Source of the DNA: Acidimicrobiia bacterium
GTDB taxonomy: Bacteria; Actinomycetota; Acidimicrobiia; Acidimicrobiales; Bin134
Direction: 5' to 3'
Assembly (NCBI GenBank): GCA_022826705.1
Contig: JAJDUJ010000009.1
Location: 62,001-126,000, forward strand
Length of the DNA: 64,000 bases
Below the pieces are notes generated by a model. It did not search any database and was not told the DNA's origin. It saw only the letters and a list, made by a program, of their open reading frames with translations. Below, in pieces: positions 1 through 64,000 of this stretch; within the stretch, counting starts at the first letter, position 1; each line of letters starts with the position of its first letter. Position numbers and translations under genes: made by a program.

Positions 1-327
1 GAGCTGGTCGACACCTACGCCCACATCTCCTGTCGCAACCAGACTCAGACCACCGTCTCCTCCGACGGCAAAGTGCGCTACGTGGTGTGCGGCACCGACC
101 CCGGCCTGGCCAACTGGCTCGACAACGCCAACCGCCGCAACGGCCTGTGTACTCTCCGATGGTTCTGGCCCACCGGCGACCAAGCTATGGCCCCCACCAC
201 CGAGGTCGTCCCCCTCGCCGACGTGGCCGCCGCCCTCCCCGACGACCACCCCGCCGTCACCCCTGAAGAGCACGCTGCCGACCTAGCCACCCGCCAGGCC
301 CACCTCCGCCACCGCTTCAGGACGTAG
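1..327 (+). CDS. C-terminal part of a DUF1214-like protein (5' truncated)
   Basis: The reading frame is open from base 1 to a TAG at 325-327, giving 108 residues of a longer protein whose start lies outside the window. It contains WLDNANRRNGL followed by LRWFWPTGD, then a segment rich in proline and threonine. A DPG.xNWLD...G...RW pattern is, from memory, typical of the C-terminal half of actinobacterial DUF1214/DUF1254-type proteins of unknown role. An internal GTG at 73 is in frame, but the coding pattern continues upstream of it, so it is unlikely to be the start. No catalytic residues can be named. The next gene is on the opposite strand and ends 3 bp away (convergent). Confidence 0.55.
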   Translation, partial: ELVDTYAHISCRNQTQTTVSSDGKVRYVVCGTDPGLANWLDNANRRNGLCTLRWFWPTGDQAMAPTTEVVPLADVAAALPDDHPAVTPEEHAADLATRQAHLRHRFRT

Positions 328-330
328 TTG

Positions 331-1089
331 TTAGGGCCGCATCAGGCCGCCGCCGTCCACCTGGAATGTCTCGCCGGTGACGTATTGGCTGGCGTCGGAC
401 AGCAGGAAGCCGATCACCGGGGCGATGTCGGCCACCGGGTCTCCGTCTCGGCCCATGGGGTGGTTGTCGAACAGAGCCTTGTAGGACGCCATGCGGTCGG
501 GGTCATCCTCGGGGGGCGCCCGGTGCGCCACCGACGCCGGGTTCACGCAGTTCACGGTGATGCCGTCGCGGCCCCATTCCCGGGCCGCAGTGCGGGTCAG
601 CGAGCGGATGGCTTCCTTCGATGCCCCGTAGGGTCCGTAGCCCGGCCCGCCGGTGATCCCCACGTTGGTGCCAAAGGTGATGATGCGCCCCCGGCCCTTG
701 GCCGCCATGTGGGGGTGAACCGCCTGCATGAACCACAGCGTGCCCTTGGGCCCGGTGTTGAGCAGCAGGTCCATGTCTGACTCGTCCACATCCAAGAGCG
801 GCATTGTCGGGCGGAACGACTGGGCGTTGGCCACCAAACCGTCCACCGTGCCCCACCGCTCCACTGTGCGGTCAACCACCTCATTGGTGTGGTCCTGGTC
901 GCCCACCGACCCGGCTACCGCCAGCACATCACCGCCCCGCTCCCGCAGCTCGGCCGCGGTGGCCTCGATCCGCTCGGGCTTGCGGCTGGTCACCGTCAGC
1001 TTCACGCCCTCGTCCACCAAGTACTCCGCGATACCCCGGCCAATCCCCTTCGAGGCTCCGGTGAGGATCACGACCAGACCTTCCAGCAT
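331..1089 (-). CDS. SDR-family oxidoreductase
   Basis: This is a 252-residue classical short-chain dehydrogenase/reductase, the usual family length. The N-terminal TGASKGIGRG is the Rossmann dinucleotide loop and YGASK is the catalytic Tyr-Lys motif; the C-terminus ends GGGLMRP. Two signatures depart from consensus: the residue 13 before the catalytic Tyr, normally Ser, is Thr (GTNVGITGG), and the usual NNAG reads ANAQS. The frame runs further upstream to 1338, but that part does not look like protein and would overlap the divergent gene. The ATG at 1089 is preceded by TACGCT with a 6-nt spacer, which fits a leaderless start. Substrate unknown; the neighbours (sulfotransferase, thioesterase) suggest lipid or acyl metabolism. 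Confidence 0.88.
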   Translation of the reverse strand: MLEGLVVILTGASKGIGRGIAEYLVDEGVKLTVTSRKPERIEATAAELRERGGDVLAVAGSVGDQDHTNEVVDRTVERWGTVDGLVANAQSFRPTMPLLDVDESDMDLLLNTGPKGTLWFMQAVHPHMAAKGRGRIITFGTNVGITGGPGYGPYGASKEAIRSLTRTAAREWGRDGITVNCVNPASVAHRAPPEDDPDRMASYKALFDNHPMGRDGDPVADIAPVIGFLLSDASQYVTGETFQVDGGGLMRP

Positions 1090-1095
1090 CGTCTG

Positions 1096-1101
1096 AGCGT
1101 A
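1096..1101 (-). promoter_or_regulatory. TANNNT -10 element, leaderless SDR start
   Basis: TACGCT on the minus strand ends 6 nt before the ATG at 1089. No Shine-Dalgarno sequence lies between them, so transcription would begin at or next to the start codon. Confidence 0.5.
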
Positions 1102-1147
1102 CTGTTCTAAGCAGTGCAAACTCGCTTCAGCCTGCAATGCGGCGGCC

Positions 1148-2416
1148 ATGAGCTGGTCCCCTGATCCTCGGCCCGACTGGGTAGCCGCCGTGAACCGGGG
1201 CGACGCCGGTCCGGTGGTCGACGAAGCCCGTCGCCCGTTCGACCCCCACTTGCTGATGGCCGAGGCCCTGGTGCGCCAAGGCCGAGCCCCCGACGACCGG
1301 GCCGCGCTCGGCGACGGTGCCTTCGTCGAACCCCTCACCCTGTTCTGTCACGGGCTGGAGCACGAAGCCGACCTCACCGTCATGGGCCGATGGATGTCCC
1401 GCCGCATGATCCTGCGGCTCCTAGAAGTCCGCATCCAGATCAACGACTATCTGGCCGCCGATCCCGGCACCCTCGACGAACCCATCGACCAGCCCATTTT
1501 CGTGATCGGCGCCCCCCGAACCGGCACCACCGTCATGCACGGAATACTGGCCCAGGATCCCGCCCACCGGGCCCCCGAGGGCTGGGAGCTGCTGCGCCCC
1601 GTGCCCCCGCCCGATCCCGATCCCGACGTCCGGGCCACCGACCCCCGCATCGCCCTGGCCGGTGCCGAACTGGTCATGCCCCAGACGGTGGCCAGCGGGA
1701 TGCTGGCCATCCACGAGTACTCCGGGCGCATGTTCAAGGAGTGCCTGTCGGCCATGTCGTTCGAGTTCCGCTCCGAGGAGATGGTCAGCCGCACCGACGT
1801 GCCCACCTACCAAGCCTGGTACGACACCGCCGATCTGCGCCCCGCCTATCGCACCTACAGCCGAGTGCTCCAGATCTTGCAGCGGCGCATGCCCACCCGC
1901 CGGTGGGTGCTCAAGTCGCCCGCCCACCTCCAGGGCCTGCCAGCGCTCCTAGAAGTGTTCGACGACGCCCGCTTCGTGATCACCCACCGCGACCCCACCG
2001 CCATCCTGCCCTCGGTCACCAGCCTCATCGCCACCATGCGCTGGGCCCACTCCGATCGGGTGGACTTCGCCGCCATCGGCCGCTACCACCTCGAGCTCTA
2101 CGCCCGCAGCCTCGACAACCTCATCGACCTCATCGATTCCGGCCGCCTGCCCGCCGACCGCACTGCCCAGGTGCCCCATCGCCAGGTGAGCACCGAGAAA
2201 TTGGCCGCCGCCCGGTCGGTGTACGAGCAGCTCGGCATGGAGCTGAGCGCCGACGCAGAGGCCGCCATGGCCGCCTACGTGGATGCCACTCCTCCCGGCA
2301 AGCACGGCGAACACCGCTATGAGTTCGAAGACCTTGGGCTCACCCGAGACGAAGTGAGGGCCCGCTTCTCCCGCTACATCGACCGTTTCGACATCCCGGT
2401 TGCTGACAATGGCTGA
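1148..2416 (+). CDS. Sulfotransferase family protein
   Basis: This 422-residue protein carries the PAPS 5'-phosphosulfate loop FVIGAPRTGTT at residues 118-128. It also has a second nucleotide-binding segment: VLKSPAHL, then ITHRDP with downstream Ser residues. The N-terminal 110 residues are a helical extension common in actinobacterial members of this family (sulfotransfer_3 type). It would transfer sulfate from PAPS to a hydroxyl or amine of an unknown, probably lipid or sterol, acceptor in the cytosol. The ATG at 1148 is the first plausible start. The 3' end overlaps the thioesterase gene by 8 bp, so the two are probably translated together. Confidence 0.85.
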   Translation: MSWSPDPRPDWVAAVNRGDAGPVVDEARRPFDPHLLMAEALVRQGRAPDDRAALGDGAFVEPLTLFCHGLEHEADLTVMGRWMSRRMILRLLEVRIQINDYLAADPGTLDEPIDQPIFVIGAPRTGTTVMHGILAQDPAHRAPEGWELLRPVPPPDPDPDVRATDPRIALAGAELVMPQTVASGMLAIHEYSGRMFKECLSAMSFEFRSEEMVSRTDVPTYQAWYDTADLRPAYRTYSRVLQILQRRMPTRRWVLKSPAHLQGLPALLEVFDDARFVITHRDPTAILPSVTSLIATMRWAHSDRVDFAAIGRYHLELYARSLDNLIDLIDSGRLPADRTAQVPHRQVSTEKLAAARSVYEQLGMELSADAEAAMAAYVDATPPGKHGEHRYEFEDLGLTRDEVRARFSRYIDRFDIPVADNG

Positions 2417-3089
2417 CCAAGAGCACCCTGAGACCGCGTCGGCTTATCGGCTGGCCGAGCTACTGGGCGACCTGCCCCACCCCGACGACTTCGGCCCCGA
2501 GGCCTACGAACTGGTGGAGCGCACCCGCGATCTGGTGGCCGCGGTATCCGCCAACGACGCCGACCCCACCACCCGAGCCGAGATCGCCGCCGCTCTGGCC
2601 GACATCACCGAGCGGCTGCGGAGCGCCGCCCGCGACCCCCACATCGTGGTGGCCAAAGACCACGAAGGCACCATCTACAACCTCACCCAAGCCGGATCAG
2701 GCCTGCTCAACCCCCACGCCCCCCGCCTCATCTTCGACCCGGTGCCCCCGCCCGACCCCGACGCCGAGCCCCGACCCGTGGAGATGCGGGCCATCGTCAC
2801 CCTCACCGAGGCCCACTCCGGCCCACCCCACCGGGCCCACGGCGGCGTGGTGGCCACCATCCTGGACGAGGCCCTGGGTAACGCCGCCACCCGAGCCGGC
2901 GCCACCGGCCTCACCGCTGGCATCAACATCCGCTACAAGACCGGCGTCCCCCTCCACACCCCCCTAGAAGTCACCTGCCGCTACTCCCACACCGAAGGCC
3001 GCAAACACATAGCCACCGGCGAGCTAAGGGCCGGCGACACAGTGTGCGCTACGGCAGAGGCGATCTTCATCACCGAGCCCCGCTCGTGA
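2409..3089 (+). CDS. PaaI-type hotdog acyl-CoA thioesterase
   Basis: This is 226 residues. The C-terminal half is a hotdog domain with the characteristic HRAHGGVVATILDEALG helix (HGG, then the catalytic acidic residue). Strands AGINIRYKTGVPLHTPLEV and ATGELRAGDTVCATAEAIF follow. The first 90 residues are a helical extension predicted to be separate from the fold. The expected reaction is hydrolysis of an acyl-CoA or aryl-CoA thioester. A TTG at 2400 is in frame, but the ATG at 2409, which overlaps the sulfotransferase stop, is the better start. The function is generic: the sequence does not tell which CoA ester is used. Confidence 0.82.
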   Translation: MADQEHPETASAYRLAELLGDLPHPDDFGPEAYELVERTRDLVAAVSANDADPTTRAEIAAALADITERLRSAARDPHIVVAKDHEGTIYNLTQAGSGLLNPHAPRLIFDPVPPPDPDAEPRPVEMRAIVTLTEAHSGPPHRAHGGVVATILDEALGNAATRAGATGLTAGINIRYKTGVPLHTPLEVTCRYSHTEGRKHIATGELRAGDTVCATAEAIFITEPRS

Positions 3090-3133
3090 CCCGGGTGGGG
3101 GGCTGCCAACTGAGGTCTGCCCGAAGTGCTGCC

Positions 3134-4255
3134 TCAGCGGAGGGAGATCACCAGCGAGCCGATGTGGTCTTTGCGCTCGAAGTCAGCCTGCGCGGTGTGA
3201 ATGTCCTCTAGGGGGTACACCCCGGCGACCACCGGGCGGACCTCGCCCCGCTCGATATAGCCGACCAGATCGGCAAACACCTGGGGAACAAAGACCGTCG
3301 CCCCGTACAGCTCCAGGTCGTTGAGATACAGGGTGCGCAGGTCGAGCTGCACCAGCGGCCCGGCGATGGCCCCCGAGGTGGCGTAGCGCCCGCCTCGGCG
3401 GAGCGCGTCCAGGCAAGCAGCGAAGTGGTCGCCGCCCACCACGTCGGCCACCACGTCGAACGGCCCCCCGTTGGCCGTCACCGCGGCCTCCAGCGGCGCC
3501 GGATCGTCGCGGGCCACCACTGCGTCGGCGCCTAGGTCCGCCAGGCCTTCGAGTTTGGCCCGCCCGGCGATGGCCACCACCTGAGCCCCTCGCCGCTTGG
3601 CCAGTTGAATCAGGGCGGTGCCGACACCCCCCGAAGCTCCGGTGACCGCAACCGACTGGCCCGGCTCGACCTCCACCCGCTGCAACATGTGCTCAGCGGT
3701 CGACCATGAGCACGCGAAGCTGGCCAGCTCCACGTCGCTCAACGGGGTGTCGATGGGGTGGGCGTTGCCCGCCGGCACTGCGCAGTACTCGGCAAAACCG
3801 CCGTCGTGCTCGCTGCCCAGGTAACCAGCCAGCTCGCGGCGCTCGGGGTGGTGGGAGTCGCGGATCCAAGGGTCGACCACCACCCGGCGGCCAATCAGCC
3901 CCTGATCCACGCTGGCGCCGGCGGCCACAACCCGCCCGCTCACTTCAGCCCCTTGAATGCGGGGAAAGACCAGCGCCCCTCGGCCCCAAGTGCTGTCGTC
4001 GGGCCGGACCTCCTCGAACCCGCGGCCGTCGGTGGCACCGGTCACCGACCGGCTGTACCAGCCCACCCGGGTGTTGATGTCTGTGTTGTTGATGCCGCAG
4101 GCCGCCACCTCGATCAGCACCTCGTGGGCACCGGGCTGGGGGACGGGCACATCGCTCCGCACCTCGATCATCTCGGGGCCGCCGTTGCCCACCAGCAACG
4201 CCGCCCGCATGGTCCTGGGAATCCAAGACCCGCTCGGCGCACCTTGGCTGGTCAT
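3134..4255 (-). CDS. MDR-family zinc-type alcohol dehydrogenase / quinone oxidoreductase
   Basis: This 373-residue medium-chain dehydrogenase/reductase has an N-terminal GroES-like domain (VLIEVAACGINNTDINTR) and a Rossmann domain with VTGASGGVGTALIQLAK. The structural-zinc cysteine cluster is absent, and the usual catalytic zinc Cys is followed by GINNTD, as in quinone-oxidoreductase-type members. It is therefore probably an NADPH-dependent enoyl, quinone or aldehyde reductase. The start ATG shares ATGA with the stop of the FrhB-like gene, making it the last gene of a five-gene operon starting at 9541. Substrate unknown. Confidence 0.85.
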   Translation of the reverse strand: MTSQGAPSGSWIPRTMRAALLVGNGGPEMIEVRSDVPVPQPGAHEVLIEVAACGINNTDINTRVGWYSRSVTGATDGRGFEEVRPDDSTWGRGALVFPRIQGAEVSGRVVAAGASVDQGLIGRRVVVDPWIRDSHHPERRELAGYLGSEHDGGFAEYCAVPAGNAHPIDTPLSDVELASFACSWSTAEHMLQRVEVEPGQSVAVTGASGGVGTALIQLAKRRGAQVVAIAGRAKLEGLADLGADAVVARDDPAPLEAAVTANGGPFDVVADVVGGDHFAACLDALRRGGRYATSGAIAGPLVQLDLRTLYLNDLELYGATVFVPQVFADLVGYIERGEVRPVVAGVYPLEDIHTAQADFERKDHIGSLVISLR

Positions 4256-5517
4256 GAGCTGGCTGCCCTCATCCGAGCCGCCGCCCCTCTGCGCTGGGCC
4301 GCGGCGCGCTCCGGCTCCAGGCGGCGGCCCAACTCGTCGATCCGCAGCCCCGGTGCGGCGATGGGTGGCACTCCGGCATCGGCCATGCCTCGATATCGGG
4401 CCGCCAGGGCCTCCTTTTTCCGCACTTGGTGGGGCTGCATGTCGTCCAAGTCCCGCGGGCCTATGGCGTCTCCCAGCACAATCCGCCCATCAGCAGCCGC
4501 CCGGCTCAGGAGCGACTCGCCCACGTCACTGCGGGCGACAACGCCGCTGAAGCCCTCGTCCTCACCGGTGGGCGCCCCGCCGGGCCACACGTCGGCCACC
4601 GCCACGTCGGCGGCCTCCCCCAGGGCATCAGGGCACAGCTTGCAGCGGGTCTCAAGGTCCCAAGTGCCCTCGTCCTCCCACAATTCCAGGTAGCCCACCT
4701 CGAATGACCGTCCGTCACGGGTCTCCACCCGGGTGGGGCCGGGATTGCCGTGGCCCCGATAGCGAATGAGCGTCACGTCGGGCTCGGCCACCCCTAGCTG
4801 GTCCAGCAGCCGCTGCGTCTTGGAAAACCGCGACTGTCCACCGCACACCATGGCCAACCGGGCCACCACCAGCTCGTCGATGCGGGAGTCGGCAGCCGCT
4901 CGCCGGTGCAGCGCCCCGAGGTCGCAGGGCTTGGCGATAACCGCAAACGGCTCGGCCCGGTCAAGCGCCACCCCCAAGCCGGCCAAGGGCGCGGTCGGCC
5001 CGTATCGGGATCCTGCGTTGGCCAGCACCTCCTCGGGCGTGGAGCTGATCACCCAGCGGGTTCGCAGGGGTCGGGAGGGATCGGGGCCCACATGGAGGAC
5101 GAATGCGGCCTCGCCAATGGCCAACGCGTGCTGGCCCAACGCGGTGAGCACTCCCGCGGTGGCCGCGGTGAAGCGCACCTCGGGATCGGCCGCCCACGCG
5201 TAGCGCATGGTGCCGTATCGGCCCCACACAGGGTCGAGCGGCAAGCTTGAATCGGCCCGGGGCTCGGCAACCACCCCGGGACAGGCGTTGAGGATGGCTC
5301 GCTCCTCCTCGGCCGAGAATCCGTCCACCGGCCCGGGCCGCAGCGATCCGCTCGGCGTTGCCGCCATCGTCACCCGCCCGCCGGTGACCGCCTCACACAG
5401 CCCACAGCCAACGCACAGGTCGTGGGCCACCACCTCGGCCACGCTGGCCATCCCGCTCACCTTTCCGGCGTGGCTCGCTCCCTCAACAAGCGCCTCGGAT
5501 TCGCGCTGACTGGTCAT
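4252..5517 (-). CDS. FrhB-like coenzyme F420 hydrogenase/dehydrogenase beta-subunit family protein
   Basis: This 421-residue protein resembles the F420-binding FrhB/FpoF family. An N-terminal cluster of Cys35, Cys38, Cys41 and a downstream Cys79-Pro suits a 4Fe-4S centre. The FrhB N-domain (FTAATAGVLTALGQHAL) and FrhB C-domain (VIAKPCDLGALHR, then CGGQSRF and CKLCPDALGEAADVAVAD) follow. Such proteins hold FAD and Fe-S clusters and pass electrons between F420 or ferredoxin and a partner. No hydrogenase subunits are nearby, so it is a stand-alone family member, possibly supplying electrons to an operon partner. It is coupled by ATGA overlaps to genes on both sides. Confidence 0.82.
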   Translation of the reverse strand: MTSQRESEALVEGASHAGKVSGMASVAEVVAHDLCVGCGLCEAVTGGRVTMAATPSGSLRPGPVDGFSAEEERAILNACPGVVAEPRADSSLPLDPVWGRYGTMRYAWAADPEVRFTAATAGVLTALGQHALAIGEAAFVLHVGPDPSRPLRTRWVISSTPEEVLANAGSRYGPTAPLAGLGVALDRAEPFAVIAKPCDLGALHRRAAADSRIDELVVARLAMVCGGQSRFSKTQRLLDQLGVAEPDVTLIRYRGHGNPGPTRVETRDGRSFEVGYLELWEDEGTWDLETRCKLCPDALGEAADVAVADVWPGGAPTGEDEGFSGVVARSDVGESLLSRAAADGRIVLGDAIGPRDLDDMQPHQVRKKEALAARYRGMADAGVPPIAAPGLRIDELGRRLEPERAAAQRRGAAARMRAASS

Positions 5518-6263
5518 CGAACTCGCAGGCGATGGGCAAAGAGATGGTCATAGTGGGGTCGGGTGACCTCGTAGGCCTCTTGGACCCGCTCGGGAGCGGT
5601 AGTGATGTCGACATAGGTCCGAGCTTGGGGCTCAAGGCCTCGGGAGTTTCGGAGGTTCTCATGGAAAGAGCCGCCGTCCCACCAGCTCACCTCGTCGCGG
5701 GCACCGGACTCCCACCGCAGCGCACTCTCGATGAAATCGATGCCCACCGCCTGGCACCAGGCCGCTACCACGCCGGGCGGGTCCTCCAGCAGGTCGTCGC
5801 TGTCGATCACCGGCGGCGGTGTGCCCGATTTGCACACCAGATGGTCGAACAGGGCCCGCTGCTCGGCGAATCCCGTCTCCTTGATGTGGAAGTCGGGCCA
5901 GTGCTTGTACATGGAGGTGAGGGTCTTGGCCGGGTCGCGGATGATGAAGCTGTGGGTGAAGCAAGCGAAAAACTCGTCGCCCCACAGGGCATCGAGATAG
6001 AGGGGGAAGTCCTTGATGAACACCGGGCTGTCGGCCGCCGCCGCCTTCAGGGTGGCCCAAGCCGACTGGTAGGTGAGGCCGGGGGTGCGCACGCTGTCGG
6101 GCTGAAGGCGGGGCCAGTCGGGCGACTCCCCCTGATACCACACCTCTCCGAAGGGCTCGTGGAAGCAGGTCATGTCGCCCCGCATCCGCATCATCCACTC
6201 GAAGGCGGTGGATGTGGACCGGGGAACAGCCCACAAGGCCAGGATCTTCGGGCCGCTGGTCAT
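5514..6263 (-). CDS. Sulfotransferase-like P-loop protein
   Basis: This 249-residue protein has the start-proximal loop LALWAVPRSTSTAFEWMM, matching the phosphosulfate-binding loop of short bacterial sulfotransferases. It continues with a HEPFGE motif and FIIRDPAKTLTSMYKHW (the Arg-Asp-Pro and Ser of the 3'-phosphate site). Members of this group are annotated as sulfotransferase family proteins, and some lie in natural-product or aminotransferase contexts. It is linked by ATGA overlaps both to the racemase-fold gene upstream and the FrhB-like gene downstream. Sulfation activity is plausible but not shown, and the acceptor is unknown. It is only distantly like the sulfotransferase at 1148. Confidence 0.75.
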   Translation of the reverse strand: MTSGPKILALWAVPRSTSTAFEWMMRMRGDMTCFHEPFGEVWYQGESPDWPRLQPDSVRTPGLTYQSAWATLKAAAADSPVFIKDFPLYLDALWGDEFFACFTHSFIIRDPAKTLTSMYKHWPDFHIKETGFAEQRALFDHLVCKSGTPPPVIDSDDLLEDPPGVVAAWCQAVGIDFIESALRWESGARDEVSWWDGGSFHENLRNSRGLEPQARTYVDITTAPERVQEAYEVTRPHYDHLFAHRLRVR

Positions 6264-7084
6264 GTCGGCCTCTGTCCCCCCAGCATGGCCAGCAGCGAGC
6301 CGTGCCCTGGCGCCGCCGACAAGCCCAGCTCCGACAACATGGCCCAGTAGAGGGCGATGTCCGACGCCACCACCGGGGTGCCGGTGCGCTCCTCTACGGC
6401 CTTGGCCACCTGAAGCATCCTGAATCCGGCGCCGGTCTGGACGATGGCGTCGGCATTGGGGGCCCGCCGGTGGGCGTCCACTGCGGCGGCGGTCATCAGA
6501 TCATCGGGATAGTCCCACAAGGTGGCGGCTTCAATGGCCAGCTTCTCGTCGTGGTCGGCCACCAATCCTTGGTCGATCAGGTCGCCCGCCCACATGATCT
6601 CGAAACCTGCCGCCTCCAAATAGCGGTTGATGCCCACCGACCAGTCGGGGCGGAAATAGCCGTTGACCACGGTGACGGTGGTGGCGCCGATGGCCCGCAG
6701 CGCCTCCACCAAGCACTGCCCGGCCATGAGGAAGCGCACGCCGGTCTCGTCGGCCAGCCGTCGGCAGAACTCCTCGATCTCGTCGGGACCGGTGGTGCCC
6801 GAGCAGTGCACCCAGTTGGTGCCCACCTGCCCGATCACCTGACAGTGCGACTGGGCCAAGCAGGACGCAGCCTCGCTCAACAGCTCGAAGTTGCCGGCCC
6901 GCTCGTCGAGCCCCCACTCATAGCCGGGTATGTGGAGCACCCGTTGGAGCACTCCGGTGCCCAGAGGGGCCACTTGCAAAAACTGCTGCGGGCTGTCGTC
7001 GAAGTACCGGGGCGTGGTCACGAACCCGGCGTAGGCCTGGTATCGGCGAGGGGCGGTAAGGGTGGCGGACACAGCTCTCTCCAT
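6260..7084 (-). CDS. Asp/Glu racemase / maleate isomerase / AMDase-fold protein
   Basis: This 274-residue protein fits the two-domain Asp/Glu racemase superfamily closest to maleate isomerase and arylmalonate decarboxylase. It has a YAGFVTTPRYFDD N-terminus, NWVHCSGTTG (Cys in the first active-site loop), an internal VTVVNGYFR strand and C-terminal VASDIALYWAML. The second active-site loop reads IVQTGAGFRML with no cysteine, where racemases and arylmalonate decarboxylase carry a catalytic Cys. It is therefore unlikely to be a two-Cys racemase. It starts 6 bp after the flavoprotein stop and ends in an ATGA overlap with the sulfotransferase-like gene. A decarboxylase or isomerase role on a carboxylated intermediate is possible but speculative. 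Confidence 0.7.
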   Translation of the reverse strand: MERAVSATLTAPRRYQAYAGFVTTPRYFDDSPQQFLQVAPLGTGVLQRVLHIPGYEWGLDERAGNFELLSEAASCLAQSHCQVIGQVGTNWVHCSGTTGPDEIEEFCRRLADETGVRFLMAGQCLVEALRAIGATTVTVVNGYFRPDWSVGINRYLEAAGFEIMWAGDLIDQGLVADHDEKLAIEAATLWDYPDDLMTAAAVDAHRRAPNADAIVQTGAGFRMLQVAKAVEERTGTPVVASDIALYWAMLSELGLSAAPGHGSLLAMLGGQRPT

Positions 7085-7090
7085 CCTGGG

Positions 7091-9541
7091 CTACCCGCGC
7101 AACCGGGCGCTGGTGGGATCGTAGATCGGCTCGCTCAGCACTTGCGCCGGGCGCAACTCGCCCACCACCCGTACCTGCAACTCGGTGCCGGGCTCGCTGT
7201 GCTCGGGGGCCAGGTAGGCAAAGCCCAAGCCCTGTCCCACGGTGTGGCCGTAGGCGCCGGTGGTGATCAGCCCCACGGGCTCGCCGTCGGCGTACACCCC
7301 GTCGCTGCCGTGGACATCGGCGTCGTCGGTGTCGATGGCCAGGTAGGCCAGCTTCCATCGGTAGGGATGGCGCCCTGATTGGGCCTGCTCCCGACGGCGG
7401 GCCAATGCGTCTCGGCCCACAAACGGCCCTTTGTCGAGCTTGACAAAGCGGTGGAGCCCGGCCTCATCGGGGCCCACGTCGTGGGTGAGGTCGCGGCTCA
7501 CCATGTACTGCTTCTCCATGCGCAGCGAGTCGAGGGCGTGATTGCCCACGTTGGCCATGCCCAGGTCTTGGCCCGCCTCCCACAACGCGTCGTACAGATC
7601 GCCCAGATCAGCCGTCGGGGCGTGCAGCTCCCAGCCCAGTTCGCCGACAAAGCCCACCCGGAGGGCCCGCACATCCACTCCGGCCACGATGATGGTCTGG
7701 GCGCTGAGCCATCGGAATGACTCATTGCCCAAGTCGGCATCGGTACATCGGGCCAGCAGCTCGCGAGCTCGGGGCCCGGCCACGGCCAGAACGCCGAGGT
7801 CCTCGGAACATACCTTCAGCTCGGCACGGGCGCCGGCCGGCCAGTGGGTCTCGAAGTACTCCCGGTCTTTCTGCTCTCCCACTGCTGCCGACACCAGATA
7901 GAAGTGGTCGTCGCCTAGCCGGGTGATGGTGGCCTCGCCCTCTATTCGCCCGGTGGGGGTGAGGAAGTAGCTGAGGGCGATCCTCCCCACCGACGGCAGC
8001 GTGTTGGTGGTGAGCCGGTCCAGCACCGCCGCGGCTTCGGGGCCGAGGATGTCGAACTTGGCGAAGGCGGTGCTGTCCAAAATGCCTACCCGCTCTCGCA
8101 CCGCCCGGCACTCCTGTGCGGCCACCGGGAACCAGTCGGTGTGGCGAAACGCCACCACATCCTCCTGGACCAGTCCGGCCGCTCCGGGGAACCACTTGGG
8201 CCGCTCCCATCCGTATACCTGGGTGAACACCGCACCCTTGTCGGAAAACCGCTGGTGCAGTGAGTTCACCCGATAGGGGCGCAGCTCGGGACGCTCCAGC
8301 CCCGGAATCGGCGTCTGATGGCGGTACTCGTAGTCTTCGGCCCCTTTGATTCGCCCATAGCGCAGCGCATCGTCGGGCGGCACGAACCCGAAGCGGCGGG
8401 CGTCGTAGCCGCGGACGCTCACCTCGGTCTCGCCGTGCACCATCCACCGGGCCAGTTCCCGCCCCAGTCCGGGCCCGTCGGCGATTCCCACCTGCACCCC
8501 CGCCATCATCCAGAAATTGGGGATGCCCGACGGCCCCAGCAGGGGCTCGCCGTCGGGAGTGTGGGCGATGGCCCCCCGGATGGCCCGTCTAATGCCCAAC
8601 GGCTCCAGCACCGGCATTCGCTCGAAGGCTCGGGCCAGCCAGTGCCCGATCCGGTCGTAGTCGGCGGGGAAGAGGGGGCTTTCCAGCGACCAGTCGGGTC
8701 CGTCGGGCCAGGCGGTCTCGGCATCGCGCTGCTCGTAGATGCCGATGAGGCCCGACATCTGCTCTTGGCGGAGATAGCCCGATACGTAGTCGTCGCGCAC
8801 CACGGGCAGCTCGTGTTCGAGGTCGGCAAACTCGGGAACCGTGTCGGTTACCAGATAGGTGTGCAAGACGTTGGCCATGGGCACCGAGAGGCCCACCATG
8901 CCCGCCACTCGATGGGCGTAGCAGCCTGCCGCGTTCACCACGTGCTCGGCCATAACAACGCCCTGCTCGGTGACCACCTCGAACGACCCGTCATCTAGGC
9001 GGCTGATGTCGATCACCCGGTTTCGGCGGCTCACCTGCGCCCCTCGGCTGCGGGCCACCGAAACCATGGCGTTCTCCGCCCCGGTGGGATCGACGTGTCC
9101 GTCGTCGGGAGTCCACACCGCGCCGATGATCGGCTCGACGTCGTAGAACGGATGGCGCTTGGCCATGAAGTCGCGGTCGGCCCACTCCATGTGGTTGCCC
9201 ACGTAGTCGGCCACGCCCAGCTGCCCCTTGAGCCAGTCCACCTCGATGGGCTGGTAGGCCACCCGGAAGCTCCCGCTGCGATGCCACGACGTGGCGATGC
9301 CGCTCTCGGCCTCCAGCGAGGCATAGAGCTCGCAGCCGTATTTGCGGAAGTAGGCCAGGGTATAGCTCGAAACCGAGTGAGTCACCTGGCCGGCGGCGTG
9401 CCAAGTAGAGCCCGAGGTCAACTCGCCCTTCTCCACCAGCAGGGTGTCGGTCCAGCCCTCGTGGGCTAGGTGGTACAGCAGGCTGGCACCGCAGATGCCG
9501 CCGCCCACAATCACCACCTGGGCTGACTCAGGCACCGCCAT
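7091..9541 (-). CDS. Dimethylglycine/sarcosine dehydrogenase-like FAD oxidoreductase with GcvT domain
   Basis: This 816-residue protein matches the length and order of dimethylglycine dehydrogenases. An FAD Rossmann motif VVIVGGGICGASLL occupies residues 9-22. TSGSTWHAAGQ follows, with His48 at the position that carries covalent FAD in the family. Then come the DAO domain, an FAO linker region and a C-terminal aminomethyltransferase (GcvT, folate-binding) domain with VGFVGELGWELH. The expected reaction is oxidative N-demethylation of dimethylglycine, sarcosine or a related N-methyl amine, passing formaldehyde to tetrahydrofolate. The frame continues upstream to 9763, but the ATG at 9541 directly precedes the FAD motif and has TACAAT 8 nt upstream. 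It is the first gene of the five-gene operon down to 3134. Confidence 0.88.
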   Translation of the reverse strand: MAVPESAQVVIVGGGICGASLLYHLAHEGWTDTLLVEKGELTSGSTWHAAGQVTHSVSSYTLAYFRKYGCELYASLEAESGIATSWHRSGSFRVAYQPIEVDWLKGQLGVADYVGNHMEWADRDFMAKRHPFYDVEPIIGAVWTPDDGHVDPTGAENAMVSVARSRGAQVSRRNRVIDISRLDDGSFEVVTEQGVVMAEHVVNAAGCYAHRVAGMVGLSVPMANVLHTYLVTDTVPEFADLEHELPVVRDDYVSGYLRQEQMSGLIGIYEQRDAETAWPDGPDWSLESPLFPADYDRIGHWLARAFERMPVLEPLGIRRAIRGAIAHTPDGEPLLGPSGIPNFWMMAGVQVGIADGPGLGRELARWMVHGETEVSVRGYDARRFGFVPPDDALRYGRIKGAEDYEYRHQTPIPGLERPELRPYRVNSLHQRFSDKGAVFTQVYGWERPKWFPGAAGLVQEDVVAFRHTDWFPVAAQECRAVRERVGILDSTAFAKFDILGPEAAAVLDRLTTNTLPSVGRIALSYFLTPTGRIEGEATITRLGDDHFYLVSAAVGEQKDREYFETHWPAGARAELKVCSEDLGVLAVAGPRARELLARCTDADLGNESFRWLSAQTIIVAGVDVRALRVGFVGELGWELHAPTADLGDLYDALWEAGQDLGMANVGNHALDSLRMEKQYMVSRDLTHDVGPDEAGLHRFVKLDKGPFVGRDALARRREQAQSGRHPYRWKLAYLAIDTDDADVHGSDGVYADGEPVGLITTGAYGHTVGQGLGFAYLAPEHSEPGTELQVRVVGELRPAQVLSEPIYDPTSARLRG

Positions 9542-9549
9542 TGGGCAGA

Positions 9550-9555
9550 ATTGTA
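9550..9555 (-). promoter_or_regulatory. TACAAT -10 element of the five-gene operon
   Basis: TACAAT on the minus strand is one base from the TATAAT consensus and lies 8 nt before the ATG at 9541. This predicts a leaderless or nearly leaderless transcript for the operon 9541 to 3134. The divergent gene begins 50 bp away. Confidence 0.6.
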
Positions 9556-9591
9556 GAGTCTCGGCACTTCCAGTACTCCGAGAGAGGCCCC

Positions 9592-10704
9592 ATGGTTCAT
9601 GCCCATCCCGGCTTGAAGAATCCCGAGTACTACGTCCCGGGGTTGCCGGCCGACTATGTGGCCCAGCGCTACGGCATCGCGCCGGACGACATCGCCAAGC
9701 TTGGCTCGGCGGAGAACCCCCATGGCGCCTCCCCCAAGGCCAGGGCTGCGGTGGCCGACGCACTCGACCGCCTCCACCTCTATCCGCCGTGGACCGCCGA
9801 GCCCCTGCGAGACAAAATCGCCGACACCTACGGCTACCAGCCCGACCAGGTGGTGTGCGGCGCGGGGGAGACCGAGATCATCTCGTTGGTCATCCGGGCG
9901 TTCTGCGAGCCCGGCGGCAAGGTGATGATGCCGGCCCCCTGTTTTCCCATCTACCACCTGTTTGCGGAGGCTGAGGGACGCATGCCGGTCTTGGTCCACG
10001 AGGCCACTCGCCGGCCCGCCATGGCGCTAGACCCCGAGGCCTACGCCGCGGCCATCGACCCCGACACCCGGATTGTGTTCATCACCAATCCGCACAGTCC
10101 GTCGGGCACCTGGCTGGAAGAGGCCGACGTGCGCCGAATCGTCGAGGCTGCCCCCCAGGCGCTGGTGGTGCTCGACGAGGCCTATGTCCACTATTCCGAC
10201 ACCTCCGGCTACATCCACCTGGCCAGGGAGTACGAGCACTTGATCGTGCTGCGGACGTTCTCCAAGGCCTTCGGACTGGCCGGGCTGCGGATCGGCTTCG
10301 GCGTGGCCGCCCGGCCGATCATCGACGCCCTCTTGGCCGTCAAGCCCACCTGGAATATGGGCCAGCTCCAGATCGCCGGCGGCGTCGCTGCCCTCGACGA
10401 CCACGAGCACGTGGCCCGCACCGTGTCCACCATCGTCGAGGCCCGCCACCACGTCCAAGGCCGCTTCGGGGAACTGGATCGGTTCCGCATGGTGCCCGAC
10501 AGCCGCTCCAATTTCTTCTTGGTCGAGATTCTCGACCCTGATACAAATTCCACCGAGGTCTTCAACGGTCTGCTCGAGCGGGGGGTGATTGTGAAGGATG
10601 GCGCGTTGTCATGGCGGGGCCTAGACGACCGCTTCCTGCGCTGTGACGTGAATTTCACCGAGCGCATGGACCGCCTGGTTGACTCCCTGGCCGATATGGA
10701 CTGA
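9592..10704 (+). CDS. HisC-like class I/II PLP aminotransferase
   Basis: This 370-residue fold-type I PLP enzyme resembles histidinol-phosphate aminotransferase. It shows AENPHG near the N-terminus, GAGETEIISL, ITNPHSPSG, VLDEAYVHYS (the Asp that contacts the pyridine nitrogen) and RTFSKAFGLAGLRIGF (the Schiff-base Lys in SKAF). No histidine genes are nearby, so a catabolic or promiscuous aromatic or imidazole aminotransferase role is as likely as HisC. The ATG at 9592 has a GAGAGAGG purine run 4-11 nt upstream; an in-frame start at 9541 would overlap the divergent gene's start. It is followed 1 bp later by the Rieske gene. Confidence 0.82.
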   Translation: MVHAHPGLKNPEYYVPGLPADYVAQRYGIAPDDIAKLGSAENPHGASPKARAAVADALDRLHLYPPWTAEPLRDKIADTYGYQPDQVVCGAGETEIISLVIRAFCEPGGKVMMPAPCFPIYHLFAEAEGRMPVLVHEATRRPAMALDPEAYAAAIDPDTRIVFITNPHSPSGTWLEEADVRRIVEAAPQALVVLDEAYVHYSDTSGYIHLAREYEHLIVLRTFSKAFGLAGLRIGFGVAARPIIDALLAVKPTWNMGQLQIAGGVAALDDHEHVARTVSTIVEARHHVQGRFGELDRFRMVPDSRSNFFLVEILDPDTNSTEVFNGLLERGVIVKDGALSWRGLDDRFLRCDVNFTERMDRLVDSLADMD

Positions 10705-10705
10705 G

Positions 10706-11785
10706 ATGGCCGAAGTGACGAGGGTGGGTTCTCGACACAATGGCCTCGATGGTCGCTACTACACCGACCCGGATGTCTTCGCCCATGAACTCGACCGCGT
10801 CTTCGCCCATGCCTGGCAACTCGTCGGACACGTATCGCAAGTGGCCTCGCCGGGGCAGGCATTCACTGCCTCGGTGGGCGACGAGAGCGTGCTGGTGGTC
10901 AACCACGATGGGGCGGTGCGCGGCCTCTACAACGTGTGCCAGCACCGCGGCCATCGGCTGGTGGAAGACGATTTCGCCGAGTTGTCGGCCATCACCTGCC
11001 CCTATCACGCCTGGACCTACGACCTCGGCGGACGGCTTGTCAATGCCCGAGGCGAAGACGTGGGCGAGCTGTGCGTGCCCTCGGTCCGCCTCGACACCAT
11101 GGCCGGATTCCTTTTCGCCAACCTCGACCCCGATGCGATTCCGCTCGAAGACACCGTTCCCGGAGTCGAGGCCGAGCTGCTGGCCATGGCCCCCGATGCC
11201 GGCCAGCGGGTGCTGACGACCCGGCGCCTCCAACTGATCAATGCCAACTGGAAGGTGGCGGTGGAGAACTACAACGAGTGCTATCACTGCCCCAACGTCC
11301 ACAAGAGCTTCACAACCAACACGGTCACGCCCGGGAGCTATCGCATCTCCCTCCGAGGGCCAACCGTCCACCACACCGCGCTGGGGCCGCCTCTGGAGTC
11401 CTTTGGTTCCACCGGCCATGTGGACGTTGGCGAGTATGGCGCCTTCTTTACCTGGCCGGTGTCCTCCATCCAGTGCTATCCGGGCCGGGTTCTCAACACG
11501 TTCCGCTGGGTGCCCCTAGCCGTCGATCAGACCCTGCTCATCCGGGAATGGTGGCTCGACCGGCCCGATCCCACTCCCGAGCAGCGGGAGGTGATCGATC
11601 GGGACTGGTCCACCACCGTGGTGGAGGACTTGAGCATCATGGAATCGGTGCAGCAGGGCGTGGCCAGCCGCGGCTACCAGCCCGGCCCCTTGATCGTTGA
11701 TCCCGGAGGGGTGGCCGGCGTCCACGCCGAGAACTCGGTACTCCATCTCCAAAAGCTGCTGCTGGACGCGCTCGATGGCCCCTGA
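10706..11785 (+). CDS. Rieske non-heme iron oxygenase alpha subunit, ECYHC (betaine/carnitine-oxygenase-like) type
   Basis: This is 359 residues. Rieske ligands are Cys78-x-His80 (CQHRGH) and Cys98-x2-His101 (CPYHAW). The mononuclear-iron site is in ENYNECYHCPNVH: His194 and His199, with Glu191 at the bridging position where most ring-hydroxylating oxygenases have Asp. From memory, a Glu there and the ECYHC string occur in the quaternary-ammonium group (CntA carnitine monooxygenase, GbcA glycine betaine monooxygenase). That subfamily and the adjacent dimethylglycine-dehydrogenase-like gene suggest oxidative demethylation of a betaine. Aromatic substrates cannot be excluded. No reductase is next to it. 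The ATG at 10706 follows the aminotransferase stop by 1 bp. Confidence 0.83.
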   Translation: MAEVTRVGSRHNGLDGRYYTDPDVFAHELDRVFAHAWQLVGHVSQVASPGQAFTASVGDESVLVVNHDGAVRGLYNVCQHRGHRLVEDDFAELSAITCPYHAWTYDLGGRLVNARGEDVGELCVPSVRLDTMAGFLFANLDPDAIPLEDTVPGVEAELLAMAPDAGQRVLTTRRLQLINANWKVAVENYNECYHCPNVHKSFTTNTVTPGSYRISLRGPTVHHTALGPPLESFGSTGHVDVGEYGAFFTWPVSSIQCYPGRVLNTFRWVPLAVDQTLLIREWWLDRPDPTPEQREVIDRDWSTTVVEDLSIMESVQQGVASRGYQPGPLIVDPGGVAGVHAENSVLHLQKLLLDALDGP

Positions 11786-13166
11786 CAACCGGTCGCCTTC
11801 CCGCTATTTGGCCGACTTCTTGGCCGGACTCACCGGCCGGGTTGAAGAACGCCTCTTGCACCAGGCGGGCGATGCCTTGGTGGACACCTTGGGCTGCATG
11901 ATTCAGGGGGCGGCCCAGCCGTGGTCGCAGGCGGCCATTGCCCATGCGCTGGCCACTGGCGGTGGCGGATCGGCCACCGTGATCGGCGCCGACAACAGCC
12001 CCGGCTCGTACACCACCCCGGCGATGGCCGCCTTTGCCAATGGATCGTCTGCTCATGCTTTCGAGCTCGACGATGTGCATGAAGAGGCCATCAGCCATCC
12101 GGGCGCGGTGGTGGTGCCAGCGGCGATGGCGTTGGCCGAGGACCTAGGGGCGACCAACCTGGATCTGCTCGAAGCCATCCTGATCGGCTACGAGGCCATG
12201 GGTCGGGCCGGCATCGCCGTCGGACCGGCGGCCCACATGCTGGCCGGATTCCACCCGACCTCGATGTCGGGGGTGTTCGGCTCGGCCGCGGCCGCGGGCC
12301 GCCTGCTGGGATTCGACGGCCAGATGATGAACCATGCCTTTGGTCTCGCCGTCTCGCTGGCTTCGGGCACCATGGAATTCGCCTCCTCCGGCGGGATGGC
12401 CAAGCGGATCCATGCCGGTCGGGCAGCCGAGGCCGGACTGCTGGCCGCTTCTCTCGCCGCCCGGGGCGTCGAGGGCGCCGACGACGGGCTGGCCGGCCGC
12501 TACGGATTCTGTCGCGTGTTCGGCGTGGAACCCCAGATTGATCTTCTGACCGACGGGTTAGGCGACCGCTGGATGATCGACGAGATCACGGTCAAGCCCT
12601 ATGCGGCGTGCAGCGACATCCACCCGCTGATCCAAGCCACCGCCGAACTCCAGGCCGAGCACCGCTTCGATCCGGCTCAGATCATCCGAATCGAGGCCGA
12701 CTGCCCCACCAAGGCGGCCACCCAGAACAACTTGGACGGCACGGCCTCGGTCATGGCCGCGCAATACTCCGCGCCCTTCAACATCGCGGCGGCCCTCCTG
12801 GCCGACCCCCGCGACCCGGCCACCTATCGGCCGGAGCGGATTGGCGACCCGGCGTTGGCCGAACTCCAGGCCAAAGTGGCGCCGCTACAGGCCGCACCAG
12901 AGTTCGACCGCACCTACGCCTGGAAGATGGGCGGCAGGGTGCGGATCACTGCGGCCCGCGGGAAAGTGTTCGAGCGGACCGTTCACGGTCAGAAGGGTTC
13001 AATGCACGACCCCCTGAGCCGCCCCGAGCTTGACGCCAAGTTCGAGCGCTTAGTGGGCGGCCTCTATCCCGCTGGTGCCGCCGACGCCATCCGACAAGCA
13101 CTCCACGATCGCCATCAGCCCGCCGCCCTTCCTAACTACATAAGAAAGCCGGGGGATCCAACATAG
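11775..13166 (+). CDS. MmgE/PrpD family protein
   Basis: This 463-residue protein belongs to the MmgE/PrpD family (2-methylcitrate dehydratase fold). Seen are GDALVDTLGCMIQGA, NGSSAHAFELDDVHEEAISHPG, the central AGFHPTSMSGVFGSAAAAGRLLG and SGGMAKRIHAGRAAEAGLLAA. The family includes 2-methylcitrate dehydratase, cis-aconitate decarboxylase and many untested members. No prpB or prpC lies nearby, so a propionate role is not supported. The ATG at 11775 overlaps the Rieske gene by 11 bp, so it belongs to the operon starting at 9592. A GC-rich hairpin follows 16 bp after its stop. Confidence 0.85.
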   Translation: MAPDNRSPSRYLADFLAGLTGRVEERLLHQAGDALVDTLGCMIQGAAQPWSQAAIAHALATGGGGSATVIGADNSPGSYTTPAMAAFANGSSAHAFELDDVHEEAISHPGAVVVPAAMALAEDLGATNLDLLEAILIGYEAMGRAGIAVGPAAHMLAGFHPTSMSGVFGSAAAAGRLLGFDGQMMNHAFGLAVSLASGTMEFASSGGMAKRIHAGRAAEAGLLAASLAARGVEGADDGLAGRYGFCRVFGVEPQIDLLTDGLGDRWMIDEITVKPYAACSDIHPLIQATAELQAEHRFDPAQIIRIEADCPTKAATQNNLDGTASVMAAQYSAPFNIAAALLADPRDPATYRPERIGDPALAELQAKVAPLQAAPEFDRTYAWKMGGRVRITAARGKVFERTVHGQKGSMHDPLSRPELDAKFERLVGGLYPAGAADAIRQALHDRHQPAALPNYIRKPGDPT

Positions 13167-13182
13167 GCGTGGTGGGGGGTGG

Positions 13183-13238
13183 CCCGGCTCAGGGCGCCCG
13201 CCGCCCGGAGCCCGTCGAGGACGGCGGGCTGGGCCGGG
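13183..13238 (+). terminator. GC-rich stem-loop after the MmgE/PrpD gene
   Basis: Bases 13183-13203 can pair with 13222-13238. An inner 8-bp stem (GCCCGCCG with CGGCGGGC) and an outer 9-bp arm (one G-T wobble) are separated by a 4-nt bulge, with an 18-nt loop. There is no T-tract, so it is not a classical intrinsic terminator. It may still end or attenuate transcription of the 9592-13166 operon before the next Rieske gene. Confidence 0.45.
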
Positions 13239-13313
13239 ACAGGACCCGCCGCCACGCCGGAGGATGGTGTGTCGAAACTTGCCAGAACCCAGAGATATGC
13301 CACGATTACCGGC

Positions 13314-14663
13314 ATGGTCGACATCGCACCCCCAGACGAAGCCGACATCCTAGGCACCGCAGTAACCGCCTCAGGCCTAGCTGCTGAAGCCCCGGTGAAG
13401 ATCCCCGTCCAGCGCTACCTCTCCGCCGAATTCGCCGAGTTGGAATACGAGAAGATGTGGCCCAAGGTGTGGCACGTGGCCTGCACCGTCGACCACATTG
13501 CCAACCCCGGCGACTGGTTCGAGCACCGCCTCGGCAAATATTCGATCATCCTGGTTCGGGGCGAAGACGGCGTGCTTCGGGGCTTCCAGAACGTCTGCCG
13601 CCACCGAGGCAACTCCATCTGCCAGGGATCGGGCACCGGCATCACCGAGCTGCGCTGCCCCTACCACCGCTGGGCCTGGGACCTCACCGGCCGCCTCCGG
13701 GAGATCCCCTCCCGCCGGGGTTTCGGCCCCGTCAGCAACGAGGACCTCCCCTTGGTGCCCGTACAGGTGGACACCTGGGCCCGCCTGGTGTTCGTGAACC
13801 TCGACCTTGACGCCGAGCCGCTGGCCCAGTGGCTGGAGGGCATCCCCGACGACATCGCCTGGGCCAACCTCGATGAGTTCCGGGGCACCTATTCCACCGC
13901 CACCCCGGCGAACTGCAACTGGAAGGTGGTCAACGAGGGCTTCTCCGAGACCTACCACGTGCAGGGCCTCCACCGGGAGATGCTGGGCAGCATCAACGAC
14001 GTCAACTCCCCCCAGCGCATCTGGGACCGCCACGGCGTGTCGTACCAGCCCTACGGCGTGCCCAGCCCCCGGCTGGGCCGCAACGTCGACGACCAGACGG
14101 TGTGGGAGTCGTTCGTGGTCACCCAGGGCGGTCGCATGGGCCCCGACTATGCCGAGCCCGGCAATCCCGTCCCCGAGGTGCCCGATGGCCAGACCCTCCA
14201 AGACGTGATCGCCCAGAAGATCAGAGATCACCAGGCCACCATGGGCGTCGACCTGTCGGGCTACGACACCGCCCAGATAACCCACCTCAGCCAGTACAAC
14301 CTCTTCCCCAACACCACGGTGCTGATCAGCGCCGACATCTTCACCGTGCTCACCGCCCGGCCCGGTCCCAACCCCGACGAGGGCGAGCTGGCCACCATCC
14401 ACCTCAGCCGGATGCCGTCGGCCGACGCTCCGTCCTCCTCGCCGGTCCATGTCACCGTGCCCATGGACCAGGCCGACTTCGGGTTCGTGCTCAACCAGGA
14501 CTTCAGCGTCATCCGCACCATGCAATCCGGCCTCCACCAGCCCGGCTTCACCCATGTGTGGCTGTCGGGCGAGGAGTGCCGCATCATCAACATGCACCGC
14601 AACCTGGAGCGCTACCTGGGCCTTGAGCCTGGCGGCTGGATACCCGCCAATCAGGCCCGGTGA
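13314..14663 (+). CDS. Rieske non-heme iron oxygenase alpha subunit
   Basis: This is 449 residues, longer than the Rieske protein at 10706 and typical of ring-hydroxylating oxygenase large subunits. Rieske ligands are in CRHRG and CPYHRW; the catalytic iron site is in NEGFSETYHVQGLH (two His four apart, with Glu at the bridging position). The substrate is not evident. Start choice is uncertain. The ATG at 13314 has no Shine-Dalgarno sequence. A GTG at 13269 has GGAGG with a 5-nt spacer, but the 15 codons between them (AAA, CTT, AGA, TAT, ATT) are unlike the rest of the gene, so ATG was chosen. It is coupled by a GTGA overlap to the APH kinase gene. Confidence 0.85.
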   Translation: MVDIAPPDEADILGTAVTASGLAAEAPVKIPVQRYLSAEFAELEYEKMWPKVWHVACTVDHIANPGDWFEHRLGKYSIILVRGEDGVLRGFQNVCRHRGNSICQGSGTGITELRCPYHRWAWDLTGRLREIPSRRGFGPVSNEDLPLVPVQVDTWARLVFVNLDLDAEPLAQWLEGIPDDIAWANLDEFRGTYSTATPANCNWKVVNEGFSETYHVQGLHREMLGSINDVNSPQRIWDRHGVSYQPYGVPSPRLGRNVDDQTVWESFVVTQGGRMGPDYAEPGNPVPEVPDGQTLQDVIAQKIRDHQATMGVDLSGYDTAQITHLSQYNLFPNTTVLISADIFTVLTARPGPNPDEGELATIHLSRMPSADAPSSSPVHVTVPMDQADFGFVLNQDFSVIRTMQSGLHQPGFTHVWLSGEECRIINMHRNLERYLGLEPGGWIPANQAR

Positions 14664-15742
14664 GCCTGCCCGAACACCCCGAGGCCATCACACCCGACTG
14701 GCTCACGGAGAACCTAGCCGAGCGCTACCCCGGCACGGTGGTCACCGCCGTGGAGGTGCTGGCCATCCATGCCGGTACCAACGCCAACGCCCGCCTCGCC
14801 ATCACTTACGACGGCGATACCGACTTGCCCACCACCATGTTCGCCAAGATCCCCCCGCTCGACCCCGACCGTAGGGCTCAGATCAACCAAACCGGCATGG
14901 GCCGCCGGGAGGCGCTGTTCTACCAGCACCTGGCCCACCGGGTGCCCATGCGCACCCTCACGCCATACGTAGCCGCCTTCGACCCCGACACTGGGGCGTT
15001 CGTCCTGTTGCTAGAAGACCTGGACAACTCAGCCAAGTCACTGCCCGACTACCAAAGCGGGGTCCCGGTGGCCTACGCCGCCGAGGCCATGGACCACTTC
15101 GCCGAGCTCCACGCCCGCTACGAGGACCCCGACCGCCGGGCCGCCGAAGCTGACTGGGTCCCGTTGGCCACCATGGGAAGCGACTACGGCGCCCGCCTGC
15201 TGCGGTACGGGCTCGACAACCACCGCGACAAGCTCACCGACGCCTTCGCCGAGATCGCCGAGCTCTACATCGATCACACTGCCGAGCTCCACAAGACGTG
15301 GGCCGCAGGTCCCATCGGCGGTCCGGCCACCGTGCTCCAAGGCGACGGCCACATCGGCAACCTGTTCGTGACCGAAACCGGCGGCCCGGGTTTCTTGGAC
15401 TGGGGCCTCATCAACGTGGGCGCCCCGATGCGCGACGTGAGCTACTTCCTCAACATGTCCATGGCCCCCGTCGACCGCCTGGCCCACGACCAAGCCCTCA
15501 TCCAGCGCTACCTCGACGCCCGCACTGCCCACGGTGCCCAGCCCATCGCGTTTGATGATGCCTGGCTCGCCCACCGCATCCACGCCGCCTACACCGTCCC
15601 CGCCAGCTGCCAAGTGGTCACCTTCCCCGAAGACGCATCCCCCGGCCGCCAAGCCTTCGCCGCCGCCTTCCTAGCCCGCTCCGAAGCCGCCCTAGCCCAC
15701 CTAAACCCCCGCCCCGCCCTCCGCAACGCTTTGGGCATCTGA
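14660..15742 (+). CDS. APH / ecdysteroid-kinase-like phosphotransferase
   Basis: This 360-residue protein has the aminoglycoside-phosphotransferase-type kinase fold. It shows an N-terminal ATP-binding half (AGTNANARLAITY, MFAKIPPL with the likely ATP Lys), LLLEDLDNSA as hinge, the catalytic loop VLQGDGHIGNLF and the metal motif FLDWGL. The catalytic base is the Asp of GDGHIGN. Such proteins phosphorylate small hydroxylated molecules; in actinobacteria many sit next to oxygenases and acyl-CoA genes. The GTG start at 14660 shares GTGA with the stop of the Rieske oxygenase. That suggests the kinase acts on the hydroxylated product, which is an inference. Confidence 0.8.
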   Translation: MSLPEHPEAITPDWLTENLAERYPGTVVTAVEVLAIHAGTNANARLAITYDGDTDLPTTMFAKIPPLDPDRRAQINQTGMGRREALFYQHLAHRVPMRTLTPYVAAFDPDTGAFVLLLEDLDNSAKSLPDYQSGVPVAYAAEAMDHFAELHARYEDPDRRAAEADWVPLATMGSDYGARLLRYGLDNHRDKLTDAFAEIAELYIDHTAELHKTWAAGPIGGPATVLQGDGHIGNLFVTETGGPGFLDWGLINVGAPMRDVSYFLNMSMAPVDRLAHDQALIQRYLDARTAHGAQPIAFDDAWLAHRIHAAYTVPASCQVVTFPEDASPGRQAFAAAFLARSEAALAHLNPRPALRNALGI

Positions 15743-15752
15743 GGTTCAAGGG

Positions 15753-17390
15753 GTGGCTGTTCGGAGTCAGGTTGCGGGTTTGGCGCTGGTGTTGATGGCC
15801 GCTGCCACCGTTGCGTTCGGCTATTCGGAGCACGACGAGACGATGACAGTGGCCTCCTTTGCCGAAGTAGTGACAGCTTCCGACGGCTTTGTTGGCGACG
15901 GTTTCGGAGTTTCCGTGGATGTAGACGGGGATGTGATGGTGGTGGGTGCCATCGGGGCGGCCTACGTGTTCACCCGGTCTGATGGCCAGTGGCTGCAGAC
16001 GGCCAAGTTGAGCGTTCAAAACACTCCCTTAGGCCCACTGGTCAGACGTCTTGATCCTGATGATCCCCGGTATCAATCGGTCGACGGTCAGTACATCAAT
16101 TTGGGCAACGATGGCGTCGTATACGGTGGCTTCGGTCGTGCAGTGGCTGTGGACGGCGACGTAGTCGTAGTGGGTGCCTACGAAGCGGCTTACATATTCA
16201 CCACGGTAAACGGCGAATGGGTGGCGGCGGGCAGGCTAAGTGGGTCAGAAGACCTGAGCGGACTTGGCCTTCACGAAGATGGCTCACACACTTCCGGGCG
16301 GGGCTCAACCTTGGGATTTCTTGATGGCGGGTTCGGCTCATCTGTGGCAGTGCATGGCGATCTGGTGGTGGTAGGAGCCAATGGCCTGGTTCGAGCGCCA
16401 TATGCCGATGGGCAGCCCTCCGTACAAGAGGAGGAAGACACGTTCTTGGCGTATGTGTTCGCCCGATCAGGAGACCAATGGCCACAGGTCGCCCGGTTGG
16501 TTGCTCCTTCAGGGTCGCAGTCACACAACTACGCCAGAGACGTTGCCGTGGAGGGCAATACTCTGGTTGTCGGCGGACACACGGCCGTTTATGTATATGA
16601 GCGCTCTGGTGATGGCTGGTCAGAGCCCACCACGTTGGCTCCTCCAGGAGCCAGCTCAATCTTGGGATTCGGTCAATCGGTGGCGGTGGCCAGGAACGAG
16701 GTTGTGGTTGCCTCCACTGGCGCAGTGCACCTGTTTGAACGCTCTGGAAAAAAGTGGGCCGGTGAGCTGTTGGACCCGTCGTTCAACCCCGCCTATCGGC
16801 AATATGGGTTGGACGTCGCTGTGGAGGAGGGATTGGCAGTGATCGCCCCCTTCGATGACAGCACCGGGACTGGCACGAGTCCTATCGTGTTCAGCCTGTT
16901 TGACCGACCCAAGGAGGGATGGCGCCAGACCTGGACGGCTGGATTCGACGACCCTGCATGGAAGGTCCAGTCCCTCGCTTTGGGAGGAGGAGTGATCGCA
17001 GTAGGAGCTCATTTGTCGTCCTACGAGGCAAGCGAAGATTTGATTTGGCATACCAGACATCAGGAGCCCGGGGAGGTTCACATCTTTGATCTGGAAGTTC
17101 TCTATCCAGTAGAAGAAGAGGAGGTCGCCATTACTCCGACCGCTGCGGCGACCCCGACGGCTACCGCAACCCAAACCGCGACCGCTGCGGCGACCCCGAC
17201 GGCTACCGCGGACGCAACAACAGCCGTAGCCCAGCCGGTGCTGGTTGACGATGATGACTCATCCGATGGAGGCGTCAACTTGGTTTGGGCGGGGGTGATC
17301 ATCGCTCTATTGGTCCTGTTAGTGCTGGTCATCGCCAATTTCGTCATGCGCCGCAAACCGGCTGACGACGCTGGCCGATACACCACCTGA
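15753..17390 (+). CDS. FG-GAP-like beta-propeller surface protein with C-terminal membrane anchor
   Basis: This 545-residue protein has an N-terminal hydrophobic signal (residues 3-22) and repeated blade-like units of the form GFG.SVAVDGD.VVVGA..A.YVF, spaced about 60-70 residues. A Thr/Ala-rich linker (repeated ATPTATA units) and one membrane helix near residues 508-533, followed by Arg-Arg-Lys, end the protein. This suggests an exported propeller tethered to the membrane with a short cytoplasmic tail. Codon and base use is visibly less GC-biased than in both neighbours, which may mean recent acquisition. The GTG start at 15753 has AAGGGG just upstream. Function unknown; adhesion or ligand binding is possible. 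Confidence 0.75.
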   Translation: MAVRSQVAGLALVLMAAATVAFGYSEHDETMTVASFAEVVTASDGFVGDGFGVSVDVDGDVMVVGAIGAAYVFTRSDGQWLQTAKLSVQNTPLGPLVRRLDPDDPRYQSVDGQYINLGNDGVVYGGFGRAVAVDGDVVVVGAYEAAYIFTTVNGEWVAAGRLSGSEDLSGLGLHEDGSHTSGRGSTLGFLDGGFGSSVAVHGDLVVVGANGLVRAPYADGQPSVQEEEDTFLAYVFARSGDQWPQVARLVAPSGSQSHNYARDVAVEGNTLVVGGHTAVYVYERSGDGWSEPTTLAPPGASSILGFGQSVAVARNEVVVASTGAVHLFERSGKKWAGELLDPSFNPAYRQYGLDVAVEEGLAVIAPFDDSTGTGTSPIVFSLFDRPKEGWRQTWTAGFDDPAWKVQSLALGGGVIAVGAHLSSYEASEDLIWHTRHQEPGEVHIFDLEVLYPVEEEEVAITPTAAATPTATATQTATAAATPTATADATTAVAQPVLVDDDDSSDGGVNLVWAGVIIALLVLLVLVIANFVMRRKPADDAGRYTT

Positions 17391-17411
17391 CGCGCCCCTT
17401 CGGGCGTCCCG

Positions 17412-17417
17412 TACCAT
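17412..17417 (+). promoter_or_regulatory. TACCAT -10 element, leaderless amidohydrolase start
   Basis: TACCAT ends 7 nt before the ATG at 17425. This supports the internal ATG over the in-frame ATG at 17416, which falls inside the element. Confidence 0.5.
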
Positions 17418-17424
17418 GGCGGGC

Positions 17425-18777
17425 ATGGCCTTGGCCCAGATGCAGCCGCATGTCGAGTTGCCGTTTCTCATCAATGATGCCGACAACCACTTTGTGGAGC
17501 CTCGCGATCTGTATGTGAACTACGTGGATCCCAAGTGGCGGCACAAGGCGGTCACCTTTGAAGCCGATGAGGAGGGCCGCTGGGTGGGGGTGTTCGGCGG
17601 GCGGCCGTCCCGCCTCAATCAGGCGGTGGCCCTGGTAGCCGCTGACGACGATGCCGCCGCTGAGGTGGCCGCTCGGGCGGTGCCCACCGCGGGCGACGAG
17701 AACCAGATGAAGGCCGGTCAGTCCAACGTCCACTCTCCGGGGATGACGCTGTCCCGCCTCAACCCCTACCGCAACCTCTCCATGGAGGAGCGCATCGAGC
17801 TCATCGCCTACTTCCGCGACCAGGAGGAGTCGTGGGGCAACCGCGATCTGCGCCTGGCCCTTATGGACTCACAGGGCATCGGCGCCGCCCTCATGTTCCC
17901 CAACCAGGTGCTATCGCTGGAGTACGAGTTCGCCGACGACGTCGACGGCATCTACGCCAACACCCGGGCGTACAACCGCTGGATCAACGAGGAGATCGGC
18001 TGGGGCTACCTCGACCGCCTGTTCCTGCCCGCCTACGTGTCGCTGGCCGACCCCGACGAGGCCGCCGCCGAGGTCGAGCTGGTGCTCAACCAAGGGGCCA
18101 CCGTCGTCCAGATCATCAGCGGCCACGCCCACGGCGGCCGCCACAACACCCGGGGCGGCCGCTCCATGGCCGATCCGGTCTACGACGGCTTTTGGGCCCG
18201 CGTCAACGAGGCCGAGGCCCGGGTGGTGACCCACCTGGGGGCCACCGACTACCAGAAGAACGGGGCCGACTGGAGCGAGGACCCTGAAGACGGGCTGGGC
18301 GAGTTCGACGCCCTCCAATGGGTGCTCTACTGGGGCGACCGCCCCGCCATGGAGACGGTCGCCGCCATGGTGCTGCACAACCTATTCGGCCGATTCCCCA
18401 ACGTCAGGGTGTGCTTGTCGGAGCAGGGCACGGTGTGGCTGCCCTACATCCTCCGCAAGATGGACCACGCCTATCTGATGGGCCGCGGGGCCAGGTGGGG
18501 TCCCAAGCTCGACCGCCGCCCCAGCGACATCTTCAGGGAGCACTTCATCGTGGCCCCCTTCCCCGAGGAGAACGTGGCCCGGGTGGTAGAGGCAGTGGGG
18601 ATCGAGCCCGTCGTGTTCGGCTCCGACTTCCCCCACAGCGAGGGACTGCCCTTCCCCGCCCTCTACGCCACCACCCAGCTCAAAGACATGAGTGACGCCG
18701 ACATCAAAACCATCATGTGCGACAACCTGGCCCGATTCCTCAACATCGAGCCGGTGCCGGTCCCCGCAGAGAGCTAG
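17425..18777 (+). CDS. Amidohydrolase 2 family metal-dependent hydrolase
   Basis: This 450-residue protein is of the amidohydrolase-2 (ACMSD-like) TIM-barrel family. It opens with LINDADNHFVEP, where the usual HxH metal motif is replaced by DADNH. It contains SGHAHGGRHN, VVTHLGATDY, RVCLSEQGTVWLPYIL and the C-terminal FGSDFPHSEG (catalytic Asp). These features are common in actinobacterial degradation clusters, where such proteins act as hydrolases or decarboxylases of unknown substrates. It is convergent with the next amidohydrolase gene, with 3 bp between stops. The start follows TACCAT-N7. Confidence 0.83.
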   Translation: MALAQMQPHVELPFLINDADNHFVEPRDLYVNYVDPKWRHKAVTFEADEEGRWVGVFGGRPSRLNQAVALVAADDDAAAEVAARAVPTAGDENQMKAGQSNVHSPGMTLSRLNPYRNLSMEERIELIAYFRDQEESWGNRDLRLALMDSQGIGAALMFPNQVLSLEYEFADDVDGIYANTRAYNRWINEEIGWGYLDRLFLPAYVSLADPDEAAAEVELVLNQGATVVQIISGHAHGGRHNTRGGRSMADPVYDGFWARVNEAEARVVTHLGATDYQKNGADWSEDPEDGLGEFDALQWVLYWGDRPAMETVAAMVLHNLFGRFPNVRVCLSEQGTVWLPYILRKMDHAYLMGRGARWGPKLDRRPSDIFREHFIVAPFPEENVARVVEAVGIEPVVFGSDFPHSEGLPFPALYATTQLKDMSDADIKTIMCDNLARFLNIEPVPVPAES

Positions 18778-18780
18778 CCC

Positions 18781-19962
18781 CTAGGCCACCTTCATCAGGG
18801 CGGCCATGTTGCCGCCCATCACCTTGCGGATCTGGTCGTCGGGCAGCCCTTCCAGTTGGTCCACGAATGAGATCGGGTCGGACATGCCCTCCACATGGGG
18901 ATAGTCCGAGCCGAACACCACGTTGTCCACCCCGACCACGTCGATGAGCCCCACCGGGTCGTCCTCGTGGAAGGGGTGGATCCAGATATTGCGCCTGATG
19001 GCGTCCACCGGATGCTCCTCCCAGGCGTGGGGGAACCGCTGGTAGCACGTCTCCAGATGGGCCAGCAGCGGGCGCACCCATGAGCTGCCGTTCTCGATGA
19101 TGGCTACCTTCAGCTTGGGATGCCGGGTGAGCGCGCCGTGGGCCACCCACGAGGTCACCGCGTCCTCGATGGCCCGGTTGTGCATAACCGACATCTGGAA
19201 CAGCGACTGGTTGAACGCCATCATCTCCCCGTTGGCGCCCTCCCACTCGTTGGTGAACCGGGTGTAGCCGCTGTCGGAGGCGTGCATGGCCACCAGCACG
19301 TCGAGTTCCACCACCCGCTCCCAGAACGGGTCGAATTCAGGAAGGGCAAACGAGCGCGGCCCCCGCAGGCCAGGAGGCGCCGCGGGGCGGATCAATACCG
19401 CCCGGGCCCCCCGCTCCACGCACCACTCCAGTTCCTCGATGGCCTTGTCCACAATGGGCAGGGTCACGATGGGCACCGGGAAGATGCGGCCCTCGTAGTT
19501 GAAGGTCCAGTGCTCCAGCATCCACTGGTTGAGGGCGTGGATCACGATGTGGCACTCGTCGGGAGCGTCCCGGAAGCGCTCCTCCACCAGCGATGCCAAG
19601 GTGGGGTACATCATGGCGTAGTCCAGGCCCAGCTCGTCCATCAGCTCCAGCCGGGGTTCTGGGGAGAAAAACCCCGGCAGGGCGTCGATCGGCTTCATGA
19701 TCTCTCGGCGCGACTTCCCCTCCGGATTGCCGTGCTTGAAGTACTCCTCCTGGGCCCCGGGCGAGCCCACCCGCTGGAAGGTGGGGTTGGGGATGTACTC
19801 GCTGATCTTGCCCCTCACCATGATCTTGGTGCGGCCGTTGTGGTCGATGTAGTCGATGAGCCCGCGGTGGGAGTCGGGCAGGTGCTTGGTGAGCGCTTCG
19901 GTGGTCTCATACATGTGGTTGTCGGCGTCGAAAACTGGGAAGTCAAGCTGGCGAGAAGGCAT
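18781..19962 (-). CDS. Amidohydrolase 2 family metal-dependent hydrolase (paralogue of 45433)
   Basis: This 393-residue protein is a clear paralogue of the gene at 45433-46617. Both share DADNH near the start, GRTKI..KISEYIPNPTF, TLASL.EER, ALxxWMLEHWTFNY-like strings, EELEWCVE.GARAVLIRPA, HASDSGY and FGSDYPH/FGSDFPH. Roughly half the residues match by eye. The shared motifs indicate the same unknown reaction type. An ATG at 19974 is in frame, but the ATG at 19962 has TATGAT exactly 7 nt upstream and is preferred. It is divergent from the gamma-butyrobetaine-hydroxylase-like gene, with only 35 bp between the starts. Confidence 0.85.
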   Translation of the reverse strand: MPSRQLDFPVFDADNHMYETTEALTKHLPDSHRGLIDYIDHNGRTKIMVRGKISEYIPNPTFQRVGSPGAQEEYFKHGNPEGKSRREIMKPIDALPGFFSPEPRLELMDELGLDYAMMYPTLASLVEERFRDAPDECHIVIHALNQWMLEHWTFNYEGRIFPVPIVTLPIVDKAIEELEWCVERGARAVLIRPAAPPGLRGPRSFALPEFDPFWERVVELDVLVAMHASDSGYTRFTNEWEGANGEMMAFNQSLFQMSVMHNRAIEDAVTSWVAHGALTRHPKLKVAIIENGSSWVRPLLAHLETCYQRFPHAWEEHPVDAIRRNIWIHPFHEDDPVGLIDVVGVDNVVFGSDYPHVEGMSDPISFVDQLEGLPDDQIRKVMGGNMAALMKVA

Positions 19963-19969
19963 ACCGATA

Positions 19970-19975
19970 ATCATA
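19970..19975 (-). promoter_or_regulatory. TATGAT -10 element, leaderless amidohydrolase start
   Basis: TATGAT on the minus strand lies 7 nt before the ATG at 19962. It sits back to back with the plus-strand TACTCT at 19985-19990, 9 bp apart. Confidence 0.55.
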
Positions 19976-19984
19976 TTGCTGGTG

Positions 19985-19990
19985 TACTCT
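19985..19990 (+). promoter_or_regulatory. TACTCT -10 element, leaderless GBB-hydroxylase-like start
   Basis: TACTCT lies 7 nt before the ATG at 19998. Any -35 contact must lie over or beyond the divergent -10 element and inside the neighbouring gene. Confidence 0.55.
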
Positions 19991-19997
19991 GAAGGCG

Positions 19998-21173
19998 ATG
20001 GCGGGACCGCTCACGCCTGACTTCTATCGTTACGAGTGGCATCCGCTGAGCGGCGTTCGTCTCGACGACGAGTTCGTGGTGGCCCAATGGGCCGACGGCG
20101 CCGAACTCCGCTGCTACCGGTGGTGGCTGGCCGAGCAACGCGATGTAGAGATCTCCTCCCGGGAAGGCCTGCTCGACCCCTGCGACCTGGGCGACCATTG
20201 GCGGGTGGCCGAGGCCTGGGCGGAGGCCGACGGGGCGCTGGCCGTGCGATGGGCGCACGACGATGTGGTCTCCCGCTACCACCCCGGCTGGCTCCGCCAT
20301 GTGGCCGACGGCCAGCATCGCCCCGAGAGCTTTCTCCCGGAACCCATCGCGTGGGACTCCTCGGTGCTTCCCGAACCGGTCACCTACCACGGTCCGACGG
20401 TGCTGGCCGACCCCGAGACGTTGCGGCTCTGGCTCAACGACTTGGCGGCCTACGGCCTGACCCGGCTCACCTCGCTTTCCGTTGAACCTAGCCAAGTGGA
20501 GGAGGTGGCCCGTCGAGTCGGCGTGCTGCGCGACTCCCACTTCGGCCCGGTATGGGACATCGAGGCGGTGCCCGATCCGACCTCCACCGCCTACATGAGC
20601 ATCGGGCTGGGCCCTCACACCGACCTCCCCTCGCTGGAGATACCTCCGGGATTCCAGTTCTTCCACTGCATCGAGAACTCCTGTGTCGGCGGGGCCAGCC
20701 AGATGAGCGACGGTTTGGCCATCGCCCGCTACCTGGAGCAGCACGATCCCGAGGTCTACGACGCCCTCACCACGCTGCGGTGGGTGTTCCACGGTCGGGG
20801 CGCCGAGGTCGACTGGCGCTGGTCGGGGCCGCTCATCGATTTGGGAGTGGCCGGTACACCCCTCACCCTGCGGACTTTCTATCCGGTGCGGACCTTCCCC
20901 GACATGGCCGCAGACGACATCCCCCGGGCTTATCGGGCAGTGCAGAAGCTGGGCGAGCTGTCCCGCGACCCCCGATTCCTGATCACCTACAGATTGGAGC
21001 CCGGCGACATTGCGGTATTCGACAACCGACGAGTGCAACATGCCCGGGAGCCGTTCGAAACCGCCACCGGTCGCCGCTTGTTCCGGGGGTGCTATATGAA
21101 CAGCGACGACATCTACTCCAAGCTGCGGGTGTTGAACCGTAGGGCTCAAGAGAGCAAGCTGGCTCCCGCATGA
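19998..21173 (+). CDS. Gamma-butyrobetaine-dioxygenase-like Fe(II)/2-oxoglutarate oxygenase
   Basis: This 391-residue protein has the two-part layout of gamma-butyrobetaine hydroxylase. An N-terminal domain of about 90 residues ends in SRYHPGWLR. A TauD-type double-stranded beta-helix follows. Iron ligands are His and Asp in GPHTDLPSLE and the distal His in RRVQHAREPF; the Arg that binds 2-oxoglutarate is probably in the following GRRLFRG. The family hydroxylates gamma-butyrobetaine to L-carnitine or trimethyllysine. ATGA overlap with the BKACE gene at 21170 supports a carnitine-type pathway. Related TauD/TfdA substrates cannot be ruled out. Confidence 0.8.
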   Translation: MAGPLTPDFYRYEWHPLSGVRLDDEFVVAQWADGAELRCYRWWLAEQRDVEISSREGLLDPCDLGDHWRVAEAWAEADGALAVRWAHDDVVSRYHPGWLRHVADGQHRPESFLPEPIAWDSSVLPEPVTYHGPTVLADPETLRLWLNDLAAYGLTRLTSLSVEPSQVEEVARRVGVLRDSHFGPVWDIEAVPDPTSTAYMSIGLGPHTDLPSLEIPPGFQFFHCIENSCVGGASQMSDGLAIARYLEQHDPEVYDALTTLRWVFHGRGAEVDWRWSGPLIDLGVAGTPLTLRTFYPVRTFPDMAADDIPRAYRAVQKLGELSRDPRFLITYRLEPGDIAVFDNRRVQHAREPFETATGRRLFRGCYMNSDDIYSKLRVLNRRAQESKLAPA

Positions 21174-22057
21174 GCGGAGTATTCATCACCTGCGCCATCA
21201 CCGGCAGTGGCGACACCACGTCCAAGTCCGACCTGGTGCCCATCACTCCCCAGCAGATCGCCGACGCGGCCATCGACGCCGCTAAAGCGGGTGCGGCCAT
21301 CGTCCACATCCACGTCCGCGATCCCGACACCGGCGAGCCAGCCCGCGACGTGGAGCTGTACGCCGAGGTGGTGGAGCGGATCCGGGCGTCCAGCACCGAT
21401 GTGGTGCTCAACCTCACCTCCGGGATGGGCGGCGACCTCACCCTCGGGTCGGCCGAGCAGCCCCTGCCCCCCGCCACCGACGGCACCGACATGGCCGGAG
21501 CCACCGAGCGGCTGGCCCACGTGCGCGAGCTGATGCCCGAGATCACCACTCTCGACTGCGGCACCATGAACTTCGGCGAGGGCGACTACATCATGGTCAA
21601 CAGCCCGTCGGTGCTTGATGAGATGGCCCGCCAAGTGCAGAAGCTGGGCGTTCGCCCTGAGATCGAGATCTTCGACACCGGCCACCTGTGGCTGGCCAAG
21701 CGCCTGGTGGAACAAGGGCTCATCGACGATCCGGTCATGGTGCAGCTGTGCATGGGCATCCCCTGGGGCGCCCCCGACGACCTCAACACGTTCATGGCCA
21801 TGGTCAACAACTTGCCCGACGACTGGGTCTTCTCCGCTTTCTCGTTGGGCCGCAGCCAGCTCCCCTACGTCGGACTGGCCGCTATCGCCGGAGGCAACGT
21901 ACGGGTCGGCCTCGAAGACAACATCTACCTCAGCCGAGGCCAACTAGCCACCAACGCCGCCCTGGTAACCCGGGCCGTAACCATCCTCGAATCCATGAAC
22001 TACGAAGTCCTCGGCCCCGAAGCGGTGCGCGACAAGCTGCACCTGACGAAGCACTGA
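21170..22057 (+). CDS. BKACE-family beta-keto acid cleavage enzyme, dehydrocarnitine-type candidate
   Basis: This 295-residue TIM-barrel protein belongs to the BKACE (DUF849, 3-keto-5-aminohexanoate cleavage) family. Zinc ligands are the two His of HIHVRD; the catalytic Glu-Asp pair is in RVGLEDN. The strings TCAITGSGDT, NLTSGMGGDL and LDCGTMNFGEGDYI recall, from memory, the dehydrocarnitine-cleaving branch (CdhC). That branch converts dehydrocarnitine plus acetyl-CoA to betainyl-CoA and acetoacetate. The ATG overlaps the stop of the GBB-hydroxylase-like gene (ATGA), which supports this reading. No carnitine dehydrogenase was found in the window, so the specificity is inferred. Confidence 0.78.
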   Translation: MSGVFITCAITGSGDTTSKSDLVPITPQQIADAAIDAAKAGAAIVHIHVRDPDTGEPARDVELYAEVVERIRASSTDVVLNLTSGMGGDLTLGSAEQPLPPATDGTDMAGATERLAHVRELMPEITTLDCGTMNFGEGDYIMVNSPSVLDEMARQVQKLGVRPEIEIFDTGHLWLAKRLVEQGLIDDPVMVQLCMGIPWGAPDDLNTFMAMVNNLPDDWVFSAFSLGRSQLPYVGLAAIAGGNVRVGLEDNIYLSRGQLATNAALVTRAVTILESMNYEVLGPEAVRDKLHLTKH

Positions 22058-22084
22058 CACTCGCCGCCCTACCAAGCTTCGGCA

Positions 22085-22090
22085 TAGATT
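22085..22090 (+). promoter_or_regulatory. TAGATT -10 element, leaderless deacylase start
   Basis: TAGATT ends 6 nt before the GTG at 22097. It lies in the 39-bp gap after the BKACE gene, suggesting separate transcription. Confidence 0.5.
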
Positions 22091-22096
22091 GATGGC

Positions 22097-23770
22097 GTGA
22101 GCGCGGAGATTGCTATCCGGGGCGGCATGGTTGTCGACGGCACCGGTGGTCCTGCCCGAAGGGCCGATTTGGGCATTGCCGACGGCCGCATCATCGAAAT
22201 CGACCAAACCGTCAAGGCCCCCCAAGAGATAGACGCCTCCGGCCGCCTAGTCTGCCCCGGGTTCATCGACTGCCACACCCACTACGACCCCCAAGTGCTG
22301 TGGGATCCCTGGCTGTCGTCGTCGTGCTGGCACGGGGTCACATCGGTGGTGGCCGGTAGCTGCGGCTACAGCATCGCCCCCACCAAGGCCGCCGACCGGG
22401 CCTCGCTCATCCGCACCCTCGACAAAGTGGAGGACATGCGGGTGGCCACACTGGAGGCCGGGGTCAATTGGGACTTCGAGACCTATGGCGAATACCTCGA
22501 TGTGATCCAGCGCCGGGGACTGGCCGTGAACTTCGGCGGCTATGTGGGCCATACCGCGGTGCGGCTCTACGTCATGGGCCAAGACGCCTACGAGCGGGAG
22601 GCCACCCCCGAGGAGATCGACCGCATGAAGGCCGCGGTGGCTGAGGCCATACAAGGTGGCGCTTTGGGGTTCTCCACCGACCGGGCCGGGTTCCACCTGG
22701 GCGACGGCGGCCGCCCGGTGCCGTCCATCGCCGCCTCCCAGGAGGAGACCGAGGCTCTCATCGGGGTCACCGCCGAGATCGGCCGGGGGGTTGTGCACGT
22801 GGCGCCGGGGGAGAACTACCGCTGGGTGTACGACCTCCAGCCCAAGCTGGGCCGCCGGCTCAACTGGTCGTCCATACTCACCTATCCGGCCGCGGCCTCC
22901 TCCCGGGCCGACTACCGCACCAAGCTGGCCGACCACCTGGCCGGCCGGGCCGCCGGGGCCGACGTGTGGGTGCAGGTCACCTGCCGTCCCATCACCCAGC
23001 ACGTCACCATGATCGAGCCCACCTCCTTCTACACCATGGGGTCGTTCAAGGAGCTGGTGGCGCTGGCCCATGAAGACCGTCCCACCCTGTACGCCGACCC
23101 AGATTGGCGGGCCCGAGTGCAGTCCGACCTCGACGCCAACGGCCTGCTGGCCTCCCGCTGGAACACCCTGGCCATCGTGGAGTCGCCCAACCAGCCCGAG
23201 CTGGTTGGCAACACCGTCGGGGGAGTGGCCGCCGAGCGGGGCTGCACCCCGTGGGACGCCATGTGCGACATCGCCTTGGCCGACGGGCTGCTGACCCGCT
23301 TCGAGATCACCTTCGCAAACGACGAGGTCGACGGCGTGACGTCTCTCATGCAGGCCGAGGGGGCGGTGATGGGACTGTCCGATGCCGGGGCCCACGTCGG
23401 TCAGATCTGCGATGCGGTGATGCCCACTGACTTCTTGTCCCGCTGGGTGCGCGACCGCCAGGTGATGAGCCCCGAGGCTGGCATCCACAAGCTCACCGGC
23501 GAGTTGGCCGAGATGCTCGGCCTGGCTCCCGACCGGGGCTACCTGCGCCCCGGCGCGGTGGCTGACGTCACCGTGGTCGATTGGGACAGCCTCGACGTCG
23601 GTCCCATCCGCCGGGTGAACGACATGCCCGCCAGCGGTGAGCGCCTCATCGCCGACCAACCAACCGGCGTCGACCACATCCTGGTAGCCGGAACCCCCAC
23701 CCGCCTCGACGGAAAGTCCCTCCTCGACCAGCTAGAAACCCTCCCCGCCACCACATTGCGCTCATCCTGA
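22097..23770 (+). CDS. N-acyl-D-amino-acid deacylase-like amidohydrolase
   Basis: This 557-residue protein is of the D-aminoacylase branch of the amidohydrolase superfamily. It has an N-terminal beta-sandwich start (IRGGMVVDGTGGPARRADLGI), the metal motif GFIDCHTHYDPQ, VVAGSCGYSIAP, GALGFSTDRAGFH, a late metal Asp in GLSDAGAHVGQ and a C-terminal composite strand PGAVADVTVVDWD. Expected to be a zinc hydrolase of N-acyl amino acids or a cyclic amide; many actinobacterial paralogues have no tested substrate. It is a paralogue of 26833-28518. The GTG at 22097 follows TAGATT-N6. Confidence 0.82.
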   Translation: MSAEIAIRGGMVVDGTGGPARRADLGIADGRIIEIDQTVKAPQEIDASGRLVCPGFIDCHTHYDPQVLWDPWLSSSCWHGVTSVVAGSCGYSIAPTKAADRASLIRTLDKVEDMRVATLEAGVNWDFETYGEYLDVIQRRGLAVNFGGYVGHTAVRLYVMGQDAYEREATPEEIDRMKAAVAEAIQGGALGFSTDRAGFHLGDGGRPVPSIAASQEETEALIGVTAEIGRGVVHVAPGENYRWVYDLQPKLGRRLNWSSILTYPAAASSRADYRTKLADHLAGRAAGADVWVQVTCRPITQHVTMIEPTSFYTMGSFKELVALAHEDRPTLYADPDWRARVQSDLDANGLLASRWNTLAIVESPNQPELVGNTVGGVAAERGCTPWDAMCDIALADGLLTRFEITFANDEVDGVTSLMQAEGAVMGLSDAGAHVGQICDAVMPTDFLSRWVRDRQVMSPEAGIHKLTGELAEMLGLAPDRGYLRPGAVADVTVVDWDSLDVGPIRRVNDMPASGERLIADQPTGVDHILVAGTPTRLDGKSLLDQLETLPATTLRSS

Positions 23771-23801
23771 GCAGCCTGCGGGACTGGTCCCCACAGTCGA
23801 C

Positions 23802-24359
23802 CTACCCGGGGGGCACCACCGGGTCGATGCCCAGGTCGGTGTAGGTGAGGGCGGGGAAGTAGGGCACGCCCAGTGCTTCAAAGCGGCGACTGGCGGTATC
23901 ACCCCGGTCGATCACCGTGGCCACTGCCACCACTTCGGCCCCGGTGTCGCGTATCACCTCGTAGGCCTTCTCTGTCGAGCCTCCCGTAGTGGTTGCGTCC
24001 TCCAGGAGCAGGACCCGGTGGCCCGGTCCCAGCGGGGTGCCTTCGATCTGCTGTTTCGTCCCCCGCTTCTTCGGCTCCTTTCGAACCGAAAACCACTGGC
24101 CGCTGGTCTCGGCGGCGATGCCCACCGCCAGCGAGTCGGCGCCCATGGTCATCCCGCCAGCCGCGTCAAACTCGATGCCGGCCTCTCGAACCTGCTGAAC
24201 AATCGCCCGGCATGCCACCTTAAGGTCGGCCCATCGGCAGAGGGCCACCTTGACGTCGACGAAGTCATTCGACATGGCCCCGCTGGCCAGCTCTATCGGC
24301 TGGTCCAACTTCCGCAAGCCTTGTTGCTTGATGATGTCAATGAGCGCCGCGTCAGCCAC
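23802..24359 (-). CDS. pyrE: Orotate phosphoribosyltransferase
   Basis: This 185-residue protein has the type I phosphoribosyltransferase fold. The PRPP-binding signature VLLLEDATTTGGST is followed by A.VIRDTGAEVVAVATVIDR. The catalytic Lys region is VRKEPKKRGTKQQIEG, and GGMTMGADSLAVGIAA forms the orotate-side loop. It converts orotate and PRPP to OMP in pyrimidine synthesis. No other pyr genes are adjacent. The GTG at 24359 is preceded by TAGTCT with a 6-nt spacer. It is the only clearly housekeeping gene in this part of the window. It is convergent with the deacylase gene upstream in coordinates. Confidence 0.85.
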   Translation of the reverse strand: MADAALIDIIKQQGLRKLDQPIELASGAMSNDFVDVKVALCRWADLKVACRAIVQQVREAGIEFDAAGGMTMGADSLAVGIAAETSGQWFSVRKEPKKRGTKQQIEGTPLGPGHRVLLLEDATTTGGSTEKAYEVIRDTGAEVVAVATVIDRGDTASRRFEALGVPYFPALTYTDLGIDPVVPPG

Positions 24360-24365
24360 GGTTCC

Positions 24366-24371
24366 AGACTA
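24366..24371 (-). promoter_or_regulatory. TAGTCT -10 element, leaderless pyrE start
   Basis: TAGTCT on the minus strand ends 6 nt before the GTG at 24359. The AT-rich repeat block at 24400-24429 lies about 30 bp upstream, near where a -35 or activator site would be. Confidence 0.5.
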
Positions 24372-24399
24372 GCGGCCGCTGCTGACCGCTCTCGGTCCC

Positions 24400-24441
24400 T
24401 TGAAATAAATTGAAATAAAAGAGAAATAAGTGGATTTCCAC
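24400..24441. repeat. AT-rich tandem 10-bp repeats and a short palindrome between pyrE and the next gene
   Basis: TTGAAATAAA occurs twice head to tail (24400-24409 and 24410-24419), followed by a related GAGAAATAAG. This puts GAAATAA boxes at 24402, 24412 and 24423, one helical turn apart. Next comes the near-palindrome GTGGATTTCCAC at 24430-24441. In such GC-rich DNA this AT island is striking. It may be an UP-like element, a regulator-binding cluster or a protein-bending site for the divergent promoters. Confidence 0.6.
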
Positions 24442-24517
24442 AAGCGATCCCCAACCCAACCCCGCTACGGTCGTCCCAAACTTCCCCCATTCAACATGAG
24501 AATGAGGGGAGGAGCCT

Positions 24518-25426
24518 GTGTCTGCTCCGCCTGTTTCCTGCGCCTGGGCTCCGTGGTGGACCCCAGAGCAACTCCGCAGTTTTCTGAGCCACGTGGAGAG
24601 CGTCGTTCAAGCCCGATTCGGCGAGTACGCCGTGGATGAGGTCGAGGGCACCGTGTCCGTCGACAAGATGGAATGCGTCCTAGGCCTGTCCAACCTGGCC
24701 CAAACCTGTCGGGCGGCCGATCCCGAGGATTGGCGGCTGATCGTCTACAACCACGTCGCCCGGCTCGACGATTTCACCCCCGATGTCCTGGCCGAGCGCC
24801 TGGCCGACTACCAGAAGCTCCGACCCGACCTGCGGGTCAGGGTGGTCGGTCCCCATCATCTGAACCAGATCGACCCGGTCTGCGATCCTCTGCCGTTGGG
24901 CCTCTCCGCCTGCCTGTCGGTGGATCTGGATGGTGCCGCCTGTCCGGTAGACCGCAGCTACTTCGAGAAATGGGGCATCGAGCAGGGCGAGGTTATGGCC
25001 GCTGCGCTGGCCAACACCTTGATGGACGAACCGCTGACCGCCATAGAGGGGAGCGATCTACCCGGCAACATACAGGTCTTCACCGGCGATTCCCTGTTCG
25101 TGACCGGCCACCTGCTCGACTTCGCCCGCACGGTTCCCGACATCAGTCCGCAGGGCGCGGTGGTGACCGTGCCCGCGGCCCACACCGTGATGGTCTGCCC
25201 CATCGAGCTAACCGAGCAGTTCGTGGAGGATTCCGCCACCATGCTGGCCGCCAGCTACATCCGCTACCTGGCTGGCCCCAACTCCGTCAGCCCCAACGCC
25301 CTCTGGTGGCGCCCCCACCACCCCCTAGAAGGCTTTGCCCGCCTAGACAGCCAGTCCTTCGAACTCGTAGCCCCCGAACCTCTCCGCTCGAGGTTGTGGG
25401 AGGGCCTCAGAAGCGGGAGCACTTAG
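24518..25426 (+). CDS. Uncharacterised protein, weakly DUF1444-like
   Basis: This 302-residue soluble protein has no signal or membrane segment. The central and C-terminal part (EKWGIEQGEVMAAALANTL, FTGDSLFVTGHLLDF, GAVVTVPAAHTVMVCPIE) recalls the DUF1444/YtpQ pattern of a helix with AlxNL followed by a beta strand ending in VPxxx.L. The resemblance is modest and no function is known for that family. The GTG at 24518 has a strong AGGGGAGGAG ribosome-binding site a few bases upstream, unlike the leaderless starts nearby. It is followed by a P450 gene after 59 bp. Confidence 0.65.
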   Translation: MSAPPVSCAWAPWWTPEQLRSFLSHVESVVQARFGEYAVDEVEGTVSVDKMECVLGLSNLAQTCRAADPEDWRLIVYNHVARLDDFTPDVLAERLADYQKLRPDLRVRVVGPHHLNQIDPVCDPLPLGLSACLSVDLDGAACPVDRSYFEKWGIEQGEVMAAALANTLMDEPLTAIEGSDLPGNIQVFTGDSLFVTGHLLDFARTVPDISPQGAVVTVPAAHTVMVCPIELTEQFVEDSATMLAASYIRYLAGPNSVSPNALWWRPHHPLEGFARLDSQSFELVAPEPLRSRLWEGLRSGST

Positions 25427-25485
25427 AGCCCACCCACCCCGCTCTGCCAATATGTCTCTGCAAGCAAGGCGTGGGGGAGCAGCGC

Positions 25486-26790
25486 ATGACTATTACGGAT
25501 ACCGCCGGAGCACTTTCGCTCGACGAGATCGACATTCACTCCACCGACCTGTACCAAAACCGCGGCTACCCGTGGGCGGCGTGGGATCTGCTGCGAGCCG
25601 AGGCTCCGGTGCACTGGTATGAGCGTCCCGACATCGAGCCGTTCTGGGCCATCACCCGCCACGAGGACATCCACTGGGTGTCGTCCAACGACAAGCTGTT
25701 CATCAACGGCGGCCCCCGCCTCCGCCTGGCCTCCATCGAAGAGGACAAGGGCATGTGGGAGCGCCGGGAACGGCGGCTCACCGAACTGGGCTGGGACCTC
25801 GACGAGCCCATGGACATGGTGTTCTTGGACCGTCCCCGCCACACCCGGTTCCGACTGCTCACCGCCCGCCGCTTCACCCCCCGAGCGATGCGGGAGCACG
25901 AAGAGCACCTCGCCCAGTACGCCGCCCGCTTCACCGGCGAATTCGTAGAGATTCTGGAGCGCGACGGCGAGGCCGACTTGGTGCTGGACTACGCCGTGAA
26001 GCTTCCCCTGGCCACCATCTGCGATCTCATGGGCCTCGACATCGAGGACTGGTCAAAGGTCCACAAGTTCACCGAGATGGCGTTCAACGACGAGGAGAAC
26101 ATGCGGTGGGCCGAGCCGGGCGAGACCTTCGACGACCTGAGGTTCCGGATGGGCAAGGACTTCAGTGCCTATATCGGGACGATCATCGAAGACTGCCAGG
26201 CCGAGCCCCGCGACGACCTCACCGGCGCGGTGGTCCAGGGCGAGGTCGACGGCTGCCCGCTCAACACCCAGCAGCTCACCGGCTACATCACCCTGCTGCT
26301 GGGTGCTGGAAACGAGACCACCCGCAACGCCACCACCTCGGGCGTGACCGCCCTGCTCCAGAACCGCGACCAGATCGACCGCCTCCTGGCTGATGAGTCG
26401 CTGATCGAGCCGGCGGTGGAGGAGATCCTGCGCTGGACCTCTCCGGTCATCCAGTTCGCCCGCACCGCGACGGCCGATGTGGAGCGCCACGGCCAAACGA
26501 TCAGAGAGGGCGACACCGTAGGCGTGTTCTACCCGTCGGCCAATCGGGACGAGGCGGTGTTCGACGACCCCTACCGCTTCGACGTGGGTCGCAACCCCAA
26601 CCACCACATGGCCTTCGGCCACGGCGTCCACTTCTGTTTGGGCGCCAACCTGGCCCGCTGGGAGCTGCGAGCCATGCTTAAAGCCATCCTGCCCGTGCTA
26701 CCCCGCTTGGAGCTGGCCGACGAGCCCGACCGCCACGGCCACCTTCACCTCGGCGCCGTCAAACACCAGCGTGTTCGCTTGGTGGCGTAA
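25486..26790 (+). CDS. Cytochrome P450
   Basis: This is a 434-residue bacterial class I P450. I-helix oxygen-activation motif AGNETT is at 274-279, the ExxR pair is Glu313-Arg316, and the heme-thiolate loop FGHGVHFCLG has Cys384. The N-terminal part, with a long GGPRLRLASIEEDKGMWERRE insertion, is like CYP125/CYP142-type or related actinobacterial P450s, but the family cannot be assigned safely. The frame is open far upstream (from 24673). The protein begins at ATG 25486, with GGGGGAG 7-13 nt upstream. No ferredoxin is adjacent; the ferredoxin at 54223 is distant. Confidence 0.88.
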   Translation: MTITDTAGALSLDEIDIHSTDLYQNRGYPWAAWDLLRAEAPVHWYERPDIEPFWAITRHEDIHWVSSNDKLFINGGPRLRLASIEEDKGMWERRERRLTELGWDLDEPMDMVFLDRPRHTRFRLLTARRFTPRAMREHEEHLAQYAARFTGEFVEILERDGEADLVLDYAVKLPLATICDLMGLDIEDWSKVHKFTEMAFNDEENMRWAEPGETFDDLRFRMGKDFSAYIGTIIEDCQAEPRDDLTGAVVQGEVDGCPLNTQQLTGYITLLLGAGNETTRNATTSGVTALLQNRDQIDRLLADESLIEPAVEEILRWTSPVIQFARTATADVERHGQTIREGDTVGVFYPSANRDEAVFDDPYRFDVGRNPNHHMAFGHGVHFCLGANLARWELRAMLKAILPVLPRLELADEPDRHGHLHLGAVKHQRVRLVA

Positions 26791-26819
26791 CGGCACCTGC
26801 CCAGGTCGAAGCACGGCAG

Positions 26820-26825
26820 TACTGT
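26820..26825 (+). promoter_or_regulatory. TACTGT -10 element, leaderless deacylase start
   Basis: TACTGT ends 7 nt before the ATG at 26833. It sits 30 bp after the P450 stop, so the deacylase gene may be transcribed on its own. Confidence 0.5.
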
Positions 26826-26832
26826 CATGGCC

Positions 26833-28518
26833 ATGAACGGCTTCTTGATCCGCGGGGGAACGGTGGTGGACGGCACGGGCTCGCCGGCCCGGCGGGCTGA
26901 CGTGCGAGTGCGGGGGCGCATCATCGCGGAAGTCGGCCCCAGCCTGGCCTCCGACGGCGAGCAAGTGGTGGACGCATCCGGTGCGCTGGTCACTCCCGGC
27001 ATCATCGAGACCCATACGCATCTTGACGGGGCCATGTGGTGGGATCCCTCGTTTGATCCGCTTCCCAGCTACGGGGTCACTACCACCGTGTTCGGGAATT
27101 GCGGGATGTCGATGGCACCGCTGGACGGCCCCCAGCGCGACGAGGTGGTGGACCTGTTCTGCTTCCTGGAAGACCTGCCCCTGGTCGCCTTCGAAAAGGA
27201 GGTGCCCTGGACGTGGGCTACTTGGCCGGATTACCGGGCCGCGCTCGACTCCCAGCCCACCGCCGCCAACATCGCCGGTTATGTCGGACACATCAGCCTC
27301 CGCACCTACGTCATGGGCGATGCCGCCTGGGAGCGTCCCGCTACACCGGCCGAGCGCACCGCCATGGCCCAAGTCCTCGACGATGCCCTGGCTGCCGGTG
27401 CCCTCGGCTTGTCCACCAACGGCTTCGACCTCGACCGCACCCTGCGACTGGTGCCCAGCCGCCACGCCGATGACACCGAATACACAGCGCTGTTCGACGT
27501 GCTGGCCGCCCACCCCGGTGCCACCTTCCAGGCCATCACCCGGTTCAACGAGCCCGAGCACAACTTCTACGATGTGGAGCGCTTTGCCGCCATGGCCGGG
27601 CCTCGGGGCGTTCGCGGGCAGTGGACCGCCATCCCCGCCATGGCCAATGAGGCCGATTACCGGGCCGACACGCTGGCCTTCGACCGCCGCCTTCGGGAGG
27701 CCGGAGTGGACTTCTGGCCCACGGTGGGCACCAAGCCGCTGGATCTGTACTTCAACTTTGAGAAGGCGCTGACCTTCCAGCGGGTCCCAGCTTGGAACGA
27801 CCTGGTCAACGGACCCCCCGAAAACAAGATGACCCTGCTGGCCGACCCAGCGTGGCGGGATCAGGCCCGCTCCGACTGGGACAATCGGAAGAAGTCCCGC
27901 CGCGCCCGGGTCGATCACCCCCACACATTGATATTCGCCCTGTCCGAAACCGGGGTCGGCCCCCTCGGGATCTCGTTGGCCGACCACGCCGTTAACACCG
28001 GCCAGCATGTTTCCGATGCGCTGGCCTCCTGGCTGCTGGACAACGGCATCGGCTCGTCGCTGCGGGCGCTGCCCGACGTCCACGACGAGCCTGCTTTGGC
28101 CGAGGTGATCCGCTCGCCCCACACTCTCACCAACGTCAACGACAGCGGTGCCCACCTCCAGCTGTTCTGCGGTGCCGGCCAGAGCACCCACCTGCTGACC
28201 CACTACCACCGCGACACCGGCCTGCTGACCCTGGAGGAGGCGGTCCATGTGCTCACCGGCCGCACTGCGGAGTTCTTTGGCCTGTCCGATCGAGGAGTAG
28301 TCGCTGCGGGCAAGGCCGCCGATCTGGCCGTGTTCAGCCTCGACGAGATCTCCCTGGGATCTGAGGTGAAGGTGCGCGACGTGCCCGGCGGGTCGTGGCG
28401 GTTCACCAGGGAGCCGGGCGGCTTTCGGGCCACCATCGCCAACGGCGTCGCCACCTACCGGGAGGGCGAGCCCACCGGCGCACTTCCCGGCACTCTGGTT
28501 GGCCCGTCCCTGGGCTGA
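26833..28518 (+). CDS. N-acyl-D-amino-acid deacylase-like amidohydrolase (second copy)
   Basis: This 561-residue paralogue of the gene at 22097 shares the same layout: FLIRGGTVVDGTGSPARRADV, metal motif TPGIIETHTHLDGAMWWDP, VFGNCGMSMAPL, GALGLSTNGFD and NDSGAHLQLFCGAGQ. The C-terminal strand is AAGKAADLAVFSLDE. In the metal-binding region the last Asp is in NDSGAH. Expected to be a metal-dependent amidohydrolase; the natural substrate is unknown. An ATG at 26827 is two codons upstream, but 26833 lies 7 nt after TACTGT and is preferred. Confidence 0.82.
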   Translation: MNGFLIRGGTVVDGTGSPARRADVRVRGRIIAEVGPSLASDGEQVVDASGALVTPGIIETHTHLDGAMWWDPSFDPLPSYGVTTTVFGNCGMSMAPLDGPQRDEVVDLFCFLEDLPLVAFEKEVPWTWATWPDYRAALDSQPTAANIAGYVGHISLRTYVMGDAAWERPATPAERTAMAQVLDDALAAGALGLSTNGFDLDRTLRLVPSRHADDTEYTALFDVLAAHPGATFQAITRFNEPEHNFYDVERFAAMAGPRGVRGQWTAIPAMANEADYRADTLAFDRRLREAGVDFWPTVGTKPLDLYFNFEKALTFQRVPAWNDLVNGPPENKMTLLADPAWRDQARSDWDNRKKSRRARVDHPHTLIFALSETGVGPLGISLADHAVNTGQHVSDALASWLLDNGIGSSLRALPDVHDEPALAEVIRSPHTLTNVNDSGAHLQLFCGAGQSTHLLTHYHRDTGLLTLEEAVHVLTGRTAEFFGLSDRGVVAAGKAADLAVFSLDEISLGSEVKVRDVPGGSWRFTREPGGFRATIANGVATYREGEPTGALPGTLVGPSLG

Positions 28519-28581
28519 GCGCACGTCTTTACCGCCACCTACGATTCGCCCGACCGCACAACAGAGAGCGAGGCAACACAA

Positions 28582-29352
28582 ATGGGACGTCTAGAGGGCA
28601 GAGTGGCGTGGGTCACCGGAGCGGCTTCGGGCATCGGCTTGGCCAGCGCAGAACGGTTCGCCGAAGAGGGTGCCGTGGTAATCGGCTCCGACATTGCCGA
28701 AGGCGACGGCTGGAAGGCAGTGGCTGAAACGGCCCCGGCATCGAGCTTTCATCTCGTGGACGTGCGCGATGCCGACGCCCAAGAAGAGCTGGTGAGCCAG
28801 ATCATCCAAGACCACGGGCGGCTCGACGTGCTGGTCACCGCGGCCGGGGTCGCCGGCGGCGGCCAGGTTCATGAGCTCGACGTCGAGGAGTGGGACCGGG
28901 TGCAGGACATCAACCTCAAGGGCACCATGCTGTCGTGCCGGGCCGCCCTCAAACCCATGGTGGAGGCCCGCTCGGGGAGCATCATCACCATCGCCAGCGT
29001 GGAGGGGCTCGAAGGCTGCGAGGGGGGCAGCACCTACAACGCCTCCAAGGGCGGGGTGATCCTGCTCACCAAGAACATCGCCAACGACTACGGCCCGGCC
29101 AACATCAGGGCCAACGCCATCTGCCCCGGCTTCATCGACACCCCCATGTTCCAGTCGGTCATCCCCCACCTGGGGCCCATCGCCGACAGCATCCGCGACC
29201 AGCACAAGCTCAAGCGCTGGGGGCTCCCCTCGGAGATCGCCGGAGCGGCCTTCTTCTTGGCCTCCGATGACTCCTCGTTCGTCACCGGCGTCGCCTTGCC
29301 GGTCGACGGCGGCTACACCGCTGGCCATGCCCACGGCATGACCACCATCTAG
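28582..29352 (+). CDS. SDR-family oxidoreductase
   Basis: This 256-residue classical SDR has [13 protein letters not shown] for NAD(P), VTAAGVAGG in place of NNAG, catalytic Ser in [11 protein letters not shown] and YNASK, and [19 protein letters not shown] at the end. The order fits 3-oxoacyl-ACP-reductase or hydroxysteroid-dehydrogenase-like members, acting on an unknown alcohol or ketone. The ATG is preceded by GAGCGAGG, a plausible ribosome-binding site. An 11-bp sequence at its 3' end (29342-29352) is repeated at 29358-29368. It is convergent with the DUF35 gene. Confidence 0.88.
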
Positions 29353-29377
29353 CTAGCCCACCATCTAGAGCAGGCCC

Positions 29378-29794
29378 TCAAACGGGGCGAAACTTGATGA
29401 GGGTGATCTCGTCGGTGGCGTCCTCGAACACGGCCTCAACAGGCAGGCCGCAGGCGATGTCGTCGTTGTCGATGCCGATGAGGTTGGAATACACCATCGG
29501 CCCCTCCTCCAACTCCACCAGCACCACGTTGTAGGGCAGCTCCGGCTCGAACGACGGGATATAGGGCTGCCTCATGATGGTGAAGCCCCACACCGTGCCC
29601 CGACCTGAAGCCTGGGTCCATCCCCGGTCGAACGACAGGCACGCGGGACAAGAGGCATAAGGGGGAAACCACACGTGCCCGCACGCGTGGCACTTCGGCA
29701 GCACGAAGCGGTACTCGCGGGCCGCAGCCCAGAACTCCCGATCCTCGTGGGTCACCGTCGGCAGCGGTTTGGCGTACGCCGCGTCGGAGCTCAC
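29378..29794 (-). CDS. DUF35 / OB-fold zinc-ribbon acyl-CoA-associated protein
   Basis: This is 138 residues. A zinc ribbon (CHACGHVWFPPYASCPAC, four Cys) is followed by an OB-fold (GRGTVWGFTIMRQPY, YNVVLVELEEGPMVYSNLIG, VEAVFED). Such proteins pair with thiolase-like or aldolase partners (for example ChsH2-Ltp2 in steroid side-chain removal). The GTG at 29794 shares GTGA with the thiolase stop, giving the usual family length. An upstream start would add 17 residues overlapping the thiolase. Expected to bind acyl-CoA and form a complex with the thiolase next door. Confidence 0.85.
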   Translation of the reverse strand: MSSDAAYAKPLPTVTHEDREFWAAAREYRFVLPKCHACGHVWFPPYASCPACLSFDRGWTQASGRGTVWGFTIMRQPYIPSFEPELPYNVVLVELEEGPMVYSNLIGIDNDDIACGLPVEAVFEDATDEITLIKFRPV

Positions 29795-30939
29795 AGCAGC
29801 CCGTCCCGGCACAGCAGCGACGCCCCTGGCAGCGCCGACAGGCACCAGTACAGCGACCAGTCACAGTCGGGAATCTGGCGCTCTCCGGCCTGGCCCCGCA
29901 GTTGGCGCACCGCCTCAGCGTGCTGGTTCCACCCCTGGAGGTACGACTCGCTCAACATCCCACCGCTGGTGTTCACCGGCAGCTCTCCGCCCAAAGCGAT
30001 ACGGCCGTTCTGAACCCACTCCAAACCCTGGCCCTTGGGGGCGAACCCGAATCCCTCCAGGCCCCACAGCACCGACACGCTGAAGTTGTCGTACACCTGG
30101 AGGCAGTCGATGTCAGCGGTGTTCACCCCCAGCGGGTCGAACAGATCGGCCTTCATCGACCGGCAGGCCTCGTCCCAGAACCCCAAGTCCACGTACCACT
30201 CCCGGAAGTTGGCCCGCCCCGCGGTGCCGGCGATCAGCACGGGGGGATGAGCCAGGTCCCGGGCCCGCTCCGCGGTGGTCACCACATAGGCCACCGCTCC
30301 GTCGTTCACCAGGCAGTAGTCGAACAGCCGCAGCGGCTCGGCGATATACCGGGAGGCCAGATAGTCGTCGATGGTCATTTCCTGCTGCATGATGGCCCCC
30401 GGAGTCATCCGGGCATGCGAGCGGATGGCCACCGGGATGGCCCCGAGCTGCTCCTCGGTGCCCCCGTACTCGGCCTGATAGCGGGTAAACCCCATCGAAT
30501 ACTGCGCCCCCGGCGAGGCCATCCCGTAGATCGTGTCGTACAACAGCCCCTGGCCCTGGGCCCCGAACTTGACGCCCTGGCTGCGGAACACCACCGAGTT
30601 GAACAGCACCACATAGTCGGCCAGCCCGTGGTGCACCGCGGTGGCCGCGTGCATCAGCGCCATGGCGCACATCCGTCCGGCCCCGGGGTAGTCCACCACG
30701 AAGCGCACATCGGTGAGCCCGGTGCGATAGGCCACCGGCTCATAGTGCGGCAGCCCCCCGGTAATCAGCCCGTCAATCTGCGACTTCTCCAGCCCGGCAT
30801 CGGCAATGGCCGCCGCAATGGCCTCAGTGGCCAACGCCTCCCCCGTCCGCTCCGGGTCCGGCGTGCGATATAGCCGGGCAAAATCGCTGCCCCCAATGCC
30901 GACGATGGCCGTCTTGCCGGCAAACTCCCGATCGCTCAT
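29791..30939 (-). CDS. Thiolase-family protein (SCP-x / Ltp-like)
   Basis: This 382-residue protein belongs to the non-decarboxylating thiolase superfamily of the lipid-transfer/SCP-x type. It has AIVGIGGSDFARLY, GAGRMCAMALMHAATAVHHGLADYVVLF (Cys in the active-site region), DCLQVYDNFSVSVLWGLEGFGF and the C-terminal NTSGGMLSESYLQGWNQHAEAVRQLRG. In this subgroup the catalytic Cys/His set is often changed and members act as retro-aldolases (Ltp2) or thiolases; which applies here is unclear. It is paired with the DUF35 gene by a GTGA overlap. TAGGGT lies 9 nt before the ATG at 30939. Confidence 0.85.
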   Translation of the reverse strand: MSDREFAGKTAIVGIGGSDFARLYRTPDPERTGEALATEAIAAAIADAGLEKSQIDGLITGGLPHYEPVAYRTGLTDVRFVVDYPGAGRMCAMALMHAATAVHHGLADYVVLFNSVVFRSQGVKFGAQGQGLLYDTIYGMASPGAQYSMGFTRYQAEYGGTEEQLGAIPVAIRSHARMTPGAIMQQEMTIDDYLASRYIAEPLRLFDYCLVNDGAVAYVVTTAERARDLAHPPVLIAGTAGRANFREWYVDLGFWDEACRSMKADLFDPLGVNTADIDCLQVYDNFSVSVLWGLEGFGFAPKGQGLEWVQNGRIALGGELPVNTSGGMLSESYLQGWNQHAEAVRQLRGQAGERQIPDCDWSLYWCLSALPGASLLCRDGLL

Positions 30940-31019
30940 CGCCCAGCGACCCTAGTTGTCGTCTGTGTTCGACCCTATGCCCAGCCCCTATCGTCGAAGC
31001 CGATGCAAGGGCGGTGGTG

Positions 31020-31583
31020 ATGAAGATCAATCCCGACAAATCTTGGCGGCTGGTGGCCGAGCGGCTGGAGGCGGAGACCGACCCCCGGCGGCGCCACGTC
31101 CTTCAACTGGTGCTCCACCACATGCAGCGCGAGCTCCGGCTCGACATCGAGGGGGTGATCGACACGCTCAGCGACAAGCCCCAATACAAGATCTGGCCTA
31201 ACGTCGACGATCCCGTCGCCAGCCCCGGCGGCTCGAAGGACGCCATCCGCGACCTCTACGACCGCGCCCTGGTGCAGACCGGCGCCCACCGCTGGGAGCT
31301 CGATCTGGATCGGGTGATCGTCGACGACCACGCCGTGTTCACCGAGGGGGTCATGCGCATGGCCTATCCCGGCCGCACGCTGGAAGCCCTGGGCATCGAG
31401 GTTCCCGACGTTGACTCCTACTACCTGTCCGAAGTCCGCATGGGGATCGTGTGGCCGATCGACCCCGACGACCCCGAGGCCCGGCTGTCGGGTGAAGAGG
31501 TCTATGCCGAGGGCGACCGCTTCGAGGGGATCGCCGACCGTCCCATCAGTCTCGATGAGATTGCTCCCTTGGAGATGAACTGA
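31020..31583 (+). CDS. NTF2/SnoaL-fold protein, tandem copy 1
   Basis: This 187-residue protein is probably of the cone-shaped NTF2-like (SnoaL) fold: an N-terminal helix pair (SWRLVAERLEAETDPRRRHVLQLVLHHMQ) precedes DIEGVIDTLSDKPQYKIW, AIRDLYDRALVQTGAHRW and DLDRVIVDDHAVFTEGVMRM. It is about 70% identical by eye to the next gene. The ATG at 31020 has an AAGGGCGG site upstream; an in-frame GTG at 31014 adds two residues. NTF2-fold enzymes act as isomerases, dehydratases or cyclases, but no catalytic residues can be assigned. It lies between the thiolase and the betaine-binding protein gene. Confidence 0.72.
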   Translation: MKINPDKSWRLVAERLEAETDPRRRHVLQLVLHHMQRELRLDIEGVIDTLSDKPQYKIWPNVDDPVASPGGSKDAIRDLYDRALVQTGAHRWELDLDRVIVDDHAVFTEGVMRMAYPGRTLEALGIEVPDVDSYYLSEVRMGIVWPIDPDDPEARLSGEEVYAEGDRFEGIADRPISLDEIAPLEMN

Positions 31584-31630
31584 GTGTGACCTCTATTGTC
31601 GGGGAAGGCAACAAACGGGAGGGGAACCCG

Positions 31631-32200
31631 ATGAAGATGAATCCCAACAAGACGTGGCAGCTGGTGGCCGAGAAGCTGGAGGCTGAGACCAACCCCCGGC
31701 GGCGCCATGTGCTGGAGCTGGTGCTGGCCCACATGAAGTGCGAGGCCCAGGCCGACATCGAAGGGGTGGTGGCCACCCTCAGCGAGAAGCCCCAGTACAT
31801 CATCTGGTCGAACCCCGACGATCCCATCGCCAGCCCCGGCGGTGACCGCGACGCCATCCGGGGCTTCTACGACCGCAGCATCGTGCAGACCGGCGCCCAC
31901 CGACTCGAATTCGACTGCGACCGAGTCATCGCCGACGACGATGCGGTGTTCACCGAGGGCGTGATGAGCATGGCCTATCCCGGCCGCACCTTGGAGGCCA
32001 TGGGCATCGAGGTTCCCGACGTCGACTCCTACTACCTCGCCCAAGCCCGCATGGGCATCGTGTGGCCGGTTGATCTCGACGATCCCGAGGCCCGCCTGCG
32101 GGGCGAAGAGGTCTACTCCGCCAACGACGCCTTCGAAGGCGTCGCCGACCGCCCCATCAGCCTCGAAGAAATCGCCCCCCTAGAGCTCGCCACCGTCTAA
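31631..32200 (+). CDS. NTF2/SnoaL-fold protein, tandem copy 2
   Basis: This 189-residue protein is collinear with the preceding gene from the first residue to the last (MKMNPNKTW versus MKINPDKSW; shared AYPGRTLEA.GIEVPDVDSYYL and ADRPISL.EIAPLE). It arose by tandem duplication. An upstream in-frame GTG at 31586 exists, but ATG 31631 matches the homologous start and has a GGGAGGGG site 6-13 nt before it. The copies differ mainly in the N-terminal helices and in surface positions around DCDRVIADDDAV. Possibly they form a heterodimer or act on related substrates. Confidence 0.72.
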   Translation: MKMNPNKTWQLVAEKLEAETNPRRRHVLELVLAHMKCEAQADIEGVVATLSEKPQYIIWSNPDDPIASPGGDRDAIRGFYDRSIVQTGAHRLEFDCDRVIADDDAVFTEGVMSMAYPGRTLEAMGIEVPDVDSYYLAQARMGIVWPVDLDDPEARLRGEEVYSANDAFEGVADRPISLEEIAPLELATV

Positions 32201-32227
32201 CCGCTGCCCAAGGCCCGTCCAAGCGGG

Positions 32228-33541
32228 TCATCCCACGGCTCGGGCGGCGTCGAGCCACTGATCCACGGTGGCACGGTTGTCGGCAATCCATTCCGCGGCC
32301 GCGTTCTCGATGTCGGTCTCGGTGTAGGAGCTGCCTTCGGCCATATGCGTGTTTATAAGGCGGGAAACTTCGAGCGGTGAGATAGCGACGAGTTCAAACA
32401 GCCTCTCCGCTGCCGGATTGGCCTCGAGAAAGTCCACGCGGGCCACCACCCGGATGTCCACGGCGTTAGATCCCGTTTTGCATGGCTGACCTGGGCATTG
32501 CTCGACGGGCAACATCGCCGCAGCCTGCTCATTGGCCAGAGGGCTGTCCAGCGAGAGCCAGATGACGTCCACGCCCGGCACCATCAATGCGGTGTATGAA
32601 GACGGACTCCACACGAACTGCAAGAAGGGTTCACCAGCTTGCAGCCTGACCAAAGATTCGGCGAAAAGCACCGAGTGCGATGCAGACACCTGTTCGATCG
32701 TGTCCTGCCAGCCATTGGCCGCGATGGTGTCGTCGATCAAGGTGCGGCAAGCCCAATTTTGGTCGCAACCCATAATGTCGGCTTTGCCGTTGCCATCCCG
32801 GTCGAACAGCGCGGCGATCTCTGGGTCGTCGCCGATATCGTCCCATCGGGTGATCCCATGGGCATCGGCAGTGGCCTTGTCCACCAAGATGCCTTCCAGG
32901 CCGCCTGATCGCATTTGAAAGCCAATTGGTCTCGCCACACCAGTGAGACCGGTCTGCGTCAGGTATGGGATGTGATTCGGAAATCGGCCATTCGCCCAGA
33001 AGTCGAATTGTCCGCTGGCCATCCCCGTGTAGAAGTCCTGCGGGTGATACATGGCAGTCGCCAGCTCATTGACGTCGTAGCCAAGTTGCTGCAACAGGCT
33101 TCGAAATATCTCTGCCTGGATAAACCCGGAAGGCCAATTGGCCCGACCCATTTTCACCTGCACACCCTTGCCCGGTGTCTGATTCACCGATGCGGGCTGG
33201 GGGTCAACGGTGGGTTGGGGGGTGGCACTCGGTGTCGGGGTTGGCGTGGGGATGGCGGTGGGTGAGGGTATCGCCTCGGGGCTGGGTGTGGTGATGGGAG
33301 TGGGAGTGGGATCAGGGGCTGGGGGGAGCTCGTCTGCCGGGCTCGGAATGGGTTCGACGGTCTCCTCCTGGGTTTCGGAATCTCCGACAACGAGCGTGAC
33401 TACTGCCCAGACCACGGCTCCCAGGGCGAGAACCAAGACAAGGCCGATGAGGACCACTTTCCTGGCCCGACGATCCTTGCTATCTGCTTCGTCACGGGCG
33501 TACCGGGCTGGATCTGGTCTGTCGCCGCCCGAGGGTTCCAT
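32228..33541 (-). CDS. Membrane-anchored ProX/OpuAC-type glycine-betaine-binding protein (orphan)
   Basis: This is 437 residues. A charged N-terminus leads into a single membrane helix at about 29-51, then a Pro/Thr-rich linker (58-125) and a substrate-binding domain (126-437). The domain contains WPSGFIQAEIFRSLLQQLGY, the acidic DRDGNGKAD segment followed by MGCDQNWAC, SPSSYTALMVPG and AAAEWIADNRATVDQWL. These match ProX-like quaternary-amine receptors. There is no lipobox, so the anchor is a membrane helix rather than a lipid. No permease or ATPase of this transporter type is in the window. The frame extends upstream to 33727 but is low-complexity there; ATG 33541 was chosen. It fits the betaine theme. 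Confidence 0.8.
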   Translation of the reverse strand: MEPSGGDRPDPARYARDEADSKDRRARKVVLIGLVLVLALGAVVWAVVTLVVGDSETQEETVEPIPSPADELPPAPDPTPTPITTPSPEAIPSPTAIPTPTPTPSATPQPTVDPQPASVNQTPGKGVQVKMGRANWPSGFIQAEIFRSLLQQLGYDVNELATAMYHPQDFYTGMASGQFDFWANGRFPNHIPYLTQTGLTGVARPIGFQMRSGGLEGILVDKATADAHGITRWDDIGDDPEIAALFDRDGNGKADIMGCDQNWACRTLIDDTIAANGWQDTIEQVSASHSVLFAESLVRLQAGEPFLQFVWSPSSYTALMVPGVDVIWLSLDSPLANEQAAAMLPVEQCPGQPCKTGSNAVDIRVVARVDFLEANPAAERLFELVAISPLEVSRLINTHMAEGSSYTETDIENAAAEWIADNRATVDQWLDAARAVG

Positions 33542-33549
33542 AAGACTGC

Positions 33550-34209
33550 CTAATTTACCGACCAGGTTTCGGTGCGGAGGTAGGTGTAGACGCCTCCGAA
33601 GTCGGTGCGGGCTTTTTCGGGGAGGTCGACGGGGTCGCCGAGCCGGCTGGCGCCCCACACGATGCGGGCGGTGTGCTCGGCGACTAGGGCGGCGTGCAGG
33701 GCGTGCTCGGGCGACTCGCCGATGCACAGCATGCCGTGGTTGGCCATCAGCACCACCGAGCGGTCGGCCAGGTGGCGCACCACCTCTTCGCCCAGTTCAT
33801 CGGAGCCGGTGGGCTGGTAGTCGGACACCGGCACGTCACCGCCCAGGTACACGATGACCTCCTCGATCACCGCGGGGATGCTCTTGTGGGCCACAGCGAA
33901 CATCGAAGCGTGTATCGGGTGGCAGTGCACCACCCCGCCCACCTCAGGGAATGCCCGGTAGCAGGCCAGGTGCATTGCTTTCTCGGTAGACGGCCGGGAA
34001 GAGCCGTCCACCGGGTTCCCGTCCAGGTCTACCGCCGCCAGGTTGTCGATGCTCACCTGGTCGTAGGGGAGCGACGACGGGGTCAGCCAGATCATCCCGT
34101 CGTCGGCCCGGCCTGACACGTTCCCTGCGGTGCCCACCACCAGCCCGGCCGCGTCCATGGCCTGGGCGGCGGCCACCACTTGGGCTCGAATGTCGGCGCT
34201 GTCGTTCAT
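33550..34209 (-). CDS. Class II aldolase/adducin-family protein
   Basis: This 219-residue protein has the fuculose-phosphate-aldolase-type fold: AGNVSGR, then TPSSLPYDQV, zinc ligands in HCHPIHASM with a later His in ANHGML, and a Glu base region STEKAMHLACYRAFPE. Expected to cleave or epimerise a sugar phosphate or act on a sugar-acid phosphate. The ATG at 34209 shares ATGA with the stop of the dehydrogenase gene, so the two are co-translated. With the divergent FGGY kinase it makes a plausible sugar-acid catabolic set (kinase, dehydrogenase, aldolase). The substrate is not evident. Confidence 0.85.
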   Translation of the reverse strand: MNDSADIRAQVVAAAQAMDAAGLVVGTAGNVSGRADDGMIWLTPSSLPYDQVSIDNLAAVDLDGNPVDGSSRPSTEKAMHLACYRAFPEVGGVVHCHPIHASMFAVAHKSIPAVIEEVIVYLGGDVPVSDYQPTGSDELGEEVVRHLADRSVVLMANHGMLCIGESPEHALHAALVAEHTARIVWGASRLGDPVDLPEKARTDFGGVYTYLRTETWSVN

Positions 34210-35177
34210 TGCCACACCTCCGGGTTGGCCAGGCGGTGGGGGCGCTCGCCAGCCAGCAGCCGGCAGATGTCCTCCACCACCATGTCGGTTTGGTTCACCT
34301 CGGTGTCATAGGTGGCGCCGCCCACGTGGGGAGTCAGCACCACGTTGTCGAGGGTGGTCAGCGGGTGGTCGGGCGGGAGGATCTCCCCCTGCACGTGGTC
34401 GAGGCCCGCGCCCCCCAGATGCCCCGAGGTCAATGCCTCCACCAGGGCGTCGGTGTCATGCAGTGCGGCCCGGGCGGTGTTCACATAGACGGTTCCCGGC
34501 CGCATGGCGGCGAACTGCTCGGCGCCGATCATCCCGGTTGTCTCTGCGTTGACCGGGGCGTGCATCGACACCACGTCGGCGGCGGCCAGCAGCTCGTCCA
34601 AGTCGCAGTCGGCGTCGGGCTGATAGGGGTCGCAAGCGATCACCTTCATCCCCAGGCCCTCGAAACGCCAGCGGGCCGCCTGCCCCACCGCTCCCAGACC
34701 CACCAGCCCCACCGTGCGACCGGCCATCTGCCAGGCCCGATACCGCTGATAGGGGATGGAGCCGGCGAATACCGTGCCCGCCCGCATGTCCCGGTCGCCC
34801 ATCACCACATAGCGGCTGACGGCAAACATCAGCGCCACCGCCATCTCGGCCACCCCGTCGGCGTTGCGTCCCGGGGCGTGCAGCACCGGAATGCCCGCCG
34901 CGGTGGCTCCGGCTACGTCCACATTGGTGGGATCGCCCCGGGTCGAAGCCACTGCCCGCAGCGGTTGCTCGAACACCGGCCCCCGGCACTCGTCGGCCTC
35001 GCACACCAGCAGATCGGCCGACGCCGCCGCCAGCCGAGCGGCCAAGTCATCGGCGCTATAAAGACGGAAGGGCTGGTGCTCGATCCACGGATCGAACTCC
35101 ACGTCGGCCACTCCCCGCAACCGGTCCAAGCCCGGCCCCCGCAGCGGAGCGGTCACCAGCGCTCTCGGTCTGCTCAC
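34206..35177 (-). CDS. D-2-hydroxyacid dehydrogenase (phosphoglycerate-dehydrogenase-like)
   Basis: This 323-residue protein has the NAD-binding GLVGLGAVGQ, NTARAA (catalytic Arg), a Glu in HVQGEILPPDHPL and the catalytic His in LTPHVGGAT, in the family order. It reads as a D-isomer specific 2-hydroxyacid dehydrogenase acting on a glycerate, erythronate or related acid. The frame is open to 35387 but overlaps the divergent kinase gene. GTG 35177 is preceded by TACGCT with a 6-nt spacer and gives a normal length. It is followed by the aldolase gene through an ATGA overlap. Confidence 0.85.
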   Translation of the reverse strand: MSRPRALVTAPLRGPGLDRLRGVADVEFDPWIEHQPFRLYSADDLAARLAAASADLLVCEADECRGPVFEQPLRAVASTRGDPTNVDVAGATAAGIPVLHAPGRNADGVAEMAVALMFAVSRYVVMGDRDMRAGTVFAGSIPYQRYRAWQMAGRTVGLVGLGAVGQAARWRFEGLGMKVIACDPYQPDADCDLDELLAAADVVSMHAPVNAETTGMIGAEQFAAMRPGTVYVNTARAALHDTDALVEALTSGHLGGAGLDHVQGEILPPDHPLTTLDNVVLTPHVGGATYDTEVNQTDMVVEDICRLLAGERPHRLANPEVWQ

Positions 35178-35183
35178 GCTACG

Positions 35184-35189
35184 AGCGTA
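35184..35189 (-). promoter_or_regulatory. TACGCT -10 element, leaderless dehydrogenase start
   Basis: TACGCT on the minus strand ends 6 nt before the GTG at 35177. It is the same hexamer and spacing as before the SDR at 1089. Confidence 0.55.
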
Positions 35190-35245
35190 GGGTTCGAGAC
35201 GGCGGTTCACGCCATCGACACCACGCCATTTCGCAAGCCGACCAC

Positions 35246-35251
35246 TACGGT
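35246..35251 (+). promoter_or_regulatory. TACGGT -10 element, leaderless kinase start
   Basis: TACGGT ends 8 nt before the GTG at 35260. It is divergent from the dehydrogenase -10 element, about 56 bp away. Confidence 0.5.
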
Positions 35252-35259
35252 TGACAGCT

Positions 35260-36567
35260 GTGGCTGAGACAGTCGAGGTGACGGTGGGCATCGACATCGG
35301 CACCACCTCGGTAAAGGCGATAGCGGTCGACGCCCACGGAGAAGTCTGCGCCCGGACTCGCATCCCCCACGCCATCAACGCCCCCACCCCGGCGGTGCTC
35401 GAGCACGATGCTGCTGCGGTGTGGCATACCGGCGTGATCGAAGCCTGCGATTCGGTGTCGGCCGATCACCGAGTGGCGGGCATCGGCCTGGCCGCCATGG
35501 TTCCGTCGCTGGCCGCGGTCGACCGCAACGGGATGCCGGTCTCGCCGGGAATCCTGTACGGCGACCACCGAGGACACCACCCTGACGGCGAGTTCGTCGG
35601 CTTCTTGCGCTCACTGGAGCACGCTGTGCCCGACGCCCACGCCTACTGGCCGGCCCAGGCGGTGGCCAGCCACGCCCTGTGCGGCGCCGCCGCCATCGAC
35701 GGGGTCAGCGCCATGACCTGCCTGCCCGTGTTCGGCGCCGACGGGTGGGACGCCCAGTGGTGCGATCCCGGCAAGCTCCCCCCTCTAGTGATGGATTCCA
35801 CCCCCATCGGAGAGCGGGGCGATGCCCCGGTGGCCGCCGGCACCGTGGACGCCCTGGCCGAGCAGCTCGTCGCCGGGGCCGACTCGCCGGGCGATGTGCT
35901 GGTGATCTGCGGCACCACCCTCATCACCTGGGCAGTGAGCGAGGGATGGCCCGAGGCCGAGGGGCTGTGGACCATCCCCCTTCTCCAACCCGGCCTGTCC
36001 GCCATCGGCGGTCCGAGCAACGCCGGCGGCCTGTTCCTGGAGCGGGTCCGGGCCCTCACCGGCGATCCGACTGCTGAGCCGGACCACCCCGACCGTGTGC
36101 CGCTATGGGTGCCCTACATCCGGGGCGAGCGCACCCCCCGCCACGACCCCGACCTGCGGGCCGCACTGGTCGGCCTCGATGTGGGCCACACCCCCGCCGA
36201 TGTCCTGGCCGCGGCCTACGAGGCCGCCGGATTCGTTGTCCGCCACCACCTCGATTTGGCGGGCACGAACCCCCAGCGCATTGTGGCCGTGGGCGGAGGC
36301 ACTCAGGTCGAGCGCTGGATGCAGGCCCTGGCCGACGCCACCAACCTGCCGGTAGACGTCACTGCCGTGCCCGAGGGGGCCGCGAGGGGAGCGGCCTGGC
36401 TGGCCCGCATCTGCGCTGGCCTGGAGTCCGGCGACTGGGCCGAGGCCCGCCGCTGGGCCCGTACCGGCCACCGGGTTGAGCCCCGAGCCGACTGGGCTGA
36501 GGCCTGCAACCGCCGCTACCCCCAATGGCGCGCCGCTTGCGATTCTCAAAGCGAGGCTGCACAGTAA
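35260..36567 (+). CDS. FGGY-family carbohydrate kinase
   Basis: This 435-residue protein has the actin-like ATPase fold of FGGY kinases: phosphate-1 motif VGIDIGTTSVKAIAVD, the catalytic Asp in LYGDHRGH, a phosphate-2 ICGTTLITWA, and the adenosine motif VAVGGGTQVERWMQALADAT. The length (about 435) is slightly short for the family (450-520). Divergent transcription from an aldolase and a 2-hydroxyacid dehydrogenase suggests phosphorylation of a polyol, keto-sugar or sugar acid. A TTG at 35251 is three codons upstream; GTG 35260 is preferred because of its TACGGT-N8 arrangement. Confidence 0.85.
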   Translation: MAETVEVTVGIDIGTTSVKAIAVDAHGEVCARTRIPHAINAPTPAVLEHDAAAVWHTGVIEACDSVSADHRVAGIGLAAMVPSLAAVDRNGMPVSPGILYGDHRGHHPDGEFVGFLRSLEHAVPDAHAYWPAQAVASHALCGAAAIDGVSAMTCLPVFGADGWDAQWCDPGKLPPLVMDSTPIGERGDAPVAAGTVDALAEQLVAGADSPGDVLVICGTTLITWAVSEGWPEAEGLWTIPLLQPGLSAIGGPSNAGGLFLERVRALTGDPTAEPDHPDRVPLWVPYIRGERTPRHDPDLRAALVGLDVGHTPADVLAAAYEAAGFVVRHHLDLAGTNPQRIVAVGGGTQVERWMQALADATNLPVDVTAVPEGAARGAAWLARICAGLESGDWAEARRWARTGHRVEPRADWAEACNRRYPQWRAACDSQSEAAQ

Positions 36568-36590
36568 GGCGCGCGCAAAAGAGGAGATCC

Positions 36591-37520
36591 ATGAAGTTCG
36601 CAGTGACGTTTCCGATGGTGGCCCCCCCGTGGGACCAGAGGCTGATCACCAAGCAGGGCGTGGTGGACTTCGCCCGCACCGCCGAGGAGTCCGGGTTCCA
36701 CGGACTGGGTTTCACCGATCATCCCGCTCCCACCGACCGCTGGCTCAACGCTGGCGGCCACGACGCCGTGGACCCCTTTGCCGCCCTGGCTTTCTGCGCC
36801 GCGGTCACCGACCGTATCAAGCTCATCCCCAACATCGTGGTGGTGCCCTACCGGAACCCGTTCATCATGGCCAAGGCCATCGCCACCGTCGACGCCTTCT
36901 CCGGCGGCCGATTCATCTTCGCCACCGGCTCCGGCTACCTCAAGGGCGAGTTCAAGGCCCTCGGCGTCGATTTCAACAACCGCAACCAGATCTTCGACGA
37001 GGCCATCGAGGCCATGATCGGCATCTGGACCACCGACGATTTCGCCTACGAGGGCAGCACGTTCACCGCCCTGGGCCAAACCGCCAACCCCAAACCGGTC
37101 CAGAAGCCCCATCCGCCCATTTGGATCGGCGGCAACTCCAAGCGGGCCCGCCGGCGGGTGGCCACCATCGCCAACGGCTGGACCCCGTTCCCCGCTCCCC
37201 GGGTGTTGGCCACCACGGCCCGGACCCCGCCGCTGGAGACCCTGGACGACTTGGCGGCCCTGCTCGACGAGCTGTGGACCTACGTGGACGAGGCCGGGCG
37301 AGACCCCGGCGACATCGACGTCAGCTATCTGAACCACGTCGGCGGCCGACCGGCCGACCCCGACTTCGACGCCGACGCCCACATCGCCGCGCTGGCCGAC
37401 CTCGAAGCCCTGGGGGTGACCTGGATCACCGTCAACCTCCCCGGCGACGACATCGAAGCCACCCTCGACACCATGCGCCGCTACGGCGAAACCGTCATCG
37501 CCCCGTCCCAGAGCACCTAA
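36591..37520 (+). CDS. LLM-class F420-dependent oxidoreductase
   Basis: This 309-residue protein has the bacterial-luciferase-like TIM barrel: FARTAEESGFHGLGFTDHP, IKLIPNIVVVPYRNPFIMAKAIATVDAFSGGRFIFATGSGYLKGEF and HPPIWIGGNSKRARRR. It matches F420-dependent LLM oxidoreductases of actinobacteria, which hydride-transfer on unknown small molecules. The ATG at 36591 has a clear AGAGGAG ribosome-binding site. It is followed directly by an acyl-CoA synthetase whose ATG abuts its stop, so it probably belongs to that operon. Flavin-only dependence cannot be excluded from sequence. Confidence 0.86.
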   Translation: MKFAVTFPMVAPPWDQRLITKQGVVDFARTAEESGFHGLGFTDHPAPTDRWLNAGGHDAVDPFAALAFCAAVTDRIKLIPNIVVVPYRNPFIMAKAIATVDAFSGGRFIFATGSGYLKGEFKALGVDFNNRNQIFDEAIEAMIGIWTTDDFAYEGSTFTALGQTANPKPVQKPHPPIWIGGNSKRARRRVATIANGWTPFPAPRVLATTARTPPLETLDDLAALLDELWTYVDEAGRDPGDIDVSYLNHVGGRPADPDFDADAHIAALADLEALGVTWITVNLPGDDIEATLDTMRRYGETVIAPSQST

Positions 37521-39194
37521 ATGCCTGACTCCACCCCGACCGGCCCCGTCGTCCTGCCGATTCCCGCCCCGGCCGATCCGATCGAGTTCCCGCCCTACGA
37601 GCCGACCATTCCCGCAATGATCCGGGCGGCGGTCGATGCCCACGGCCATCGGCTGCTGGGCGTGCTGGAACACCAGCGCATGACCTACGCCGACGCCGAC
37701 CACGCCTCGGCTGCCCTAGCCAAGGGGCTGCTGGCCATCGGCGTGGGCAAGGGCACCCGGGTGGGGCTGCTGGCCCCCAACGGCCCCGATTGGATCGCCG
37801 CCTGGCTGGCCATCGGCCGCATCGGCGCCCTCGGCGTGATGCTCAACACCTACTACAAGGCCCGCGAGCTCGATTGGGCTATGCGCCACGCCGACGTGCA
37901 GGTGCTGCTGTGCGCCCCCCGCCATCTCGGCCACGACTACCTCGACCGCATCGAGGAGATCGCCAGCCCCGGCGACGATCCCCCCATCCGCTCGCTGTCG
38001 CACCCCTATCTGCGATCGGTATGGGTCTGGGGCCAGCCCGACCGGCCCTGGGCCAGGTCGATGGACCACCTGCTGGCCGCCGGCCAAGAGGTGAGCGACG
38101 AGCTCTTGGCCGCCGCCGAGGCCCAGGTGACCCCGGCCGATGAGTTCGTGGTGGTGTACACCTCGGGCAGCACCGCCGCGCCCAAGGGCGCCATCCATGC
38201 CCAGGGGCCGATGGTGCGCCACGCCCACAACCTGGGGCAATACCGAGACCTCACCCCCGACGACCGCCTCTACACCCCCATGCCCCTGTTCTGGGTGGGG
38301 GGCATGTCGTTCACCCTGGTGGCCGCCATCCACGTGGGCGCCGCCATGGTGTTCGAGGAGCGGTTCGACCCCGGCGAGACTCTGGCCCTCATCGAGCGGG
38401 AGCGGGTGACCATTGTGGCCGGCTGGCCCCACATGTCGAGGATGCTCACCGACCACCCCGATTTCGAAAAGCGCGACCTGTCCTCGGTGCGGGGCGGCAG
38501 CCTCGACGTGCTCCTGCCCCCCGAGCTGCGCATCGGCGATGTCGAGCTGCGGGTCAACTCGCTGGGCATGACCGAGACTCTCGGTCCCCACACCCTGGGC
38601 GTGATGGGCAACCAGCTGCCCGAGGAGAAACGGGGCTCCTTCGGCTGGACCGTGCCGGGCATGGAGCACCGCATCGTCGATCCGGCTACCGGCGAAGACT
38701 GCCCGACGGGGGAGCAGGGCGAGGTGTGGGTAAGGGGCTACGCCCTCATGAACGGGCTGTACAAGGTGGAGCGGGCCGACGCCTTCACCCCCGACGGCTG
38801 GTACCGCACCGGCGACGGCGGCTACTTCGACGAGCACGGCTATTTCTTCTTCACCGGCCGGATGGGCGACCTCATCAAGTCGGCGGGCATGAACATCGCC
38901 CCCCGAGAAGTGGAGCTGGTGCTGGAGGAACCCGAAGAGGTCATGCACGCTTTCGTCTGCGGCGTGCCCCATCCCGACCGGCTGGAGGACGTGGCCGCCG
39001 CGGTGGTGCTGCGCCCCGGTCAGCTGCTGACCGCTGAACAGCTCATCGCCTACACCGCCGAGCGGGTGGCGTCGTACAAGGTTCCCCGCCATCTTGCCGT
39101 CTATGACACCCCCGACGAGCTCCCCTGGCTCGACTCGGGCAAGATCGACCGCATCGGCGTCCAACAGATCCTCACCGAGCGCTTCCCCGGATGA
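37521..39194 (+). CDS. Acyl-CoA synthetase (AMP-binding)
   Basis: This 557-residue ANL-superfamily ligase carries the phosphate loop YTSGSTAAPKGAIH, SLGMTETLG (A5-like), YRTGDGGYFDEHGYFFFTGR with the hinge Asp/Arg region, and a C-terminal LPWLDSGKIDR with the catalytic Lys. It activates a carboxylic acid to an acyl-AMP and then an acyl-CoA. Its ATG directly follows the LLM gene stop. A second, unrelated-length ligase overlaps its stop (ATGA). The side chain activated is not evident. Confidence 0.86.
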   Translation: MPDSTPTGPVVLPIPAPADPIEFPPYEPTIPAMIRAAVDAHGHRLLGVLEHQRMTYADADHASAALAKGLLAIGVGKGTRVGLLAPNGPDWIAAWLAIGRIGALGVMLNTYYKARELDWAMRHADVQVLLCAPRHLGHDYLDRIEEIASPGDDPPIRSLSHPYLRSVWVWGQPDRPWARSMDHLLAAGQEVSDELLAAAEAQVTPADEFVVVYTSGSTAAPKGAIHAQGPMVRHAHNLGQYRDLTPDDRLYTPMPLFWVGGMSFTLVAAIHVGAAMVFEERFDPGETLALIERERVTIVAGWPHMSRMLTDHPDFEKRDLSSVRGGSLDVLLPPELRIGDVELRVNSLGMTETLGPHTLGVMGNQLPEEKRGSFGWTVPGMEHRIVDPATGEDCPTGEQGEVWVRGYALMNGLYKVERADAFTPDGWYRTGDGGYFDEHGYFFFTGRMGDLIKSAGMNIAPREVELVLEEPEEVMHAFVCGVPHPDRLEDVAAAVVLRPGQLLTAEQLIAYTAERVASYKVPRHLAVYDTPDELPWLDSGKIDRIGVQQILTERFPG

Positions 39195-40561
39195 CCTTCA
39201 TCCACGACCTTCTCACCGTCGTGCCCCGACGGGACGACTTCATCGTCGCCGGAGACCGCCGTTTGTCCACCGAGGAGGTCATCAACTGGGCCGACCGGGC
39301 ATCGGCTGATCTCGAACCGGGCCAGCCCACTGCCTTCCAGCTTCCCACCAGCCCTGAGGGCGTAGTCGCCTACCGGGCCTGCTGGCGAGCCGGCGCAGTG
39401 CCCGTCCCCCTGCTCCACGCCGACGGCGGTCGCCAAAGGGATCATGCGTTCACCCTGCTCGGCCTCAACCGGCTCTTCGATCCCGCCGACCACGCTGCCG
39501 GCGACCCCTCTCCCCATCCCCCCGCCCCAACCAACCCCGACGACCGGGCCCTCATCATGTTCACCTCCGGCTCATCGGGCGTCCCCAAGGGGGTGGTCCA
39601 CACCCAGGCTTCCATTGCCTACAAGGTCCGCCAGTACATCCACATCAGCGGCCTCACCGCCGACGACACCGTGCTGTTCCCGGCCTCGCTGGCCCACGTG
39701 GCCGGACTCCTGCACGGCGTGCTCATCCCTGGAGCGCTCTCCATGAAGACCGTGCTCATGGCTCGATGGGACCCGGGCGAGGCCCTTCGGCTCATCGAGC
39801 AGGAGCAGGCCACCTACATGATCGGACCGCCCACCTTCTTCAACGACCTCATGGACCACCCCGACTTCAGCCCCAGCCGAACCGCCTCCTTCCGGTTCCT
39901 CTCCATCGGCGGCTCCAGCGTCACCCCCGCCTTCGTGCATCGGGCCCGAGAGGCCTTCGGCTGCATCGTCAAGCGGGCCTACGGCTCCACCGAGGCCCCC
40001 ACCGTCACCACCTGCACCAACCACGACGATCCCGAGCGCATGGCCAACACCGATGGCCGCCCGTTCTCGCCCACCCAGATCAGGATCGACGAGCACGGCG
40101 AGATCCAGGTGTACGGCCCCGAGGTGACCGTCGGCTACCTCGACCCCGCCCACACTGCCGCTGCCTTCACCGACGATGGCTGGTTCCGCACCGGCGACCT
40201 GGGCCAGATCGATGAAGGCGGCTTTCTTACCGTCGTCGGACGGCTGGGCGACAAGATCATCCGGGGTGGCGAGAACATCGATGCCAACGATGTGGAGGCC
40301 ATCCTCGAGGCTCACCCGGCGGTTGGCCAGGCCGTGGTGCTGGGGGAGCCCGACGACCGCCTCGGCGAACGGGTGGCCGCCTTCGTGGTGGCCGACGGAG
40401 CATTCGACCTCGAAGAGTGCCGCCGGTGGTTTGCCGAATCCGGCGCAGCCCGCTTCATGACCCCCGAGCGCATCGTTCCGATCGACGACATGCCCACGAT
40501 GCCCTCGGGAAAACCCGACCGCACCCAGCTGGCAGAAAAACTCCGGCCTCCAACCCGATAA
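39191..40561 (+). CDS. Acyl-CoA synthetase (AMP-binding), shorter paralogue
   Basis: This 456-residue ANL ligase has the phosphate loop FTSGSSGVPKGVVHT, KRAYGSTEAP, FRTGDLGQIDEGGFLTVVGR and a C-terminal MPSGKPDRTQL with the catalytic Lys. It is about 100 residues shorter than the preceding gene; the shortage is in the N-terminal half, so the N-terminal subdomain is reduced. The two adjacent ligases, coupled by ATGA, may activate two substrates of one pathway. The -10-like TAAACT of the next gene overlaps its stop codon. Confidence 0.84.
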   Translation: MTFIHDLLTVVPRRDDFIVAGDRRLSTEEVINWADRASADLEPGQPTAFQLPTSPEGVVAYRACWRAGAVPVPLLHADGGRQRDHAFTLLGLNRLFDPADHAAGDPSPHPPAPTNPDDRALIMFTSGSSGVPKGVVHTQASIAYKVRQYIHISGLTADDTVLFPASLAHVAGLLHGVLIPGALSMKTVLMARWDPGEALRLIEQEQATYMIGPPTFFNDLMDHPDFSPSRTASFRFLSIGGSSVTPAFVHRAREAFGCIVKRAYGSTEAPTVTTCTNHDDPERMANTDGRPFSPTQIRIDEHGEIQVYGPEVTVGYLDPAHTAAAFTDDGWFRTGDLGQIDEGGFLTVVGRLGDKIIRGGENIDANDVEAILEAHPAVGQAVVLGEPDDRLGERVAAFVVADGAFDLEECRRWFAESGAARFMTPERIVPIDDMPTMPSGKPDRTQLAEKLRPPTR

Positions 40562-40564
40562 ACT
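40559..40564 (+). promoter_or_regulatory. TAAACT -10 element, leaderless DtxR-family start
   Basis: TAAACT ends 7 nt before the GTG at 40572. It overlaps the synthetase stop codon, so chance is possible, but the spacing matches the other candidates in the window. Confidence 0.4.
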
Positions 40565-40571
40565 CCCAGTC

Positions 40572-41243
40572 GTGGCCCAGTACCAGACCCCCGAGTGGCA
40601 CCCGGCGTTCGAGGAGTATTGCGAGACCATCTTCGAGCTGGCCGAAGACGACGTCGACGTCATCCAGGCCCGGGTAGCCGAGCGGCTGGAGGTGTCCCGT
40701 CCCGCTGTATCCGAGATGATCCATCGCCTGGAGGCAGAGGGCCTGGTCACCCTCAAGGGCCGGTCGATCGAACTGTCTCCCGACGGAATGGACCTGGCCG
40801 AGCGGGTGGTGCGCCGCCACCGGCTGGCCGAGGTGTTCCTCACCCAGGTGCTGGGCCTGTCGTGGGCCGACGCCCACGCCGAGGCCGGCAAGTGGGAGCA
40901 CGTCATCTCCCCCCTGGTGGAGCAGGCCATGATGAGGGTGCTCGACGACCCCACCACCTGCCCTCATGGCAACCCCATTCCCGGTTCCGCCTACCAGGCC
41001 CCTCCTACCCAGGCACTGGCCAAGATCGAGGTGGGACAGCGCTTCATAGTCACCCGCATCACCGAAGAGCTGGAGTTCACCGAGGGTCTGCTCGACTTCC
41101 TAGAGGGCTCCTCGGTAGTCCCCGGCGCCGAAGGGACGATCACCGCCTCCTCCCCCGACGGCACCACCACGGTGGAGATCGACGGCAACCACGTCGGTAT
41201 CGGCGGCTTCGCCAGCGAGCGCATCTTCGTCACCGCCGCCTAA
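40572..41243 (+). CDS. DtxR/IdeR-family metal-dependent regulator with altered metal site
   Basis: This 223-residue protein follows IdeR: a winged helix-turn-helix (VAERLEVSRPAVSEMIHRLEAEGLV), a dimerisation/metal domain (RRHRLAEVFLTQVLGLSWADAHAEAGKWEHVI, DDPTTCPHGNPIPGS) and a C-terminal SH3-like domain. Aligned by eye, site-1 ligands His83, Glu87 and His102 are kept. In site 2, Glu109 and His110 are kept, but the Met10 and Cys102 equivalents are Glu15 and Gly106. This may change metal choice from iron to manganese or another ion. It sits inside a CoA-metabolism run, 10 bp after an acyl-CoA ligase, so its targets may be local. Confidence 0.83.
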   Translation: MAQYQTPEWHPAFEEYCETIFELAEDDVDVIQARVAERLEVSRPAVSEMIHRLEAEGLVTLKGRSIELSPDGMDLAERVVRRHRLAEVFLTQVLGLSWADAHAEAGKWEHVISPLVEQAMMRVLDDPTTCPHGNPIPGSAYQAPPTQALAKIEVGQRFIVTRITEELEFTEGLLDFLEGSSVVPGAEGTITASSPDGTTTVEIDGNHVGIGGFASERIFVTAA

Positions 41244-41261
41244 ACCGCCGCCCGGATAGAT

Positions 41262-42443
41262 GTGGACCTAACTCCCACACCAGACCAGGAGGCGCTGCGA
41301 CACGAGTGCCGGCAGTGGCTCCAGCAGAATCTTCCCTGGGAGTACGGCAAGGGCCTGCCGCCGCTGTTCGACGATCTGGCCGAAGAGGTCGCCTATCTCC
41401 GCAAATGGCAGGCCGCTCTGGCCGAAGCCCGCTTCGTGGGCGTCTCGTGGCCGGTTGAGTTCGGCGGGCGGGGGGCCGGCCCGCTTCATCACTACATCGT
41501 CCAAGAGGAGCTGGCCCGGGCTCGGGCCCCCGAGCTGGTCGGCCGCCTCGGCGTGAACCTGATCGGTCCAACCCTGCTGGCCCACGGCACCGACGAGCAG
41601 AAACAGCGCTGGCTCCCCTCGATCCTTCCCGCCGAGCAGCTCTTCTGCCAGCTGTTCAGCGAGCCCGATGCCGGCAGCGATCTGGCGTCGCTTTCCACCC
41701 GGGCCGTTCCCGCTGACGGCGGCTGGCGGCTCAGCGGCCAGAAGGTGTGGACCTCCTACGCCCAGTTCGCCGACTGGGGCCTGTGCCTGGCCCGCTCCCA
41801 CCCCGAAGAGCCCAAGCACCGGGGCATCACCGTCTTCATGGTGAACATGCACGCCCCCGGGGTGGAGATCCGCCCCCTGCGCCAGATCACCGACGAGTCC
41901 GACTTCAACGAGGTCTTCCTCAACGACGTGTTCGTGGCCCATAACCAAGTGATCGGCGAGCCCGGCAACGGCTGGCGAGTGTCGCAGTCCACCCTCACCG
42001 TGGAGCGGGGCACCAACCCCCGTCAGCTCGTCATCCACCTCCAGCTGCTCGAAGAGCTGTTCCGCCTGGCCGCCGACACCGGCCGCAACCAAGACCCCGT
42101 GATCCGCCAAGCGCTGGCCCGGTCCTACATCGAGGTCCGCCTGTTCCAGCTTCAGAACTGGCGGGTGCTTTCCCGGCTGGCCCACGGCCGCGACCACGGC
42201 CCGGAGTCGGCCACCGCCAAGCTCTTCTGGAGCGAGATGAGCCAGCGCCTGCACCGAACGGCCATGGACGTGCTGGGTGCCGCCGCCCCCCTGTGGCGGG
42301 GCGACCCCCACAACCCCGGCGAGGGCCGCTGGCAGCGCTCCTGGCTGTACTATCAAGCTGCGACGATCTTCGCCGGAACCAGCGAAATCCAGCGAAACAT
42401 CATCGCCGAGCGCACCCTGGGCCTCCCCCGAGAGCCCCGTTAG
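41262..42443 (+). CDS. Acyl-CoA dehydrogenase
   Basis: This 393-residue protein has the FadE fold. It shows QLFSEPDAGSDLASLSTRA (acyl/FAD contact motif), GQKVWTSYAQFADWGLCLARS, FNEVFLNDVFVAHNQVIGEPGNGW and the C-terminal YYQAATIFAGTSEIQRNIIAERTLGLPR (FAD/TSEIQRN motif). The expected reaction is alpha,beta-dehydrogenation of an acyl-CoA thioester with electrons to ETF. The GTG at 41262 is the only plausible start near the DtxR stop. It is followed 8 bp later by an enoyl-CoA hydratase, consistent with a beta-oxidation-like step. Confidence 0.88.
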   Translation: MDLTPTPDQEALRHECRQWLQQNLPWEYGKGLPPLFDDLAEEVAYLRKWQAALAEARFVGVSWPVEFGGRGAGPLHHYIVQEELARARAPELVGRLGVNLIGPTLLAHGTDEQKQRWLPSILPAEQLFCQLFSEPDAGSDLASLSTRAVPADGGWRLSGQKVWTSYAQFADWGLCLARSHPEEPKHRGITVFMVNMHAPGVEIRPLRQITDESDFNEVFLNDVFVAHNQVIGEPGNGWRVSQSTLTVERGTNPRQLVIHLQLLEELFRLAADTGRNQDPVIRQALARSYIEVRLFQLQNWRVLSRLAHGRDHGPESATAKLFWSEMSQRLHRTAMDVLGAAAPLWRGDPHNPGEGRWQRSWLYYQAATIFAGTSEIQRNIIAERTLGLPREPR

Positions 42444-42451
42444 GAGCACCC

Positions 42452-43285
42452 ATGAGCACCGCCTTCGACACCATCGAATACCAAGTCGATGAGGCTGTGG
42501 CCACCATCACCTTGAACCGGCCCGATGTGGCCAACGCCCAGGACACCCAGCTCATCGACGAGCTCGAAGCCGCCTTCGACCTGGCCGAGGCCGACGACGA
42601 GGTGCGGGTGGTGGTGATGGCCGCCAATGGCCGCCACTTCTCCGCCGGCCACGACCTCAAGGCGCTGGTGGGCGACGTGGAGCCCGACAAGTGGCGGCTC
42701 ATGCGCGACACGCCGGAGGGCAAGTTCCTCCACGAGAAAACCATGTACTTCGATCGCTGCCTGCGCATCCGAGACTTCCCCAAGCCCACCATCGCCGCCG
42801 TCCAGGGCAAGTGCATCGCCGCGGGGGTGATGCTGGCGGCCATGTGCGATCTGATCGTGGCCTCCGACGACGCCTCCTTCCAGAACCCGGTGCTGCGCAT
42901 GACCGGCGCCGCGGTGGAGATCCTCATCGAGCCCTGGGAGATGCCCCCCCGCAAGGCCAAGGAGTTCCTGCTCACCGCCCAGACCATCTCCGCGGCCGAC
43001 GCCGAGCGCCTGGGCATGGTCAACCGGGTGGTGCCCCGCGACGAGTTGGCCGCCACCACCAGGGAGATGGCCGAGGCCATCGCCCTAGTACCCCCGGCCA
43101 CCGCCGCGGTGGTGAAGCGGTCCATCAACAAGACCCTCGAGCTGATGGGCCAGAAGGACTCCTGGGACTACCACTTCATGGCCCACCACTGGATGCACAA
43201 CACCGACACCGCCCTGGGCGCGCTGGAGCGGCGCATGCAGAAGTCGTCGATGAAGGAAGTCTTCGCCGAGCACCGCGATGAGTAA
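42452..43285 (+). CDS. Enoyl-CoA hydratase/isomerase-family protein
   Basis: This 277-residue crotonase-fold protein has ATITLNRPDVANAQDTQ, the oxyanion-hole segments HFSAGHDLKAL and AVQGKCIAAGVMLAAMCDL, and a C-terminal LVPPATAAVVKRSINKTLELMGQ. The two catalytic Glu of typical hydratases are not both obvious, so isomerase, hydrolase or lyase activity is possible. The frame runs upstream to 42293, but ATG 42452 follows TAGGAG and gives a normal length. It overlaps the M24 gene by 8 bp, linking fatty-acid-type and peptidase-type genes in one operon. Confidence 0.87.
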   Translation: MSTAFDTIEYQVDEAVATITLNRPDVANAQDTQLIDELEAAFDLAEADDEVRVVVMAANGRHFSAGHDLKALVGDVEPDKWRLMRDTPEGKFLHEKTMYFDRCLRIRDFPKPTIAAVQGKCIAAGVMLAAMCDLIVASDDASFQNPVLRMTGAAVEILIEPWEMPPRKAKEFLLTAQTISAADAERLGMVNRVVPRDELAATTREMAEAIALVPPATAAVVKRSINKTLELMGQKDSWDYHFMAHHWMHNTDTALGALERRMQKSSMKEVFAEHRDE

Positions 43286-44498
43286 GCCGCTCACCGGCAC
43301 ACTGGAGCTCGACGTCGGGCGGCTGCGGCGGGAGCGCTACGCCAAGCTCCAGGCCCAGATGGCCGCCGACGGGCTCGACGTCCTGGTTCTGCTCCACGGT
43401 CCCCATGTGGCCTACGCCACCGACTGCCTGCCCATAGCTGCCGACGCCACCCACGTCTCGGCCAATCGCCCGGTGGCCGTGGTCTTGGCCGACCAATTCC
43501 AGCCCTGCCTGCTGGGCGGCGATCCCGACGGCCTCGACGTCGACGCACACCCGGCGGTGTGGCCCGATATCGACGAGGGCGCCGCCGACCTCGGCGCCCA
43601 GCTCGACGCCATCCTGGGCAAGACAGCCCGCGGCGGGCGTGTCGGCATCGACCTGATGACCGGGGCCATGCGCCGCACCGGCGTGCTGTCGGCCGCGCAC
43701 ATCACCGACGCGGCCAACACCATGGGCGCGGTCAAGCTCCACAAGACCATCGACGAGCTGGCCTGCATCCACCAGGCCCAAGCCCGCACCAATCGAGCCA
43801 TGGCCACCGTGCAAGAAGCCCTCGTCCCCGGCGTGCGCCGCAGCGAGCTGGCCGCCGTGTTCCTCCGCCGCCTCCGGGAGGAGGGCATCGACGCCAACAT
43901 GATCGACGTCATCTTCCAGCCCATGGCCCGCCGCATGGCCGACGGCCCCCGCACCACCACCGGCCACCTCGCCTTCCCCACCTGGTGGGGCGATCCCGTC
44001 TACGCCGAGGGCGACCTCATCTGGGTGGACGCCGGCAGCGACTACCACGGTTACGCCTCCGACTTCGGCCGCACCTGGGTGGCCGGCCGCCCGCCCAACC
44101 CCGGAGAGCAACGCTGCTTCGAGCGATGGCTGGCGGTGATGGACGCTTCCTACGAGGCCATCGTTCCCGGCGCCACCTTCGCCGAGGTGTGCGCCGCGGC
44201 CACTGCCGCCGACGCCGCCCACCAGCCCGACGGCGAGCGCCCCTGGATGCCCCACTTCTACCTCGTCCACGGCGTGGGCACCGAGAGCGCCGAAATGCCC
44301 TTCCTGGGAACCGACGACGGCCCCGACTTCGACGCCGCCAACACCCTGGAGCCGGGCATGGTGCTGGTGCTGGAGCCCGCCATCTGGGACGACGGCACCG
44401 GCGGCTACCGGGCCGAGGAGATTGTGGCCGTCACCGAAGACGGCTGGATCCCCTTGGGCGGTGGCCACCCCTACGACCCATTCGAGGTGCCCGCGTGA
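43278..44498 (+). CDS. M24-family metallopeptidase (Xaa-Pro peptidase/creatinase fold)
   Basis: This 406-residue protein has an N-terminal creatinase-type domain and a C-terminal pita-bread domain. All five metal ligands are seen: Asp251 in WVDAGSDYHGYASDF, Asp262, His331 in LVHGVGTE, Glu366 in VLVLEPAIW and Glu380 in YRAEEIVAV. Expected to be a dinuclear-metal hydrolase of an Xaa-Pro peptide, creatine-like amide or related compound. DMSP lyase DddP shares this fold, so peptide hydrolysis is not certain. It is coupled by GTGA to a shorter homologue lacking these ligands. Confidence 0.85.
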   Translation: MSKPLTGTLELDVGRLRRERYAKLQAQMAADGLDVLVLLHGPHVAYATDCLPIAADATHVSANRPVAVVLADQFQPCLLGGDPDGLDVDAHPAVWPDIDEGAADLGAQLDAILGKTARGGRVGIDLMTGAMRRTGVLSAAHITDAANTMGAVKLHKTIDELACIHQAQARTNRAMATVQEALVPGVRRSELAAVFLRRLREEGIDANMIDVIFQPMARRMADGPRTTTGHLAFPTWWGDPVYAEGDLIWVDAGSDYHGYASDFGRTWVAGRPPNPGEQRCFERWLAVMDASYEAIVPGATFAEVCAAATAADAAHQPDGERPWMPHFYLVHGVGTESAEMPFLGTDDGPDFDAANTLEPGMVLVLEPAIWDDGTGGYRAEEIVAVTEDGWIPLGGGHPYDPFEVPA

Positions 44499-45436
44499 GC
44501 TTGCACCTCCAACGCCGGACCCGAGCGGTCGACGCCCTGGCCGCCGCCGGGATCGACATGCTGGTGGCCGGACGCCAAGACCACATCAACTACATCACCG
44601 GCGCCCACCAACTCTGGACCGCCGGTGCCCGCCCCTTCGGCCCGGTCTGCACCCTCCATGTCGCCACCGGCGAGATCTTCCTGCTGTCCACCTGGGACGA
44701 AGGCGTCCCCGACGACATCGATCTCGACCACCTCCACGGCATCACCTGGAACGGGGCCATCATCTACCAGCGCCTGGCCGCCAACCCGGGCATGGCCGCC
44801 GCCCAACGGGTGGGGGTCGACGCCTGGTCGCCGGGCATGGCCGGGCTGCTCAGCGCAGTGGCGCCCAACGCTGAGATCGTCCCTGCCGACGACATCTTGC
44901 TCAGGGCCCGCCGCACCAAGCTCCCCTCGGAGGTCGACGCCATCCGGGCCGCCTGCGCTGTGGCCGCCGAAGCCGTCGAAGCCGCCCTCGCCCATCCCGG
45001 CACCGATGCCCAGCGCCTGGCCGCCGGCGTGGAGGCCATGGCTCTGGCCGGATCGTCCACCCCCGCCGCCGAGCCCCGAGTGCACGGCCCCATCGTCGAT
45101 TTCAGCTGCATCCGTTTCCACTACGAGGGAGGCCTGGGCCGCACCGCGGGCGGCGCACCCTCCGAGGCCCGCCCCCACGCTGCCCTCATTGCCGCCTGCG
45201 TCCCCGGTGCCACCGGCCACGACCTCCGCCAAGCCGCCCCCGACGGCGATTGGCTCATTCGAGGTAGCGGTATGGGTTTCGAACCCCCGGTGATCAACCC
45301 CCACTACGGCAAGAGCGAAGTCCTTGAAGAACACATGGTGCTCAGCGTGAGCGCGAGCACCAGCGAGGAATATGCTCGCGACACGGTTCTCGTCACCGAA
45401 TCAACACCCGAAATCCTCTCCTCGGAGGAGCCATGA
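44495..45436 (+). CDS. M24-fold pseudoenzyme, paired with 43278
   Basis: This 313-residue protein has the creatinase N-terminal domain pattern (AAGIDMLVAGRQDHINYITGAHQLW) and ILLRARRTKLPSEVDAIRAAC. Its C-terminal domain is shortened: where the partner has metal ligands it has VDFSCIRFHYEGG, LIRGSGMGFEPP and MVLSVSASTSEEYARDTVLV, with no Asp-Asp-His-Glu-Glu set. It is therefore likely inactive as a metallohydrolase. GTG 44495 shares GTGA with the active M24 gene and ATGA with the following amidohydrolase. It could be a regulatory or structural partner of the active enzyme. Confidence 0.72.
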   Translation: MSLHLQRRTRAVDALAAAGIDMLVAGRQDHINYITGAHQLWTAGARPFGPVCTLHVATGEIFLLSTWDEGVPDDIDLDHLHGITWNGAIIYQRLAANPGMAAAQRVGVDAWSPGMAGLLSAVAPNAEIVPADDILLRARRTKLPSEVDAIRAACAVAAEAVEAALAHPGTDAQRLAAGVEAMALAGSSTPAAEPRVHGPIVDFSCIRFHYEGGLGRTAGGAPSEARPHAALIAACVPGATGHDLRQAAPDGDWLIRGSGMGFEPPVINPHYGKSEVLEEHMVLSVSASTSEEYARDTVLVTESTPEILSSEEP

Positions 45437-46617
45437 ACCTCGACTACCACGCCTACGACGCCGACAACCACCTCTACGAGCCCATCGACGCGTTCACCCG
45501 GCACCTCCCCGAGCGCTATCGAAGCGCCATCCGCTATGTAGACGTGGACGGCCGCACCAAGATCGCCATCAACAACAAGATCAGCGAGTACATCCCCAAC
45601 CCCACCTTCGAGGTGGTGGCCGCCCCCGGCGCGTGGGAGGAGTACTACCGGGGCAACAACCCCGACGGCATGACTCTGCGGGAGTTCACCGGCAAGCCCA
45701 TCCGCTGCCTGCCCGCCTTCCGCAATCCCGAAGACCGTGTCAAGCTGCTCGACGAGCAGGGGGTGTACGCCACCCTTCTGTTCCCCACGCTGGCCTCGCT
45801 GCTCGAAGAGCGGATGAAAGACGACGTCAACCTGACTCACGCCGCCATCACCGCATTCAACCGGTGGATGCTCGATGAGTGGACGTTCAACTACCACGAC
45901 CGCATCTTCCCCACACCGATCATCACCCTGCCCGACCCCCGCCGGGCCATCGAGGAACTGGAGTGGTGCGTGGAAAACGGCGCCCGAGCCGTGCTGATCC
46001 GCCCCGCCCCGGTGCCGGGGGTGAGGGGCTCCCGCTCCATGGGCCTGCCGGAGTTCGACGACTTCTGGAATGCGGTGGAGCAAACCGGGATCTTGGTCAC
46101 CTGCCACGCCTCCGACTCCGGCTACGACACCTACGCCAGCGACTGGGAGGGCGGCCGTGATGAGTTCCTGCCCTTCAAGCCCGGCGCCTTCCGCACCGTC
46201 ATCAGCCACGGCCGTCCCATCTTCGACACCATGGCCGCCATGATCTGCCACGGCCTGTTCGAGCGCCATCCCAGCGTGCGGGTGGCCTGCATCGAGAACG
46301 GCTCCACCTGGGTGGCCCCGCTGCTGCTCGAGCTGTCGCACGCCTACGGCAAGATGCCCCAGGAATTCGCCGAAGACCCGGTGGAAACGTTCCGCCGCCA
46401 CATCTCGGTGAGCCCCTTCTATGAGGAGGACATCCCCGGCCTGATCGATCACATCGGCATCGACCGGGTGCTGTTCGGCTCCGACTTCCCCCACCCCGAG
46501 GGCTTGGGCAAGCCGCTCGACTTCATCAAGGAAGTGGCCCACCGCAGCCCCGAAGACCAGAAAAAGGTCATGTCCGAGAACCTCAAAGAGCTCCTCACGC
46601 TTCGACCTGCCGCATGA
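45433..46617 (+). CDS. Amidohydrolase 2 family metal-dependent hydrolase (paralogue of 18781)
   Basis: This 394-residue protein shares with 18781-19962 the DADNHLYEP start, GRTKIAINNKISEYIPNPTF, LFPTLASLLEERM, EELEWCVENGARAVLIRPA, CHASDSGY, VACIENGSTWV and LFGSDFPHPEG. The metal motif is DADNH rather than HxH, with the catalytic Asp in GSDFPH. It is coupled by ATGA both to the M24 pseudoenzyme upstream and to the APH kinase downstream. The substrate is probably a small acyl or aromatic acid, but this is not shown. Confidence 0.85.
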   Translation: MNLDYHAYDADNHLYEPIDAFTRHLPERYRSAIRYVDVDGRTKIAINNKISEYIPNPTFEVVAAPGAWEEYYRGNNPDGMTLREFTGKPIRCLPAFRNPEDRVKLLDEQGVYATLLFPTLASLLEERMKDDVNLTHAAITAFNRWMLDEWTFNYHDRIFPTPIITLPDPRRAIEELEWCVENGARAVLIRPAPVPGVRGSRSMGLPEFDDFWNAVEQTGILVTCHASDSGYDTYASDWEGGRDEFLPFKPGAFRTVISHGRPIFDTMAAMICHGLFERHPSVRVACIENGSTWVAPLLLELSHAYGKMPQEFAEDPVETFRRHISVSPFYEEDIPGLIDHIGIDRVLFGSDFPHPEGLGKPLDFIKEVAHRSPEDQKKVMSENLKELLTLRPAA

Positions 46618-47723
46618 GCGAACAACCAGAGCAAACCACGGACTCCAGCGTCTTCTCGCGTTCCGACACCGACGAGGCCTCCGAGGCCGAGCGCACCAAG
46701 GGGCTGATCGAGCCGGTCGCGCTGGGGGAGTGGATGGACGCCCAGGGCCTGCCCGACCAGGGCGAGCCCATCACCAGCCGGTTCATCTCCGGCGGCGCAT
46801 CAAACGAGATTTTCGAGATCTGCCGGGGCGAGCACCGCTGGGCCCTGCGCCGCCCACCCCGCAAGGTTCCCGAAGGCCGCAACGAGACCATGATGCGGGA
46901 GTTCCGCATCCTCTCCGCCCTCGCCGACACCGACGTCCCCCACGCCCGGGCCGCCGGTGGTACCGACGACACCAGCATTATCGGAGCGGCCTTCTACCTC
47001 ATGGACTTCGTCGACGGCTGGTCGCCCATCAGCGAGCCCGGATGGCCCGAGCCATTCGGGTCCGACATCAACGCCCGCCCCGGTCTGGCCTACGAGCTGG
47101 TCGATGCCATCGCCCGGCTGTCCAAGGTGGATTGGCAGGCCAATGGCCTTGAGGGCCTCGGCCGCCCCGACGGTTTCCACGAGCGCCAGGTCGACCGCTG
47201 GTACGCCCACCTCGAACGCTTCAAGTTCCGAGACATCCCCGGCCTCGACATCGCCGGCGACTGGCTCCGGGGCCGCACCCCCCGCAGCTATACGCCGGGC
47301 ATCATGCACGGCGACTACCAGTTCGCCAATGTGATGTTCCACCACGGCGCGCCTGCCCGGATGGCCGCCATCGTCGACTGGGAGATGGGCACCGTGGGCG
47401 ATCCGCTGCTGGATTTGGCCTGGGTGGTGATGAACTGGCCCGAAGACGAGGCCGGCCGCCCCACGGTGGGCTACGTCGACTACGAGGGCCTGCCCTTCCG
47501 CGACGACCTGCTGGAGCGCTACGCCACCATGTCGGGGCGCGACGTCGACGAGATCGACTACTACGTGATCCTGGCCCGCTTCAAGCTGGCCATCGTGCTG
47601 GAGGGCGGCTATGCCCGCTTCGTCGCCGGCGGCGCCGACAATCCGAGGATGGAAGCCTTCGGCCGCGTGGTGCTCGACTTAGCCCGCGACGCCGCCGCCC
47701 TGGCCCAAACCACCAAGCTGTAG
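46614..47723 (+). CDS. APH-family kinase (ACAD10/11-like N-terminal domain)
   Basis: This 369-residue kinase-fold protein has SRFISGGASNEIF, WALRRPPRKV (ATP-Lys region), FYLMDFVDGWSP (hinge), catalytic loop MHGDYQFANVMF and metal motif VDWEMGTVGDPLLDLAWV. From memory, these match the kinase domain found fused to or beside acyl-CoA dehydrogenases (ACAD10/11), which phosphorylates 4-hydroxyacyl-CoA substrates. Two acyl-CoA dehydrogenase genes lie nearby (41262 and 49104), which supports a hydroxyacyl role. It is the last gene of the plus-strand run and is convergent with the P450. Confidence 0.83.
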   Translation: MSEQPEQTTDSSVFSRSDTDEASEAERTKGLIEPVALGEWMDAQGLPDQGEPITSRFISGGASNEIFEICRGEHRWALRRPPRKVPEGRNETMMREFRILSALADTDVPHARAAGGTDDTSIIGAAFYLMDFVDGWSPISEPGWPEPFGSDINARPGLAYELVDAIARLSKVDWQANGLEGLGRPDGFHERQVDRWYAHLERFKFRDIPGLDIAGDWLRGRTPRSYTPGIMHGDYQFANVMFHHGAPARMAAIVDWEMGTVGDPLLDLAWVVMNWPEDEAGRPTVGYVDYEGLPFRDDLLERYATMSGRDVDEIDYYVILARFKLAIVLEGGYARFVAGGADNPRMEAFGRVVLDLARDAAALAQTTKL

Positions 47724-47742
47724 CAGCCGCTCTACCAACCGT

Positions 47743-49026
47743 TCAGGCGTCCCACACCACCGGGAGCGCGGCGGGGGCACGGAAGGCCAGGCCCGCGATT
47801 TCCGGCACATCGGCGTCGGGGTCGAGGCGCAGGCCGGGAAGCCGGTCCAGCAGGTGCTCCAGCACTACTCGCATCTCCATGCGGGCCAGGTGGATGCCCA
47901 AACACAGGTGGGGACCGGTGGCGAAGGCCATGTGGCCCTTGGGCTGGCGGAAGATGTCGAACCGCTCGGGATCGTCCCACCGGGCCGGGTCGTGATTGGC
48001 CGAGCCCAGAGAGGTGTTCACCGCCGTCCCAGCTTGGATCTCGATGCCGTCCACCACCGCATCGGCTGTTGCGGTGCGAGAGATCCCGGTCAGGGGCGCC
48101 TCCCACCGCAGCGCCTCCTCCACTGCGGCGGTCACCAGCGACCGGTCGGCCCGAACGGCGTCCAATTGGGCCGGGTCCGACAGCAACCCCACCATCATGT
48201 TGCTGGCCGCCCGATAGGTGGTCTCGGCCCCCGCGGGCAGCAGCAGCCGACAAAAGGCGATGATCTCGTCGTTGGTCAGCCGCTGCCCGTCCAGCTCGGC
48301 ATGGGCCAAGATGCTGATCAGGTCCTCCTGAGGATCGGCCCGGCGGCCCTCCACCACCGGCTCCAAGAAGTCGTACAGCCATTGCGATGCCGCAAATCCC
48401 CGCTCGATCTGGGTGGCCATGTTGGTGATCTCCACCGCCCGCCGGTAGAAGGCAGGCAGGTCGGCCTCGGGCAGTCCCAGCGCGATAGCAATCACATGTA
48501 CCGGGAACACGAACATCAGCTCGTGTACCAAATCGGCCCGGCCACGGTCGATGAAGGCGTTGATGTAGTGGTCGAGCACCGGGTTCACAATGTCGTGCTC
48601 CCACCGCTCCATCTCCCGGCGGGTGAACGCCTGCTGGATCAGCTTGCGGTATTGCCCGTGCTCGGGCTCGTCCATCTCCAAGATGGTGTGGCCCATCACC
48701 AGTCCCATCGACTCGGCGTACCCCGCCGACGAGAACGTGGCCCCGTCCCGCAGCACCGCCTCCACGCCGTCGTACGACAGCACGTTCACAATCTGCCGCT
48801 CCCCGGCCATCAGGTCGCTCACGCTCACCGCTCCCAGCATCTCCGACACGCTGCCCCGGTGGACCGGGCACTGGGCCAGCAACTCGGTGTACACCTCATA
48901 GGGATTGATGGCGTGCTCGGCCCCCTGGGCTTGGTCGAAGGCGTCAAACGGGTCGTACCCTTCGTCACCGGGTTCGGGGGCTCGGGCGGCCGCTAGAATT
49001 TCGCCCGGAGTCATCTCGAACTTCAT
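47743..49026 (-). CDS. Cytochrome P450
   Basis: This is a 427-residue P450. I-helix AGAETT is at 265-270, ExxR is Glu304-Arg307, and the heme loop FATGPHLCLG has Cys375. It shows the usual bacterial order with SRTATADA and DPERFD (meander). The substrate family is not evident; the strings are CYP-like of actinobacterial catabolic clusters. It is convergent with the APH gene and divergent from the acyl-CoA dehydrogenase at 49104. A TATAGC sequence lies 10 nt before the ATG, a weaker version of the leaderless arrangement. Confidence 0.88.
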   Translation of the reverse strand: MKFEMTPGEILAAARAPEPGDEGYDPFDAFDQAQGAEHAINPYEVYTELLAQCPVHRGSVSEMLGAVSVSDLMAGERQIVNVLSYDGVEAVLRDGATFSSAGYAESMGLVMGHTILEMDEPEHGQYRKLIQQAFTRREMERWEHDIVNPVLDHYINAFIDRGRADLVHELMFVFPVHVIAIALGLPEADLPAFYRRAVEITNMATQIERGFAASQWLYDFLEPVVEGRRADPQEDLISILAHAELDGQRLTNDEIIAFCRLLLPAGAETTYRAASNMMVGLLSDPAQLDAVRADRSLVTAAVEEALRWEAPLTGISRTATADAVVDGIEIQAGTAVNTSLGSANHDPARWDDPERFDIFRQPKGHMAFATGPHLCLGIHLARMEMRVVLEHLLDRLPGLRLDPDADVPEIAGLAFRAPAALPVVWDA

Positions 49027-49103
49027 GTCAAGCCGCTGCTATACCAAGTCTCGAACTTCATAGTCAGCCACTTTAAGTCCAACCCAGAGAGTGCGGTAGT
49101 CCC

Positions 49104-50411
49104 ATGGCCATTGATTTTTCTGTAGAACCCGAATTTCAAGAGAAGCTCGACTGGATGGACACCTTCGTCACCACCGAGATCGAGCCCATCGATCTCTATT
49201 TCCGGGGCGAGGTCAACCCCTTCGACCGCACCAACGAGACGGCCAACGCCCTCATCCGCCCGCTCCAGAAGCAGGTGCAGGACAAAGGCCTGTGGGCCTG
49301 CCACATGGGCCCCCACCTCGGCGGCCTCGGCTACGGCCAGGTGAAGCTGGCCCTGATGAACGAGATCCTGGGCCGGGCGCTGTGGGCCCAGGTGGTGTTC
49401 GGCTGCCAGGCCCCCGATTCCGGCAACGCCGAGATCATCGCCCACTACGGCACCGACGAGCAGAAGGAGCTCTACCTCCAGCCGCTGCTCGACGGCAAGA
49501 TCTCCTCCACCTACGCCATGACCGAGCCCCAGGGCGGCTCCGATCCCAACTACTTCACCTGCCGAGCCCACCGCGACGGCGACGAGTGGGTGATCAACGG
49601 CGAGAAGTGGTTCGCCTCCAACTTCAAGTACGCCAAGTTCATGATCGTCATGCTCATCACCAACCCCGACGTGTCGGTGTACCGGGGCTCGTCCATGATG
49701 CTAGTCCCCACCGACACCCCCGGTATCGAGGTGGTGGCCAACGTGGGCCTCGGCACCGAGGACCTCGAAGACGGCGACCACGCCTATCTCCGGTTCAACG
49801 ACGTGCGGGTGCCCGCTGAGAACCTGCTGGGCGACGAGGGTTCGGGCTTCAAGATCGCCCAAACCCGCCTCGGCGGCGGCCGGGTCCACCACGGCATGCG
49901 CTCGGTGGGCGTGGCCCAGCGGGCCCTCGACATGATGTGCGAGCGGGTGCTGTCGCGGGAGACCAAGGGCTCTCTCATCGGCGAGAAGCAGTCCATCCAG
50001 CACTGGATCGCCGACTCGTGGATCCAGATCCAGCAGTTCCGCCTCCAGGTGCTCCACACCGCCTGGCTGATCGACAACGAGGGCGACTACGCCAAGGTCC
50101 GCCAGCACATCGCCGGCGTGAAGGTGGCCACCCCCAAGGTGCTGATCGACGTTGTGTACCGGGCCATGCACGCCCACGGCTCCCTCGGCGTGTCCAACCT
50201 CATGCCTCTCACCTCAATGTGGATGAGCGGCCCCGTCATGGGCATCGCTGACGGCCCCACCGAGGTTCACAAAGACACCATCGCCAAGCAGATTCTCAAG
50301 AGCTACAAGCCCTCCGACGGCCTCTTCCCCTCCATGCACCTCCCCACCCGAATAGCCAACGCCCGCCAATACATCGAATCCCGCATAGAACACGAAATAG
50401 CGAATCTCTAG
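49104..50411 (+). CDS. Acyl-CoA dehydrogenase
   Basis: This 435-residue FadE-type protein has YAMTEPQGGSDPNYF, GEKWFASNFKYAKFMIVM, RFNDVRVPAENLLGDEGSGF and the C-terminal GIADGPTEVHKDTIAKQIL. The final strings (DGPTEVHKDTIA) are those of long-chain or branched acyl-CoA dehydrogenases. Likely an ETF-linked flavoenzyme. The 3' end is rich in AUA and GAA codons that are rare elsewhere. The stop overlaps the convergent DUF454 gene by 4 bp. Confidence 0.88.
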   Translation: MAIDFSVEPEFQEKLDWMDTFVTTEIEPIDLYFRGEVNPFDRTNETANALIRPLQKQVQDKGLWACHMGPHLGGLGYGQVKLALMNEILGRALWAQVVFGCQAPDSGNAEIIAHYGTDEQKELYLQPLLDGKISSTYAMTEPQGGSDPNYFTCRAHRDGDEWVINGEKWFASNFKYAKFMIVMLITNPDVSVYRGSSMMLVPTDTPGIEVVANVGLGTEDLEDGDHAYLRFNDVRVPAENLLGDEGSGFKIAQTRLGGGRVHHGMRSVGVAQRALDMMCERVLSRETKGSLIGEKQSIQHWIADSWIQIQQFRLQVLHTAWLIDNEGDYAKVRQHIAGVKVATPKVLIDVVYRAMHAHGSLGVSNLMPLTSMWMSGPVMGIADGPTEVHKDTIAKQILKSYKPSDGLFPSMHLPTRIANARQYIESRIEHEIANL

Positions 50412-50848
50412 CGCTGGGTAGGCACCCGCCCGAAGATGTAGGCCAGTCCTACGATTCCCAACCCGATTACGACGCCCCGCCACGTCCACGATCCAATCGC
50501 CAGCCCGGAACTCAACCCCACCGCGACCACGATCATCGTTCCAGCGATCACTTTCGCCCGCCAGGGCATCCCCAATCCCGATCGGTAGTCGGCCACCAGC
50601 TTGCCCACGCCGGGCAGGTTCAGTACCCAGCGCTCCATCCGTTCGCTCGACCGACTGAACGCGGCGGCGGCCATGATGAAGAACACGGTCGACGGCAGGC
50701 CGGGAACGATCACCCCGATGGCCCCTACCGCGACACACACCAGCCCGCCAACAACCCACAGGCCCCGCACCAGCGGGTTGCGGGCCACTTTGGAGTGGCT
50801 CAGAGCAGCGGGATCGCCGGGCTCAGCCGGCGAGTTCGGCGATGTCAC
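50408..50848 (-). CDS. DUF454-family inner-membrane protein (YbaN-like)
   Basis: This 146-residue protein has a hydrophobic segment GLWVVGGLVCVAVGAIGVIVPGLPSTVFFIMAAAAF and a family signature FSRSSERMERWVLNLPGVGKLVADYR, then a second hydrophobic hairpin. DUF454/YbaN proteins are small membrane proteins of unknown function. The first about 20 residues are hydrophilic. It overlaps the upstream small membrane gene by 26 bp, suggesting co-translation. Confidence 0.82.
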   Translation of the reverse strand: MTSPNSPAEPGDPAALSHSKVARNPLVRGLWVVGGLVCVAVGAIGVIVPGLPSTVFFIMAAAAFSRSSERMERWVLNLPGVGKLVADYRSGLGMPWRAKVIAGTMIVVAVGLSSGLAIGSWTWRGVVIGLGIVGLAYIFGRVPTQR

Positions 50849-51170
50849 GCACAGTCAGGTAGCACAGCAGCCCGATCACCAGAACGTTCACCGTGCACAC
50901 CGGCCACTTCAACCGGTGGTCGGCCCGCCAGAACCGTCGAATACTCAGCCCGTTGAACACAATGGCCACCAAACCGATGGGGACGCTTATGGCGGGCCCC
51001 ACCGAGTCGGCCAACCCCAGCACCGGCAGCAGAAACGGGAACACCAAGTAGGTCAGCAGGCACCGGGTTCCCGACACCACCATCGACTGGCTGAACCGGC
51101 GCTCGGCCGTATTCGGGGCCTGAACTTCGGCCGGAGCGGTGTCAACGGTCATTCCCTCCAAGTCTCCCAC
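50823..51170 (-). CDS. Small membrane protein, unknown
   Basis: This 115-residue protein (109 if the ATG at 51152 is used) has three hydrophobic segments, about residues 33-55, 57-75 and 88-105: CLLTYLVFPFLLPVLGL, VPIGLVAIVFNGLSI and CTVNVLVIGLLCYL. The pattern resembles short uncharacterised actinobacterial membrane proteins. A GGAGGG run lies directly before ATG 51152 but too close to act in the usual way, so GTG 51170 is kept as the start with low certainty. The 3' end overlaps the DUF454 gene. Confidence 0.65.
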   Translation of the reverse strand: MGDLEGMTVDTAPAEVQAPNTAERRFSQSMVVSGTRCLLTYLVFPFLLPVLGLADSVGPAISVPIGLVAIVFNGLSIRRFWRADHRLKWPVCTVNVLVIGLLCYLTVRDIAELAG

Positions 51171-51224
51171 TCAAAGTCCACCGTCGTCTCACCGGATAGC
51201 CGGTTTCGTTAGCATCACCAAACC

Positions 51225-54176
51225 ATGAGCCGGTTACCGCGCCTCGCCGTCCTCTGCCTTGCCCTCGCCCTTGTCGCAGCCGCCTGCGGAGGAGATGACG
51301 ACGAACAGCCCGCGGTCCCTGCTCCTACCCCCGCCGCCACCGCCGAGCCGGCCCCGGAGCCGACCGCCGCCCCGCCCGCCACTCCCACCGACACCGCCCC
51401 CGCTCCCACCGGCCCCACCTGCGACTGGCCCATGTGGGGCCACGGCATCGATCGCACCTTCTCCTACCCGTGCGACAGCGGCATAAGCCCCGACACTGCC
51501 GCCAGTCTGCGCCGCATCTGGTACTTCAACACCAGCGACGTGGTCACCGCCGCCCCAGTGGTGGTGGATGGCGTGCTGTATGTGGGCGACTGGGCCGGCC
51601 GGTTCTACGCCCTGAACGCAGCCGATGGCACCGAGATCTGGCACTTCGACGCCGAGTACCACGACAACGTCTACGCCGGGCAGATCACCTCGTCGGCCTC
51701 CTACACCGTGATCAACGGCACCCCCGCGGTCGTGTTCAACGCCGGGCGCACCATCCATGCCCTCAACGCCGCCGACGGCACCGTGATCTGGACCCACGCC
51801 CTGGGCGAGCCCGGCTGGCCCACCGAGCTGGAGACCACCCCCATCGTGGTGGAAGACCGGGTGATCGCCACCTTCGACACCCACAACGCCCCCTTCCCCG
51901 CCGGGGTGGTGGCCGTGGGCCTGGCCACCGGCGAGTTGCTCTGGCACTTCGACCTCGAGGGCGGCGACCATCGGGGCTGCGGGGGAGTGTGGGGATCGCC
52001 CTCGGTCGACCTCGAGCGCCGCCTCATGTTTGCCGGCAGCGCCAACTGCCCCACCTCCCCCGACGGCTGGGGCCCTTACACCGAGGCCCTCTTCGCGGTG
52101 GACATCGACACCGGCGATCCCGCCTGGAGCTTCCAGCCCCATCCCCCCAACAACGACGACTCCGACTTCGCCGGGGTGCCGGTGCTGTTCACCGCCGACG
52201 ACCAAGACCTCGTCGGCCTTGGCAACAAAGACGCCGTGTTCTACGTGGTGAACCGCGACACCGGCGAGCTGGTGTGGAAAACCCGGGCCACCGCCGACAA
52301 CGTGATCCGCCCCAACTTCTCCAGCGGCGGCTTCATCGGCCCGGCCGCCTACGCCGAGGGGATCATCGCGGGCGGCACTGGCGTGGCCGACTGCCCCTGC
52401 ATGCACGCCTTCGACGCCGCCACCGGCGACATCGTCTGGCAGCAGCACGCCGTCGGCCCCACTTACTCGCCCACCACCGAGGTGAACGGGGTGGTGTTCG
52501 TGGGCTCGCTCGATTTCACCCTGCGAGCCCTGCGCCTCGACAACGGCGAAGTGCTTTGGTCCGACGAGCTCACCGGTCTCATCTCCGGGGGAGTAGCCAT
52601 CGTGGGCGACGACATGTGGGCCGTGGCCGGCTTCCGCGAGCCGGGATCGGCCGGCCCATCAGAGACATCCGGCGTGTTCCGCTACACCGTGACCCCCGAC
52701 GTGGAGGCCGCCGCCCAGACCGCTCCCGAGCAAGAGCCGGAGCCCGAAGCGGGCCAGGTCCGCCTGGTGGGAGCGTCGGGCCGCTGCATCGACGCCCCCT
52801 GCGACGTGGGCTTCGACTTCAAGACCCCGCCGCCCGGCACCGACCCCCAACTCACCCTGTCGATCCAAACCGACCCCTTCGAGCTCACCGTCACCTCCAG
52901 CGGCCTGGGCGACCCCGCCGCCTGGCTCCGGGAGGGGAGCGCGGCCGCCGAAGTGGGGGCGTCGGCCTTCGGTGTGCTGGTGTCCGAGCGCGACGACCGC
53001 CCCTCAGGCGGCTACCTGTGCGTGCTCGAAGAAGACGGCGGCTGCGTCGCCCGCACCGTGCCCCGCCCCGGTGCCTCCTACAACCGCATCAGCCTGCTGG
53101 CCCTGCACGACACCACTGCCATTCCCGGCCCCGCCGACGGCTTCGACCGCCTGGTGGCCAGCATCGGCTTCAACCCGCCGCTGCAAACCGAGCCCCTAAG
53201 CCCGCCCACCTACCTGGTGTTCAGCCCCCAGGGCAACAACCTGGTGGTGTACGGCGACAACGGCGGCACCCAGCGGCTCATCACCAACGCCCGTGAGGAT
53301 CCCGACGGCCGCGACATCAACGGCCAGGTGTGCTTTACCGGCGACGGCCGCTTCATCGCCGGCGAGGACACCGGCCAGCCCGAGGTCCCCGCCGGGTTCG
53401 GCATCTTCCAACTCGAGGGCGACACCCTCGGCAACCTCACCGCCACCCAGATCGGCAAGCTCACCCCCGATTTCGAAGCCGCAGACAACCAGCCCGAGCC
53501 CTACGGCTGCGCCTTCCTGCCCGACGGGCGCCTGCTCACCACCGACGTGGGCAACCAGGCGTCCGGCCCCGGCACCGGCCAGCTCACCGTGTGGTTCCCG
53601 CCCTACGACGGCGCCCGGTGCGTGGTGGCCGACGACATTGCTACCGCCCAGCAGCTGGCCGCCGACGGAGACGACGTGCTGGTGGCCTCGGCCCGCCCGC
53701 CCACCATTGGGGTGCAGCGCTACTCCAACCTGCCCCGCACCGCTGAGGAGTGCGACCCCGAAGCGGTCACCGTCGAGCTGTTCATCGGCGTCGGTCACGG
53801 CCTCAGCCTCACCACCGGCGTGGCCGCCGACCGCCAAGGCGGCTGGTACGTGTCCGACACGCTCGGCGGCTTCATCAACCAGTACGACGGCCAGGGCAAC
53901 TTCGTGCGCACCGTGTTGGCACCGCCCGAAGGCGAGGGGTTGAGCCTCGAGCCCATCAGCACCGGCTCCCCGCTGGGCATCGCCGTGGGCCTCGACGGCA
54001 CCCTCTACTACGCCGACTTGGCCCTGGTCTTCAATGACTCGGGCATCGGACCCGCCTCGAGCCAGGGCACCGTGCGCCGCATCCGCTTCGACGAAAGCAA
54101 CCAGCCCCTGCCGCCGGAGACCATCGACTACGGCCTCTCGTTCCCCGACGGCCTCGGCGTTCTGCCCCTGCCGTGA
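51225..54176 (+). CDS. Double-propeller exported lipoprotein (PQQ-like plus NHL/SMP-30-like)
   Basis: This is 983 residues. A signal peptide ends in LALVAAACGG with Cys21 as the lipobox cysteine, followed by an Ala/Pro-rich linker. Residues about 65-500 are a PQQ-dehydrogenase-like beta-propeller with repeated GxxYALNAADGTEIWHF / ALNAADGTVIWTHA / NRDTGELVWKTRA blades. After a Gln/Glu/Pro linker, residues about 510-983 carry a second propeller-like region with GLGDPAAWLREG, FGIFQLEGDTLGNL, GVAADRQGGWYVSDTLGGFINQYDGQGNFVRTV and GIAVGLDGTLYYADLAL. It could be an exported alcohol dehydrogenase-like or sugar-lactone sensor. Catalytic PQQ-binding residues were not identified, so enzyme activity is uncertain. 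TAGCAT lies 9 nt before the ATG. Confidence 0.8.
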   Translation: MSRLPRLAVLCLALALVAAACGGDDDEQPAVPAPTPAATAEPAPEPTAAPPATPTDTAPAPTGPTCDWPMWGHGIDRTFSYPCDSGISPDTAASLRRIWYFNTSDVVTAAPVVVDGVLYVGDWAGRFYALNAADGTEIWHFDAEYHDNVYAGQITSSASYTVINGTPAVVFNAGRTIHALNAADGTVIWTHALGEPGWPTELETTPIVVEDRVIATFDTHNAPFPAGVVAVGLATGELLWHFDLEGGDHRGCGGVWGSPSVDLERRLMFAGSANCPTSPDGWGPYTEALFAVDIDTGDPAWSFQPHPPNNDDSDFAGVPVLFTADDQDLVGLGNKDAVFYVVNRDTGELVWKTRATADNVIRPNFSSGGFIGPAAYAEGIIAGGTGVADCPCMHAFDAATGDIVWQQHAVGPTYSPTTEVNGVVFVGSLDFTLRALRLDNGEVLWSDELTGLISGGVAIVGDDMWAVAGFREPGSAGPSETSGVFRYTVTPDVEAAAQTAPEQEPEPEAGQVRLVGASGRCIDAPCDVGFDFKTPPPGTDPQLTLSIQTDPFELTVTSSGLGDPAAWLREGSAAAEVGASAFGVLVSERDDRPSGGYLCVLEEDGGCVARTVPRPGASYNRISLLALHDTTAIPGPADGFDRLVASIGFNPPLQTEPLSPPTYLVFSPQGNNLVVYGDNGGTQRLITNAREDPDGRDINGQVCFTGDGRFIAGEDTGQPEVPAGFGIFQLEGDTLGNLTATQIGKLTPDFEAADNQPEPYGCAFLPDGRLLTTDVGNQASGPGTGQLTVWFPPYDGARCVVADDIATAQQLAADGDDVLVASARPPTIGVQRYSNLPRTAEECDPEAVTVELFIGVGHGLSLTTGVAADRQGGWYVSDTLGGFINQYDGQGNFVRTVLAPPEGEGLSLEPISTGSPLGIAVGLDGTLYYADLALVFNDSGIGPASSQGTVRRIRFDESNQPLPPETIDYGLSFPDGLGVLPLP

Positions 54177-54208
54177 ACCCCGCCGTGAGCCGCACCGGCC
54201 GCTTGGCC

Positions 54209-54214
54209 TACCAT
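54209..54214 (+). promoter_or_regulatory. TACCAT -10 element, ferredoxin-P450-CaiB operon
   Basis: TACCAT ends 8 nt before the ATG at 54223. It sits in the 46-bp gap after the lipoprotein gene and indicates independent transcription of the operon. Confidence 0.5.
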
Positions 54215-54222
54215 TCCCGCTG

Positions 54223-54423
54223 ATGCGCATCCGGGTGGACACCGAACTCTGCCAAGGGCACGGGCGTTGCTACATGCTGGCCCCCGACCTGTTCGAGGCC
54301 GACGACGACGGCTACTGCCAGCCCACCGATGAGCGGGCCGTGCCCGCCGGGTTGGCCGACCAAGCCCGCCGCGCATCCATGAACTGCCCCGAAGACGCCA
54401 TTTTCCTGACCGAGGAGACCTGA
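54223..54423 (+). CDS. 3Fe-4S-type ferredoxin, P450 partner
   Basis: This 66-residue ferredoxin has MRIRVDTELCQGHGRCYMLAPDLF and MNCPEDAIF. Its cysteine spacing, with a non-cysteine where the fourth ligand of the first motif would be, matches single [3Fe-4S] ferredoxins of actinobacterial P450 systems. The downstream P450 begins at 54423, one base inside this gene's stop (TGATG). It would therefore deliver electrons to that P450; a reductase is not encoded nearby. Confidence 0.88.
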   Translation: MRIRVDTELCQGHGRCYMLAPDLFEADDDGYCQPTDERAVPAGLADQARRASMNCPEDAIFLTEET

Positions 54424-55601
54424 TGACCGACGCCGACACCAAGAAGTATTCGCTGGAACCCCCCGAGGTGGCCCGCAACCCCCACGACACCTATCGGGAG
54501 CTGCGCGACAGCGCCCCGGTCACCGAACTGGGTGGGCGAAGCCAATCCGGAGCCATCACCCTGAGCCGCCACGAAGACGTGATGCGGGCCTTCCAGACCC
54601 CCGAGGTGTTCTCCTCCGACCCCGACGCCGTCGAAATCGGCAACACCCGCCCCCTGGTGCCCCTCCAGATCGACCCGCCCCACCACCGCAAGCACCGCAA
54701 GGCGCTCGACCCGCTGTTCGCCCCCAAGCAGATGGCCAAGCACGAGCCCCGGGTGCGGGAGCTAATCCGCGAGCTCATAAACAAAGTGGCCGATCAGGGC
54801 CACTGCAATTTCCACAACGACATCGCCGAGCCCATGCCCTCCACCATATTCTTGGAGCTGTTGGGCCTGCCGGTGAGCCGGGTGGACGAGTTCCTGGCCC
54901 TCAAAGACGGCATCATCCGCCCGCCGGCTCGTTCCATGGAAGAACGCCGGGAGAAGGTGAGGGCCACCGGCCAGAAGATCTACGCCGCGCTCGAAGAGGT
55001 GGTGGACGCCCGCATGGCCGAGCGCCAAGACGACTTCCTGTCCACCATCCTCGACGCCGAGGTCGACGGCCAGCCCCTCAGCCGCGACGACGTGGTGGAC
55101 ATCGGCTACCTGTTCTTCTTGGCCGGGCTCGACACTGTGTCGGCCTCGCTGGAGTGCATGGTGGCGTTTTTGGCCCAGAACCCCGACCACCGCCAGCGCC
55201 TGGTGGACGAGCCCGAGATGATCCCCCACGCCGTGGAGGAGATGCTGCGCTACGAGAGCCCGGTGGCCAGCTCAGCCCGCATCACCGCCGTCGACACCGA
55301 GGTGAACGGCTGCCCCATCTCGGCGGGTACCCGTATCCACCTGTTGATCGGCTCGGCCAACACCGACGAGCGGTCTTGGCTCGATCCCGACAATGTGGAC
55401 TTCGACCGGGAGTCCAAAAAGCACATCGCCTTTGGCGCTGGCGTCCACCGCTGTCTGGGCTCCCATCTGGCCCGTATGGAGCTGCGGGTGGCCCTCGAGG
55501 AGTGGCACGCCCGGGTGCCCCACTACCGCCTGGCCGACGGCATCGAGCTGGAGTTCAGCCAGGGCATCCGTCAGATCGACAATTTGGAGCTGGTGTGGTG
55601 A
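54423..55601 (+). CDS. Cytochrome P450, ferredoxin-linked
   Basis: This 392-residue P450 has I-helix AGLDTV at 234-239 (Asp237-Thr238 acid/alcohol pair), ExxR as Glu273-Arg276, and heme loop FGAGVHRCLG with Cys344. The N-terminal SRHEDVMRAFQTPEVFSSDP fits the general fold. Its start overlaps the ferredoxin stop by one base, so the two are a co-transcribed electron-transfer pair. The 3' end (NLELVW) is partly repeated just downstream (see 55598-55636). The CoA-transferase that follows suggests the substrate is an acid or CoA ester. Confidence 0.9.
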   Translation: MTDADTKKYSLEPPEVARNPHDTYRELRDSAPVTELGGRSQSGAITLSRHEDVMRAFQTPEVFSSDPDAVEIGNTRPLVPLQIDPPHHRKHRKALDPLFAPKQMAKHEPRVRELIRELINKVADQGHCNFHNDIAEPMPSTIFLELLGLPVSRVDEFLALKDGIIRPPARSMEERREKVRATGQKIYAALEEVVDARMAERQDDFLSTILDAEVDGQPLSRDDVVDIGYLFFLAGLDTVSASLECMVAFLAQNPDHRQRLVDEPEMIPHAVEEMLRYESPVASSARITAVDTEVNGCPISAGTRIHLLIGSANTDERSWLDPDNVDFDRESKKHIAFGAGVHRCLGSHLARMELRVALEEWHARVPHYRLADGIELEFSQGIRQIDNLELVW

Positions 55602-55636
55602 ACAAGAACGCCCTCAACCTGGAGCTGGTCTGGTGA
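55598..55636 (+). other. 12-codon mini-ORF between P450 and CaiB genes
   Basis: GTG at 55598 overlaps the P450 stop (GTGA) and opens a 12-codon frame, ending in a TGA that itself overlaps the CaiB GTG start (GTGA) at 55633. Its last six codons encode NLELVW, the same as the last six of the P450, from a 35-bp-spaced near-repeat in a different frame. It is either a translational-coupling bridge or a tandem-duplication scar; there is no evidence of a stable peptide. Confidence 0.35.
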
Positions 55637-56874
55637 GCGACAACCCCGCCCCGCCCAGCCGCCCCCTTGAGGGCATCCGGGTGGTCGAGGTCGCTAGCTG
55701 GATGTTCATCCCCTCCGGCGGGTCGGTGCTGGTCGACTGGGGTGCCGACGTGATCAAGGTGGAGCACCCGGTGACCGGCGATCCCCAGCGGGGCCTCATC
55801 ACTTCCGGGCTCGTGCCCGGCGGCACGGGCGGCGTCAACTTCATGATCGAGCAGCCCAACCGGGGCAAGCGCTCTATCGGCTTGAACCTGGCCCATCCCG
55901 ACGGCCGGGAGATGCTGCTCAAGCTGGTGGAGACCGCGGATGTGTTCCTTACCAACTACATGCCCCCGGTGCGCCGCAAGCTCCGCATCGACACCGAAGA
56001 CCTGCGAGAGCGCAACCGCCAGATCATCATCGCCCGGGGCTCGGGCCAGGGCCCCCACGGCCCCGACGCCGAAAAGGGCGGTTACGACGGCGCCTCCTTC
56101 TGGGCCCGGGGCGGCATGGGCGCCACCCTGCCCGCCCGCCCCGACGGCTGGCCCATGAGCCAGCCCGCCCCCGCCTTCGGCGACGTCATGGGCGGCATGG
56201 CCACTGCCGGCGCCATCGCCGCGGCCCTCTACCAGCGGGCCGCCACCGGCGAGCCGTCGGTAATCGACGTGTCGCTGCTGGCCACCGCCATGTGGCAGCT
56301 CTCACCCCTGGTGATCGCGGCCAAGCTCTTCGGCATGGACCGGCTCCCCGCCGGCGACCGCACCAAGATGGTCAACCCCGTGGTCAACGCCTACCGCACC
56401 TCCGATGATCGCTACCTCAGCTTCATCCTGCTCCAAGCCGACAAGCACTGGGCCCAGCTCTGCGAGTGCATCGGCCGCCCCGAGCTGGCCACCGACCCTC
56501 GCTTCGTCGACATGGCCGCCCGAGCCGAGAACAACGAGGCCTGCATCGCCATCCTCGACGAGGTGTTCGAATCCCATCCCCTCGACTACTGGAAGGAGGC
56601 CTTGGCCGACTTCAAAGGCGTGTGGGTCCCGTTCCAGACCCTCAACGAGCTCTACGAAGACCCTCAGGTCATCGCCAACGGATACCTCCCCGCCATGACC
56701 ACCGGCAACGGCCAAGAGGTCCAGCTCGTAGCCAACCCCGCCATGTTCAATGAGCAGCCCGTGTCCGTGGACCGCGCCCCCGAACACGGCGAACACACCG
56801 AAACCCTCCTCCTAGAAGCCGGAATCCCCTGGGAAGACATAGCCGCCATGAAGGAGTCCGGCGCGATCCTCTAG
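55633..56874 (+). CDS. CaiB/BaiF-family CoA-transferase
   Basis: This 413-residue type III CoA-transferase has GIRVVEVASWMFIPSGGSVLVDWGADVIKVE near the start, NRGKRSIGLNLAHPDGREMLLKLVETADVFLTNY and GYDGASFWARGG, AFGDVMGGMATAGAIAAALYQR. The Asp of LAHPDGRE is in a conserved loop; the catalytic Asp of formyl-CoA-transferase-type enzymes is not certain here. It would move CoA from an acyl-CoA to another acid, here probably the product of the ferredoxin-P450 pair. GTG 55633 gives a normal length. Convergent 4-bp overlap with the DUF1761 gene. Confidence 0.85.
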   Translation: MSDNPAPPSRPLEGIRVVEVASWMFIPSGGSVLVDWGADVIKVEHPVTGDPQRGLITSGLVPGGTGGVNFMIEQPNRGKRSIGLNLAHPDGREMLLKLVETADVFLTNYMPPVRRKLRIDTEDLRERNRQIIIARGSGQGPHGPDAEKGGYDGASFWARGGMGATLPARPDGWPMSQPAPAFGDVMGGMATAGAIAAALYQRAATGEPSVIDVSLLATAMWQLSPLVIAAKLFGMDRLPAGDRTKMVNPVVNAYRTSDDRYLSFILLQADKHWAQLCECIGRPELATDPRFVDMAARAENNEACIAILDEVFESHPLDYWKEALADFKGVWVPFQTLNELYEDPQVIANGYLPAMTTGNGQEVQLVANPAMFNEQPVSVDRAPEHGEHTETLLLEAGIPWEDIAAMKESGAIL

Positions 56875-57296
56875 GTCCAAACCGCCAGCACGATTCCGAT
56901 CACCGCGTAGGAGATGAGCGGATAGCCGGAGTTGATGGCCAGCAGCTTCAGGCTGCGCCCTTCGAAGGCGTAGTTCACCCCGTGTGAGGTGACCACGAAC
57001 CCCACTGCGGCCAGCACCCCCAATCCAAGCCCCTCGCCGGCGTTGTCGGCCTCCATCCCCTGTACCAACAGCGCCAGCCCAAGGGTGAACACGATGGCCA
57101 ACACGATGGCGATGACATACGGGTACCACTGGCGGGGCGTGCCCTTCATGGCCTCGATGTCCTCTTGGGTCATCCCGGTCTCGGCCATCCACGGTTTGGC
57201 GAAGGTGCCGTACCAGAAGGCCCCGAGCAGTTGGTTGAACACCACGGCGACCAGGATCGCCAGATAGTTCAGATCGCCGAAATCGATGTTGTCCAT
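56871..57296 (-). CDS. DUF1761-family membrane protein
   Basis: This 141-residue protein begins DLNYLAILVAVVFNQLLGAFWYGTFAKPWM, the DUF1761 signature (INYLAVLVA..., then W-Y and a KxWM), followed by three more hydrophobic segments with a GMT region between. The family has unknown function and is found in many bacteria as a small membrane protein. The start follows GGAGG on the minus strand with very short spacing. Confidence 0.8.
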   Translation of the reverse strand: MDNIDFGDLNYLAILVAVVFNQLLGAFWYGTFAKPWMAETGMTQEDIEAMKGTPRQWYPYVIAIVLAIVFTLGLALLVQGMEADNAGEGLGLGVLAAVGFVVTSHGVNYAFEGRSLKLLAINSGYPLISYAVIGIVLAVWT

Positions 57297-57310
57297 GCCT
57301 CCATCATGCC

Positions 57311-58147
57311 TCAGCTCTCGAACAGTGCGGCGGCGATGGCGGCGGCGATGAGGGGCGGGTCTTGGAGGGGGCCGAAGTGGGTCAGGTTGTCGTATTGCAT
57401 CAGAGCGGCGTTGGGGAGCCGCTCGGCCACCAGGGGAGCGGCCATGGCCGGCGGATCGGTGTCGGTGCCCACTGCCACCGTGACCGCGGTGGCCACCTCC
57501 ACCAGCCGGGGAAACCCCTCCAAATCGGGATTCTCAAAGATGGTCGCCTCGGTGTCGGGCGCGCACTTCAGCTCAACCGTGCCGTCGGGCAGATCCCGAA
57601 GGCCGTGGTCCACATAGGCCCGAAGCGCCTCGGGGGCGAACAGGCTCAGCGGCGGCTTGGATGCGTAGCGGTCATAGGCCGCTTGGCGAGATTCGAATTC
57701 CGCCCGCCGCATCCGGGCGATGGCCGCCAGCATGTTCACGCCGTCTCGGGGAACAGTCCGGCCCGGAATGGTCACCGGCTCGAACACCCAGGCCCGGTCG
57801 AAGGTCCCCGGCCGGGCCTGCTCGGCCTTCAGGATCGACGCCCCGCCCAGCGAGTGGCCCGCCGCCAGCCGAGGCGCGGGATCGAGCGCGTCCACCGCGG
57901 CCAGCACATCGTCGGCCATGCCGTTCCAGTGGTAGTCCTCATCGGGGCCCGACACGCTGTCGCCGTGGCCCCGGAAGTCCAGCGCCCAGCAGTGGGCCAC
58001 CGACGCCAATTCCCGAACCACCGGCTGCCACATCGGCCCGCAGAACCCGTTGGCATGGCAGAACAGCACCGTCGGCCCGTCGCCCCCCAGGTCGTGCAGC
58101 GCCACCCGAGCGCCCTTGGTCGAGTCAATCAGCATCGGGCCGCTCAT
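57311..58147 (-). CDS. Alpha/beta-hydrolase fold protein
   Basis: This 278-residue protein has VLFCHANGFCGPMWQPVV (oxyanion-hole region), ALDFRGHGDS, the nucleophile elbow AAGHSLGGASI with Ser, and a C-terminal DNLTHFGPLQDP with the catalytic His. The acid is probably in the AVGTDTDP strand. It hydrolyses an ester, lactone or related bond; the substrate is unknown. The frame is open to 58372, but ATG 58147 or 58135 starts the recognisable protein. It is divergent from the enoyl-CoA hydratase gene at 58212. Confidence 0.82.
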   Translation of the reverse strand: MSGPMLIDSTKGARVALHDLGGDGPTVLFCHANGFCGPMWQPVVRELASVAHCWALDFRGHGDSVSGPDEDYHWNGMADDVLAAVDALDPAPRLAAGHSLGGASILKAEQARPGTFDRAWVFEPVTIPGRTVPRDGVNMLAAIARMRRAEFESRQAAYDRYASKPPLSLFAPEALRAYVDHGLRDLPDGTVELKCAPDTEATIFENPDLEGFPRLVEVATAVTVAVGTDTDPPAMAAPLVAERLPNAALMQYDNLTHFGPLQDPPLIAAAIAAALFES

Positions 58148-58197
58148 GGCCGAAGAACTGTGGTCGCTGCGGTAAGAGCACACATCGGCCCGCAGGT

Positions 58198-58203
58198 TAC
58201 GGT
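58198..58203 (+). promoter_or_regulatory. TACGGT -10 element, leaderless enoyl-CoA hydratase start
   Basis: TACGGT ends 8 nt before the ATG at 58212. It is the same hexamer and spacing as before the FGGY kinase at 35260. Confidence 0.5.
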
Positions 58204-58211
58204 TGGCGGCC

Positions 58212-59039
58212 ATGAGCGACAACATCGTCCTGATCGACAACCCCCGCCCCCATGTGCGGCGTGTCACCATGAACCGCCCCGAGAAGCGCAACAGCCTCAT
58301 CCACCCGTTGCGAGGGGCCGTTCTCGAAGCGCTGGAAGAGGCCGACCGAGACGACGACGTCAAGGTGAGCATCGTCTGCGGCGCCGGCCCGTCGTTCTCC
58401 GCCGGCTACGACCTCAGCGGGGGCAACGAGGGCTACGAGCTGCCCTTCTACACCCCCGGCGGCGAGGGCCAGTGGCCCCGCCACGTAACCGAGGGCTGGA
58501 TGAGCATCTGGGACCTGGCCAAGCCGGTCATCGCCCAGGTGCACGGCTACTGCCTGGCCGGGGGCAGCGAGCTGGCCACCGGCTGCGACCTGGTCTACAT
58601 GGCCGAGGATGCCAAGATGGGCTATCCCGCCGTGCGCTTCGGCGTGCCCGACATGCACTTCCACCCCTGGTTCTTGGGCATGCGCAAGGCCATGGAGATG
58701 ATGCTCACCGGCGACTACGTGACCGGCGTCGAGGCCGTGGAGCGAGGCTGGGCCAATGCCTGCTATCCCGAAGACGAATTGGAAGACGCCGTGCTGGAGG
58801 TGGCCGAGCGCATCGCCCAGGTGCCGGCCGAGCTGCTCCAGATGAACAAGCGGGTGGTCCACCGCCAGATGGAGCACATGGGCATGCGGGCCGGTATCCG
58901 GGCCGGCACCGAGCTGTGCGCGCTGGGCACCCACACCCAGGCCATGGCCGATTTCGTGGGCTCCATCAAGAAGAAGGGCCTCACCACCACCCTGTCTGAG
59001 CGCGACTCCAAGTTCGGCGACTACCGCACCAGCCACTAG
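58212..59039 (+). CDS. Enoyl-CoA hydratase/isomerase-family protein
   Basis: This 275-residue crotonase-fold protein has RRVTMNRPEKRNSLIHPLRG, FSAGYDLSGG and the HGYCLAGGSELATGCDL oxyanion-hole loop, then GYPAVRFGVPD with an inserted loop and MNKRVVHRQMEHMGM. Compared with 42452 it is a separate family member, not a recent duplicate. Expected role: hydration or isomerisation of an acyl-CoA. The in-frame start at 58203 falls on the -10 element; ATG 58212 is preferred. Confidence 0.85.
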   Translation: MSDNIVLIDNPRPHVRRVTMNRPEKRNSLIHPLRGAVLEALEEADRDDDVKVSIVCGAGPSFSAGYDLSGGNEGYELPFYTPGGEGQWPRHVTEGWMSIWDLAKPVIAQVHGYCLAGGSELATGCDLVYMAEDAKMGYPAVRFGVPDMHFHPWFLGMRKAMEMMLTGDYVTGVEAVERGWANACYPEDELEDAVLEVAERIAQVPAELLQMNKRVVHRQMEHMGMRAGIRAGTELCALGTHTQAMADFVGSIKKKGLTTTLSERDSKFGDYRTSH

Positions 59040-59046
59040 CCCCGAA

Positions 59047-59073
59047 TGCACCGGCCCTTCGTGGTCCGGTGCA
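59047..59073. terminator. Perfect 8-bp inverted repeat after the hydratase gene
   Basis: TGCACCGG at 59047-59054 and CCGGTGCA at 59066-59073 form a perfect 8-bp stem with an 11-nt loop. No T-run follows. The position, between a stop codon and the transporter operon start, fits a terminator or an operator for the transporter. Confidence 0.45.
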
Positions 59074-59116
59074 GTTCGGCTAACTTGATCGGGACATGCG
59101 ACGAGGGGGGACCCTG

Positions 59117-60613
59117 ATGACTGCTCGTTTGTGGAAGCTGTTGCTTGCCGCGCTTTCCGTGCTGGCCTTGGTGGCCACGGCCTGCGGCAACGCCGGAGAC
59201 GACGACCAAGGCGGTGCCGCCGCGCCCACTGCGGCGCCCGCTGTCGACGAGCCCGACGACGAGCCCGCCCCCGCGCCCGCCGATGAGCCCGCCGACGAAC
59301 CTGCTACCGAGCCCGCTGATGAGCCCGCCGACGAGCCCGAGGATGAGCCCGCACCAGAGCCCGAGCCCGAGGAGCCGAAAGAGCCCGAGCACCGCCACAC
59401 CTTCGTGCCCATCGAGGGCGTCCCCGGCGTGAACGACTCCGAGATCAAGGTCACCTCCATCGTCACCATCAGCAACAACGCCCTGGGCACCAACATCGGG
59501 GCCTACAACGACGGCATCGAGGCCTACTTCAACTTCATCAACGCAACCGGCGGCATCTACGGCCGCGATCTGGTACTGGCCACCAAGCGCGACGACCAGC
59601 TCTTCCTCAACCAGGCTGAGTCATTGGCCATGGTGGAAGAAGACGACTCGCTGGCCGCCTTCGTGGCCACCCTGCTGTTCTTCGGGGCCGACACCCTCAA
59701 CGACGCCGGGGTGCCCACCTTCGGATGGAACATCCACAACGAGTTCGCCGACCGGCGCAGCATCTTCGGCAACATTGCGCCGAGCTGCATCGGCTGCATC
59801 CATCAGCTGTTCCCCTACGTCGCCACCCAGGTTGGGGCTACCAAGGCCGGCATCTTCGGCTACGGCAACAGCGAGAACTCCAAGGTCTGCGCCGAGGGCA
59901 CTCGCGACTCCATCGAGCACTACAGCGCCGAGGCCGGCGGGATGACGGTGGAGTTCTTCGATACCTCCATCGAGTTCGGCATGGCTGGCGGCATCGCCCC
60001 GCAGGTGTCGGAGATGAAGGACAAGGGCGTCGACATCATCTTCACCTGCCTCGACCTCAACGGCATGCGCACCATCGCCCAAGAGCTGGCCAAGCAGGAC
60101 TACCGCGACGAGGTGGTCATGTACCACCCGAACACCTACAACCACGAGTTCGTGGCCGCCAACGCCGATCTGTTCGAGGGCGACCTGGTGTTCGTCCAGT
60201 TCGTGCCGTTCGAGGCCGAGATCGACAGCGAGCTCCAGCGGAGGTTCTTCGAGTACACCGCCGACCTCAAGCTTGAGGAGCAGACCATCGTCGGGTGGCT
60301 CAATGCCCACCTCTTCTACGATGGCCTGCTGGCCGCCGGCCCCGAGTTCGACCGGGCCTCTCTGATCGAAGCGGTCCGCGGCTTCGACGACTACAGCCAC
60401 GACGGCCTGACCAACCCGATCGACTTCAGCCGCCAGATCGCCCTGCCCAACGACAACCCCGACGCCGACTACGAGTACCGCTGCATCAACGCGGTCAAGA
60501 TCGTGGACGGCGCTTTCGAGCAGTGGACCGGCGAGCCCGGCAGGCCATGGCAGTGCTGGGAGGTCGCCCGGGATGACTGGCACGATCCCGAATCCTTCTC
60601 GTTTGTGAACTGA
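59117..60613 (+). CDS. Branched-chain amino-acid-type ABC transporter binding lipoprotein
   Basis: This is 498 residues. The signal peptide ends LALVATACGN with Cys23 as lipobox cysteine. A long acidic, proline-rich spacer follows (about residues 28-95, DEPADEP repeats). The binding domain is of the LivJ/Leu-Ile-Val type: VTSIVTISNNALGTN, GAYNDGIEAYFNFINATGGIYGRDLVL, AFVATLLFFGADTLNDAGVPTFGW and VSEMKDKGVDIIFTCLDLNGMRTIAQEL. It brings an amino acid or related amide to the LivHM-LivG-LivF complex. ATG 59117 has AGGGGGG 7 nt upstream; ATG 59096 would place the signal further in. Confidence 0.87.
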   Translation: MTARLWKLLLAALSVLALVATACGNAGDDDQGGAAAPTAAPAVDEPDDEPAPAPADEPADEPATEPADEPADEPEDEPAPEPEPEEPKEPEHRHTFVPIEGVPGVNDSEIKVTSIVTISNNALGTNIGAYNDGIEAYFNFINATGGIYGRDLVLATKRDDQLFLNQAESLAMVEEDDSLAAFVATLLFFGADTLNDAGVPTFGWNIHNEFADRRSIFGNIAPSCIGCIHQLFPYVATQVGATKAGIFGYGNSENSKVCAEGTRDSIEHYSAEAGGMTVEFFDTSIEFGMAGGIAPQVSEMKDKGVDIIFTCLDLNGMRTIAQELAKQDYRDEVVMYHPNTYNHEFVAANADLFEGDLVFVQFVPFEAEIDSELQRRFFEYTADLKLEEQTIVGWLNAHLFYDGLLAAGPEFDRASLIEAVRGFDDYSHDGLTNPIDFSRQIALPNDNPDADYEYRCINAVKIVDGAFEQWTGEPGRPWQCWEVARDDWHDPESFSFVN

Positions 60614-60643
60614 AGGCCCTGCTGAGCGGAGGCTGAGCCCACG

Positions 60644-62698
60644 ATGACCGCCAGCGTCCTCGCCGCCGGGGTCCTGGAAGAAACCATTCGGGCGTTCTTC
60701 CAGGGACTCCCCATCGGCGCGGGGTTCGCCCTGGTGGCCATGAGCTTCGTGCTCACCTACAAGACCTCCGGGGTGTTCAACCTGGCCTTCGGCGCGCAGG
60801 CCTTCATCAGCGCGGCCACCTACTTCGAGCTCCATGTGCGGCGCGACTGGCCCATCTGGTCGGCGGTGCTGGTGGCCGTGGTGCTGGTGGCCCCGGTGCT
60901 CGGCCTGCTGTTGGAGCGGCTGATCTTCCGCCACGTCCACGCCGCCTCCGCGGTGGCCAAGCTGGTGATCTCCCTCGGACTGCTGGTGGCGCTGCCCGAG
61001 CTGTTCAAGCTCATCGTCGACTACGACCGCGAGCAGCCCTTCGGGGCAGTGGGCATCATCCCCGACGGCACCACCGTGTACCGGCTGTTCGGCCGCTACC
61101 CGGTGACCCGCGACGAGATCGCCGCCTTCGTCATCGTGATCGCCGCCGCGCTGGCCCTGGCCGCGCTGTTCCGCTACACCCGGCTGGGCCTGCGCATCCG
61201 GGCGGTGGTGCAGAGCCCCCGCATGACCGAGCTCAACGGGGTCAACGCCGACTGGGTGTCGTCGGGCTCGTGGATCCTCTCCAGCTTCTTCGCCGGTCTA
61301 GCCGGCGTGCTGCTGGTGCCCACCACCTCGTCGCTGGGCACCGTGCTGGTGCCCCAGGGCTACTTCCCGATCGTCATCGCCGCTTTGGCCGCGGCCGCGC
61401 TGGGCCGACTGGTCAATCTGCCCGCCGCCCTGTTCGGCGGCCTGGTGCTGGGGGTGATCACCACCGAGATGCGCACGCATCTGCCCCGCGACAACGTCAT
61501 CTTGAACGAGCTGCGGGGCTCGGCGCTGCCCTACGTGATGCTGTTCGCCATCATCGTGTTCTGGCCCGCCATCCGCCGCCAGATCGCCGGGGCCGACCCG
61601 CTGCTGGGCGTGTCCCCGCCCCCGCCGGCGCTGGCCGCCACCAGTCGCAGCCGGGGGATGACCATCTACACCCGGATCATGGCCCTGGCTTTTTTCACCG
61701 CGGTGGGCATCTGGACCTTCGGCTACGCCAACAACTTCTGGATCTCCCGCATCACCCACTCGGTGATCTTCTCCATCATCTTCTTGTCCATCGTGGTGTT
61801 CACCGGCCTCGGTGGCCAGATCGCCCTGTGCCAGGTGACCTTCGCGGCCATCGGCGCGTTCGGGGCCATGCAGTTCGCCCAGCGCTGGGACGTCTCGGTG
61901 ATCGTGGGCATGCTGGCCGGCGCGGCCATCGCCGCTGCGGTGGGCGCGGTGCTCAGCATTCCGGTGATGCGCTTGGGGGGCATCTGGCTGGCCATAGCCA
62001 CCTTGGCCTTCGCGCTGTTCTTCCACGACGTATTGGTTAAGTACGGCTGGGTGGGCGGCTCTTTGTTCCACGGCCGCGGCGTGCCCCGACCCCAGTTGTT
62101 CGGCGTTGACTTCTCCAGCCACAAGAACTTCCTCATCCTGTGCATCGCCATCTTGGTGCTGGTGGGCGTGCTGGTGATCCTCATCCGCGAGTCCAGCACC
62201 GGCATGGCCCTGCGCGCCCTGCGGGGTTCGGAGACCGCGGCCGAGTCCATCGGGGTGATCTCCTGGCGATCCCGGGTGATTGTGTTCTCGGTGTCGGCCG
62301 CCATTGCCGCCATCGGCGGAGGGCTTCTGGCCATGGAGGAGAAGCAGGTCAGCTACGAGGCCAACTACGACCCCCAGGCGGGATTGTTCTGGCTGGTGAT
62401 CGTGGTCGTGCTGGGCGCCCGCACCGTGGAGGGGGGCATCCAAGCCGGGGTGGCCTTCGTGATCTTCCCCGAGCTGATACTCGACCGCTGGCTGGGCCTG
62501 CACGGAGCGTGGCGGTACGTGCTGTTCGGCTTCGCCGCCATCTCCTTCGCCCGTCATCCCGAGGGCCTCCTTGAGCACGGCAAACGCCGCTCACAGGCCT
62601 TGATGCAGCGGGCCTTCGGGCGCCGCCAGCCCGCCGTGGCCGCAGCCGCCGCCGGGCCAGAAGTCGATGCCGCAAGCGAGACAGGGGATGGGCCATGA
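60644..62698 (+). CDS. Fused branched-chain amino-acid ABC permease (LivH-LivM)
   Basis: This 684-residue membrane protein combines both permeases. Residues 1 to about 320 are LivH-like (FNLAFGAQAFISAATYFEL, AVAKLVISLGLLVALPELFKL, a run of hydrophobic helices). Residues about 335 to 660 are LivM-like (FTGLGGQIALCQVTFAAIGAFGAMQFA, LRALRGSETAAESIGVISWRSR). Each half has the cytosolic EAA-like loop (AVVQSPRMTELNGVNADW and LRALRGSETAAESIG) that contacts the ATPases. LivH and LivM are usually separate genes; this fusion would give a one-chain permease. The ATPase gene overlaps its stop by ATGA. Confidence 0.87.
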   Translation: MTASVLAAGVLEETIRAFFQGLPIGAGFALVAMSFVLTYKTSGVFNLAFGAQAFISAATYFELHVRRDWPIWSAVLVAVVLVAPVLGLLLERLIFRHVHAASAVAKLVISLGLLVALPELFKLIVDYDREQPFGAVGIIPDGTTVYRLFGRYPVTRDEIAAFVIVIAAALALAALFRYTRLGLRIRAVVQSPRMTELNGVNADWVSSGSWILSSFFAGLAGVLLVPTTSSLGTVLVPQGYFPIVIAALAAAALGRLVNLPAALFGGLVLGVITTEMRTHLPRDNVILNELRGSALPYVMLFAIIVFWPAIRRQIAGADPLLGVSPPPPALAATSRSRGMTIYTRIMALAFFTAVGIWTFGYANNFWISRITHSVIFSIIFLSIVVFTGLGGQIALCQVTFAAIGAFGAMQFAQRWDVSVIVGMLAGAAIAAAVGAVLSIPVMRLGGIWLAIATLAFALFFHDVLVKYGWVGGSLFHGRGVPRPQLFGVDFSSHKNFLILCIAILVLVGVLVILIRESSTGMALRALRGSETAAESIGVISWRSRVIVFSVSAAIAAIGGGLLAMEEKQVSYEANYDPQAGLFWLVIVVVLGARTVEGGIQAGVAFVIFPELILDRWLGLHGAWRYVLFGFAAISFARHPEGLLEHGKRRSQALMQRAFGRRQPAVAAAAAGPEVDAASETGDGP

Positions 62699-63465
62699 GC
62701 CTGCTGGTGGCCGACGGCATCACCAAGCGGTTCGCCGGCATCACCGCGGTCGACGACGTACACATTGCACTCGACGCGGGGGAGCGAGTGGGGCTCATCG
62801 GCCCCAACGGCGCGGGCAAGACCACCCTGTTCAACTGCCTGCTGGGTCTGTTGCGCCCCGACGCCGGCTCGGTGAGCTTCGACGGCCAGAACATCACCCG
62901 CCTGCCGGTCTACCGCCGAGCCCGCCTCGGCATCGGCCGCACCTTCCAGCGGGTGGAGCTGTTCAGCGGCTCGTCGGTGCGAGATCACCTGCTCTTCGCC
63001 CACCGCATCCGCAGCGGCACCGGCGCCCTGTGGAAAGACGTGATCGGCCTGGGCCTGCCCAAGCCCGCCGAGATCGAGCGCTGCGACGCCCTGCTCGAGA
63101 GCCTCGGGCTGGGCGGCATGGGCGACGAGCCCATCGAGGCCCTCAGCCTGGGCCAGAGCCGTCTGGTGGAGGTGGCCCGGGCGCTTATGACCCAGCCCCG
63201 GGTGGTGCTGCTCGACGAGCCCTCCTCAGGCCTCGACCGGGCCGAGACCACCGCCTTGGCCGAAACCCTGGCCCGCATCCAATCCGAACAGGGTTTCGGC
63301 ATGCTGCTGGTGGAGCACGACGTGGAGTTAGTGGCCTCGTTCACCGAGCGCACTTACGTACTCGACTTCGGGAAGCTCATAACCCACGGCCCCACCCCCG
63401 ATGTGATGCGCGACCCCGAGGTGCGGGCCGCCTACCTGGGCGACTTTGTGGCGGGCGCACAATGA
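62695..63465 (+). CDS. livG: Branched-chain amino-acid ABC ATPase (LivG)
   Basis: This is a 256-residue ATPase. Walker A is GPNGAGKTT, the signature is LSLGQSRLVEVARAL, and Walker B is VVLLDEPSSGLD. The signature carries LSLGQ rather than LSGGQ, a common variant. LivG-type features are the long insertion after Walker A (NITRLPVYRRARLGIGRTFQ) and the late EHDVELV switch His. It is one of two ATPases for the fused permease and is coupled to the next by ATGA. Confidence 0.9.
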   Translation: MSLLVADGITKRFAGITAVDDVHIALDAGERVGLIGPNGAGKTTLFNCLLGLLRPDAGSVSFDGQNITRLPVYRRARLGIGRTFQRVELFSGSSVRDHLLFAHRIRSGTGALWKDVIGLGLPKPAEIERCDALLESLGLGGMGDEPIEALSLGQSRLVEVARALMTQPRVVLLDEPSSGLDRAETTALAETLARIQSEQGFGMLLVEHDVELVASFTERTYVLDFGKLITHGPTPDVMRDPEVRAAYLGDFVAGAQ

Positions 63466-64000
63466 ACGCCTCCGCTGGGACCGACACCGCCCCTGCGGCC
63501 GCCCCCGCCCCCCTGGATATCCCGGTGCTGGAGCTGCGCCATGTGAACGCCGCCTACGGGCCGTTCCGAGCCCTGTTCGACGTGTCCCTCACGGTGGGAG
63601 AGGGCGAGACCGTGGCCCTGTTGGGCCGCAACGGCGCAGGCAAGACCACCGTGGCCCGAGTGGCCAGCGGCCTGGTGGGGCCCACCGAGGGCGAGGTGAT
63701 GGTGGACGGCAACGACTTCACCAAAGTGCGGGCCCATCGCTACGCCAAAGCCGGAGTCGTCCATGTGCCCGAAGGTCGAGCGGTCTTTTCCGACTTCACG
63801 GTGGAGGAGAACCTCACCCTGGCCTTCTCCCGCACCCACGACCGCTCCGGCGTGCGCGATGCCCTGGACCGGGCCTTCGAGCTGTTCCCCCCCATTGCCC
63901 AACGCCGCCGCCAGATCGCCGGCACCCTGTCGGGCGGCGAGCAGCGCATGCTGGCCATGGCCCGGGTGCTGGTGGAGAGCCCCCGGCTGCTCATCGCCGA
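63462..64000 (+). CDS. livF: Branched-chain amino-acid ABC ATPase (LivF), 3' truncated
   Basis: The start ATG at 63462 shares ATGA with livG. The 179 residues present include a 20-residue Ala/Pro-rich N-terminus, LELRHVNAAYGPFRALFDVSL, Walker A GRNGAGKTT, a LivF-type VVHVPEGRAVFSDFTVEENL (Q-loop region) and the signature LSGGEQRMLAMARVL. The window ends inside Walker B. It would pair with LivG on the LivHM permease. Confidence 0.88.
   Translation, partial: MNASAGTDTAPAAAPAPLDIPVLELRHVNAAYGPFRALFDVSLTVGEGETVALLGRNGAGKTTVARVASGLVGPTEGEVMVDGNDFTKVRAHRYAKAGVVHVPEGRAVFSDFTVEENLTLAFSRTHDRSGVRDALDRAFELFPPIAQRRRQIAGTLSGGEQRMLAMARVLVESPRLLIA

Follow-up and report, generated by a model that had tools for sequence, protein, structure and literature searches.

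The window, a 64,000-nucleotide stretch of one contig from an Acidimicrobiia bacterium, carries five minus-strand genes (Table 1) encoding a DMGDH-like flavoprotein, a protein of the Asp/Glu-racemase and arylmalonate-decarboxylase fold (AMD), a PAPS sulfotransferase-like protein (ST5), an FrhB-like iron-sulfur flavoprotein, and an MDR dehydrogenase. The family assignments, made for all five genes in an earlier note on this DNA, were backed by Pfam, and the reading frames it had described were recovered exactly, with 3 exact 4-bp overlaps and a single 6-bp gap between DMGDH and AMD; the same spacing was repeated in other genomes of the genus. The earlier note had taken these genes as likely forming one pathway or complex. 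The unit stands, as it recurs elsewhere, but it is not limited to five genes: they form one arm of a larger divergent cluster, with a HisC-like aminotransferase, the Rieske oxygenase RiA, and an MmgE/PrpD protein in the other arm. We counted these three genes (9541/9592 to 13166) in the unit because distant relatives keep them together with it. A second Rieske oxygenase gene was identified in the same genus only and is regarded as a genus-specific extension of the cluster. The 4HBT gene at positions 2409-3089 is genus-specific.

Table 1. Genes of the divergent cluster, with positions in the window
Gene product	Position	Strand	Features
MDR zinc-type dehydrogenase / quinone-reductase-like	3134..4255	-	373 aa; Pfam, NCBIfam
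FrhB-like iron-sulfur flavoprotein	4252..5517	-	421 aa; Pfam
ST5, PAPS sulfotransferase-like	5514..6263	-	249 aa; Pfam Sulfotransfer_5
AMD, Asp/Glu-racemase / arylmalonate-decarboxylase fold	6260..7084	-	274 aa; Pfam Amdase
DMGDH-like flavoprotein	7091..9541	-	816 aa; DAO (FAD) and GcvT (folate) domains; Pfam
HisC-like class I/II aminotransferase	9592..10704	+	ATG at 9592, TTG at 9541 possible; divergent arm
RiA, CntA-like Rieske oxygenase	10706..11785	+	NYNECYHC motif
MmgE/PrpD protein	11775..13166	+	Pfam; structure matches
Second Rieske oxygenase	13179..14663	+	EGFSETYH motif; Pfam

The gene set was identified in marine Acidimicrobiia and in scattered other bacteria, and other Acidimicrobiia families carry the cluster again between different flanking genes. 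The order DMGDH-AMD-ST5-FrhB was found at about 11 loci, 1 of them with an additional AMD paralogue and 1 with an inserted ORF, so that the neighborhood search proposed in the earlier note found the families adjacent in other genomes too. Chance adjacency is ruled out by these loci and by the AMD-ST5 loci described next, and an arrangement confined to the genus is likewise ruled out. AMD lies upstream of ST5 at 45 loci, and at 44 of these, Alphaproteobacteria included, ST5 starts no more than 30 bp from the AMD stop or overlaps it; the AMD-ST5 pair is the most persistent element of the cluster. Protein distances were correlated between cluster genes (r 0.59-0.98), with 0 of 500 permutations reaching values as high. 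The aminotransferase and DMGDH, conserved together in 14 loci, had a distance correlation of r = 0.95, and the correlation for AMD-ST5 was below that among the demethylation genes. AMD-ST5 or AMD-ST5-FrhB was also found without DMGDH (L034, L048, L060, L084, and L146). In L056 and L082, MmgE/PrpD immediately precedes AMD and the ends of the two genes overlap, and RiA and AMD are adjacent, overlapping genes of one operon in L086 and L124.

Membership varies around this core. MDR is present in some loci and accompanied or replaced by an MR_MLE (enolase-superfamily) gene in others, and the cluster of L085 has a class III aminotransferase in place of the HisC-like one. Neighbors at other AMD loci include choline-sulfatase, carnitine-dehydrogenase-like, betaine-aldehyde-dehydrogenase-like, or gamma-butyrobetaine-dioxygenase-like genes. 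In L049-L051, indolepyruvate-oxidoreductase-type genes next to the cluster were counted as neighbors rather than members, since other loci lack them. No betaine transporter or Rieske reductase gene was seen in the cluster. AMD matches in a plasmid collection had just 25-35% identity, with unrelated settings in the records examined.

The N-methyl amine theme proposed in the earlier note is borne out by both oxidative enzymes. The nearest solved structure to the flavoprotein is human DMGDH (526 bits), and the protein combines DAO and GcvT domains with the covalent-FAD histidine, as expected of the DMGDH family; its STWHAAG motif for covalent FAD aligns with that of human DMGDH and is found in 16 of 18 relatives; the remaining two sequences are fragments. 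Two paralogues (44% and 37%) are encoded elsewhere in the genome, and because the 44% paralogue is kept across the genus without the cluster, the cluster copy may have a different substrate. RiA is closest to carnitine monooxygenase (179 bits), with its NYNECYHC aligned to NYMECYHC of CntA and ECYHC present in all 18 relatives. Group Va quaternary-ammonium Rieske oxygenases are marked by an aromatic residue at CntA Tyr203 and a bridging Glu205 (PMC7948474), and the equivalents of both Tyr203 and Glu205 are conserved in RiA by alignment, as expected for a member of this group. Since the known group Va enzymes oxidize carbon rather than N-demethylate, the RiA and DMGDH steps may not be sequential. 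Clusters for glycine betaine, proline betaine, and carnitine (GbcA, Stc2, and CntA) likewise combine a quaternary-ammonium Rieske oxygenase with a DMGDH-type N-demethylase, and to this pattern the present cluster adds a PAPS sulfotransferase, a Cys-less racemase-fold protein, FrhB, and MmgE/PrpD. An enolase-superfamily enzyme is present in hydroxyproline-betaine clusters, as it is in relatives of this cluster, where these enzymes resemble hydroxyproline dehydratases. The nearest structure to MmgE/PrpD is iminodisuccinate epimerase, followed by cis-aconitate decarboxylase.

The FrhB-like protein has the FrhB N and C domains (Pfam) and an N-terminal CVGCGLC iron-sulfur cluster motif, with CxxCxxC in 21 of 21 relatives. 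CofH, a marker of F420 synthesis, is present in the window genome, while 3 genomes carrying an FrhB relative (G778, G785, and G438), some of them possibly incomplete, had no CofH/FbiC match over the cut-off. Since some genomes with an FrhB relative thus show no marker of F420 synthesis, F420, to which the earlier note had linked this protein, is probably not its general partner; as an obligatory partner it is weakened by the same genomes.

The earlier note had described AMD as lacking the second active-site cysteine. In an alignment to Cys-bearing relatives this position is indeed Gly218, but the first is also glycine (Gly88), and both are glycine in the close group as well. AMD shares the fold of the arylmalonate decarboxylase, maleate isomerase, and Asp/Glu racemase superfamily and differs from it in having glycine for both cysteines; a role as a Cys-based racemase or a true arylmalonate decarboxylase (AMDase) is ruled out. 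The AlphaFold model (pLDDT 85) has 4ix1 and AMDase as its best PDB matches. The former, Rhodococcus opacus OPAG_01669, is the nearest solved structure by both sequence (5e-29) and fold, and as an uncharacterized protein at 26% identity it transfers no role to AMD. In AMDase, Cys188 protonates, and Thr75/Ser76, Tyr126, and Gly189 form the dioxyanion hole (PMC4996985); Gly74 was compared as well. AMD has Gly218 in place of the proton donor Cys188, keeps the equivalents of Gly74, Thr75, and Tyr126 (Gly88, Thr89, and Tyr143), and differs at Ser76 (Asn90) and Gly189 (Ala219), so that decarboxylation by AMD is a guess. We know of no member of this superfamily paired with a sulfotransferase.

ST5 carries the motifs PRSTST and RDPAKTLTS, corresponding to the 5'-phosphosulfate loop and the 3'-phosphate RxP...S motif of PAPS sulfotransferases; PRSxST was found in 39 of 40 relatives and, by pattern, RDP/RNP...S in 34 of 40. 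As a phmmer search of ST5 against solved structures gave no real match, the predicted model was compared instead, and its sulfotransferase fold best matched the olefin-synthase and curacin sulfotransferase domains (TM about 0.5, other sulfotransferases close behind). Directly after ST5 we identified CysD and CysNC (L055 and L146), CysQ (L057), CysC and CysQ (L122), or CysC (L123), placing PAPS-synthesis or PAP-recycling genes beside ST5 in 5 loci, all outside Acidimicrobiia; the window genome itself encodes an APS kinase. These motifs and neighbors uphold the sulfur chemistry suggested in the earlier note, and PAPS-dependent sulfonation of a hydroxyl is the proposed role of ST5. Distant ST5 relatives were located close to cysC in biosynthetic clusters of Streptomyces and cyanobacteria. 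One of them (35% over 73% of the query) belongs to an azinomycin/vazabitide-type Streptomyces cluster of the LysW-type amino-acid kind with cysC and cysD; unlike the ST5 loci, such clusters serve carrier-protein antibiotic biosynthesis and have no AMD gene annotated. The title of a study cited in PMC9570651 names aziridine formation via sulfate elimination. In the olefin synthase and curacin systems, sulfonation of a beta-hydroxyl prepares the chain for loss of its carboxylate and of the sulfate (PMC3903477). Their likeness to ST5 is one of fold only: olefin synthase and CurM domains are parts of polyketide synthases acting with a thioesterase on a carrier-bound beta-hydroxyacyl group, whereas ST5 is stand-alone and paired with AMD, and the conserved core has no carrier protein or thioesterase.

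We tentatively propose, at somewhat less than even confidence, that this region makes up half of a divergent, conserved cluster processing a trimethylammonium (betaine-like) compound, with sulfonation by ST5 and, perhaps, elimination by AMD. In the order that we infer, the CntA-like Rieske oxygenase would oxidize the quaternary ammonium substrate, the DMGDH-like flavoprotein would transfer N-methyl groups to folate, and the aminotransferase and MmgE/PrpD, with the enolase-superfamily enzyme in relatives, would work on the carbon skeleton. ST5 would then move sulfonate from PAPS onto a hydroxyl of the intermediate, and the Cys-less AMD would act on the compound so activated; its simplest reaction would be a decarboxylation or the removal of a proton, with sulfate expelled. 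FrhB and MDR would be putative reductases for the product. The earlier note's possibly sulfated, N-methylated substrate holds for its N-methyl part and less well for the sulfate: the cluster contains a sulfotransferase, and the Acidimicrobiia clusters showed no sulfatase, which makes addition of sulfate within the pathway more likely than its arrival on the substrate. The sole exception seen to the absence of a sulfatase is a true choline-sulfatase in L116. The expenditure of PAPS, which would be costly for plain catabolism, speaks against the proposed pathway, as do the fold-level match of ST5 to the activating sulfotransferases, the lack of a betaine transporter in the cluster, and the finding of PAPS genes beside ST5 only outside Acidimicrobiia. 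AMD and ST5 might together form a two-enzyme sulfo-activation module, a suggestion we consider rather unlikely, in which a hydroxyl near a carboxylate would be sulfonated and AMD would drive loss of the carboxylate or a proton with sulfate leaving; no proton donor would be needed, which would explain how both AMD cysteines could be lost. If true, this would be, to our knowledge, the first case of sulfonation as an activating step in quaternary ammonium metabolism.

Alternatively, the final product of the cluster might itself be sulfated: an osmolyte or signal formed as the sulfate ester of a hydroxylated ammonium compound or amino acid, with AMD acting as an epimerase or isomerase that prepares the acceptor and the sulfate staying on. 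PAPS costs are normal in biosynthesis, the cysC-associated ST5 relatives of Streptomyces and cyanobacteria lie in biosynthetic clusters, and the choline-sulfatase adjoining one AMD-ST5 locus makes choline-sulfate-like esters plausible there. We nevertheless give this reading a low probability, as the Rieske oxygenase, DMGDH, RpiR regulator, and aminotransferase appear catabolic, AMD has neither racemase cysteine, and exporter and carrier-domain genes are absent from the conserved core.

Ordinary catabolism of an N-methylated, perhaps pre-sulfated amino acid or betaine, with an F420-linked FrhB and the sulfotransferase-like protein otherwise employed, fits the DMGDH and Rieske assignments, the hydroxyproline-dehydratase-like relatives, and the capacity of the window genome to make F420 (CofH); it appears unlikely given the PAPS-synthesis and PAP phosphatase genes after ST5 in 5 loci, the absence of a sulfatase from the Acidimicrobiia clusters, and the genomes that carry an FrhB relative but gave no CofH match. 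Two independent modules, betaine demethylation and AMD-ST5-FrhB sulfation, made neighbors by repeated gene gain and sharing no metabolite, would agree with the loci lacking DMGDH and with the lower AMD-ST5 distance correlation, but this is very unlikely because genes of the two are interleaved and overlap within one operon (MmgE-AMD and RiA-AMD), DMGDH lies 6 bp from AMD in the genus, and unrelated lineages repeat the tie to ammonium-compound genes.

In a literature search covering few subscription journals, neither the AMD-ST5 pair nor this gene combination was found described, and there was nothing on an AMDase with a sulfotransferase, on betaine with a racemase and sulfotransferase, or on a comparable operon for homarine degradation. 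Trimethylammonium compounds are plentiful in the sea as sources of nitrogen and carbon, and many routes of their breakdown have yet to be described. If the proposed pathway is true, a conserved operon that ties their oxidation and demethylation to sulfonation from PAPS would put sulfate activation to a new metabolic use. The AMD-ST5 pair, being only two proteins, offers a small system for testing whether a Cys-less racemase-fold enzyme has gained an elimination reaction, and it can be used as a search key for more clusters.

The five minus-strand ORFs reproduce exactly the coupling described in the earlier note, with one 6-bp gap and three 4-bp overlaps. Pfam domains identified were DAO, GCV_T, and GCV_T_C in the DMGDH-like flavoprotein, Amdase in the racemase-fold protein (AMD), Sulfotransfer_5 in the PAPS sulfotransferase-like protein (ST5), FrhB_FdhB_N/C in FrhB, and ADH_N/ADH_zinc_N in MDR. 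None of the five proteins scored above the curated cut-off of an NCBIfam family, and therefore none is a recognized equivalog. The unit has two divergent arms. The second starts on the opposite strand, ~50 bp beyond the 5' end of the flavoprotein gene, and encodes a HisC-like aminotransferase, a CntA-like Rieske oxygenase (RiA), and MmgE/PrpD; after these come genes for a second Rieske protein and an EcKL/APH-like kinase. The five-gene set proposed earlier is real and conserved, but its extent was underestimated, as the divergent arm also belongs to it. The genome itself comprises 3.45 Mb in 31 contigs, and its closest relatives with named records are Acidimicrobiia metagenome bins, one labeled Sva0996 marine group; some of the bin names presumably indicate a marine sponge origin.

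Both arms recur outside the genus, one carrying DMGDH-AMD-ST5-FrhB and the other aminotransferase-RiA-MmgE, and these clusters add an RpiR-type regulator (SIS+HTH_6) and an enolase-superfamily (MR_MLE) gene, some also encoding a DddP-like M24 protein. At two loci (L056 and L082), the aminotransferase arm also contains the AMD-ST5 pair, placed after MmgE with gene ends overlapping, and at L085 the aminotransferase is of class III type. For every pair of cluster genes, protein distances were correlated (r 0.59-0.98) and none of 500 permutations reached the observed value, as expected of co-inherited genes, with a contribution from common host phylogeny. Context and sequence establish one conserved unit, which is patchy within the genus, a full-length AMD match being found in 6 of 22 genomes; remnants include a stretch at a contig edge in G010 and, in G015, an incomplete copy of DMGDH. 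At L038 (genome G007), AMD carries stops and both DMGDH and AMD are fragmentary, but ST5, FrhB, and MDR look intact; at L046 (G014), the DMGDH next to AMD is reduced to its last ~34 residues, and the stretch lacks aminotransferase, RiA, and MmgE.

The constant part of the cluster is the AMD-ST5 pair; MDR is an optional member. The scan covered a named genome collection along with 395 genomes of the window's class, 297 from the order to which G453 belongs, and 61 from that of G454, and identified 45 loci at which ST5 comes after AMD in the same orientation. At 44 of these, the ST5 start codon (scripted as the start nearest the AMD stop) lies within 30 bp of that stop or overlaps it, and the lone exception has one ORF inserted; in one of the 45, L120, the ST5 frame is broken. 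Seven AMD homologues lack an adjoining ST5 (L036, L081, L083, L087, L088, L091, and L114), and the order is reversed at L037.

The best solved match of RiA is carnitine monooxygenase CntA (179 bits), whose NYMECYHC aligns with NYNECYHC in RiA; all 18 RiA homologues have ECYHC, and Tyr203 (pi-cation) and Glu205 (bridging) are both retained. The flavoprotein aligns end to end with human DMGDH (526 bits), including the covalent-FAD histidine motif. One AMD locus (L116) has as neighbors a carnitine-dehydrogenase-like gene, a betaine-aldehyde-dehydrogenase-like gene, and a true choline-sulfatase, which scored 710 bits where the cut-off is 433. The MR_MLE gene of the relatives resembles cis-3-hydroxyproline dehydratase, scoring below that family's cut-off, and we take its nearest solved structures to include betaine racemases/epimerases. 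An aromatic residue at position 203 defines group Va in the CntA paper (PMC7948474). We class the cluster among quaternary-ammonium gene clusters, as a variant that carries an undescribed pair of a sulfotransferase and a Cys-less racemase-fold protein; we found no description of an AMD-ST5-type pair in searchable papers.

The AlphaFold model of AMD (pLDDT 85) matches 4ix1, AMDase, and maleate isomerase. The earlier note had reported the second active-site Cys as missing, which holds (Gly218), but alignment to Cys-bearing relatives placed Gly88 at the first catalytic Cys, so that both are lost. True AMDases require Cys188 as proton donor (PMC4996985), and AMD, lacking its equivalent and having Gly at both Cys positions, is therefore neither an AMDase nor a two-Cys racemase. 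The equivalents of AMDase Gly74, Thr75, and Tyr126 are kept, whereas those of Ser76 and Gly189 are not. Invariant residues in the close AMD group include Trp91, His93, Cys94, Asp147, Trp148, Arg222, and Asp242.

CysC functions in PAPS synthesis, and CysQ clears the PAP that sulfotransfer leaves behind. Such PAPS/PAP genes lie directly 3' of ST5 at five loci, all outside the window's class: CysD and CysNC at L055 and L146, CysQ at L057, CysC then CysQ at L122, and CysC overlapping ST5 by 4 bp at L123. More remote homologues of ST5 have cysC nearby, in plasmid clusters of Streptomyces (two) and of a cyanobacterium (one), and an APS kinase gene is located elsewhere in the window's genome. PRSxST is kept in 39 of 40 ST5 homologues and RDP/RNP...S in at least 34. 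The closest matches to the ST5 model (pLDDT 87) are sulfotransferase domains from Synechococcus olefin synthase and the curacin pathway, with other PAPS enzymes ranking next; TM is about 0.5 for these matches. Sequence motifs and neighbors establish the link of ST5 to PAPS.

In the pathway we propose, RiA would carry out an oxidation and DMGDH a demethylation, ST5 would sulfonate a hydroxyl, and AMD would use the sulfated intermediate. Elimination of the sulfate by AMD is an attractive hypothesis, and a decarboxylase fold expelling sulfate would have no need of a protonating cysteine. In olefin synthase, the same sort of activation ends in decarboxylation and desulfation (PMC3903477), and the plant sulfotransferase LGS1 is proposed to turn sulfate into a leaving group (PMC8713700). 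The main rival to sulfate elimination is retention of the sulfate as part of the product.

FrhB had been suggested as an electron partner using F420. CxxCxxC is present in 21 of 21 FrhB homologues, and the window's genome, with CofH over the cut-off, probably makes F420, but G778 and G785, with an FrhB relative beside AMD-ST5, gave no CofH match, and G438, which also carries an FrhB relative, gave only a weak one. As G778 and G785 may be incomplete, this makes a role for F420 less likely but does not exclude it. About 6 kb past the cluster, the TauD-containing region may represent a second ammonium-compound pathway.

Coordinates of cluster genes and of features at the window and compared loci
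Location	Strand	Feature	Observation
Window 9541-7091	minus	DMGDH	
Window 7084-6260	minus	AMD	
Window 6263-5514	minus	ST5	
Window 5517-4252	minus	FrhB	
Window 4255-3134	minus	MDR	
Window 9592-10704	plus	HisC-like aminotransferase	
Window 10706-11785	plus	RiA	
Window 11775-13166	plus	MmgE/PrpD	
Window 13179-14663	plus	Second Rieske protein	
L059:6282-7454		DddP-like M24 protein	DMSP lyase family, below cut-off; within cluster of Acidimicrobiaceae relatives
L083:9514-11913; L081:7707-11352		AMD and FrhB without ST5	Same arrangement in two genomes; neighbors Rieske ferredoxin, 2Fe-2S ferredoxin, heme-oxygenase-like protein
L036:9296-12174		Distant AMD without ST5	Adjoins gamma-butyrobetaine-dioxygenase-like gene and SDR
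L053:10007-12319		Two AMD-family genes in a single cluster	Second is shorter, with Cys near usual second catalytic position
L126:7992-9920		Distant ST5 relative near cysC, cyanobacterial plasmid cluster	Neighbors amidohydrolases, 2OG oxygenase, MATE transporter; cluster presumably resembles the known cylindrospermopsin cluster
Window 331-3089		SDR, second sulfotransferase-family protein (PF13469), 4HBT thioesterase	Convergent with MDR gene; order constant within genus, not outside
Window 15753-17390		Variable FG-GAP repeat protein	49-59% identity vs ~90% for neighbors; surroundings otherwise well conserved
Window 19998-22057		Gamma-butyrobetaine-dioxygenase-like TauD gene, then beta-keto acid cleavage enzyme	Amidohydrolases around
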